The notes beneath the pieces were generated by a model that was not told where the DNA came from, did no database searches, and worked only from the letters and a program-made list of their open reading frames with translations. A program made the translations under genes and the position numbers. Below, one piece after another: positions 1 through 39,315 of a DNA stretch of 39,315 bases; position 1 is the first letter of the stretch, and each line of letters begins with the position of its first letter. Origin of the DNA: a virus; IMG/VR virus record IMGVR_UViG_3300017728_000029, positions 1 to 39,315 of that record. One strand, written 5' to 3'.

Positions 1-113
1 ACACGTTTTGCCCAAGGAACTTTATTTAATAAGTCTGCCCAATGCTCCTCGGCATTAGGTTCATCATACGATATGTAGAATATGTCCAATTCTGTAACAT
101 CAATTTTTGCCAT
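1..113 (-). CDS. Putative glycosyltransferase, N-terminus only (runs off the left edge)
   Basis: A reading frame opens at the ATG at 113 and runs off the window with no stop, giving 37 residues. It begins MAKIDVTELDIFYISYDEP and continues NAEEHWADLLNKVPWAKRV. The pattern (I/F)ISYDEPNAE..W..L...VPWAKRV matches my memory of the start of putative glycosyltransferases in marine T4-like phages, but the catalytic part lies outside the window. An AGGA ribosome binding site lies about 10 nt upstream, and the previous gene ends 21 nt before this start. It is the last visible gene of the minus-strand run that starts at 5177 and contains two other glycosyltransferase-like genes. Coding status is fairly sure; the function rests on a short N-terminal match. 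Confidence 0.6.
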   Translation of the reverse strand, partial: MAKIDVTELDIFYISYDEPNAEEHWADLLNKVPWAKR

Positions 114-134
114 ATATGTCGTCCTGTGTATTTT

Positions 135-788
135 TTAAGTACGCACATATTTATCAAATAATTTAAGGGTATATACACTACATTGATTCATTTTAGGAGG
201 CACTTTAGTTAATACTTTTTGTTTCGTAAGCAAGTCCTCTAACTTTACATTTATATTATGAACTAAAAAATGAGGGTCTCTTAGACTTGTAAAATAAAAT
301 TTTAATACTTTACTCCCATTTATATTAGCAAGTTTAGGTTCTATGTCTTTATATTTTTTAATAACCTTTTTTGTAACTTCGACTACAAAATTTCCATCTG
401 CAAAACTAACTAGTAAGTCTGCCCCTGTTTTCTTGTCTTCGTCAATTAGAGTAACAAAACTTTGTTCAGTTCTTACAAATACACTTTCAACTGGTTTTAA
501 TTCTATACTAAAAACTGTATCTATATTTGGATCTTGTGCTACTCTATATAGATCTGTATTTTTACCTTTAAGTATTTCTACTTGTTCTCTTTTAAAAGTT
601 TGTAAAAACTGTCCTCTTTTCTTTGCAATTTTTTCTTGAGAGTAACCTAAAATATTACCCTCCTTATCGAAAAGAACTTGAAAATCTTTATGGTATTCTT
701 TTGCTTGTAGAGACTCTATATCACCCCCGGCATCTTTTTTTGCCTTTAAAAATCTTCTACGTCTTTTTTCTGCCTCACTTAATGCCAT
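135..788 (-). CDS. Hypothetical protein, 217 aa
   Basis: I do not recognise this protein. The N-terminus is very basic and helical (MALSEAEKRRRRFLKAKKDAG). It is followed by a mixed alpha/beta region that includes GADLLVSFADGNFVVEV near residue 120, and a Lys-rich C-terminal half. No signal peptide or membrane segment is visible. The start ATG lies inside the end of the upstream glycosyltransferase gene (14-nt overlap) without a clear ribosome binding site, so translation is probably coupled. It belongs to the late minus-strand run of small genes. A nucleic-acid-related or structural role would be a guess. Confidence 0.75.
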   Translation of the reverse strand: MALSEAEKRRRRFLKAKKDAGGDIESLQAKEYHKDFQVLFDKEGNILGYSQEKIAKKRGQFLQTFKREQVEILKGKNTDLYRVAQDPNIDTVFSIELKPVESVFVRTEQSFVTLIDEDKKTGADLLVSFADGNFVVEVTKKVIKKYKDIEPKLANINGSKVLKFYFTSLRDPHFLVHNINVKLEDLLTKQKVLTKVPPKMNQCSVYTLKLFDKYVRT

Positions 789-1641
789 AATCTTGTTCCA
801 TTTGCTTTATCATACTATTACTTATCCAATCCTTTTCCACATAATGGAAAGGATAGAGTTGCTGAAAGTTTCCTATTTTAAAATCTTTGTATGTATTGTA
901 ATATGTTGGTAATGTCTCAGTCCATATTTCGCTTATTCTAGTGTCTGGGATATTTTGTACATGACTTTTCATGTGTACAAATGTAGGTACTTCGTCTATA
1001 TTTTCTCTAGTACATTCATGTTCTATTCCTAAAATTTGCATAGCAAGTGCAAATGCTACATCTCCGCTTAACCAATCTGGTTTACCTTTAGGCATATATT
1101 TAAAAAACATTCTTTGCCAATGTTGAAAAATAATTTCTACCATTGCAAATAATTCACTTGCTAATTCACTTTTCTTAAAATAAAAGAAAGCAGTATAAAC
1201 ATTTGGGAGTTCATTCGCCGCAAAATATTTTCTATAAAAATTACTACTAACTACCTCGCCTCTATATGTTCTTACTTTTGTAGTTGCCCAAACATCTTTT
1301 TGTGCCATTATGTCCCACCAATGACTTACATCTGTAGGGAATATCATATCAGTATCAAGTATTACTGTTTCATCGTAAGGAGACATATAGTAATACTTCC
1401 ATTTGTTATTAATTTTCCATTCTGCATCTTTGGCATCGTCCTGCCAAGGTATATCCACTATACTATCAAATACTTTTTTATGTTTTGTTTTAATAAGTTT
1501 TTTAGTTTTAGTATCAACACATACTGTTAGATTGCTTACAGTGGTCTGTGTTAGTTTTAAATTTAGTGCGAGTGCATACGCCTGTTCTAGATAATCAACA
1601 GTATCGTTGTTTTGTGCTATTACTATGTAACCTTTACTCAC
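775..1641 (-). CDS. Putative GT-A fold glycosyltransferase (GT8-like), 288 aa
   Basis: Probably transfers a sugar from a nucleotide-sugar donor to an unknown acceptor, such as a virion protein or host surface glycan. The N-terminus IVIAQNNDTVDYLEQA and the strand NLTVCVD resemble the first Rossmann-like unit of GT-A enzymes. SPYDETVILDTDMI carries a DxD-type motif (DTD, residues 96-98), the usual metal and nucleotide-sugar site. Further on, YTAFFYFKKSE and a SGDVAFALAM segment fit the acceptor half. It is a diverged paralogue of the gene at 3935-4834, with SPYDET, DxD, the aromatic FxK strand and the D..F..A helix in the same order. The start is GTG at 1641, 8 nt inside the previous gene. Family membership is moderately sure; donor and acceptor are unknown. 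Confidence 0.72.
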   Translation of the reverse strand: MSKGYIVIAQNNDTVDYLEQAYALALNLKLTQTTVSNLTVCVDTKTKKLIKTKHKKVFDSIVDIPWQDDAKDAEWKINNKWKYYYMSPYDETVILDTDMIFPTDVSHWWDIMAQKDVWATTKVRTYRGEVVSSNFYRKYFAANELPNVYTAFFYFKKSELASELFAMVEIIFQHWQRMFFKYMPKGKPDWLSGDVAFALAMQILGIEHECTRENIDEVPTFVHMKSHVQNIPDTRISEIWTETLPTYYNTYKDFKIGNFQQLYPFHYVEKDWISNSMIKQMEQDYGIK

Positions 1642-1822
1642 TTAAATATTTCCAATCTTCTCTAAAAAGACAATGTCTATGATGTCCTTCTTTTGTTTCA
1701 TATACAAATTGCATAGCCAATAGTTCTATAACTTTGCCCTCAAACTTTCCATTGAGTCTACAAGTATGCTCTATTTTATCCCCTAAACTAGGAGCCTTCT
1801 TGCTCTTGCTTTTTATACTCAT
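1634..1822 (-). CDS. Small hypothetical protein, 62 aa
   Basis: A small basic protein, MSIKSKSKKAPSLGDKIEH then a stretch predicted as beta-strands (GKVIELLAMQFVYET) and a His-rich turn EGHHRHCLF. The layout is like small SH3-type or KOW-like barrels, but I do not recognise a family. I chose the ATG at 1822 because GGGAAG lies about 6 nt upstream. The longer option from 1843 adds seven residues and has no binding site. The gene overlaps the DUF1289 gene by 35 nt and the following glycosyltransferase by 8 nt. Confidence 0.65.
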   Translation of the reverse strand: MSIKSKSKKAPSLGDKIEHTCRLNGKFEGKVIELLAMQFVYETKEGHHRHCLFREDWKYLSE

Positions 1823-2009
1823 ACATTTCTTCCCAATAATCATATGCTACAGGATCTAACCTTTTTGCACATTCTTCTAAAATTTCTTTCTTTCTTTTGT
1901 CATCTGCATAAAACCATTCTTGTACCTCGTCATTGGTACGACCACAACTTGGACATTTGTTGCCATCTGTAAAGCATTTATCAATACATGGTGAAATAGT
2001 TTTACTCAT
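1788..2009 (-). CDS. DUF1289 family small cysteine protein, 73 aa
   Basis: The N-terminus SPCIDKC followed by KCPSCGRTNDEVQEW is the DUF1289 signature: SPCxxxC, then CxxCGRT..E...W. The four cysteines at residues 8, 12, 19 and 22 probably bind a metal. The rest (DDKRKKEILEECAKRLDP) is the usual helical tail ending in an R at the family's normal length. DUF1289 proteins are common in Proteobacteria and their function is not established. The gene starts 8 nt inside the end of the oxygenase gene, in the pattern ATGAGTAA, so the two are translationally coupled. The family hints at a proteobacterial link for this phage, but does not prove it. Confidence 0.85.
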   Translation of the reverse strand: MSKTISPCIDKCFTDGNKCPSCGRTNDEVQEWFYADDKRKKEILEECAKRLDPVAYDYWEEMYEYKKQEQEGS

Positions 2010-2589
2010 CTATATATAATTGATCCTTATCTCGCCATTCATCAATATCAACATAATTTATAATCATTATTTTTCTAATGCCCTTATACTCTGTAGGTGC
2101 AAAACCATGCCAAGCAGACTGTGTGATTTTAAATGCTAGTCCGCCGTTAGGCACCCAGTCTAATCTTTTTACATGATGTTCCTTTGTGTGATATAAGTCT
2201 GTTGCTAAATTTTTTTCGTCTTCTTTATCTATATTAACTATCGTAGTTAAATTTTTGCAAGGTAAATCTAAATGTATATCATGAAAAAATGGATATCGAT
2301 CATGTATTATTTCTGCTCTCATATATGTATTACTTAAATCTGTTTTAAAACAATCCTCATAATAATCTCTTCTGTTTAACCAGTCAGCGGCTTTTTTAAA
2401 TTCTGGATTTTCCTCTACAAAAGCATTGTTTAAAAATGTTCTTCCGCCTATTACATCTCTAAAACCTGTAATATTAGAATAATCTGCATTGTTAATTTCT
2501 AAAGATTTAATTTTTTCAAAATCATCTTGCTTAAAAACATCTTCTAATATGTAATGTTTCCAGGGAAACGGTTTGGAAGAATACTTCAT
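2002..2589 (-). CDS. 2-oxoglutarate/Fe(II)-dependent oxygenase, 195 aa
   Basis: Predicted to hydroxylate a protein, sugar or small molecule using 2-oxoglutarate and oxygen. With the ATG at 2589 as residue 1, the iron ligands are visible as H106-L-D108 (in FFHDIHLDLP) and H161 (in QSAWHGFAP). R172 (GIRKIMIINYVD) sits 11 residues after the distal His, where the 2-oxoglutarate-binding Arg is expected. The short length and YHTKEHH segment resemble the single-domain oxygenases common in marine T4-like phages. The ATG at 2589 forms an ATGA overlap with the upstream stop and is preferred over a TTG nine bases earlier. Lying between glycosyltransferases, it may act in the same decoration pathway; that is inference. 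Confidence 0.8.
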   Translation of the reverse strand: MKYSSKPFPWKHYILEDVFKQDDFEKIKSLEINNADYSNITGFRDVIGGRTFLNNAFVEENPEFKKAADWLNRRDYYEDCFKTDLSNTYMRAEIIHDRYPFFHDIHLDLPCKNLTTIVNIDKEDEKNLATDLYHTKEHHVKRLDWVPNGGLAFKITQSAWHGFAPTEYKGIRKIMIINYVDIDEWRDKDQLYIDE

Positions 2590-2822
2590 TTTTTCCAAAC
2601 TCCTTCAGCAAATACATCATTGTAAATATTGTGACAATACAATTTCATTTGAGGTTCTGTGTACCAGTAAAAATATGTAAGTTTAACATTATAGTCTACA
2701 CCTTGACTTCTGGTAGCCTTTCTTTCATCTTCTAATATATAATAACGAAAAGGATTCATGTTTATTCCGAATACTCTGTGTTCTAGTACTCTAAACTTTT
2801 CACCTTGTGCTATAGTTTTCAT
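2586..2822 (-). CDS. Small hypothetical protein, 78 aa
   Basis: I do not recognise the family. The protein begins MKTIAQGEKFRVLEHRVFGI, then YYILEDERKA and an aromatic-rich strand LTYFYWYTEPQ. The N-terminal 35 residues align with the 49-aa protein just upstream: G-K/E-x-F-R-I/V, then G-I, then Y-x-I/L-E-x-x-R. The two are probably small paralogues. It starts in an ATGA overlap with that gene and ends in an ATGA overlap with the oxygenase gene. The aromatic beta-rich look suggests a small adaptor or binding domain, without firm evidence. Confidence 0.7.
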   Translation of the reverse strand: MKTIAQGEKFRVLEHRVFGINMNPFRYYILEDERKATRSQGVDYNVKLTYFYWYTEPQMKLYCHNIYNDVFAEGVWKK

Positions 2823-2968
2823 TTTAAATTACTTTTTACCTGTTTTAATGTTTTAAAATAATATTTTGTATATACTCTTTTTTGTTCTATAACATAACAA
2901 GGTATTATGCCTAATAAGTTATCTTTAAATATTCTAAAATTTTTCCCTTCTTCTACTAAAGTCATCAT
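2819..2968 (-). CDS. Very small hypothetical protein, 49 aa
   Basis: This frame fills the only apparent gap (2823-2964) in the operon. It reads MMTLVEEGKNFRIFKDNLLG, then IIPCYVIEQKR and a basic tail ending QVKSNLK. Its ATG at 2968 overlaps the upstream stop in an ATGATGA arrangement, and its TGA at 2819-2821 overlaps the next gene's ATG. AAGGAGA lies about 12 nt upstream. Perfect fit at both ends, plus similarity to the following 78-aa protein (EGKxFRI....G, YVIE..R), makes a real gene likely despite the size. It may be a shortened duplicate of its neighbour. Function unknown. Confidence 0.7.
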   Translation of the reverse strand: MMTLVEEGKNFRIFKDNLLGIIPCYVIEQKRVYTKYYFKTLKQVKSNLK

Positions 2969-3945
2969 ATTCTTACTACTCTCCTTGCCCATAAAAAATT
3001 ATTTAGATATTCAGGTTTTGACTCTTCTATAATTTGTGGTATAAGTCTTTTACATCCTATAGAACCGTTATTTATAATAGTAACTCCTGTATCTACAAAA
3101 TATACAATATCTGTATCTAAATCTAATTGTAATAGCATATCAAATGTAAACACGTCTTCCATATTTTCTGATTTAGGAATATAAACAGATACTCCCTCAT
3201 AATTTTCTTTATGAGGTATATGTACATACCCTTGATTTGTAGTTTTTATTTCTAAATTTTCTTTTGCAAGTAAATCTAATTTTTCTATATCATTTATATC
3301 ATCTGTATATATTGTAAGATTTGTATAAATTTTTGCTAATTCTTCTAGTTGTATAATAATATTCCAATCGTGATGATTGCTATTTTCATGATTAGTAAAT
3401 ACATTTTCTTGCCTTTGTGTAGTTTCTATTTCAGTATATGAACCTACTCTTTCCCTTATAAATCCTTCATTGACTAATTGTAAATGTTCTTCATATGATA
3501 GTTCTGGAATATCAGGGAAATAATTTTCTCTGTCTGCAACAATTATAGATTCGTCATACATTCCTGCTACTAACAAAGCAAAGAATCTATATGTACCTGG
3601 ATGTATTTCACATGCAAACTGATCTGGGTCTTCTTTTTGTAAAAATCCTTGTGGTTTAAAACTAATTCCATTTACTTTAAAATCATGTACCAACCAATGT
3701 AGTTTTGTAAATTCATATATATTAGTATATTCTTCCTTTACTTGAATTGTTCCTCTTAATACTTTTGGAAGAAAGTTGTATTGCATCTTTTTTTCCTTTG
3801 CTCTATAAAATCCTAGAAATAAATCTTTAAACATTTCTTGGTAAAAAATGTTTCTATCCGTTGAGTATTTAGGGTGATTAAAAATATCCTTTAATTTAAT
3901 TTCTTTCATAGGAGAGGAATTGTAGAACTTTTCTTTATCTTGCAT
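2965..3945 (-). CDS. Hypothetical protein, 326 aa
   Basis: I do not recognise this protein with confidence. Residues 50-130 contain LHWLVHDFKVNGISFKPQGF, then CEIHPGTYRFFALLVAGMYD and IIVAD. The HPGT.R..A core is reminiscent of the ParB/Srx-like 'HPG..R..A' loop of some phage proteins, but the resemblance is weak. The C-terminal half is predicted alpha/beta (LTIYTDDIND, VSVYIPKSE, DTDIVYFVDTGVTIINNG) and ends in ARRVVRI. The DTDIVYFVD string looks like a GT-A DxD strand, yet the rest of that fold is not evident. The gene overlaps the upstream glycosyltransferase by 11 nt and the 49-aa gene by 4 nt. GAGGAG lies 10 nt before the start. Confidence 0.75.
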   Translation of the reverse strand: MQDKEKFYNSSPMKEIKLKDIFNHPKYSTDRNIFYQEMFKDLFLGFYRAKEKKMQYNFLPKVLRGTIQVKEEYTNIYEFTKLHWLVHDFKVNGISFKPQGFLQKEDPDQFACEIHPGTYRFFALLVAGMYDESIIVADRENYFPDIPELSYEEHLQLVNEGFIRERVGSYTEIETTQRQENVFTNHENSNHHDWNIIIQLEELAKIYTNLTIYTDDINDIEKLDLLAKENLEIKTTNQGYVHIPHKENYEGVSVYIPKSENMEDVFTFDMLLQLDLDTDIVYFVDTGVTIINNGSIGCKRLIPQIIEESKPEYLNNFLWARRVVRI

Positions 3946-4834
3946 ATTCTAATAACTCCTCACTTACTCTATTTATAGCCCATTTATTCATTATATGTAA
4001 GTCAATACCCTGCCATTTGGTTAGCATAAAGTCTCCAGGGCTTCTGGGCTTCTCTAAGTACATTATAATAGTGTTCTCATCTATTGCACTATGTATGTCA
4101 TCAGTATCAAAACTTTTGTAAAGGGTAGTAGGCAACTGTGGAATACCTTTATCTACAAAACCAGACATCATATGAGCGGCAATACTGAAACTGTAATCGT
4201 TTCTGTATAAAGTACCTTGCCATTTATATAAGTCTTTATAGAATTGCGGATTATTTTTAACATGACTAACTATGTTAAAAAAACTTTTCACATATTCTGT
4301 TTTGCGGAAGTAAACCACAGTTGCCCAATACATTGTTATACCCATATCATATAATCTTTTTAATGATGGGTCTTTTCTTTCATACATGATGTCCTGATAT
4401 TTCCAGTTCATCATAAGTTCATTATTGTGTTCCCAACAATGATTTAGTGTATCACTTAGTATTAAGTAATCAACATCTATTAAAAGTGTTTCATCATAGG
4501 GGGATAATTCATAGGCATCACATCTATTAACATTATAAAAAGGCAAGTACTTAGTAGTATGGCTCGTGTCTTTATAAAGTCTTTGATTTAATGCTTTAAA
4601 TTTTTTGTCTTTTTCTATTACAATTATATTGTTAATTGCTTTCTTTATTAATCTTTTGCCCAAGGTTTTTTCACCTTGCTTTAAACTATGTGGATCTGTA
4701 ACTACAGTAATGTTTTTAATACCTAAATTCTTTTGTACCAGTAATGCATTTACTACAGCCAAACGGAAATAATCTATTTCAGTATTGTTATGTGCGAACA
4801 TTATTACGCCGCGAGTATTATTTTCCTTTTTCAT
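3935..4834 (-). CDS. Putative GT-A fold glycosyltransferase, 299 aa
   Basis: Paralogue of the enzyme at 775-1641, with the same predicted activity and unknown substrates. The N-terminus GVIMFAHNNTEIDYFRLAVV and ITVVTDPHS form the nucleotide-binding side. SPYDETLLIDVDYLILSD contains the DxD-type motif DVD at residues 120-122. MYWATVVYFRKTE and NDYSFSIAAHMMSGF match the YTAFFYFKKSE and DVAFALAMQILG segments of its partner. The loop between the first unit and the DxD is longer here and rich in Lys. No signal peptide or membrane segment is present, so it acts in the infected cell's cytoplasm. The ATG at 4834 lies 17 nt inside the preceding gene. Confidence 0.72.
   Translation of the reverse strand: MKKENNTRGVIMFAHNNTEIDYFRLAVVNALLVQKNLGIKNITVVTDPHSLKQGEKTLGKRLIKKAINNIIVIEKDKKFKALNQRLYKDTSHTTKYLPFYNVNRCDAYELSPYDETLLIDVDYLILSDTLNHCWEHNNELMMNWKYQDIMYERKDPSLKRLYDMGITMYWATVVYFRKTEYVKSFFNIVSHVKNNPQFYKDLYKWQGTLYRNDYSFSIAAHMMSGFVDKGIPQLPTTLYKSFDTDDIHSAIDENTIIMYLEKPRSPGDFMLTKWQGIDLHIMNKWAINRVSEELLEYAR
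3970..3977 (-). promoter_or_regulatory. Candidate internal late promoter box (TATAAATA)
   Basis: The minus strand reads TATAAATA, the exact T4 late consensus, within the last codons of the upstream glycosyltransferase. Initiation about 6 nt downstream would give an 18-nt leader containing GAGGAG ahead of the ATG at 3945. The same octamer also occurs by chance inside the 326-aa gene (3069-3076), so this site is only a candidate. Confidence 0.3.
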
Positions 4835-5177
4835 TTAGGTCTAGAACTTTATGTACTTTTCTTGCTTTACGAAGTTTTTCATATTCTGCATAGTATTCAT
4901 TTGTTACTTCAAAGTATCTACTATGTATTTCTTCATAAAACTTTTCTACATCTACTTTAATTGGATTATTATAGATATCTAAGAGTACAACGTTTTCTTG
5001 ACCTTCATCAATAAGTTGTTTACAGAATGTAATTAATGGTACGTCAATAGTAAATGTACCACCATGAATGCTATAACTTAGCAAGTTTTGTGTTTTTGCT
5101 TTTAATTGTGCCTGTTGATTGTTGATCGTTGTTCGATAATTTGCAAACTCCAGAGCCTTTGTTAGTCTTGTACTCAT
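4818..5177 (-). CDS. Conserved marine-phage hypothetical protein, 119 aa
   Basis: First gene of the long minus-strand run down to position 1. It opens MSTRLTKALEFANYRTTINN, followed by a strand-rich middle (GGTFTIDVPLITF, NVVLLDIYNNPIKVD) and a helical, highly charged tail. I recall similar 'LxKALEFANYR' proteins as conserved hypotheticals in T4-like cyanophages, but have no function for them. The ATG at 5177 has no ribosome binding site and sits exactly 5 nt after the GGTAAATA box, so its mRNA is probably leaderless. A rho-independent terminator for the gene before lies directly upstream. Confidence 0.8.
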   Translation of the reverse strand: MSTRLTKALEFANYRTTINNQQAQLKAKTQNLLSYSIHGGTFTIDVPLITFCKQLIDEGQENVVLLDIYNNPIKVDVEKFYEEIHSRYFEVTNEYYAEYEKLRKARKVHKVLDLNEKGK

Positions 5178-5182
5178 GCTAC

Positions 5183-5190
5183 TATTTACC
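5183..5190 (-). promoter_or_regulatory. Late promoter box GGTAAATA
   Basis: The minus strand reads GGTAAATA, one base from the GATAAATA box used elsewhere in the window. It stands alone between the terminator of the upstream unit and the ATG at 5177, with 5 nt between box and ATG. In T4 the late box covers about -13 to -6, so +1 would be the A of the start codon. It would drive the overlapping gene run from 5177 to the left edge. Confidence 0.6.
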
Positions 5191-5194
5191 AGTC

Positions 5195-5226
5195 AAAAAA
5201 AAGCCAAACTATAAAGTCTGGCTTTT
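5195..5226 (-). terminator. Rho-independent terminator
   Basis: Read on the minus strand, AAAAGCCA pairs with TGGCTTTT (5226-5219 with 5206-5199). An inner ACT/AGT pairing sits around a 4-nt loop, and a run of eight T follows down to 5195. It lies 20 bp after the stop of the 339-aa structural gene and ends five bases before the next late promoter box. The A-rich opposite side could give weak termination in the other direction too, but no plus-strand gene needs it. Confidence 0.85.
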
Positions 5227-5245
5227 AATCTCGAGACTGGGTATA

Positions 5246-6265
5246 TTAAGTTCCGCTTATATTACCCATTGAAACTGTTGGTGCTGTGAAACTAAATCCT
5301 GAACCACTTGCGGCTGGTGTGCCTAATCTTGAGTTCAATGTCATTGTTCCATCTATAAAGTCATTACCGAATGCTTCATCACCTGTACCTGCAACACCGT
5401 CTGGTCCTAATGCACCTGAACCTTCAGCATGAGGGTCACTGAATGTTGCTTTTGCTGTAATTACTGTTGGATTTGTTGTTGAATTAACTTTACATTCCAT
5501 TTTAAAGAAGTTAGATGCATAACTACCTGAACCAAATTTTGTCCAAATAGTAGTATAACCTGTGCCTAATTCGTATAGACCTATACCTGCATTTGTACCA
5601 GAGCTACCTGCACCTGTATTATGTTGTAAATATACAGAACCCATTGCACTTAATGTATCAGTCCAGTTAGTATTCTGTGTAGTTGAACTACCACTTGCTC
5701 TTGATGCACTAAATCCAATACGTCCACCACCATTAAAATATGCTCTTAAAAGTCCTTCATTTGCAAAAGTAAATGTAGTTTCTTGTGTTAAAGTTGTATT
5801 CCATGATGACGTATATGTTTTTGAACTATCTGTTGATGTTGATCTCGCCGCTGGAGAAAATCTATTATTCCAACAATCTTGTACATTTAGCATTAAATTT
5901 GTAAATGTTGCCGCAGTTATAGAGTCTCCGTCTGCAACATCTGTGCCTACACCTGATCTTACTGATTGACCTAAAAAGGCACACATTGCCTGTACATCGT
6001 CTTGTAATCTTTTAAATCCGCCTGTGGCATTATCGGCATAAACAAGTCCGCCTGCTGAAGCGGCATTAACACCTGCTCCGCCTTGTCCCCAACCTTTTGT
6101 TGAAGATGCAGTATATGTACCTAATGTTACATCAGCCGCAGTTCCCATTAATGTATTAACGTTAGTACGAGCATTATTGAAATCTGCATCATCAATAACA
6201 TCTCCTGCCACAACACCGGTCATAGTGGTTCCACCACTAACTGAATAACTTGATCCTGATGCCAT
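5246..6265 (-). CDS. Virion structural protein, probable fibre or tail appendage, 339 aa
   Basis: A Gly/Ser/Thr-rich protein with low charge, typical of phage fibre or appendage proteins. The N-terminus has DDADFNNARTNVNTLMG and then STKGWGQGGAGVN, a layout seen in marine-phage structural proteins. The middle has FANEGLLRAYFNGGGRIGFSAS, a beta motif also common there. A GPDGVAGTGDEAFGND segment near residue 290 is rich in Asp and Gly and may bind calcium. The GWGQG.AG.N motif recurs as GWGKGNAGTN in the giant protein at 9143-26080, suggesting shared building blocks. AGGAGAAA precedes the ATG, its own late box lies at 6298-6305, and a terminator follows. Its exact place in the virion is unknown. 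Confidence 0.75.
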   Translation of the reverse strand: MASGSSYSVSGGTTMTGVVAGDVIDDADFNNARTNVNTLMGTAADVTLGTYTASSTKGWGQGGAGVNAASAGGLVYADNATGGFKRLQDDVQAMCAFLGQSVRSGVGTDVADGDSITAATFTNLMLNVQDCWNNRFSPAARSTSTDSSKTYTSSWNTTLTQETTFTFANEGLLRAYFNGGGRIGFSASRASGSSTTQNTNWTDTLSAMGSVYLQHNTGAGSSGTNAGIGLYELGTGYTTIWTKFGSGSYASNFFKMECKVNSTTNPTVITAKATFSDPHAEGSGALGPDGVAGTGDEAFGNDFIDGTMTLNSRLGTPAASGSGFSFTAPTVSMGNISGT

Positions 6266-6297
6266 CTATTTCTCCTAATAATTACTATTATATAGTG

Positions 6298-6305
6298 TAT
6301 TTATC
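6298..6305 (-). promoter_or_regulatory. Late promoter box GATAAATA
   Basis: GATAAATA on the minus strand overlaps the last base of the upstream fibre gene's stop codon. Expected +1 is near 6292, leaving a leader of about 27 nt with AGGAGAAA before the ATG at 6265. Together with the terminator at 5195-5226 it makes the 339-aa gene a one-gene unit. Confidence 0.75.
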
Positions 6306-8452
6306 TATTTTACACCTATGACAACTTCTATTATTCCCAAGCCGCCATCGTCTTTGTCTTGTAAGGCTCTACCTATAACTGCTCTTGTATCATAATTATC
6401 ACTGTCTACGTATGCCCATGCATAGCCAGGTTCATCGCTTGATATAATTCTATCGCCTTTTTTAATTTTTCCTAATACTTTAACAGGTACTCTTCCTGTT
6501 AATGCCACTGGTAATCCTTCTGCTTCACTGTTCATTAAGTATGCTGGATTAGTAGATATCACACCAAATACATTTATATCTGCGTGACTTTCTGTTTGTG
6601 TAATTTCTTTTTCTCCACCTATCTTAACTACTGTACCTGGTTCGTAATCTGCGTCTGCTTCGTATATCTCGGCCAAGTCTGCGTATTGGGCCTGTGTTGC
6701 TGTACCTACAAAATATGATGCTGTAACGTTTCCACTAAATGTTGCCGCTACTCCGCTTGTAATGGAACCACTATTAATACTTAATGTACCGTCTGTTAAA
6801 GTACCTGCTGTTAAAGTATCTGCCACTGTGGCATCGTCTGTTGACGATAAGTGCTCTGCTTGAACTGTTTGCGTTGCTGTTACATTCGTTGCATTTACTG
6901 TAGTAACTGTTACTAACGGTGTAACTACACTTGTATCAGCAGTAATTATAGACCCTGCAAAGTTACCTGAACCATTTCTTTTTACAATATGATTAACTTG
7001 GTTAGTATCTGATGCTCTTACACCTACTAGGTCTGCTGTAACTATAATATCATCTGTTCCAACAACATTAAATGTCCTATTTGCAGATAAATCTCCACCA
7101 CCTGTTAAACCTGCACCTGCAATCATTTGTGTTGTACTTAAAGCAACACTAGTAAAGTCTAGGTTACCTGTTGCACTATCAAAAGTTAATGCTTGGTTAT
7201 CACTAGGTGTACTTGCTGGAGGAAAACCAAAGTTATTAAGTGTTATGTCACCACTTGCACCACCTAATACTATTGTTGTATTAGCATACAAGTTTTCTAA
7301 AGGTGTACTTTGCGAACCTAAGTTTTGTACTCCTGTATCAAAACTAACGTTACCTGAAACTGTTAAATCTTTTGTATAAATGTGACTTGCTGGAAAACCA
7401 TTTACTGCCGGTGAGGCATCATCTACGTCTGCACCTATAACAATATCAGCATTTTCAAATAATATTTTACCTGCTGAAGTACTATCTTTTCCTAAGTGTA
7501 ATTCATTTGTAAATGTTTGTGCAAATATTTTTGTTGAGTCACCTAGTTTTCTACTATTGTCATCTGCTGGTATAATGTCTAATTTACTATTAAATATATA
7601 TGTGCTACCTATACCACCACTAAAGTCTGATTCTATATTTGTACCAGTTGTTGAACTATATAAAGCATTGGCTGTTGTTGCTCTAGTGGCCAAGTCTGCA
7701 AGTGGTACTGATGTTTGAGAATAATCTGCTCTCAAATTCATACCTTTAACTAAGTTTAATCCAACACCACCTGTGCCTGCAAATTCTGGATAGTAATTTA
7801 CGTCAACACCTTCTGATTCTGAATTAAAATTACCTAATGTAAATTCATCATCTGTGAATACAGCCATAACTGTTTCACCGTTTGTTACACCTTTATATAA
7901 ACTGTTTGTACTATCATTTACTGATACTAGTGCCGCTACTGCTCTTGATACGTTTCCGCTATCCTTAAGATAAATTGTTTTAAACTTTGAACCATATGCT
8001 GTCTGAGGTTCTCCTATAGCATCTACAGATTTAAATGCACTAGAAACTTCACCAGCATAATTTTGTATTCTCCATTGTGTTCCATCATGAATATATGCTT
8101 GATTATTAACACTATTAAAATATACATCACCTGAACTAGACGCCTCTACACCTGTACCTGAAGGTTGTGCATTTAGTACTTGAGGTCTTAATTTTTGCCA
8201 AACAGTACCGTTCCATGCTCTTAATACGTTATCATTTCTATCGTACCAAAGTTGTCCAATTAATTTTTTTGTTGGATTAGGTGCTGTTGTTCCTGCAAAA
8301 TTTTCTAAATGTCTTATAGTGTTTCTTGCAATATCATCACCGTAATTAGTAGCATTGGGTCCTATAAGATTTAAAGAAAATGTAGAGTCAATAGACTGAT
8401 CAGCAACATTAATTGCTACGTTTCCGTCTGTATTTGTTATACTATATGCCAC
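6305..8452 (-). CDS. Tail fibre-like structural protein, 715 aa
   Basis: Likely a receptor-binding or fibre protein at the baseplate. Residues 1-80 (MAYSITNTDGNVAINVADQ, then TTAPNPTKKLIGQLWYDRND and LRAWNGTVWQKL) match the N-terminal attachment region common in marine T4-like fibre proteins. Residues 150-580 are Thr/Ser/Asn/Val-rich beta repeats typical of a trimeric shaft. The C-terminal 130 residues (TQAQYADLAEIYEADADYEP, GVISTNPAYLMNS, VALTGRVPVKVLGK, IKKGDRI) form the conserved tip domain of those fibres. The start is GTG at 8452, supported by AGGAGT about 7 nt upstream and by the conserved MAYSI start. It lies 9 nt after the 215-aa gene and shares its promoter. Confidence 0.8.
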   Translation of the reverse strand: MAYSITNTDGNVAINVADQSIDSTFSLNLIGPNATNYGDDIARNTIRHLENFAGTTAPNPTKKLIGQLWYDRNDNVLRAWNGTVWQKLRPQVLNAQPSGTGVEASSSGDVYFNSVNNQAYIHDGTQWRIQNYAGEVSSAFKSVDAIGEPQTAYGSKFKTIYLKDSGNVSRAVAALVSVNDSTNSLYKGVTNGETVMAVFTDDEFTLGNFNSESEGVDVNYYPEFAGTGGVGLNLVKGMNLRADYSQTSVPLADLATRATTANALYSSTTGTNIESDFSGGIGSTYIFNSKLDIIPADDNSRKLGDSTKIFAQTFTNELHLGKDSTSAGKILFENADIVIGADVDDASPAVNGFPASHIYTKDLTVSGNVSFDTGVQNLGSQSTPLENLYANTTIVLGGASGDITLNNFGFPPASTPSDNQALTFDSATGNLDFTSVALSTTQMIAGAGLTGGGDLSANRTFNVVGTDDIIVTADLVGVRASDTNQVNHIVKRNGSGNFAGSIITADTSVVTPLVTVTTVNATNVTATQTVQAEHLSSTDDATVADTLTAGTLTDGTLSINSGSITSGVAATFSGNVTASYFVGTATQAQYADLAEIYEADADYEPGTVVKIGGEKEITQTESHADINVFGVISTNPAYLMNSEAEGLPVALTGRVPVKVLGKIKKGDRIISSDEPGYAWAYVDSDNYDTRAVIGRALQDKDDGGLGIIEVVIGVK

Positions 8453-8461
8453 TTACTACTC

Positions 8462-9109
8462 CTAACTTAATTGAACTCTTACGGTGTATATAATTTCTAT
8501 TATTCTATTTTGTGCTTTTTGTACAGGATGAAAAACAACATGTGTCAACATTCTACTTGTTTCTATAGGATCACTTCCGTCACTTGGAGAGGGATCTGTA
8601 GGATAACTAAAAAGTCCTAACTCGTCAAAAACATATGAACCATCGTTATTAGTACTGCTATCAAATAAATCTTGGTCTGCTGGTTCTGAATAACTTAATG
8701 TTGATGTTACTTTAATATCAGAGTATGATGTTCCTGTTATTACTTCTATTTGGTTTGTAGCATCTCCTGATGCTCCAACGATTTTTTTAAATGTTCTGCT
8801 GTATAAACTAGCAGAAGATTGGAATGCTTCACTTACTCTTGGAGACTTGTAAATTATTTTACCTGTAGTATCTACACTAGTACCACCGTTTCCAAATGCC
8901 ATGTAATATACTCTTGCATCATCTGTTCCATTAAGAGCATTCGCTACTATGAAAGCCATGTTACCATAGTGAATTGCATTTCTTTTATTCACTAACTCTT
9001 CACCAGTTTCTTTATCTCTGATTAATATGTGTCCGTTCATATTTAAACCGGCATTTTCATTAGGTTGTAAGTCTTTTTGTTCGTTCATTTTCTCTTTGCT
9101 CTCTTCCAT
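8462..9109 (-). CDS. Conserved virion-associated protein, about 215 aa
   Basis: A protein of the fibre region with MNGHILIRDKETGEELVNKR then NAIHYGNMAFIVANALNG, a motif I know from tail-associated marine-phage proteins of unknown role. The rest is beta-rich (VYYMAFGNGGTSVD, VTSTLSYSEP, FDELGLFSYP). The last strand, RIIEIIYTVRVQLS, looks like a subunit-contact edge. Starting at GTG 9124 would put the late box inside the gene, so a later start is needed. I chose the ATG at 9109, which lies exactly 5 nt after the box. ATG 9112 and ATG 9088 (MNEQKDLQ, weak AGAGA upstream) are possible too. It is followed by the fibre gene 9 nt on. Confidence 0.72.
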   Translation of the reverse strand: MEESKEKMNEQKDLQPNENAGLNMNGHILIRDKETGEELVNKRNAIHYGNMAFIVANALNGTDDARVYYMAFGNGGTSVDTTGKIIYKSPRVSEAFQSSASLYSRTFKKIVGASGDATNQIEVITGTSYSDIKVTSTLSYSEPADQDLFDSSTNNDGSYVFDELGLFSYPTDPSPSDGSDPIETSRMLTHVVFHPVQKAQNRIIEIIYTVRVQLS

Positions 9110-9114
9110 CATAC

Positions 9115-9122
9115 TATTTATC
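9115..9122 (-). promoter_or_regulatory. Late promoter box GATAAATA
   Basis: GATAAATA on the minus strand sits in the 33-nt space after the stop of the giant gene. The predicted +1 is the A of the ATG at 9109. It would drive the 215-aa gene and the 715-aa fibre gene. A weaker AATAAATA lies at 9140-9147. Confidence 0.7.
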
Positions 9123-9142
9123 ACTATTGGTTATGTGTGTAT

Positions 9143-12100
9143 TTATTTAAGATTATGTAAGAAATTCATTACAGAAGTATTTCCACTTACATTTCCTTTA
9201 TCTGTTAAACTTGTTGCTCCGCTATCTAACCATACGTTGCTATCAACGGAGTTTGCTACAAAGTTTTTAAATATTTGTGCTTCACTACCGTCCCATACTA
9301 TTACTGTATTATTACTATACCAATCTTGTATAGTTGTACCTTTTGTTCCCCTTATTAATCCTGACAATTTATTATTTGCAAGATCAATTCTTGTGTATTC
9401 TATTCTTTCACTTTCTACCCATACAACACCGTTGACTGTTGCTGTTGGTTCACTGACTATATTTGCATTTGCTACACTAATTTCATTATCTACTATAAGT
9501 AAATTTGCTGTTAATAAAGTATTACCAGTACCATCTTGTAATTTTCTCATATACTCTGTTTTACCAAATAAATCCATTGTTATTTGGAATTCAACTGTTG
9601 ACGCATTAGCACTTGCACTGGCTAAACTACTATTACCTGACAACTTGTTGCTTGTTAAAACATTAACAATAAGTGTTTCGTAAGGATCAAACAATGCCAT
9701 TTCTTCTGGTACACGTTCGCCGTAACCTACTCTTTGGAAAGTTACTCCGTCAAATCCTTCGTAAGCAACATTATCCTCTGTAAGTGTACTTGATTCTGTA
9801 AATGAACCCACATAATTTTCAACTTCAATAGGATTATCATATGATGCTCTTTCAAAAGGTTCGCTACCAAATCCAAATTGTGTTTGATATTGTTGCGTAC
9901 TTGCACCTGCTACAACCTTTGTAAATAGGTTAGCATCTAATGTTGTTCCTCTAAACTTACCTCCTACTTTAGTACTAACTAAATCTAATGTAGAGTTCAG
10001 GTTACCAGCATTAATGGCCGCCAATATGTTTGCAGAACTTCCTATAATATTTGCATTAGATACTGAATCAGTAACATTAAAATAACTATCAAGTTCTACT
10101 TTAAATTGTGCTTGTACTTCAGGGTCGTATTTAAATACTCTATCAGCATATCTATAATATACATTACTTGCTATTGTTGTATTACTATTATGTGTATTAC
10201 CAAAATCCATTAATGTTACAATATTTGTTGCTATACTTGTATTAGTATCTGCTTTAGTATAGTCTAGATTTGCATTCTCTAATGGTTCAAAGTCTGTTAA
10301 TATAGTATTTGTTCTGTCAAATTTAATGGTTGACTTTATTTTTCTTATAGGTGTATCAGCATTTGCATTACCACTAAAGCCAAAATACTTGACATAATTG
10401 TTATTTGTTTGTATAATATTTGAATCGGACTGTAAGAAGTCATCCAGAATTCTGACATTACCAGTTGTACTGTCAGGGAACGGTGGCTTATCAAAGTCAC
10501 TTATCATATTATCAGTTATGAATTCTTTAGGTGGACTTTTACCGTCTTTATATTCTCTAACTTTTGAAGTATAAGGTTTTGCCTCATCAAAATATTTAAG
10601 TACCTTATCAAAGTTATCGACTTTAAATCCATCTACCTTCACTAGGTCTTCTTCTTCTTTTTCTACATATACATAACTTGTTTTGAATGCCCAACTTAAT
10701 TGATCTTGTTCTACTGCAGAATATTTTAATAATGCAAAATATAATTCATTAAATTTAACTGTATTCTTAAATACATTATCTCTTAATGCAACTATTAATT
10801 CTCTCAATTCTGTTTGCATTGTTACATTGGTATCGTCTGTAAATATTGTATCTTTTAATTTTACAGTTTCTTTTTCTATAGCAATCTGTGAGAATGAATT
10901 TGTACTTGAAACATATTTCCATAATTCATATCTACTAGTTACATTTGGTTGTACTTGTATAATTGCCCCATCTTTGATACTGCCTGTAATTGCTGTAAGT
11001 TCTGAAATACTACCTACATTTAAAATTGGTTTGAATGTACTATCATATCTAATTTTTTTATTGTTTGAAGCATCTGTTCGTATGGTGTCAAACCAATCTA
11101 CATTTTCTATATAAGTTCTTGTTGTAGGTAAATTTCTATCCCAATTAACAAATTCACTATTAAGTTTTATGTCTGCTAGTATTTCGTTTAATGTAAATGC
11201 AAGTTCTCTTCTTGCTTCTTTTACATCCTCGAACATTGTTTGTCTAGGTCTGAATGCAACACCATATTTTTCTACTTCACTTAATAATGGATCTGGAACT
11301 GATTTACCAGAAGCATCAACACCACATAAACTATCTATAAGTTTGTTGCCTAAGTCATCTGGTATTATACTATTGTTGTCGCCTTCTCTTAATAACTTCC
11401 AAGCATCATGTTTTTGTCCTATAGGATTAAGATTTCTGCTAAGATTAATTTGTAAATTTTGATCTTCTTGTTTAATTATAGAACTAGCATTTGTCAAAAC
11501 AAACGATGAATCACTTACAAAACTAATTAAAGGAAGTCCTTGTCCTATTGGGTCAGCAAGTAGTCTTGCTAATTCAAATGTTGAATGTTTTCTATTAAGA
11601 TCTATACTTACATGTGTATCTAATTCTCTTTTATTCTGTACCCAGAAGTAATAACATATCTCATTAAGTCCTGTTTCAGTATTTTTAACTGTTTCTGTAA
11701 TATAGTCTACAGCATTTTTAGGATTACCTGTACCTCGATATGACTGAGGTAGTGTATTACTTTTTACCCATTCGTATAATGTAACACTACTTCCAGGGAA
11801 TGCCTTGCCCCAATTTAACCAACGTTCTCTATTCGTTCCTTGCTCGTACCATCTATATCTGATAGTGCTAGTATCCCACCAAACTTTACCAACATCTTTA
11901 CTTCCGAATCTTGTTCTTTCTAAATTGTAAACTACAGGATCACTTTCTCCAATAAATTCTATTTCTTTTTCTAAAAATCCTGGAATAACTCCTTTATATG
12001 GGTCATACTCATAAAGATCCCAATCTTTTTCACCTGTTTCTGAATCGTATATTATTGTATTGTTTACAAATTTAGAATCAACTAAACTTTCTTTTTGTTT

Positions 12101-15100
12101 TTGTATTACATTAGATTCTAAATATGCCCAACCTACTGAACTATTTGTTGCATCGTGATATCCTAATGTGTCTACCCATACTTTATCATAACTTGTTAAA
12201 GTAACATTACCGTCATCTATATGAGTATGACTATCTATAACAGATGTGTTTGCAAATCTGTGACTTTCTAAATAATAAACGTCACAGTTTTGTTGTAATG
12301 ATAACGTATTAACAGGAGCACCTGACAGATTTCTTAATTCATATTGGTAAAGGTCTGTTGTAAAACTTAACCCAACTGCATTTGCGGCTCCGGTTCCTCC
12401 TGTATTACCTGCAACTCCAAATAAACTATTAGGATCTGTTTCTAATCTATCAATACAATTAATTTCTAATGTAGTTGCTTCAGTTGTTGCAAATCCTGAT
12501 GTACCGTATCCTTCTACGTCTATGATATCAAATCCTGTTGTTGTATTTTCTCTATTATCTCTGTCTTGTTCAAAAGATTTTGTAATAATAGTTGATGTCA
12601 TACATAACATATCCTGATTATAATCTCCTTTTGGTAATCCTATTCTATCTAGGAAGCCAGGGATATTTTCATCTAATCTTACACCATCAAAGCCTGGAGT
12701 TCTAATTTTTATTGCTGTTATACAATCATTAACAGGTTCTGTATCTAAATATATGTCGTCATCTAAGCCTGTATCTCCTAAATTATTATTAAAACATGCC
12801 ACTATGTCTTCAGGTATATTAATTTCTGTTACTCTTTCTGGTAATCCTAATGTACTTCTTGCATTTCCTTTCTCAGAACAGTCAGGAATTTCTCTTGATG
12901 TTAAAAATACTCTTGCTCCTGAACCACCTGCTAGTGTATCATTGATAGGATCGTAACCTCCAGGTGATCCTAAACGTGTACCATCTCCCAGCGGGTCAAT
13001 CTGTCCTAGTCCTGTACCTTGATAGAAATTGCCATCTGCATCTGTACCTGTTTCGTCACCTAGATTCACATAATCGTATTCTAAAGGAATACCCATTGTC
13101 AAATCACTTGGGAATACTTTATATATACCCCTGTCTATAATTTGTAAACTGGTAATCGTACCTATTGCGTCTATAGTAGTAACAACAAACTTTGCTACTC
13201 TAGGAGGCACACTTGCACCTGAGGATATTTTAGCATGTGCTGTTGCTGGTAAAACTTTTCCTGTATCATTTAGATCTATAATTCTTATTTTAGGTGGATT
13301 TGTAATATCGTATCCTTCACCACCGTTTACCATTAAAATATTTTGTATAGCACCGCTGTCATCTAAAATAACACTACCTGTTTTTGCTCCACTACCAGGA
13401 GTATTTCCATCTCCAATATAAACTACAACGTTTGCTGTATCAGAATATCCAGTTCCTGGGGAATCTATACATATTTCTGTAACACTTCCATAAGGATCTG
13501 CTACAGGAGTACCTCCTACTAGCCTTAATCTATCTCCAACAACATAACCACTACCACCTGTAGATCTACTTGAAGAACTACTGGATAATACAGACCCTAC
13601 TCCGTCCCCTGCAAAACTATTTAAAGTACCTGTGATGGTTCCAGTTGGACCATATGTTGTATAATCTACAGTTGTTGCACCTATACTTGAATTACTTTGT
13701 GAGAATCCAGGTAAAACAACGGTATTACTTACATCAACAACACTTTGTTCAAATCCTCTTACAACGTGGAAGTCTAATACTTCTTTGTATATGCCACCTG
13801 CACATCCGTCTCTAATAATAATTGGTGCGTTACTACAACTACTAATTCTAATTGCATCTACACCATTTACTTTTGTGTTTTTAACTTCAATACCACTACC
13901 TGTTGGCCCACATTTTAAAGTATTAATTACAACCTTAGGATCACTGCCTGGGAAAGTATATTTTCTATTGTTTATAAGTAATTCTTCGCCAGGTTTTATA
14001 CCCTCTAACTTATCAAAAGGTATTGATATACCAGGAGTAGGTTGTGTTAAGTGACATCCTATTTCTGGACCGCCTGGAAGGTAATTTCCTTCCGGAGTTC
14101 TTAATAATGGCTGTATTGAGAAGCCACCTGCTCTATTAAAATCTATATTATCTGAATCTGGAGGTGATATTTCAGTTGGAATTATAGAATCTGCTGGTAG
14201 ATAATCATATGTTGGCTGATTAGGCCCTCTATTAACAAAATCAATTATTTCACTACCAGGATATCTTATTTGTATATTATTAGCATCTATGCCTGAGGCA
14301 TCTCCTAAAACATTTCTAATACTACTTCCATCTGGTAAAATTAAGTCTCCCCCTATTTTTTGTGCCGCAAAGGATATACTTGCGTCAGTTTTACTAAAAT
14401 AAGGATTATTTAATTTTGTAACAAAATTATAATTGTAATCTTTTACGTCAATTGCTCTTAAAGGACTTGGTTTAAGTGGTACTTTGTTTGCTAATGGTGT
14501 TGCCAATGGTACTTTTTTACCGCCTGTAACCTTTTGCATTGTAGTATTCACATATTGGCTTCCTTCTAAAGGAATAAATCTACCAATATCATTCGCTTTT
14601 ACTGTTTTTACTGTTTTTCTAAGTACATTTGGTATAAATCTATATCCTGCTAAACTAGGTAAGCCCACATCTCCAAAATTAGCAGTGAAAAACGCCTTAG
14701 GATTGTTTCCACCTGGTATTAAATTTTTAATTCCTTTGACACTACCAGAAATTAGACTATCAATCATTTGTGTTGTATTTAATTTTTGTATAGTGTTTGG
14801 TACTATAAATGGTGTAAACGGCACTTTAACTGGTAAAGGACTAAACGGAATCGAAGGAAATGGCAACTGTGGTATAGGGGAAGGTATAGGAAACGGTGCT
14901 GTAGGGGGTGCCACATACACTGGTCCATAAGTTTTTAATGTCTGTGCTTGTATTCTAGCAACACTTCCGCCGCCTGATTTACCGCCGCCTGAACCAACGC
15001 CACCTGTAGTTCCGCCACCTGTAGTGCCACCGCCTGTAGTACCACCTGTAGTACCACCACCTGTGGTAGAACCACCGCCTACTGGTGTATTAATTGGAGT

Positions 15101-18100
15101 TTGTGGTAAACTACTACCACTTACTGTTGAATTTCCGTCACTTGCAGTATCACAAGGTCCAGTTGTTACAGGATTTACACCAGGATTAGGAATATCTGGC
15201 CCTATTTTAGGATATCTTAACAAGAATCTGTACACACTACTAGATTTATATACAACTATTTTTATATAATCGCCTTGAGCCTTATCATAATTAATTCTAA
15301 CAGCACCACCGTATTTTACACCAGTGTTATTCGGTGCAGATCTGGCACTAACTTCAAAGTTTCTAATAACACCTGCTGGGACTGGGTTTCTTCCGCCTCT
15401 TGCTTTGGCTTTCTGTGCATTTGATAATATATCTGACTTTTCTGCTTCTGTAAGTACACTTAAATTGTTTACTTGACTAGAACCTATTAAAGAACCTTGT
15501 GTAACTTGATCTCCTTGATATATTTCTATACCATCAGCACCACTATACATATCAAATAATACTTCTACAGTACCACTTGCACCTGGATTAAACAACCATT
15601 CGTCGTTTGTACCTGCATTTCCTTTGCCCCAGCCTCTTGTAGATTGTTCTACAAATTCTTCCTGTATTAAGGAACTAGATGTTGATGTATTTCCTGTAAC
15701 GGGCGGTGTTGTTGTTGTAGGATCTTCAATTGTTGCTGTTGTACTTAATGAATTTGATCTAGTACTTAAATGGAATCCAACAGAATTCCAATGGTTACTA
15801 CCGTATTTTGCTCTTCCGCTTATAGTTACTGTTTGCCCTGCTGTAACAGTAATTTCTAGTATTTGGCCTGATCCAGAATAGTTTTGATCTGCTTTTCCTA
15901 AATATTTAGGTATAATTTGTGTTCCATCTACAAATATCTTAGATGTACTTGCAGTATTTCTTGCAGAATAATATGCATGTACATAAAAAGTACCTGCTTC
16001 ACTAAATGTACAATTTAAACTAAATGTATTTGTACTTCCGTTATCAGCCCAAGTCATTGCACCTAACAATCCATCTGCTGGCATGTGTTTACTACCACCA
16101 AATTGTGTTACTTCACCTCTTTTAGGTCCTGTTGTTACATAGTAACCAGAGTATGTGTTTTGCCATCTTCTTGCACCTTTACCGTTACCTGAAGCACTTA
16201 CACTTATAGTACCACCGTAATTTTTATTAATATATTTTTTACCGTTTCTATTTGTAACAGTTGAGGACACAGGTGGTGGTGACGGAGCACAAATATCACA
16301 TAATTTTACGTCTAATGCCGCAAATGCTTTAGTTGGATCTATAATTGGTGACCCAATATAATCAGTTCTTTGTCTTGTTTTACCACTATTTTGAATATCA
16401 TAAAGTGGTATTTGTGTATTTGGAATAACTGAGCCTAATGATCTACCCGGAATTTTAGGATTTCTTAATCCAAAACCTGGATAATCACCTACTCTTGCTC
16501 TATGATCTCCTACAATTCCATCACCTGATACGTCATCTAATACTTCTCCAGGGAATCCGTATTTAAGATCGTCTTCAGTTGCAAATGGCATATAACCTTT
16601 TAAGGTTAATCCTTCCATGTTAGGTGATCTTGGTACATACGGGCCTGATCCTGCTATTTGTGTTGCAGGAATACCTGCATAAACCTTTTCACTACATTCA
16701 ATGTTATTAATCATTGGAATTGTAAGACCGTCGTCATCTACTAATCCCCTTCTTAAATCTATTTGTCTATTAAATTCTTCTTTTATAGATTCCGGGGAGT
16801 TTACATTGTTGATATTAATTAAAGAATTGTTTAATGTTATTGCACCATGATCCAATGTTGTAATTGTAGTTGGCATTCCTGCTTTAAACCTTCCGGCTTC
16901 TATATCTACACTTATTGATACATTAGTTGTAAAGTCTTGAGTTGCATTATAATATACGCCAGCATTTCTTATTCTTTCATCTTTAGATACAGTCAGTCCT
17001 GCTGACCAATCTCTAAATTGTTCACTGGCATATGGATAAAATCCGAAAGCATTATCTACTAAAACTGTATTTGCAGTAACATCACTTACTCTGTAAACTT
17101 GGTTATAATATCTTGGTGTTGCCAAATGAACTGCAATACGTTTACCTGTATATGATACATTAATACCATGATCTTCTGTTGTATTAATAGTAATACCTTC
17201 TGGAATAATATTTCCAGTAGAGGCCACATTTGCATTAAAAGGAGCATCAATCTTAAATGTATCTTTACTTGCACTTTCTACATAATAAAAACCTGAATAT
17301 GCATTTGCATCTAATTTTACTAATTCTCCTGATGATAAATCATGATCTGTAGCAGTAATTTGTGTCTTGCCGAATATACCATAGGATAAATTACCTGCAT
17401 CTATATTTGCTGAAACATTTGATTGTGTAACTGTAAATCCAGTTATACCTACATTACTTATTACATGTCTTTGTGCATGTAATGGGTGCTGTTCTTCAAA
17501 AACAAATCCACTTATTCCTAAATCTGCTACAGTAACATATTCGTTATCAAAGTCATCTGTCAAATCTATATTTTGATTAGTTAAATCTATATCAATTGTT
17601 ACTGTATTGTTTGCAGTATCAACTTCAGATACTGTGAAAGAATTATTATTGTATAAATTATTTGTTGCTGTTAATCTTACTACATTATTTGCGGCAACTA
17701 TTCCTGCACCATGTAAATTAATGTTTGCTACGCCAAGTTTTAATTTACCTGTATGTAGTCTTGTAAGAGTTATACTGGTATTTGTAGCAGGTAAATGTGT
17801 TGCTGGTAAAATTATATTACTTTCGTTAAAGAAGCTCACAGTACTATTTGCATTGGCATTGTAAACAGCCATTTCTAAACTTTCTAAAGGAATAGTTGCA
17901 CTATTACCTGCATATATTACATTTGCAAAATCGTAACTGTCATTTACTGTAAAACTAAGTGTTCTATTTGATTCTGAAGTATTATTAAGGTTAGATGTAT
18001 TAGACTTTGTAACATATTCAACATTACTTGTAGTGAAGGCTCTGTCTGTAATACTTGTTACAAAAAATTCTACCTGTTCGCCGTTTTGTAAGGAACTTTG

Positions 18101-21100
18101 AGAACCTGTAATTTGTACTGTATTACTCCCTATAATGTTTGCATCTGCATTTGTGTAACTGCTAATTGCAGGTGTAATATTTGAAATACTTACTACTCTT
18201 GTAGGGCCTATGTTTCCTATATTAGCAGTAATCATTTCTGCTCTACCAAAGTTTGAAATTTGTACAGATTTTCTTCTTACTATATCTTCATTTTGCCAAA
18301 TAACAAATTCATCAGATAAATCTGCTTTCTTTATAACAAGAGCATAATCTAAAAATCTTGATAAATCATTTTCTAATAATTGATTACTGTCTACATAATT
18401 AAATAAACTTCTTTCTGTATAAAGATGTGCTGTTTCTGTTACATCATCTTGTTCTACAAATGTGATATTCCCTTTATTTGCTTGTTTTAATTTGTAAACA
18501 TTCCAATCTAAATTTTCACTTTTAGCAACGTGTATAAAGTCATTTCCTGTTGGCTTAAATCTTATATTATCTGCAAATAATTCTGCAACTCCGCCTAAAT
18601 CAAATGCACTAAAATTAACATTAGATTCATTTACATAACCTGCATTAGGTAATGGATTATATTTAGTATCTGTTATTCCCCTAAATGAAACATTTCCAGT
18701 TTTAGGCCATAAGTTACTTTCTCTTACACCACTTGGCTTCTTAAGGAATCTTGTTGTATCATCTATGTCAATTAAAATCACTTCATCGTCTTTTGCATCA
18801 GGTGTAATTTCAAATATTCTAACACTTTTAACATGTACAGCAATATCATCATTCGTTGTTGCTTTTACACTTAATGTACTTCCTGGTAAGTCACCTTGGT
18901 AAGCATCTTCTAAATCAATTGTTGCTCTTTCTACAATATAAACATTTGAACCTGATAAAATTTGTGTATCAGGTAGTAGCCCGACATCTGGAAAAGTTAT
19001 TGTTGTTGTATTGTCTACTCGATATCTTGTTTCATAACCAGGGTTTTCAATTTTTGTTCCATTTAAATATACATCTACAAATGGATATACGCCATCGTAT
19101 TCTGTAATATTATTACTATCTAATGCTGTTGAAGAATTTACAGCACCTGTGTTTACAGCAAAACTTACTGAACTATTTCCTATGACTGTGGAAGGAGCAG
19201 TAATTTGCCATCTATCTCCAGCATCAAATACATAATTACTACTTGCAATAGTTGTGCTGTCAACTGATACTATAATGTTAGACTTTACTGTATTGTTTGC
19301 GATATTTACTGCATACCTCTGTCTTGGCTGATATCTACCTGCAGTAATATTTAAATTTGCTAATGTAGGTGCATGTCCGCCTATTGTAAAGTCGTTACCT
19401 GATATTTTTAATCCTTTATTAATAATTACGTTACCGCTATTAGAAATATAATTTTCTATAGTATGTGCTGTAATATTAGCATTAATAGTTGCATCAGAAT
19501 TAATTGCTGTTGTAATGTTTGCAACATCTGTAATTGAATTTAAATTAAAAGATGCAGTTGCCCCAAATTCATCTGCTATAGTAATTGTTCCTAAAGCATT
19601 TATATTTGCATTAGATGTACTAAGAACATTACCACTAGTATTTTGAGTTACAGATGTTATAGTATTAGAAGATCTTGCATTTATTCTTGCTAATCTATTT
19701 GAAACATTACCTACACTTATTTCACCTGTAATAATTGTAAGTCCAGGTGTATCAGTATATCCTGTGCCTTGCTCTGTAATATTAATAGAACCTATTAATC
19801 CATTGTTATCCAGTACGGCTGTTGCCTTTGCTGTTGTGCCTGTAGTAGGTTCTGTAATTAATACTTCAGGTACATCAAAGTATTTGTGTTTTGTATTTAA
19901 AATATCTATTCTGTCTACAACTCCTGTTGTATCTTCAGGGAAGGATAATGTAAACAGTTGTGGATCTTGTACAAAATCAGTTTTGTCTAATGCAAGTTCT
20001 ACACTTTGATTATTTTCTAAATCTCCGAACGAGCCAACTTTAATAGCCCACTCATCATATATGTCCATGTCACCTTGTATAATAGCACTACTTCTTCCTA
20101 TTCTACTTAAACTTGTTTTTGTTCCTTTGTTTTGTATAAATCCTTTGTAAAATTCAAACTGCTGATCGTCATCTATTTGTAATTCTGCTAAGTAATCTTT
20201 TTCTTGATACCCAAATAAATTTCTGGCTGTTTCATAAACTTGTTTTTCAACTGGAATAAATCCTAGTTCATGATACCTTCCCATGCTTTCTGCTAAATTA
20301 TCTAAATTAGGTTTTAGTGCATCGCCTTCAATTAGGAAACCTTCACTAATAAATCTTCCGTCCCAGTTAGCAGTTTTATTACCTTTAATTTTTATTCTAG
20401 ATTGTTTTTGATTGTATAAAGGTATGTACAATGTATCAGCAAAATCTGTAACATTGTCTAATACCATTGCATGTTCTATTTCTCTTGTAAATAAACATAC
20501 AGAATAAATTTCTTTTCCTATTGGTGGTATTATTTCAACTCTCAAATTTCGTCTATTGATTGCACACTCTTTAGGATTTATAGATTTGCCGTCTTTATCC
20601 ATAATATTAAACATATTAAATTCGTTACGTTTAATTTTTGCTACAAATCCTTTAGTTGTTTCAAAAGTTACCTTACTGGCCATTGGTGATAATTCTAAAG
20701 TATTATCTGTTTGCCAGTTTCCTTGTAACCAGAATAAGAATTGTTTTGCGGAATATAACCAATCTCTTGTATCATTTATACTTCCATCATACTCACCGAA
20801 TGTATATCCTAATTGCTTTTGATATCTTCCTAAAGATATTAAGAAATCAAATACATCTTGCTCATTTGCATAGACAGTTCCATATTCTACTTTTTTAATT
20901 AAGTTTGTTGTATCTAAAAATACTGCACCTTCTTTAAAATTAATTTGAGGAAGTTTATTTAATTTCTTATAAAGTAGTGATGAGAAGGTTGTTGCCTTAG
21001 GCACATATTCTTTTGCTTCATAATACACATCTTCATATCTAACAATAGTTCCTTTATTATAAGATTTATTTGCCTGCCAATCTACAAAAGGATGTGCCTC

Positions 21101-24100
21101 TCCGCCTACTTGTACTTTTGAAGATCTTCCTGTTACGTCACTTTCTAAAATTTTGAAATGGCCCAAATTTTTATCGTAACCTTTAACACAATAACCTGCT
21201 GTTGTTTTTTGTATAATTACACCTTGGTATATATTTCTTGTTTTGTAAGGAGAATTATGAATATCTACTGTGATATTTTCTTGTGGTATTATTAAATTAG
21301 TACTACTACCTGTTGTACTAAATTGATCCATGGACATAGTCATAGTATCTTTGTCTATATATCCTGAGAATCTATATCCTAATTTTACATTTAAGTTTCT
21401 TAATTTTTCAACAAAATTAGTAACAACATCTAATCCTTGGAATCTAAGCCAACTATTTACAAACTGTGTGTACCCAATATTTGTTATTGAATTACCATTT
21501 GAATCTATATCACCGTGTATATTAAAGTGAGTACTATCTAAGAAGTTCCAATTTTTTCTTGTTGTATTGTTAATATATTTTTTATAGTTTGCTGGTGCTT
21601 TTGTAATTTTTGTAGGATCACTAAAGACTGTAGCAAATTTACCTGGACTTGCTAAACATAATAATTCTGCTATTGCAAACGGGTATTTTACACTATATTT
21701 CCATGCATTTTCTACTGGTGCTCCGTCTCCGAATTTCCATTGTGTGTCTAGATTTGCGCCTTCTTTAAGTGTAATATTTGTTGCCGACTCGCTTTTCTTG
21801 GCGTATGTTGCCGTTGTGCTTGTTAATGCTGTACCATTTTTATTTGTATCTATATCAAAACCTGTTCCTGCATAAACTCCTGCATAAGTTAAAGGATCAC
21901 TATCAAATGTTGTTGTGCCACCGCCTACTGCGTATGGGAACATAGGTGTACCGGTATCGTCTATAGTTGCAACATAATATCTTATTGCTGTACTAGGAGA
22001 ATCAGGTGTAAATCCGTATCTTGTATTGTATCTATCTGCATATCCGTCAATTCCGGTCTTGGTAGCATCGTATTCATAATCCTGTACAAATTCACCTGTA
22101 TGAGCTCCTTTAGGTCCTGTGCCTCTATTGCCTGCTTTTAATTTAAATGCACTCTTTATATTTGTAATACTGCTACCGCTGTTCATAGCATTAGCATAAC
22201 CATAAGGACCGTAAATTGGTAGTCCGTCAAATGCCCAACCTATAACACCAGAGTGTGTTGTACTGTTACCCCAAACACTACTGTTACTCATATCTTCAGT
22301 TGGTATTGCTGTAAATATTGTACCGTCTTCTGTGGTTTTGGAAATATCTCCATTTGCTCTACTTGGTGCTGTTTGATACCCTAGATCATATATCCAAGTA
22401 TTGTCTGTGTAAGTATCGGATAAAGGACTTGCTAGTGGTAATCCATTTATTAATATTGCACTAGAGCCTTGTACTAATTCATTATTAGTTGTTGATTCAT
22501 TACCGAAACTCAATGAATTGTAATTCATATTATTAGGTATTCTGTATGTGGATGGGAAAATTCCCTGTTCTGGTGCTCCGTCTGTTTGATCTATTAATCT
22601 TCTTGAATAGTTAGGTATATTATAACTTTCAATATATCTATGTACAGCATCAAATTGTACATTAATTCCGTCTTCTGAAAGGAAACTTGTTGTTTTAAAT
22701 CCTTGTGTTACATCTGGTTCAGTTGTTGTCCATACAATTCTAAATGTACTTACGCCTGTGCTAGTAATTTCTTTTGGCGTTTTTAAATTTGCATTAGCAT
22801 CTACTGGGATCAATTCTATTAAATTAATTCTTGTAGCTCTAGACCTTCTACTAAATCGATTTAAAATATCTCTATATAATTCATTAGTTACATTTTCTCT
22901 AGGCCCTTGTCTTATAATGCCTTTTTCAAGATCTTCCCACATAGGCCTATTATTACTTCCGTAGTCACTATATGTTGTTGTTATATATTGATTATCCCAC
23001 CATTCTGGTTTCTGAATAAACCCTAACATTTCCCATGGATGCGTGTGAGGTCTTACTGTATCGAAATAGTATTCATACCAGCCTCTCCAATGTCCAGGAA
23101 TAGTTCCTGTGCCTGTTTCTAAAAATGCAGTACCTTCGAAATTTTCTGTATAGTTCCATGTCCAAGGATTATTGTTGTCGAAAAATTCATTTTTTACAGG
23201 GTCTACTTTGTTTTCTACAACCCAGTTTTCAAAACTTGTTTGTAGTAAATCATTGTAGAGGTCCCATGCTGGAGATTCTCTTCTCCATCTACCCTGTCTT
23301 ATATCAAGTACATTTAATTCTGGATATTCGTTTTTATCTCTGAATTCTGCTTTTGCAGAATTATAAATTCTTTTTTCAAACTCTAAAACTATATCATCTC
23401 TTTCATCGTTATAGATTGGTGTTCTACTACCGTCGTGTCCAACAATTAATTCTTGTGAATCTTGGAAGGTATTATCTGTAATCTTTTCAGGATAATATAG
23501 AGGATATAAACCCATTGTGCTTGGTGTAGGTGGACACTCTACACTATCTCTATCTTCGTTATAAATTTTAAATTCAATTTCATCTAATAGTTCTGGATTG
23601 TAATTTTTAAATGTTACTGTAAGAGGACTAAATGTAAGTGTGTAATCTTCACCAACAGTCAAAAGTGTTTTTATATTGTCTCTTATGTAATAAACTAATA
23701 AACTGTTTTCAACTTTATCTAAGTCTAATGAAGTACTTATTGTATGTGATGCCAAAGTAATATCATTAACAATTATAGACTCTTTACTATAATTGTCTCC
23801 AAAAGGTAATATATAAGTTTGACCAAATACATTTCTACCTACACTAAAAGATATTAAATTTCTTAATACTTTTTCTAGTATTTCTTCGTTTGAAAAATCT
23901 TTAAAATCTACAACATTATAATAATCATTAAGTTCTTTAAAAAATCTCTTTTTATATTTGTTATATTCTGCACCATTAAATCTTAATGCATCTACAATAT
24001 TATGCGGTTGGTCGTCTAATAAAAAGGCACCTAAAACTAAGTCTTGATTTGGTTGTACTATATCTGTTGCATACAATTCTTCTCTAGTTAGAGAACTAAA

Positions 24101-26080
24101 GTTGTTTACACTTAATGCATCTCCAGTGAACCCAGGTTGTTTTTCCATATAATTTTTAAAATGTGGTAAAAACTCTGGCTCTGAAATCTTTGTAACTTCC
24201 TCTTTGAAAGGGTTATTGCCCCATGCTAAAGGTAATTCATGTTTACTTTTATTTCCTATTACGTTACTAAGTCCTCTAGAAAATACAGATATTTCAAATA
24301 TGTCGCCAACTACAAAATTGTTTCTATCTATTTCTATTTTAAATCCATCACTTATATAAGTAAAATTATGGAATGCTTCACCGTTCTTTTTAACCCTTAT
24401 ATTCATACCGCTTGGGAAATCTGCTCCTGTTCTAGGCGAACATCCTAACTCAAATATTTGTTCGAAATTGTCAAACATTGTTCTAGTAATTTCAATTACT
24501 CTTTCTATTCGTTGCTGACTTTTCCATTGTGGGTTTTTAAAGTTATTATGATATTGTGCTGTCTTTCCAATTTTAGCACTTAAAGAACTAGTTCCTGTAC
24601 CATCATCAGACGTTTTATATACTGACCTTAAAATTTTATAGTAGTAATAACCAGGAATTTCTGTTGGTGTTGTGCTACCTATAACTATGTTGTTATAAGT
24701 TTCTGTTTCCATAAAGTTTTCAAAACTTATTTCACTAGCATTTTTAAATGATCTAAATGCTAGTGGTAAATTATAAATTTTATCTACTACACCAGTTCCA
24801 ACTTCAAAGCCAAATATTTTATTACCATTAAAATTATTACTTGGGTATATTGTATTGTCGCCTAGGTATCTTAATTTATCATCGTAAAGTTTAAATAAAG
24901 GTGCTTGATTAAGTGTAGATTTAGTTTGTGCTTGTACTAATCCGTCATTATAATAAAATTCTTTTCCTATTTCTGCACTACCTGAAGAAACAAATACAGT
25001 ATCTCCGCTACTTAATATGCTACTTACACTTAAACTTATTGCATTTGCATTTCCAGAATCAACACTAGCAACATAAACGTTTGCAGATATTTCTTTACTA
25101 TCATTAGGGAATATTATTTTAGTACCAGTTTCTATAGTTACTGTATCAATAGCAACATTACTGGCATCTAAACCAACTACTTCGCTGAAAAGTAATGTAG
25201 AACTAACATCAACATTACCTTTACTTGTAGAACCAACATTAAATAATTCTAAGTCTCTATCAAATTCTAAAATAGGCCTATCTGCCTGAGTAATTTTTGC
25301 AGGTATATCGTCACCTGCGTCTGTAAAGTTTTCTTTGTGATACCAAAAGTTTACCCTACTCCAAACATTTTTATTTTCTGCACCTCTTCCTAATAAAACA
25401 TAATCTTTGCTTGTTTGCGGATTATTATATCCATTTGCATAATTTACATCTACTGGTACAAGTATAATGCTTTCTCCTACGCCTTCAACAATAAATTCTT
25501 TGCCTACGTATGCATCAGTATCAATTACATAATCGCCTGAGAAAGTAACTTTCATACCGTTTTTAAATGCTTTACCGCCTGATGGTGTGTATGAGGTCTG
25601 CCCTACAATGTCTTTGTCAACATTTATTTGGTCGTTTATACTACCTATAATTATTATTGCTGTAGGGCCTGTTGTACTCCAATAATATTCTTGATAGTTT
25701 AAAAATTTGTTAAGTTCTACCGGTGGTAAGAAAGTTGTAAAATTAGTTTTTAACCATTGATTTTGTTCAAGTGTATCTACATTATAATTTTTTAAAGTAT
25801 CTACAAACTCATCATAAAAAATAAAGTTTTCACTTACGCCTGTATTAGCATTAGTATTATTAATTGTAGGTAATAAATTATAGTACTGTTTGTCTATATC
25901 ATCTTCGTATATCCAAGTACCGTCTACAAGTTTATCCTGTGATGTTTTCTTTCCTACAAATCCACTTATACTTTCTACATTTGCTTTACTGTATAATTGT
26001 TCAACAGTACCTTCAAAGAAATTCTTTATGGTATCAGTCTGTAGAATTGCGGGTAACTTATTGTAAATTTTATCTGCCAT
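9143..26080 (-). CDS. Giant multidomain baseplate/virion structural protein, 5,645 aa
   Basis: One uninterrupted frame directly after gp6, where T4 has gp7 and gp8 (T4 gp7 is 1,032 aa). The N-terminus (LPAILQTDTIKNFFEGTVEQ, then LYSKANVESISGFVGKK) matches large baseplate-linked proteins of marine T4-like phages. Rough order: 1-900 beta-rich; 925-1090 Trp-rich; 1270-1385 a YHYH domain (GWAFDGLPIYGPYGY); 1500-2020 mixed, Trp/Tyr-rich; 2100-3050 Asn/Thr-rich beta repeats; 3180-3193 a calcium-loop motif DVSGDGIVGD; 3270-3430 a carbohydrate-binding-like beta segment; 3667-3697 Gly/Thr linker; 3717-3760 Pro-rich linker; 4167-4270 G-x-GY beta repeats; then a C-terminal region with GYGERVPEEMALFDPYETL and ERIEYTRIDLANNKLSGLIR, motifs of marine-phage structural proteins. 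No signal peptide. ATG 26080 lies 2 nt after the gp6 stop, so translation is coupled. Structural role likely; exact place inferred. Confidence 0.85.
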   Translation of the reverse strand: MADKIYNKLPAILQTDTIKNFFEGTVEQLYSKANVESISGFVGKKTSQDKLVDGTWIYEDDIDKQYYNLLPTINNTNANTGVSENFIFYDEFVDTLKNYNVDTLEQNQWLKTNFTTFLPPVELNKFLNYQEYYWSTTGPTAIIIIGSINDQINVDKDIVGQTSYTPSGGKAFKNGMKVTFSGDYVIDTDAYVGKEFIVEGVGESIILVPVDVNYANGYNNPQTSKDYVLLGRGAENKNVWSRVNFWYHKENFTDAGDDIPAKITQADRPILEFDRDLELFNVGSTSKGNVDVSSTLLFSEVVGLDASNVAIDTVTIETGTKIIFPNDSKEISANVYVASVDSGNANAISLSVSSILSSGDTVFVSSGSAEIGKEFYYNDGLVQAQTKSTLNQAPLFKLYDDKLRYLGDNTIYPSNNFNGNKIFGFEVGTGVVDKIYNLPLAFRSFKNASEISFENFMETETYNNIVIGSTTPTEIPGYYYYKILRSVYKTSDDGTGTSSLSAKIGKTAQYHNNFKNPQWKSQQRIERVIEITRTMFDNFEQIFELGCSPRTGADFPSGMNIRVKKNGEAFHNFTYISDGFKIEIDRNNFVVGDIFEISVFSRGLSNVIGNKSKHELPLAWGNNPFKEEVTKISEPEFLPHFKNYMEKQPGFTGDALSVNNFSSLTREELYATDIVQPNQDLVLGAFLLDDQPHNIVDALRFNGAEYNKYKKRFFKELNDYYNVVDFKDFSNEEILEKVLRNLISFSVGRNVFGQTYILPFGDNYSKESIIVNDITLASHTISTSLDLDKVENSLLVYYIRDNIKTLLTVGEDYTLTFSPLTVTFKNYNPELLDEIEFKIYNEDRDSVECPPTPSTMGLYPLYYPEKITDNTFQDSQELIVGHDGSRTPIYNDERDDIVLEFEKRIYNSAKAEFRDKNEYPELNVLDIRQGRWRRESPAWDLYNDLLQTSFENWVVENKVDPVKNEFFDNNNPWTWNYTENFEGTAFLETGTGTIPGHWRGWYEYYFDTVRPHTHPWEMLGFIQKPEWWDNQYITTTYSDYGSNNRPMWEDLEKGIIRQGPRENVTNELYRDILNRFSRRSRATRINLIELIPVDANANLKTPKEITSTGVSTFRIVWTTTEPDVTQGFKTTSFLSEDGINVQFDAVHRYIESYNIPNYSRRLIDQTDGAPEQGIFPSTYRIPNNMNYNSLSFGNESTTNNELVQGSSAILINGLPLASPLSDTYTDNTWIYDLGYQTAPSRANGDISKTTEDGTIFTAIPTEDMSNSSVWGNSTTHSGVIGWAFDGLPIYGPYGYANAMNSGSSITNIKSAFKLKAGNRGTGPKGAHTGEFVQDYEYDATKTGIDGYADRYNTRYGFTPDSPSTAIRYYVATIDDTGTPMFPYAVGGGTTTFDSDPLTYAGVYAGTGFDIDTNKNGTALTSTTATYAKKSESATNITLKEGANLDTQWKFGDGAPVENAWKYSVKYPFAIAELLCLASPGKFATVFSDPTKITKAPANYKKYINNTTRKNWNFLDSTHFNIHGDIDSNGNSITNIGYTQFVNSWLRFQGLDVVTNFVEKLRNLNVKLGYRFSGYIDKDTMTMSMDQFSTTGSSTNLIIPQENITVDIHNSPYKTRNIYQGVIIQKTTAGYCVKGYDKNLGHFKILESDVTGRSSKVQVGGEAHPFVDWQANKSYNKGTIVRYEDVYYEAKEYVPKATTFSSLLYKKLNKLPQINFKEGAVFLDTTNLIKKVEYGTVYANEQDVFDFLISLGRYQKQLGYTFGEYDGSINDTRDWLYSAKQFLFWLQGNWQTDNTLELSPMASKVTFETTKGFVAKIKRNEFNMFNIMDKDGKSINPKECAINRRNLRVEIIPPIGKEIYSVCLFTREIEHAMVLDNVTDFADTLYIPLYNQKQSRIKIKGNKTANWDGRFISEGFLIEGDALKPNLDNLAESMGRYHELGFIPVEKQVYETARNLFGYQEKDYLAELQIDDDQQFEFYKGFIQNKGTKTSLSRIGRSSAIIQGDMDIYDEWAIKVGSFGDLENNQSVELALDKTDFVQDPQLFTLSFPEDTTGVVDRIDILNTKHKYFDVPEVLITEPTTGTTAKATAVLDNNGLIGSINITEQGTGYTDTPGLTIITGEISVGNVSNRLARINARSSNTITSVTQNTSGNVLSTSNANINALGTITIADEFGATASFNLNSITDVANITTAINSDATINANITAHTIENYISNSGNVIINKGLKISGNDFTIGGHAPTLANLNITAGRYQPRQRYAVNIANNTVKSNIIVSVDSTTIASSNYVFDAGDRWQITAPSTVIGNSSVSFAVNTGAVNSSTALDSNNITEYDGVYPFVDVYLNGTKIENPGYETRYRVDNTTTITFPDVGLLPDTQILSGSNVYIVERATIDLEDAYQGDLPGSTLSVKATTNDDIAVHVKSVRIFEITPDAKDDEVILIDIDDTTRFLKKPSGVRESNLWPKTGNVSFRGITDTKYNPLPNAGYVNESNVNFSAFDLGGVAELFADNIRFKPTGNDFIHVAKSENLDWNVYKLKQANKGNITFVEQDDVTETAHLYTERSLFNYVDSNQLLENDLSRFLDYALVIKKADLSDEFVIWQNEDIVRRKSVQISNFGRAEMITANIGNIGPTRVVSISNITPAISSYTNADANIIGSNTVQITGSQSSLQNGEQVEFFVTSITDRAFTTSNVEYVTKSNTSNLNNTSESNRTLSFTVNDSYDFANVIYAGNSATIPLESLEMAVYNANANSTVSFFNESNIILPATHLPATNTSITLTRLHTGKLKLGVANINLHGAGIVAANNVVRLTATNNLYNNNSFTVSEVDTANNTVTIDIDLTNQNIDLTDDFDNEYVTVADLGISGFVFEEQHPLHAQRHVISNVGITGFTVTQSNVSANIDAGNLSYGIFGKTQITATDHDLSSGELVKLDANAYSGFYYVESASKDTFKIDAPFNANVASTGNIIPEGITINTTEDHGINVSYTGKRIAVHLATPRYYNQVYRVSDVTANTVLVDNAFGFYPYASEQFRDWSAGLTVSKDERIRNAGVYYNATQDFTTNVSISVDIEAGRFKAGMPTTITTLDHGAITLNNSLININNVNSPESIKEEFNRQIDLRRGLVDDDGLTIPMINNIECSEKVYAGIPATQIAGSGPYVPRSPNMEGLTLKGYMPFATEDDLKYGFPGEVLDDVSGDGIVGDHRARVGDYPGFGLRNPKIPGRSLGSVIPNTQIPLYDIQNSGKTRQRTDYIGSPIIDPTKAFAALDVKLCDICAPSPPPVSSTVTNRNGKKYINKNYGGTISVSASGNGKGARRWQNTYSGYYVTTGPKRGEVTQFGGSKHMPADGLLGAMTWADNGSTNTFSLNCTFSEAGTFYVHAYYSARNTASTSKIFVDGTQIIPKYLGKADQNYSGSGQILEITVTAGQTVTISGRAKYGSNHWNSVGFHLSTRSNSLSTTATIEDPTTTTPPVTGNTSTSSSLIQEEFVEQSTRGWGKGNAGTNDEWLFNPGASGTVEVLFDMYSGADGIEIYQGDQVTQGSLIGSSQVNNLSVLTEAEKSDILSNAQKAKARGGRNPVPAGVIRNFEVSARSAPNNTGVKYGGAVRINYDKAQGDYIKIVVYKSSSVYRFLLRYPKIGPDIPNPGVNPVTTGPCDTASDGNSTVSGSSLPQTPINTPVGGGSTTGGGTTGGTTGGGTTGGGTTGGVGSGGGKSGGGSVARIQAQTLKTYGPVYVAPPTAPFPIPSPIPQLPFPSIPFSPLPVKVPFTPFIVPNTIQKLNTTQMIDSLISGSVKGIKNLIPGGNNPKAFFTANFGDVGLPSLAGYRFIPNVLRKTVKTVKANDIGRFIPLEGSQYVNTTMQKVTGGKKVPLATPLANKVPLKPSPLRAIDVKDYNYNFVTKLNNPYFSKTDASISFAAQKIGGDLILPDGSSIRNVLGDASGIDANNIQIRYPGSEIIDFVNRGPNQPTYDYLPADSIIPTEISPPDSDNIDFNRAGGFSIQPLLRTPEGNYLPGGPEIGCHLTQPTPGISIPFDKLEGIKPGEELLINNRKYTFPGSDPKVVINTLKCGPTGSGIEVKNTKVNGVDAIRISSCSNAPIIIRDGCAGGIYKEVLDFHVVRGFEQSVVDVSNTVVLPGFSQSNSSIGATTVDYTTYGPTGTITGTLNSFAGDGVGSVLSSSSSSRSTGGSGYVVGDRLRLVGGTPVADPYGSVTEICIDSPGTGYSDTANVVVYIGDGNTPGSGAKTGSVILDDSGAIQNILMVNGGEGYDITNPPKIRIIDLNDTGKVLPATAHAKISSGASVPPRVAKFVVTTIDAIGTITSLQIIDRGIYKVFPSDLTMGIPLEYDYVNLGDETGTDADGNFYQGTGLGQIDPLGDGTRLGSPGGYDPINDTLAGGSGARVFLTSREIPDCSEKGNARSTLGLPERVTEINIPEDIVACFNNNLGDTGLDDDIYLDTEPVNDCITAIKIRTPGFDGVRLDENIPGFLDRIGLPKGDYNQDMLCMTSTIITKSFEQDRDNRENTTTGFDIIDVEGYGTSGFATTEATTLEINCIDRLETDPNSLFGVAGNTGGTGAANAVGLSFTTDLYQYELRNLSGAPVNTLSLQQNCDVYYLESHRFANTSVIDSHTHIDDGNVTLTSYDKVWVDTLGYHDATNSSVGWAYLESNVIQKQKESLVDSKFVNNTIIYDSETGEKDWDLYEYDPYKGVIPGFLEKEIEFIGESDPVVYNLERTRFGSKDVGKVWWDTSTIRYRWYEQGTNRERWLNWGKAFPGSSVTLYEWVKSNTLPQSYRGTGNPKNAVDYITETVKNTETGLNEICYYFWVQNKRELDTHVSIDLNRKHSTFELARLLADPIGQGLPLISFVSDSSFVLTNASSIIKQEDQNLQINLSRNLNPIGQKHDAWKLLREGDNNSIIPDDLGNKLIDSLCGVDASGKSVPDPLLSEVEKYGVAFRPRQTMFEDVKEARRELAFTLNEILADIKLNSEFVNWDRNLPTTRTYIENVDWFDTIRTDASNNKKIRYDSTFKPILNVGSISELTAITGSIKDGAIIQVQPNVTSRYELWKYVSSTNSFSQIAIEKETVKLKDTIFTDDTNVTMQTELRELIVALRDNVFKNTVKFNELYFALLKYSAVEQDQLSWAFKTSYVYVEKEEEDLVKVDGFKVDNFDKVLKYFDEAKPYTSKVREYKDGKSPPKEFITDNMISDFDKPPFPDSTTGNVRILDDFLQSDSNIIQTNNNYVKYFGFSGNANADTPIRKIKSTIKFDRTNTILTDFEPLENANLDYTKADTNTSIATNIVTLMDFGNTHNSNTTIASNVYYRYADRVFKYDPEVQAQFKVELDSYFNVTDSVSNANIIGSSANILAAINAGNLNSTLDLVSTKVGGKFRGTTLDANLFTKVVAGASTQQYQTQFGFGSEPFERASYDNPIEVENYVGSFTESSTLTEDNVAYEGFDGVTFQRVGYGERVPEEMALFDPYETLIVNVLTSNKLSGNSSLASASANASTVEFQITMDLFGKTEYMRKLQDGTGNTLLTANLLIVDNEISVANANIVSEPTATVNGVVWVESERIEYTRIDLANNKLSGLIRGTKGTTIQDWYSNNTVIVWDGSEAQIFKNFVANSVDSNVWLDSGATSLTDKGNVSGNTSVMNFLHNLK
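15001..15072 (-). repeat. Short degenerate tandem repeat coding the Gly/Thr linker
   Basis: The plus strand carries five near-copies of cacctgtagt (one as cgcctgtagt, one as cacctgtggt), spaced 12-15 nt. Read on the minus strand they encode TTGGG-type repeats around residues 3670-3693 of the giant protein. Units are multiples of three bases apart, so gain or loss of units would change linker length without breaking the frame. It is a coding repeat, not a CRISPR. Confidence 0.8.
21926..22273 (-). other. YHYH-type domain inside the giant protein (residues about 1270-1385)
   Basis: The segment reads SGVIGWAFDGLPIYGPYGYA, then KGAHTGEFVQDYEYD, RYGFTPDSP, and IRYYVATIDD..GTPMFPY. This is the YHYH family layout: G(Y/W)A.DG.PIYGPYGY, a charged His/Asp middle, then a Y.Y.VT...FPY end. 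The namesake Y-H-Y-H string appears as DYEYD here, so putative ligand residues have changed. YHYH domains occur in bacterial surface proteins and marine phage virion proteins; their activity is not established. Family assignment is by motif reading only. Confidence 0.75.
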
Positions 26081-26082
26081 TA

Positions 26083-29000
26083 TTAATTAGCCAATGTAGT
26101 TTTAGTAATTTTATCTATAATCTCAATATCAGAAACCTTTGCTGTATTAACAAAGAATTCATTGCTTTCTGCTTTTATTTGGAATAAGTCTCCAAATTTT
26201 CCAGAATTATTTTTCGGTACAATAATTATACTACCTATTACACCACTTAGTTGTTGATGTACATAACTACTTAATTCTGTAAAGTAGAAGTTTTCACCGA
26301 ATTCCCAATTGGAAACATTAAAGTAATTATTGAATGCTTTTATAACTTTGGTTTTAATTTCATTATCACTTAATGTTGTTCCTGCAAGTTTAACAACTCT
26401 AAATTTAGCCTGTACACTTTCATCTGCGTCGGCTCCAAATAGCCTCTTGAATTTTGCACTTTTATATACTAATGTGTCACTAGCATTTTTAAAGTCCTCT
26501 AAGGTTTGGAACTCGTTTGATAACTCTTCACTAGTAGGTGATAGTGGGAAAGGAGTACCGGGTACATTAATATATTTTTGTATGCTTGTATTGTATGCAT
26601 TTGTTAAAACTAACATTTCAACAACATTACTAATACTTGGGTCTATTCTTACATCGTTTGGTGCTTTGTGGTCCCACTTCATAACACACGGCCTAACATC
26701 TGGTAATCTTGTATTTTGATCTTTACCTCTACCAATTTTTACAAAACAATCTGTTGATTCTACTAGACTTATATTATCAGGATCTGTACTACTTCTAGTC
26801 ATTACATAGAATTTTTCGTTTTCTACAACATAAATTTTTATACCAAAATATAGATTTGCTGTATTTTCAAATTTTTCTGCTAGTGCTAAAGTATCAACAA
26901 TAATATAATTTACTGTACTCCATTCTACAGGATCAGAATAACTTATAGGTGATATTGTTGCTGGGTTACCACTTGATTGAGTATTGTCCCAATCTGTTTC
27001 TCCTCGCCAATCTAGTATCACACCACTTACTGGTCTATCATAAACATACCCATCAAAATCTGAATAGTTTTCAAATATTATAAGATCCGTACTTGAAACA
27101 AATTCGTTAAATTGGAATGGTTTATCTGGAACTAAGTCACCATCTGTATCTACTGGTGCTACTTTAACTTTTCTGTTGTCTGTATATCCATCAGAATATT
27201 TAAATACATCTGAAATTTCATAAACTATATCTTCATCTAATCTATCTTTAGCAGACTTGTACTCAACTAAAATTTTATCCCTGCTTATAGCACCCGTTGT
27301 ATCAGTTGCAAATAAATGAAAGTTGTCATCTAAATTAGAATAAATTAATGTGCCTGTTTGTGCCGTAGCATTTGCATTTGTTAAAAGCAGTCTTCCTGTA
27401 TTAGTAGGTATGCTGGTATTAGAAAGTGTCACACCGTCTATACCATATGAATATATATTTGCATTACCGTGATAAACTTCTGTTAATCCTGTAGCATTAT
27501 TATACTGTTTAAATGTAACATTTCCATTGTTATCAAACAAATTATATCCGAATGTAGTATTATCAAATGTAAATGTTAAATTGCTTGGTAATTTAGAAAT
27601 ACGGCCATCGTTATTTGATAAAGTTACATTATTTGTAGAAATATTTCCGTCATCAAAATAAGGATTTAAAGAAACATTTGCCGCATTTACAAATCTATTG
27701 ACAGCAAGAATATTTGCTGGTGTATGAGTATTTGTAACAAGGTCACTTCTCATTATTCCAAAAGTACTTTGCCATGTAACATTTACATCAAACCACTTAA
27801 TATCTCTTGTTCTTAATGCTATGTTTGTTCTTAAACCATTGGGGTCGTAAAATGCAGAATTATCTAAACTTTGCCATGCATCTGCAACATTATCACTATT
27901 AGAATCTGACCAAACAAAACTTTCTGTAACTCCTGGTTTGTAATTTAATGTATTAAATGTAATAGTATCTTTAACTGCTTGAGTAGTATTGTCTGTAACT
28001 TTAACAGATTTTACATTATAAAATTTTAAATCGTTTGCACTTTGTACCACATAAGATAATCCTCTTATAGATACATTATATTTAAAACTAGTAGTATCTA
28101 TAGGACTATATTCAAATAAGATTAACCAACTATTATCTTTTCCTGATAATGTTTTATCTTGAGCATTTTGTATATCTAAAGAACCTGTTTTAAGTAAATC
28201 TGCATTACTTATTATGTAGTATGATTGTGCTGTTAAGTCAAAGCCTAAACCAAATGTACTTTTTCCGCTTAATGCTGTCTGTATAAGTGTTTTTTCTGCA
28301 TTTGTAAATGTTTTTCTTAAACTAGCAATTACTTCATCCGCTCGCCAATTAGAATTTACTTTATCACTTAATGTCCACGGCCCTATACTTGTACTTAATC
28401 CACTAGATAAAGCACCGTTGTTTTGTACACTTGTGACTCTTACCCATTTATAATTTGCTATATTAGTAGGATCAACAAATTTTATAAAAGTATTTTCTTG
28501 GAATACCTGTGTTGATGCTGTATTGTTTACCATAACTACAGTATCTGAACTACTAAATGTTTCAGTCATATAACCTGTTGTACTCTGAGTTGCTACCGGT
28601 AAAGGATTCCATCTAATATTTAAGGTATCTGTTGAGAATTTAGTTGGAATATAATTGCTCCATTTTTCTCTTAATGTATCATAAATTACATTATTCAATC
28701 TTTGTTCTTGTAAGTATTTTACAACGGTATTGTCTACAACTTCTGCAGGTGTATTGTTGTCACTTACTGTAATAGATTTTGTTAAAGGATCATCATCTTT
28801 GTATAAAAATCCATCTTCAGTATATGTCTCAACACTTTGGAATGTTCCTGTTGGATCATTTATATCTATATATCTACTATGCCCTGCATGTGTTCTATTT
28901 GTTGCTTTGAGTTTTATAATGTTTGATGATTGGCTCAAAGGAAATACATTATAATCTTGTGCTGATACCATTCTATTTTGTGTATAGAATGTTTGCGGAG

Positions 29001-30261
29001 CTCTTAATTTAATATTTTGCAAACTTTCTGCAGGTAAACTATTATTTACTGTGGATTCTAATCCAAACGTAAATGTTAAACTATAAGATTCGCCTGTTGC
29101 ATTTACATAAGGTACAGATACAGTTAAATTTTTTGCATCGTCTGGATGTATAGAATACCTTTCTCCATCACTGATTCTATGCCATATTCTAAATACACCT
29201 GTTGGTACATTACCAAAATTTCCGTCTGGGAATTTAATTCTTATTCCGTCGTTATTTAAATTTTCTACTGCATATAAGTTTCTAGTGTTTAATGCTTGAC
29301 TATTATAGTTTAATGTTTGTCCAACTGTATTTGGAATCTTTGTCCATTGATTTTCTACTACACCCTGTGTATTAACTTCTTGTATGTAAACATCTGTTTC
29401 GTTAATGTTTTTCTTTATTATATCTTGGAATCTATTTTGTAATGGTGTTTCATAATTAAAGTCTTGGAAAATTAAATTACCTTGTTTGAACATTAAAAAG
29501 AATCCAGTATTATTACTGCTTAATCCTAGTCCGTCGTTTCTATAGAAAAATCCTAAATCATTTGTTGGATTAGGTTGTTTTTCGTAAAAGAATTCATTAT
29601 CAAAGAAATCTCCATTTACAATTTCAAATCCTCTAGTAACACCATTTACATTTATATTAAAAGAGTGTGCAATAGGAGATGTTATAGGAGTACTAATTGT
29701 ATATTGATCTGTATTAATACCAGCCACTTTACCTGATTTAACGGGTGCAGAAAATCTATTACTTGTACCCATTGCCGCATTTAATACTGTAATGAATTGT
29801 TCGTAACTGTCAGGGTTATTAGCATCGTCCCAAAATATAGGCTGATTGCTTAATTGGTTTCCTTGACTATCTTGTAAAGGTTCGTTTGTTCTTACACTTG
29901 TAACTTTCATTAATCCACTTGCTGGGATATTTCTTTTAGGATTGTATCCTAACATTCTTGCAAGTTTAAATACTGAATCTCTTCTTTCTGCAGTTTCTAA
30001 AAAGTTTTCTCTAGTATTAACATCCATTCTAAATGCTAAACTTGTACTTAAAAATGCTAGTAATTCTATAATTGCTATAAATTCTGAACTTTCTATATAG
30101 TCATTAAAGTTTTCTGGAAAATTAGTTCTTACATATTCTACCAGACTAGTTCTCATAGTGTCAAAGTCATAGGCCTGGAAGTCTACTTCACTAAAGGCCT
30201 TATATGCAACTTTCCAATCCTCTGCCGCAAATAAATTGTTTTGTCTATTAACTAATGCCAT
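26083..30261 (-). CDS. gp6: Baseplate wedge protein gp6-like, 1,392 aa
   Basis: Builds the baseplate wedge and the inner ring that links wedges, together with gp25 and gp53. Recognition rests on the N-terminus (DWKVAYKAFSEVDFQAYDFD), FNDYIESSEFIAIIELLAF, FRMDVNTRENFLETAERRDS and ARMLGYNPKRNIPASG. This is the standard gp6 start in marine T4-like phages and contains the baseplate-J-like core. It is more than twice as long as T4 gp6 (660 aa). The extra length is largely beta-rich (about residues 470-1120), with a conserved C-terminal gp6-like end (YFNVSNWEFGENFYFTELSS, then HQQLSGVIGSI). The ATG overlaps the gp25 stop as TAATG, so it is co-translated with gp25 from the late box at 30641. Confidence 0.9.
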   Translation of the reverse strand: MALVNRQNNLFAAEDWKVAYKAFSEVDFQAYDFDTMRTSLVEYVRTNFPENFNDYIESSEFIAIIELLAFLSTSLAFRMDVNTRENFLETAERRDSVFKLARMLGYNPKRNIPASGLMKVTSVRTNEPLQDSQGNQLSNQPIFWDDANNPDSYEQFITVLNAAMGTSNRFSAPVKSGKVAGINTDQYTISTPITSPIAHSFNINVNGVTRGFEIVNGDFFDNEFFYEKQPNPTNDLGFFYRNDGLGLSSNNTGFFLMFKQGNLIFQDFNYETPLQNRFQDIIKKNINETDVYIQEVNTQGVVENQWTKIPNTVGQTLNYNSQALNTRNLYAVENLNNDGIRIKFPDGNFGNVPTGVFRIWHRISDGERYSIHPDDAKNLTVSVPYVNATGESYSLTFTFGLESTVNNSLPAESLQNIKLRAPQTFYTQNRMVSAQDYNVFPLSQSSNIIKLKATNRTHAGHSRYIDINDPTGTFQSVETYTEDGFLYKDDDPLTKSITVSDNNTPAEVVDNTVVKYLQEQRLNNVIYDTLREKWSNYIPTKFSTDTLNIRWNPLPVATQSTTGYMTETFSSSDTVVMVNNTASTQVFQENTFIKFVDPTNIANYKWVRVTSVQNNGALSSGLSTSIGPWTLSDKVNSNWRADEVIASLRKTFTNAEKTLIQTALSGKSTFGLGFDLTAQSYYIISNADLLKTGSLDIQNAQDKTLSGKDNSWLILFEYSPIDTTSFKYNVSIRGLSYVVQSANDLKFYNVKSVKVTDNTTQAVKDTITFNTLNYKPGVTESFVWSDSNSDNVADAWQSLDNSAFYDPNGLRTNIALRTRDIKWFDVNVTWQSTFGIMRSDLVTNTHTPANILAVNRFVNAANVSLNPYFDDGNISTNNVTLSNNDGRISKLPSNLTFTFDNTTFGYNLFDNNGNVTFKQYNNATGLTEVYHGNANIYSYGIDGVTLSNTSIPTNTGRLLLTNANATAQTGTLIYSNLDDNFHLFATDTTGAISRDKILVEYKSAKDRLDEDIVYEISDVFKYSDGYTDNRKVKVAPVDTDGDLVPDKPFQFNEFVSSTDLIIFENYSDFDGYVYDRPVSGVILDWRGETDWDNTQSSGNPATISPISYSDPVEWSTVNYIIVDTLALAEKFENTANLYFGIKIYVVENEKFYVMTRSSTDPDNISLVESTDCFVKIGRGKDQNTRLPDVRPCVMKWDHKAPNDVRIDPSISNVVEMLVLTNAYNTSIQKYINVPGTPFPLSPTSEELSNEFQTLEDFKNASDTLVYKSAKFKRLFGADADESVQAKFRVVKLAGTTLSDNEIKTKVIKAFNNYFNVSNWEFGENFYFTELSSYVHQQLSGVIGSIIIVPKNNSGKFGDLFQIKAESNEFFVNTAKVSDIEIIDKITKTTLAN

Positions 30262-30635
30262 TAAAATTCCTCTGCATTTCTTTTACTATATTCTATGAAT
30301 AATGTTTCTGCTTGATCAATGTTATAATATTTTATTATTACTTCAGCTCTTATTGATTGATCATTTATATATAAAATTGTATTTTCTAATGTAACCCTAG
30401 GATCTAATTTTACTATTCTTTCTATATCTTCTTTTATATCTTCTTGTAATGTTGGAGAGTCTGGCTCCATCAACATATCCCAAATTATACTACCAAATGT
30501 GGGCCTCATTATTCTTTCACCTCTTTTTGTATAGAAGTGATTAAGCAAATCTCTTTTTATGAGATCAGTATCTGTAAGGGTATAAGGTGCCCTATTTTTA
30601 TCTACTGTACTAAATCCTTTGAACAATGTTGCCAT
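30261..30635 (-). CDS. gp25: Baseplate wedge protein gp25 (GPW/gp25 family), 124 aa
   Basis: Member of the gp25/GpW lysozyme-like-fold family, the universal baseplate wedge component that contacts the sheath and is shared with type VI secretion TssE. Key segments are DLIKRDLLNHFYTKRGERIM, RPTFGSIIWDMLMEP, DIKEDIERIVKLDPRV and the terminal IEYSKRNAEEF. The RGERIMRPTFGS loop is the family hallmark. Length is close to T4 gp25 (132 aa). The ATG at 30635 lacks a ribosome binding site and lies exactly 5 nt after a GATAAATA box, so the mRNA start probably coincides with the start codon. It heads the gp25-gp6-giant gene unit. Confidence 0.93.
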   Translation of the reverse strand: MATLFKGFSTVDKNRAPYTLTDTDLIKRDLLNHFYTKRGERIMRPTFGSIIWDMLMEPDSPTLQEDIKEDIERIVKLDPRVTLENTILYINDQSIRAEVIIKYYNIDQAETLFIEYSKRNAEEF

Positions 30636-30640
30636 GTAAG

Positions 30641-30648
30641 TATTTATC
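30641..30648 (-). promoter_or_regulatory. Late promoter box GATAAATA for gp25
   Basis: GATAAATA on the minus strand is 5 nt from the ATG of gp25, giving a predicted +1 at 30635. It would drive about 21.5 kb of baseplate genes down to 9143, in which I saw no other promoter. It sits back to back with the plus-strand sigma70-type promoter at 30679-30706. Confidence 0.75.
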
Positions 30649-30678
30649 AGAATAATTAAATATAGTTTTAATTAATAC

Positions 30679-30706
30679 TTGACATCTTTAATTATGGTGC
30701 TATAAT
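30679..30706 (+). promoter_or_regulatory. Sigma70-type promoter (TTGACA-16-TATAAT)
   Basis: Perfect consensus -35 TTGACA (30679-30684) and -10 TATAAT (30701-30706) with a 16-bp spacer. The expected +1, 7 nt after the -10 box, is 30713, the A of the hydrolase ATG. Boxes and spacer length match the gp55 promoter at 38105-38132, so both units should be read early by host RNA polymerase. Confidence 0.88.
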
Positions 30707-30712
30707 AACAAC

Positions 30713-31321
30713 ATGAAGAATGTGATATATTTACACGGTGCAAATGCAGACCCTGATAATTTTAATTATTTTACATTAAAAATGCCAGAACATCCTTTCT
30801 TTGCTCCTGCATATGATATGGAGCAAGATCCTTATGATCTAGTAGAGCATGTTAGAATGCAGAAAGAAAGACTATGGAATAAGGACAAAGTAGTTATTGT
30901 AGGACATAGTTTTGGAGGCTTGTTGGCAAGTTGGTACGCAAGTGTTTATCCTAGAAAAGTTGATCATTTGATTACAATAGCAACTCCTTGGCAGGGCACA
31001 CCTGTAGCAAGAATTTTAGGTATGATTTTTAGAAATAGAAAAGTATTTGATAATACTAGACCAGATGCAGATGTTTTAAAACTATTGGAAGAAAAAACTT
31101 ACAATGGTAAACATACTAATATAGTCTGTACAGGCGGTTCTAATCCTCTAGCAGGATTAGGGGGCCAAGCAAATGACGGAATGATATCAGTAGCAAGTCA
31201 ATCAGCATCACCACCTAAATTTAAAAATACCGAAAATGTCTTTATAGAAGCAGGTCACAGTGGAGTTTTGTTAAATAATGATGTAACAAAAATGTTACAA
31301 GATATAATATTTGAGAAATAA
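30713..31321 (+). CDS. Alpha/beta hydrolase (lipase/esterase-like), 202 aa
   Basis: Predicted serine hydrolase acting on an ester or lipid; substrate unknown. The first strand and oxyanion loop are VIYLHGANAD (residues 4-13). The nucleophile elbow is GHSFGG with Ser66. TPWQGTPVA (91-99) matches the PGAP1/lipase class. The acid is probably Asp155 (NDGMISV) and the base His182 (EAGHSGVL). All triad members are present and the length fits a minimal enzyme without a signal peptide, so it acts in the cytoplasm or on the inner membrane face. It lies on the plus strand amid minus-strand baseplate genes, with its own sigma70-type promoter, and has no ribosome binding site. It may alter host lipids early in infection; that is inference. 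Confidence 0.85.
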   Translation: MKNVIYLHGANADPDNFNYFTLKMPEHPFFAPAYDMEQDPYDLVEHVRMQKERLWNKDKVVIVGHSFGGLLASWYASVYPRKVDHLITIATPWQGTPVARILGMIFRNRKVFDNTRPDADVLKLLEEKTYNGKHTNIVCTGGSNPLAGLGGQANDGMISVASQSASPPKFKNTENVFIEAGHSGVLLNNDVTKMLQDIIFEK

Positions 31322-31322
31322 T

Positions 31323-31520
31323 ATGGCAGATACTAAATCTCTTAATAATACATTAGAAGAAGAATTAAGAATTATGCTTGTTGAAAAAAACAACGAGAAT
31401 AATAATCTTAGAAATCATATTGAATTATTAGAAAAAGCGGTTGCAGAAGAGCAGGAACAAAAATATAGATTGCTAGTTGAAGTAGCAGATCTTAAAAAAG
31501 CATTAAGAAACTTTCCTTAA
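31323..31520 (+). CDS. Small coiled-coil protein, 65 aa
   Basis: The sequence MADTKSLNNTLEEELRIM, then NNNLRNHIELLEKAVAEEQ and LLVEVADLKKALRNFP, is almost all helix with Leu/Ile heptads, so it should form a coiled coil. I chose the ATG at 31323; an upstream in-frame TTG lies inside the hydrolase gene and is unlikely. It follows the hydrolase stop by one base and is cotranscribed with it, so it may bind or position the hydrolase. Its stop codon overlaps the stop of the convergent lysozyme-like gene in a shared TTAA. Confidence 0.75.
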   Translation: MADTKSLNNTLEEELRIMLVEKNNENNNLRNHIELLEKAVAEEQEQKYRLLVEVADLKKALRNFP

Positions 31521-32101
31521 TAAAAGATTCCTAATTTATTATAGGCTCTTTTCTTAGCAAGTCTTAATATTGCTCTTAATTCATTAAAGTTTAAATTTCT
31601 TTGTGCTGGATATAATGTAGCCTGCACATCATCTAATTCTGCCTGCCAATTTAAATGATCTGGTGTAGCAAATAATTCCGCTTCATATCTTCGTCTTGCA
31701 ATATAATCTGCTCTAACCTGAGGTCTTGTATGTGGACCTATTCTGCCTACCCTAAATCTTTGCATTAATCTAGGAACATTCTCATATTTTGCTTCATTTA
31801 AAGCAAAACACACTTCACTACTAGCAAAATTGTCTACTCCTATATGCGATATAAAACTTGCTAAAGCACCTAATTGATTTTGATTTAATGGTACTGTGAT
31901 AAGACGTTTTGCGTCTTTTAATGCTTGTTTTAGTTCGCCTTCAAGAGCAAGTCGTTCTGCACTTGGGCCTAATCCGTCTATAAATTCAACTAGTTTATAA
32001 CCTGTTTTCCTATGCACATAGACGATACTAGGTCCATCTAGAACTACAGTTATACCCTTTGCATCAAGTTTTTCTACAACTTCTTCAAATACACTTTTCA
32101 T
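31517..32101 (-). CDS. Lysozyme-fold (GH24-like) protein, probably non-catalytic, 194 aa
   Basis: Residues 70-150 read like the C-terminal lobe of GH24 lysozymes: LNQNQLGALASFISHIGVDN, FASSEVCFALNEAKYENVPR, and then RADYIARRRYEAELF. These are the usual 'L...Q..AL.SF..N.G...F..S' and 'R..RR..E..LF' motifs. The N-terminal part where active enzymes carry E-G-x-x-L...D-x-x-G-x-x-T-I-G is instead VVLDGPSIVYVHRKTGYKLV, with no such Glu/Asp/Thr triad. It directly follows gp5, with a TAATG overlap; T4 gp5 contains a lysozyme domain that this gp5 lacks. It may be a structural lysozyme-like baseplate or hub protein. An enzyme with a rearranged active site is the alternative. Confidence 0.7.
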   Translation of the reverse strand: MKSVFEEVVEKLDAKGITVVLDGPSIVYVHRKTGYKLVEFIDGLGPSAERLALEGELKQALKDAKRLITVPLNQNQLGALASFISHIGVDNFASSEVCFALNEAKYENVPRLMQRFRVGRIGPHTRPQVRADYIARRRYEAELFATPDHLNWQAELDDVQATLYPAQRNLNFNELRAILRLAKKRAYNKLGIFY

Positions 32102-34137
32102 TATCCGCTACCACCATTTATTATATCCTTTGCAGAATTTTTAAAATCATCAAGTTGGCCGCCTGTTACTTCATTTATGGCACCATTAATTTCACCTTTC
32201 ATTTCTCCAATTACCCCATTTTCTAAATCTAAAGGGAGACCTAAATCATCTAAAGAGAACTGTTTTAATTTTGCTTCTAAATCTGTTAATATTTTAGACT
32301 GCCCAATAATTTTTTGTGATATACTATTAGCAGTAGGTATTCTAAAAGGAGGAATAGCAATACCTAGTGTATCTGCTACTTTCATTAATCCGTCTATACT
32401 TGCTAAGTTTACGTCTTGTAATGCTGTAAAATTACTTAGTTGGGCATTATATTCTGCATATACAGATTTTACACCGTCTGTGGCTTCTTTAAATCCTTCC
32501 CCTATTTTTGTACCTTCAGGAGTATCTGCATCTGCAGGTGTATCGTCTGTAGGTTCTATCTGTCCAGGTAATGTTTCTAAATCTGCAGTTTTGTCTTCTT
32601 CTATACTTTCTGGATCTTCTGTACTAGGATCAAATTGTCCGTGTCCTATGTAAGGTTCTGCAGTAATTAACTTACCTACTATAGTATTAATTGTAGGTCC
32701 TTTCTCTGGTCTTTGACCGCCGTTAAGTATTGGATTTTCAGCCTCTCTATCGTATTCTGGTTGTGCTGAGGACTGGTCAGGTTTCTCCGTGCCTCCTATT
32801 TGAGGAGCCGGTATTGCAGGTACTAAATCAGGTGTTGGAACTGCTCCAGGATTATTTAAGCCTATTGTTGAACCAAATAAATTTGTAGTCCCTCCTGCTG
32901 AAAGAGTTGCGGCACCACCTGCTAGAACATCAACTTTACCCGTTGCTTGTACAGTTGTGAATCCTTGTGACTGTATTGCCGCTCCTATAGTACTTGTTAA
33001 TGTTAGTCTACCTGCTGAATTTAATTGCATATCACCTGCATTAGATGTAATCTGTGTATTAAGGTTAGAATGTATAGATGTATCTTCAGCCGCATGAAGT
33101 CTTATAGAGCCGCCTGTACCTAGTGGAGGCACACCCAATGCTCCTAATTTACCTGATATTCCTTTATAACCCCCGGCATCATTGTCACCTGTGGCTTTCA
33201 TGTAAATATTATTACCCGCTTCTATTTTTACATCTTTATCAGATCTTAGATTAAAGTCTCCTTTACTCCTAATACTCATCGACCCTTCGCCAAAGATATT
33301 AATATTACCATCTTTGTCTAACTCAAACCATGCTGTACCATTTTTGTTTATAACATATATGGCACCAGTGGAATCATCTAATAATATCTGATTGCCACCG
33401 CCTGTTCTTAATCTTATGTTAGAGTTACCTTGGTTGTCGTCCATTATAAACTGGTGACCCGGCCCAATTGGTTGCCCTTTATCGTCTCTAGGTCCTTTGG
33501 TTAATATACCTAAAACCTCACTTGGTGTTTCTCTTCTTGCACTACTTGATGTTGCTCCTCTTAAAGGGTCATTTATAAGTCCTTGCTTAGTAATAGTTTC
33601 TGCAAAATCGTGATATATAGGTCTTAACTTTCCGTTATTTTTTGTATCTGTATCGTAATTATTTTTTTCTACTGTAGGAGTATTAAACGGTCCGCCCTGA
33701 AAACTAGGTCCGCCTGGTATGCCCGGCACCATTTGATTTAATTGGGTTGGCATAGTATGGCCTATTATAAAAGGTTTAGATAATAAACCATCACCAAATG
33801 CCACTAATACTAAATTTCCTACATCAGGTGGTGGCATCCACATACCATATGAATGCAAAGAATTTTCGTCTAATGTAATGTCGTCTTCTCTTACTAAATC
33901 AGTATTCGATGCACCATAAAATGGAGATGTGTACATCGCATCAAATAGATTTTTTTCGTTAGGGTTTTTATTTAATTCTGGTATATTTACAGATACTTTT
34001 CCTGTTCGTGTTCCGTCTTTATTAAAGTCAACAGTTCCTATATAAATTCCCCAATACTTTTTAGTCGTAGACTTCCTGTCAACAGGATTTTCGTATGTCG
34101 CCTTCATTGTATTTAAGGAGTGGAAATTTTTAGGCAT
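32101..34137 (-). CDS. gp5: Baseplate hub spike protein gp5-like (OB fold plus beta-helix, no lysozyme domain), 678 aa
   Basis: Forms the membrane-piercing spike under the tail tube. Residues 25-145 are the gp5/VgrG OB domain (YWGIYIGTVDFNKDGTRTGK, then GMWMPPPDVGNLVLVAFGDG and KPFIIGHT). Residues about 225-430 are beta-helix strand repeats (ILLDDSTGAIYVINKNG, DGNINIFGEGSMSIRSKGDF, KIEAGNNIYMKATGD). In T4 gp5 a lysozyme domain sits between OB and beta-helix; here only about 80 residues separate them. Residues 430-540 are a Pro/Glu/Asp-rich linker. The last 130 are helical, which is unusual because T4 gp5 ends in the helix spike tip. GGAGG lies 7 nt before the ATG. Part of the gp48-gp53-hub-gp5 late unit. 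Confidence 0.87.
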   Translation of the reverse strand: MPKNFHSLNTMKATYENPVDRKSTTKKYWGIYIGTVDFNKDGTRTGKVSVNIPELNKNPNEKNLFDAMYTSPFYGASNTDLVREDDITLDENSLHSYGMWMPPPDVGNLVLVAFGDGLLSKPFIIGHTMPTQLNQMVPGIPGGPSFQGGPFNTPTVEKNNYDTDTKNNGKLRPIYHDFAETITKQGLINDPLRGATSSSARRETPSEVLGILTKGPRDDKGQPIGPGHQFIMDDNQGNSNIRLRTGGGNQILLDDSTGAIYVINKNGTAWFELDKDGNINIFGEGSMSIRSKGDFNLRSDKDVKIEAGNNIYMKATGDNDAGGYKGISGKLGALGVPPLGTGGSIRLHAAEDTSIHSNLNTQITSNAGDMQLNSAGRLTLTSTIGAAIQSQGFTTVQATGKVDVLAGGAATLSAGGTTNLFGSTIGLNNPGAVPTPDLVPAIPAPQIGGTEKPDQSSAQPEYDREAENPILNGGQRPEKGPTINTIVGKLITAEPYIGHGQFDPSTEDPESIEEDKTADLETLPGQIEPTDDTPADADTPEGTKIGEGFKEATDGVKSVYAEYNAQLSNFTALQDVNLASIDGLMKVADTLGIAIPPFRIPTANSISQKIIGQSKILTDLEAKLKQFSLDDLGLPLDLENGVIGEMKGEINGAINEVTGGQLDDFKNSAKDIINGGSG

Positions 34138-34139
34138 TC

Positions 34140-36797
34140 TTAGCCTCCATATTTTGCTTTATAAATTTGTATTTGTTCACTACTAATAAGTCCTGATGCC
34201 GCTAGTTCATCTATTGTTAATCCGCCACCGAAGTCTAATAGGCTCTTCGTATAGTCAGGATCGTTAAATCTTTCTTTATCATCTGATGAATTATGATTTG
34301 CGGCGTCCATTACCGCTTTTACTTTTAATGTAGTCTCAAATTGCTCTTTAAGATTATCTAAAGTAAGATCGTCTCTATTTTCTATTGCAGATAAATCTAA
34401 AGTTAGTTCTTTACATGTACGAACATTAACTGTAAATCTACCATTATCAAAACTACTTACCAATTCTAGTATTCTATATATCCCAGTAATGAAATAACTT
34501 TGCCTGCCTATAGGGTACATGCCTTCATTTAGATCTTCGTCATTTATAAAAGGATCAAAATACATAGGCTGTCTTAATTCAAATAAAATAAAATTATCGC
34601 CTGCGTATGAACTGAAATATTCGGCTGTAGATTTTTCATCTTTAATCTTTGGTTCGTCTTCATAATTTGTGTAACCTGTTAAATCAGGTTTTCCTAAATA
34701 CCAAGGATCTCCCCTAACAACCATGTCTAAAGTATATAAAATATCAGAGTTATCTTTTTGCCCATACATATATCCGAATAAAGTTTGGCCTCTTGTTGCT
34801 GGTCCGCCTGAATATGTTTCGTGTTCTACAGTTCCAGCCTCTACACCCGGTTTCAAAGTATTATTAGTTTCGTCTATATTATCTTGGACTTGATTTTTAG
34901 CATCGTTTTCAGTAAGTGCATCTAAATAAGTTTCTTGTCCGCCTAGCAAATCACCTCCGTAAATGTATCCGCTGGGTTTAGGATCATATTTTTCTCCTAC
35001 AGTACTATCTATAAGACGTTGTCTATCACTTTCTGTTTCAGTACCTGCTTGATTAGATGCACCCTTTGGTAAAATAGAATTTGCTACTGCTTGTCCTATT
35101 TGTCTATCAGATAAACTATTTACTAGTGCTGTAGCCGTTGCTCCCACACGGTCTGATATGACGTCTTTGATTTGGTTTTCATCTAATCCTGCCGCTCTTG
35201 CTAAATCTCTTATACTGCCATCTTTTGCCGCTTTAAATAAATTAAAGAATCTTTTAGCATCTTGAAATTTAGCGGCGAAACTGGCTAATGATTTACCAGA
35301 TAATGGTTCTCCTGATTCTGCTGGGTCTATAGCAAAATTGGTAATATTATTTAATACAGCATTACCAAATCTTGTTGAACCTTTTGGTGGTATTAATAAG
35401 TTTATACCTAAATCATATTTAAGATCTACATTTAAAATTTGATCGTTTCTACCAGTAAAGATGTATTCATATGCTCTCATAATTTCCATACTTTGAACTC
35501 TTTCTTGTATTTTTTTTGCTGTTGGATCAAGTTCTTCTTTTACGGCAAATTGTTTTCCTGAAGGTGTTTCAAATACTCCTGGTGTAAACACTACTTGTTT
35601 TGAATAACCTTGTCTGCTTTCATCATATTCTATTTGTCTAACATATCCATTTATTTTATAATCATGTATAAATGTTTTAGTGTCATCATATTTAAAATCT
35701 CCTTTCTCATCAAACATTGTTCTGGTAATGCCATTTGTGAAATCTACATTTCTTGCAAGTAGCATGCCTATATATGTGCTTATGTCTGTTCCTGCAGGAA
35801 CTTCTATCTTAATATCTTCTGTTTTAGGATTAGATGTATCTCTGGTTGGTTCTTCAGTTTTGTCTGTTGTTCCACTTACTCTATCACCACCTGGTGTATT
35901 ATCTTGTTCGGTATTTGTATCTGCTGTAGCATCAGATCCTCTATCTAATATAGGGTCTTTTATAATAGTTTGTCCGTCACCTGTTAAATTATGTAATTTA
36001 AATTCTATAGTATCTATTTGAGACTGATCTTCTGCGGAAATACTTTCATTATACTTGTTCCATTGTCCTTTAAAATCTTCTATATGCTGATCTATGTTTG
36101 AGCCTTTGGTTGTGAAAGTAGTAGGTGTCTTATAATTTGTATCTGTAAAAGCAAGATCATCTGCTATAGCAAAGTCTAGATCATAAGTTGTGCCTGTGCT
36201 ATCTAAGGCAAATCTTGCATTTTTTAAAAGTGCTTTATATCTATAAGGACCAGCAACATGTTTAATAGCACCGCCATTGTCATGATCATTTATATCATCT
36301 TCATAACCTTGAAAATTTATTTCAAAGAAGAACGGAGCCGCATCTACCCCTTTACCTGATAGGGGAGGTATTCCTAAACGTCGACGTCCTAATACAATCA
36401 TATCAAAAAAGTTTGCGGCACCTGGTTGTTTAATTACACAGGAAATTGCTTGTGTAATTTTTCCGCCTTTACCACTTGGTACTGACATTATTTCTACGTT
36501 ATCTATTAATGTTCCAGTTACACCTGTTTGTGCTAAAACTATTGTTTTTCCAGGTGAGGCTGTATAGGCGCCGTTCAAAAATCCGCCTTTATTAGTAACT
36601 TGCCCACCTACATCTTCTCTAGGTTTAGCATCACCGTCGTCACTTTGTGTTTGAGTATTTTCTTCAGTAGGGGGTATCATATATAATTTTATATTATATG
36701 TTACGTTATTAAAATTATCTAAGGGGTTCGTAGGAATTTGTCCTAAGAAACTGTTATTCATGGACGCAAGTTTTGAATTTAATTCTGTGTCAGCCAT
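34140..36797 (-). CDS. Large baseplate hub-region structural protein, 885 aa
   Basis: Placed between gp53 and gp5, where a gp27-type hub partner of the spike would be expected; T4 gp27 has 391 aa. I recognise NNVTYNIKLYMIPPTEEN and the C-terminal ILFELRQPMYFDPFINDEDL, YPIGRQSYFITGIYRILELVS and GRFTVNVRTCKELTLDLS as parts of a large conserved marine T4-like structural protein. The N-terminal 240 residues are beta-rich (IVLAQTGVTGTLIDNVEIMS, PFFFEINFQGYEDD). Residues 255-330 are an Asp/Thr/Glu-rich low-complexity linker. The middle has KDVISDRVGATATALVNSLS helices. The start ATG follows the gp53 stop by 3 nt, with AGGA upstream. The hub role is inferred from position and style. Confidence 0.72.
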   Translation of the reverse strand: MADTELNSKLASMNNSFLGQIPTNPLDNFNNVTYNIKLYMIPPTEENTQTQSDDGDAKPREDVGGQVTNKGGFLNGAYTASPGKTIVLAQTGVTGTLIDNVEIMSVPSGKGGKITQAISCVIKQPGAANFFDMIVLGRRRLGIPPLSGKGVDAAPFFFEINFQGYEDDINDHDNGGAIKHVAGPYRYKALLKNARFALDSTGTTYDLDFAIADDLAFTDTNYKTPTTFTTKGSNIDQHIEDFKGQWNKYNESISAEDQSQIDTIEFKLHNLTGDGQTIIKDPILDRGSDATADTNTEQDNTPGGDRVSGTTDKTEEPTRDTSNPKTEDIKIEVPAGTDISTYIGMLLARNVDFTNGITRTMFDEKGDFKYDDTKTFIHDYKINGYVRQIEYDESRQGYSKQVVFTPGVFETPSGKQFAVKEELDPTAKKIQERVQSMEIMRAYEYIFTGRNDQILNVDLKYDLGINLLIPPKGSTRFGNAVLNNITNFAIDPAESGEPLSGKSLASFAAKFQDAKRFFNLFKAAKDGSIRDLARAAGLDENQIKDVISDRVGATATALVNSLSDRQIGQAVANSILPKGASNQAGTETESDRQRLIDSTVGEKYDPKPSGYIYGGDLLGGQETYLDALTENDAKNQVQDNIDETNNTLKPGVEAGTVEHETYSGGPATRGQTLFGYMYGQKDNSDILYTLDMVVRGDPWYLGKPDLTGYTNYEDEPKIKDEKSTAEYFSSYAGDNFILFELRQPMYFDPFINDEDLNEGMYPIGRQSYFITGIYRILELVSSFDNGRFTVNVRTCKELTLDLSAIENRDDLTLDNLKEQFETTLKVKAVMDAANHNSSDDKERFNDPDYTKSLLDFGGGLTIDELAASGLISSEQIQIYKAKYGG

Positions 36798-36800
36798 TTT

Positions 36801-37100
36801 CTATCCTACAAACGATTTGACTGTATCCGGTGAAGGTATCTTTATTATTACTCCTGGTTTAAAATCGTTTAAAGGATCTTTAATGATATCAGGATTTTTT
36901 AATGCAAACACCCACCATAATCTAGGACTTCCATACAATTCCATGGCTAGTATATCAGGTCTACCGTTATGTGCTTCTTTAATTTTGTAATCTATTTCAA
37001 AAGCATCTTCTGGTATTTTAGGTAAGGAGTTAATATCCAGGAACCCTTCAAATGTTCCTGCATTCCTTAAAAAACTATCTCTTCTATGAAAATCTGCCAT
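36801..37100 (-). CDS. gp53: Baseplate wedge protein gp53-like, 99 aa
   Basis: The segment NGRPDILAMELYGSPRLWWV, then FALKNPDIIKDPLNDFKPG and VIIKIPSPD, is the conserved gp53 core: 'R.DLLA.ELYG.P.YWWVFA..N.......DF.PG..I.IP', with a LysM-like end. gp53 caps and strengthens the baseplate wedge in T4. At 99 aa it is about half of T4 gp53 (196 aa), keeping only the core, which is usual for marine relatives. The ATG overlaps the gp48 stop as TAATG, so the two are co-translated. Confidence 0.9.
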   Translation of the reverse strand: MADFHRRDSFLRNAGTFEGFLDINSLPKIPEDAFEIDYKIKEAHNGRPDILAMELYGSPRLWWVFALKNPDIIKDPLNDFKPGVIIKIPSPDTVKSFVG

Positions 37101-38029
37101 TAAATATATCCGTCTTTATATGCCGCTCCAGTTCTTAATGTATTAAGATTGAAGTTTTTACGCAATTTATGTGGTGTGTAACTTGGGTAAATATCTAGTG
37201 TAACTGTAGATTCAGTTGGAACAAACGTTGTTGTTGCTTCATTTCCTACCTTAATTTCTACTGGTACATAATCAACATCAGGTGGTAATTCTAATGAATA
37301 AGATAATACAATAACAGGTACCTTATTAAATCCGTGATCTCCTAAATATTCAAATAATAACACAGGAGGTGGTGTACCAAATGTACCGTCAGCAACTGAT
37401 TGATCACCGTAAAATGATTTAGTAACTACTCTACAAAATTGCATCATTGCTAGATAATATCTACCTTCGTCTATGTTGTTTACTGTAAATGTAGATGTAA
37501 GTGTAAGTCTAGGTGGTGTTGACATTTGATATGTGTTTATAGGATAGTTCATTCCTTGCATTTGCATTTGATCATATTCTGCTGATCCAACTACATAAAT
37601 CTGTGGCACATATTGCCAAACAAGTCCGCCTGATGCCTTTATAGGATTCATAATACCATTTTCATCGCTACCGTAAAACCTTTGTGCTCCACCGGCTTTA
37701 GGTCTTAATCTCGCTCTCCAGTCAAAATTGTCTACAAATCCTTTGCCTTCACTAGGATTAATTGCTGTAGAACTTGCGGCCTGATTACTTTGTTGTCCTA
37801 ATTGTTGTTTTAATTGTTGTTCACTAAGTTGCCTTGCACCAAATAATAAATTACTACCTGGGTTTCTACTAGGGCCTGCATTTCCATCGTAAAAGAAAGA
37901 ATAAAAATCTGCATCAGATAATCCACCTAAAATTGCACCTGATATGACTTTTCCTCCTGGCACTTGACCAATGAGGTTATTACCTAGACCGCCTATTAAA
38001 CCTTTTAAATAATCTTTTCCGCTTGGCAT
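37100..38029 (-). CDS. gp48: Baseplate tail-tube cap protein gp48-like, 309 aa
   Basis: In T4, gp48 caps the central baseplate hub and starts tail-tube growth. Recognised from YPINTYQMSTPPRLTLTSTF, TVNNIDEGRYYLAMMQFCR, VVTKSFYG and PPPVLLFEYLGDHGFNKVPV, followed by SYSLELPPDVDYVPV. Together these form the tube-like beta domain of gp48/gp54 proteins. The N-terminus (GLIGGLGNNLIGQVPGGKVI) is Gly-rich, then a Gln-rich stretch (residues 67-85). Length is near T4 gp48 (364) and gp54 (320). I prefer gp48 because it directly precedes gp53, as I recall for marine T4-like genomes. CAGGAG precedes the ATG, with a late box at 38050-38057. Confidence 0.82.
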   Translation of the reverse strand: MPSGKDYLKGLIGGLGNNLIGQVPGGKVISGAILGGLSDADFYSFFYDGNAGPSRNPGSNLLFGARQLSEQQLKQQLGQQSNQAASSTAINPSEGKGFVDNFDWRARLRPKAGGAQRFYGSDENGIMNPIKASGGLVWQYVPQIYVVGSAEYDQMQMQGMNYPINTYQMSTPPRLTLTSTFTVNNIDEGRYYLAMMQFCRVVTKSFYGDQSVADGTFGTPPPVLLFEYLGDHGFNKVPVIVLSYSLELPPDVDYVPVEIKVGNEATTTFVPTESTVTLDIYPSYTPHKLRKNFNLNTLRTGAAYKDGYI

Positions 38030-38049
38030 TTAATCTCCTGTTATACAAC

Positions 38050-38057
38050 TATTTATC
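38050..38057 (-). promoter_or_regulatory. Late promoter box GATAAATA for the gp48-gp53-hub-gp5 unit
   Basis: GATAAATA on the minus strand has expected +1 near 38044 and a 15-nt leader containing AGGAG before the gp48 ATG at 38029. It faces away from the sigma70-type promoter of gp55. Genes 38029 to 31517 show no further gaps, so this box probably serves all five. Confidence 0.78.
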
Positions 38058-38064
38058 GTATTCA

Positions 38065-38080
38065 TTAAAACTAGTTTTAA
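38065..38080. other. Perfect 16-bp palindrome between divergent promoters
   Basis: TTAAAACTAGTTTTAA is perfectly self-complementary. It sits 7 bp upstream of the gp48 late box and 24 bp upstream of the gp55 -35 box. No stem of this kind is needed for termination here, since both flanking genes start rather than end. It could be a binding site for a dimeric regulator; in DNA this AT-rich, chance remains possible. The right half TAGTTTTAA also occurs upstream of the hydrolase promoter (30663-30671). Confidence 0.4.
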
Positions 38081-38104
38081 ATTGCCAGTTTTACTAAATA
38101 CTTA

Positions 38105-38132
38105 TTGACAATACACTAGAACTGTGTATAAT
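38105..38132 (+). promoter_or_regulatory. Sigma70-type promoter of gp55-gp47 (TTGACA-16-TATAAT)
   Basis: Consensus -35 TTGACA (38105-38110) and -10 TATAAT (38127-38132) with a 16-bp spacer, the same as the hydrolase promoter. Expected +1 is near 38139, giving a leader of about 34 nt with AGGAG ahead of the ATG at 38173. Host polymerase would thus make the late sigma factor early in infection. Confidence 0.88.
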
Positions 38133-38172
38133 AACACAATATAAATGAACTATAATTTTGAGGAGATTATTA

Positions 38173-39033
38173 ATGGCACAGCCAAAAAAGGTTAATTACC
38201 TAAACAATAAAGACATTCTAAAAGAAATACACAAAAGCAAAATGACATACTGTTATGTAGCAGATGATCAGTATGCAGAATTTGATGTAATTTTAGATGA
38301 TGTCAAAAAAATTAACAGAAATAGCATTAAAGTTGCTAGAGAAAACAGAGCATCACAAGTACAATCAGCAGGTTACCAAGCCGCAATGGCATTACATGAT
38401 CCTAAAGATTATAAAAATAAACCCAAGCAGAAAGAATTTGCAATAGACCCTAAAAGTATAGATCAAGAAGATTTAATTTTTAGAGTTATGGATATGGAGC
38501 ATATTCCTTTAGAACCAGGCAGAAAGAAAAATCCTCGTAATGAAGCAGAAACTAGAGCAAAAGTAAACTTTCCTCCTTTTAAACATTATGCTTACGTAGG
38601 CGGAGAAATAAAAGAAGTTGCTAGAAGTCACTGGCAAGGAAGTTTAAGCAATGGTGAGTTTTGTGTAGATCATGGAAGGATTACAAATAAATTAGGAACT
38701 ATGTTTTTAAAACTTGTTGAGAGGTATAGTCATAGAGCAAACTGGAGAGGCTACACTTATGTTGACGAAATGAGAGGTCAAGCATTAGTACAATTATCTC
38801 AGATAGGTTTGCAGTTTAATGAAGCAAAATCAGATAATCCGTTTGCATATTATACGGCCGCAGTAAACAATAGTTTTACAAGAATTTTAAATTTAGAGAA
38901 AAGAAATCAAACTATTAGAGATGATATTCTAATTGATAGTGGCCATTTGCCAAGTTATGGTAGACAGATACAACACGAAGAAGAAATGCGCCTTCTTAGA
39001 GAAGCCGCACAATCAGATAATTCACAAGACTAA
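38173..39033 (+). CDS. gp55: Late-transcription sigma factor gp55, 286 aa
   Basis: Directs host RNA polymerase to the TATAAATA-type late boxes. The N-terminus (VNYLNNKDILKEI) matches T4 gp55 (YNYVNNKELLQAI). The C-terminal core has MFLKLVERYSHRANWRGYTY, VDEMRGQALVQLSQIGLQF and NPFAYYTAAVNNSFTRILN, the sigma region 2-like part that binds core polymerase and melts the late box. The C-terminus lacks a sigma region 4, as in T4. Between the two ends lie about 130 residues absent from T4 gp55 (185 aa), including FPPFKHYAYVGGEIKEVARS. I recall similar inserts in cyanophage gp55. The ATG at 38173 has AGGAG 7 nt upstream; the longer TTG start is rejected. Confidence 0.92.
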   Translation: MAQPKKVNYLNNKDILKEIHKSKMTYCYVADDQYAEFDVILDDVKKINRNSIKVARENRASQVQSAGYQAAMALHDPKDYKNKPKQKEFAIDPKSIDQEDLIFRVMDMEHIPLEPGRKKNPRNEAETRAKVNFPPFKHYAYVGGEIKEVARSHWQGSLSNGEFCVDHGRITNKLGTMFLKLVERYSHRANWRGYTYVDEMRGQALVQLSQIGLQFNEAKSDNPFAYYTAAVNNSFTRILNLEKRNQTIRDDILIDSGHLPSYGRQIQHEEEMRLLREAAQSDNSQD

Positions 39034-39036
39034 TTT

Positions 39037-39315
39037 ATGGCTGAACTGTTTAAGACAGCGGCTTGTTTTACTGATATACATTACGGATTAAAACAAAATA
39101 GCCGTTTACATTTAGAAGATTGCAGTAGATATGTAGACTGGTTTATTGCAGAAGCAAAGGCTAGAAATGCAGAAACATGTATCTTTCTAGGGGACTGGAA
39201 TCATCACAGAGCAAGTATTAGTGTTGCTACAATGAATGCTTCAATCAAAGCATTTAAAAAACTTAACGACAACTTTGAAAAAGTTTATATGATTATGGGT
39301 AATCATGATCTATAC
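39037..39315 (+). CDS. gp47: Recombination endonuclease subunit gp47 (Mre11-like), N-terminal 93 aa
   Basis: A metallophosphoesterase that works with the SMC-like ATPase gp46 to resect DNA ends, feeding T4-type recombination-dependent replication. The first three metal-binding motifs are visible: D-x-H in FTDIHYG, GDxxxH in FLGDWNHHRAS, and GNHD at the right edge (MIMGNHDLY). The frame stays open to the end of the window. It begins three bases after the gp55 stop and so shares the early promoter, as in other marine T4-like phages where gp55 and gp47 are neighbours. Confidence 0.92.
   Translation, partial: MAELFKTAACFTDIHYGLKQNSRLHLEDCSRYVDWFIAEAKARNAETCIFLGDWNHHRASISVATMNASIKAFKKLNDNFEKVYMIMGNHDLY

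Follow-up and report, generated by a model that had tools for sequence, protein, structure and literature searches.

A family of very large proteins annotated as 'virion structural protein' is known from jumbo phages, its annotated members including PA5oct gp355 (3,857 aa), Atu_ph07 gp180 (4,449 aa), the giant protein of Phosso (4,555 aa), SCTP-2 gp140 (3,807 aa), that of Vibrio 2.275 (3,771 aa), RaK2 ORF070 (3,326 aa), GAP32_230 (3,341 aa) and CBB_236 (3,340 aa). In PA5oct, Atu_ph07, Phosso, RaK2, GAP32 and CBB, the genes are arranged in the order gp25 (or a gene in its place), gp6 and giant gene, and the gp6 slot is occupied by a large gene in both Vibrio 2.275 and SCTP-2. The annotation of the gp6-slot protein of Vibrio 2.275 includes a CBM 5/12 module, and the SCTP-2 protein is 3,096 aa long. 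CBB_236, which adjoins the baseplate wedge protein CBB_237, yielded 21 peptides by mass spectrometry (PMC5259590), and the record of PA5oct gp355 bears an ESI-MS/MS note. In phAPEC6, gp245 (381.88 kDa), assigned to the family by its size and tabled neighbour alone, was found in virions with 17 unique peptides and is tabled beside gp244, a 'baseplate wedge' protein (PMC7247149). Jumbo myophages commonly carry this family, relatives being encoded in at least 598 IMG/VR metagenome contigs, yet annotation stops at 'virion structural protein'.

Proteins of similar gigantism occupy the slot after gp25 and gp6, that of T4 gp7 (1,032 aa), in cyanophages: 4,307 aa in P-TIM68, 3,274 aa in Syn1, and, in S-SSM7, two proteins of 3,007 and 3,001 aa that are both labelled gp7 and align to separate regions of the single P-TIM68 protein. 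One cyanophage giant of this slot is annotated 'VrlC', and in pelagimyophages T4 gp7 was described in 2020 as seemingly replaced by VrlC, in a paper that also counts YHYH domains as putative receptor-binding parts (PMC7029224). For huge phages, a maximum protein length of 7,694 aa was reported in 2020 (PMC7162821).

The window analyzed here is an entire virus record of 39,315 bases that probably represents only part of a longer genome. Its minus-strand gene at 9143..26080 encodes, from an ATG start, a protein of 5,645 aa whose calculated mass is 621.7 kDa. The 16,938-bp open reading frame takes up 43% of the window and has no internal stop across its 5,645 codons, which, together with orthologous frames elsewhere, bears out the single intact 16.9-kb frame described in the initial annotation. 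Its ATG lies 2 nt downstream of the stop codon of a gp6-type baseplate wedge gene (26083..30261, minus strand, 1,392 aa; phrog_10646, bits 1054, and phrog_219), which follows a gp25 baseplate wedge gene (30261..30635, minus strand, 124 aa; PF04965, phrog_43). Directly after gp25 and gp6, the giant gene stands, as had been proposed, where T4 has gp7. The gp6 of the window is twice the length of that of T4 (660 aa). No gp8 was identified downstream of the giant gene in the window; the next gene (8462..9124, minus strand, about 220 aa; phrog_11259) more likely starts at ATG 9112 and has GATAAATA just upstream. Proteins of about 200 aa are found in this position in PA5oct, Phosso, SCTP-2 and Vibrio 2.275, whereas RaK2, GAP32 and CBB differ from the window in having a Clp ATPase gene downstream. 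On the plus strand, opposite to the baseplate genes, an ORF of 202 aa (30713-31321), with a 202-aa ORF in the corresponding position in three close relatives, has only a weak family match to esterase/lipase.

The motif NATAAATA, which resembles the core of late promoters of the T4 type, is strongly depleted in the window (8 copies found versus 36.3 +/- 6.1 expected). All copies (30641, 38050, 9115, 9140, 6298, 3970, 3069 and 148) are on the minus (coding) strand, mostly just before the starts of genes (gp25 and those at 37100-38029, 5246-6265 and 2965-3945), with two around the end of the giant gene. Because NATAAATA precedes gp25 and is absent from gp6 and the giant gene, except for one copy overlapping the giant's stop codon, its distribution fits a single gp25-gp6-giant transcript, for which the late-promoter-like GATAAATA at 30641..30648 (minus strand), ending 6 bp before the gp25 ATG, is a candidate start. 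In addition, sigma-70-like sites are about as frequent as chance predicts (92 found, 90 expected). The early suggestion that the giant gene has no internal promoter and depends on the gp25/gp6 transcript is therefore likely to be correct. A late-sigma-factor gene is located at 38158-39033.

Both halves of the giant protein match phrog_10938, 'virion structural protein' (E 8.5e-255 and 3.4e-71), and its N-terminal, middle and C-terminal scaffold blocks align by blastp to seven phage isolates; as judged by these matches, it is a member of the jumbo-phage family that includes PA5oct gp355, Atu_ph07 gp180, GAP32_230 and CBB_236. Blast mapping places the three conserved blocks at residues 1-1105, 1438-2117 and 4633-5200. 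The N-terminal scaffold (22766..26080, minus strand), which contains the PWEM[LF]GF block (residues 849-1105), aligns in 28-36 of 36 relatives and is covered by an AlphaFold2 model of residues 1-1100; the middle block lies at 19730..21769 (minus strand) and the C-terminal block at 10481..12184 (minus strand). The C-terminal end (residues 5493-5645; 9146..9604, minus strand) has the lowest dN/dS among the segments, and its conservation extends to only part of the family. The conserved ends noted at the outset are supported.

Between the middle and C-terminal blocks lies a central segment of variable length (residues 2046-4639; 12164..19945, minus strand), which is 2,595 residues long in the window's giant and is covered by few of the 36 aligned relatives. 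Among 27 complete members, the centre, taken as the distance from the middle block to the C-terminal block, ranges from 179 to 4,250 residues, and everything outside it sums to 3,408 +/- 308 aa (range 2,933-3,933); the two lengths show no correlation (r = -0.14, which describes these 27 members, themselves related to one another). This sample takes in complete frames only, leaving out edge-cut frames and one contig, G023, whose 7.2-kaa frame is missing roughly the first 400 residues. Upstream of that frame is an ORF of 815 aa, reflecting either a frameshift or a real split. Because the centre varies and the rest is nearly constant, the size range of the family, 3,326 to 7,914 aa, arises almost wholly from one place. 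The longest complete relative (7,914 aa, in IMGVR_UViG_3300020185_002701, G018) exceeds the huge-phage maximum of 2020 (PMC7162821), so the window's 5,645-aa protein is not extreme; many phages encode proteins of 3,300-7,900 aa in the slot after gp6, and a single giant protein in the gp7 slot is nothing unusual. Directly upstream of the 7,914-aa protein is a gp6-type frame of 1,378 aa. An IMG/VR scan with the middle scaffold block as query found eight close relatives, two of which carry the gene in full, and a scan of genome contigs returned no relative.

The named members illustrate this build. PA5oct gp355 resembles the giant in its scaffold blocks and C-terminal end (about 30-35% identity), in its gp25-gp6 neighbours, and is found in virions, but it lacks the YHYH insert and has a centre of 299 residues versus 2,595. 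Atu_ph07 gp180 and the Phosso protein share the scaffold blocks, the neighbours and a short stretch of the centre, but they have no YHYH match and their centres, of about 1,500 residues, are mostly unrelated. RaK2 ORF070 and GAP32_230 likewise have the scaffold blocks and the gp6 neighbour, but a centre of only about 180-190 residues; together with CBB_236 and phAPEC6 gp245 they are about 3,330 aa long, compared with 5,645 aa in the window.

Two segments of the giant were compared with known domains, with differing success. An insert between scaffold blocks (residues 1106-1437; 21770..22765, minus strand) contains the predicted YHYH domain, matching PF14240 at residues 1264-1372 (2e-17; 64.3 bits versus a gathering score of 25), although the giant has IRYYVAT in place of the literal YHYH signature, which is altered in the aligned relatives too. 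Members of the window's subfamily have this insert, the aligned isolates of the RaK2/PA5oct/Atu_ph07 group lack it, and the closest named relatives of its YHYH domain (36-43% identical) are those of the cyanophage giants that follow gp25 and gp6. The hint of carbohydrate binding fared less well: a CBM_5_12-like stretch is visible at residues 1668-1697, but its 21.7 bits fall under the Pfam cut-off of 26.2; the family profile matches the chitinase A1 domain 1ed7 at E 0.006. A calcium-loop-like motif, DVSGDGIVGD, was seen by sequence at residues 3183-3192.

The centre also holds two beta-rich modules (residues 3255-3645; 15146..16318, minus strand), module A at about 3265-3445, found in 2 of 36 relatives, and module B at about 3446-3645, found in about 8 of 36. 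They had no Pfam match and match no named lectin family; their AlphaFold2 model (residues 3254-3644) is weak, with a pLDDT of 54, and its PDB fold matches, with TM-scores near 0.17, were discarded as evidence on function. GLEYA and PA14 are lectin-type domains, and within the window's subfamily the centre of one relative (G022) matches both in Pfam (2.2e-10 and 3.7e-8, respectively) and that of G023 matches GLEYA (3e-6); cadherin and Ig domains occur in one further piece of unassigned position. Modules A and B do not resemble these GLEYA/PA14 segments by hhalign (probability at most 0.2%), as would be expected if different domains used one slot. A Gly/Thr-rich linker (residues 3646-3710; 14951..15145, minus strand), identified by sequence and containing a tandem repeat at 15000-15076, follows module B and is among the fastest-evolving segments by dN/dS; no internal repeats were found within the giant protein by blastp. 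By analogy with these relatives, the centre of the family looks adhesive. Between orthologues about 80% identical, the C-terminal scaffold changes more slowly than the modules, the linker and the YHYH insert, and the centre shows no swapping, only somewhat faster change.

A gene of this size might be suspected of being an assembly artefact joining separate genes, which the initial annotation had named as a possible refutation. No point in support of this was found. Two other IMG/VR contigs independently carry full-length orthologues of 5,613 aa (G003) and 5,568 aa (G005), about 80% identical to and colinear with the window's protein, both frames ending in a stop codon; further close relatives are incomplete frames, and isolated phages carry homologous single genes. 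Overall dN/dS, measured against these two and a third, incomplete relative, is 0.14-0.15, and by segment it is 0.055-0.315, well below 1 in 14 of 14 segments; these ratios are rough, some segments having a high synonymous difference, but they indicate purifying selection on every segment. Because of the two orthologues and this selection, an assembly join is rejected as far as sequence allows, and we give it practically no credence. A single gene might still encode a polyprotein from which several virion proteins are released by cleavage as the particle assembles. The length and modular build of the giant would suit such processing, and T4-type phages encode a prohead protease. However, mass spectrometry of phAPEC6 and CBB gave one entry per whole gene, and, even with peptide lists that are compatible with cleavage, we regard processing of this kind as very improbable. 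The presence of the window's own protein in virions is supported through the relatives detected by mass spectrometry (PA5oct, phAPEC6 and CBB), and these direct data are for members with short centres (299 residues in PA5oct, about 180 in the GAP32-like members).

Two other explanations, each unlikely but more deserving of attention, concern what the protein is. The giant might be an enlarged true T4 gp7, or a gp7-gp8 fusion, that has drifted beyond recognition. In favor of this are its identical place after gp25-gp6 and the cyanophage slot proteins, one of which matches T4 gp7 residues 726-822 with an hhalign probability of 94%, suggesting that gp7 can reach several thousand residues. That same comparison served as a positive control, against which the three scaffold profiles of the giant's family matched the T4 gp7 family profile with a probability of 1% or less, a result that stayed negative when the N-terminal profile was rebuilt with 57 sequences. 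The scaffold profiles of the cyanophage giants are unrelated to those of the giant, and the former keep a T4 gp7-like piece, of which the giant's family shows none. In addition, single sequences of T4 gp8, gp9 and gp10 reached at most 0.2% against the N-terminal scaffold profile. Of the structure prediction proposed initially, residues 1-1100 and 3254-3644 were covered. Residues 1-1100 gave a confident AlphaFold2 model (pLDDT 80.4). In a viral library its matches included Atu_ph07 and further proteins of the family, with E values as low as 4e-80, but it had no global PDB match (best E 0.014), and T4 gp7 was absent among the best 50 PDB matches listed. For the scaffold, no usable hit came from PDB searches with single sequences or profiles, and ribosomal L3, the best match of the N-terminal profile (E 0.04), was taken as chance. 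Neither these searches nor the model of residues 1-1100 linked the giant to any solved baseplate wedge protein. The giant shares with T4 gp7 its gene position after gp6, but no detectable sequence similarity and no match among the fold results listed for residues 1-1100. Descent from gp7, gp8 or gp10 was not supported, and homology to T4 gp7, gp8, gp9 or gp10 is rejected on present evidence. The giant might instead be a side-fibre or whisker-type tail adhesin that is encoded beside the wedge genes and acts outside the wedge, a reading that we also doubt. Its beta-rich modules, Gly/Thr-rich linker and YHYH domain, and the GLEYA/PA14 domains of relatives, could be taken this way, as could a stretch of about 76-80 residues, perhaps at about 755-845, whose fold locally matches the N-terminal domain of tail fibres of the T7 type in several independent entries (probability 0.93-0.99). 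The match to this domain of T7 gp17 is local only, and profile comparison gave it no support. Against an adhesin outside the wedge, the scaffold is conserved and its place after gp6 fixed, though the baseplate fibres of CBB and RaK2 differ (PMC5259590). Furthermore, RaK2 and GAP32 keep the scaffold though the centre is nearly absent, suggesting that its constant function is probably not adhesion.

We favor, with a probability of roughly 0.62, the explanation that the giant is a virion protein of a T4-related jumbo myophage that combines an outer baseplate-wedge scaffold beside gp6 with an exchangeable, probably glycan-binding centre. The baseplate-wedge role is argued from synteny and the virion proteomics of relatives, rather than from the 'baseplate-like ends' first proposed. 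The giant would be made from the gp25-gp6 late transcript, and its scaffold of about 3,400 residues, comprising the N-terminal, middle and C-terminal blocks, would sit beside gp6 in each wedge, in the outer part of the baseplate wedge, where it would take the structural role of T4 gp7; we infer this wedge position and copy number. The centre and the YHYH domain would project outward, and the beta-rich domains of the centre would be exchangeable and probably attach to glycans on the host surface. Glycan or receptor binding by the centre is plausible because adhesin-type domains sit in the variable centres of relatives. Several results count against this reading: neither sequence nor fold comparison gave a link to a solved baseplate wedge protein, modules A and B match no named lectin family, the closest orthologues show no swapping of the centre, and the direct virion data come from short-centred relatives.

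More tentatively, the family may consist of a near-fixed baseplate scaffold with an in-chain accordion, of 0.2 to 4.2 thousand residues, of exchangeable host-binding domains; this we consider possible rather than probable. A near-constant scaffold with one accordion segment is a testable rule for where jumbo myophages vary, and the family includes cultured phages suited to testing it. If the accordion does carry host-binding domains, recognition of the host would be part of the wedge itself, beyond separate fibres alone.
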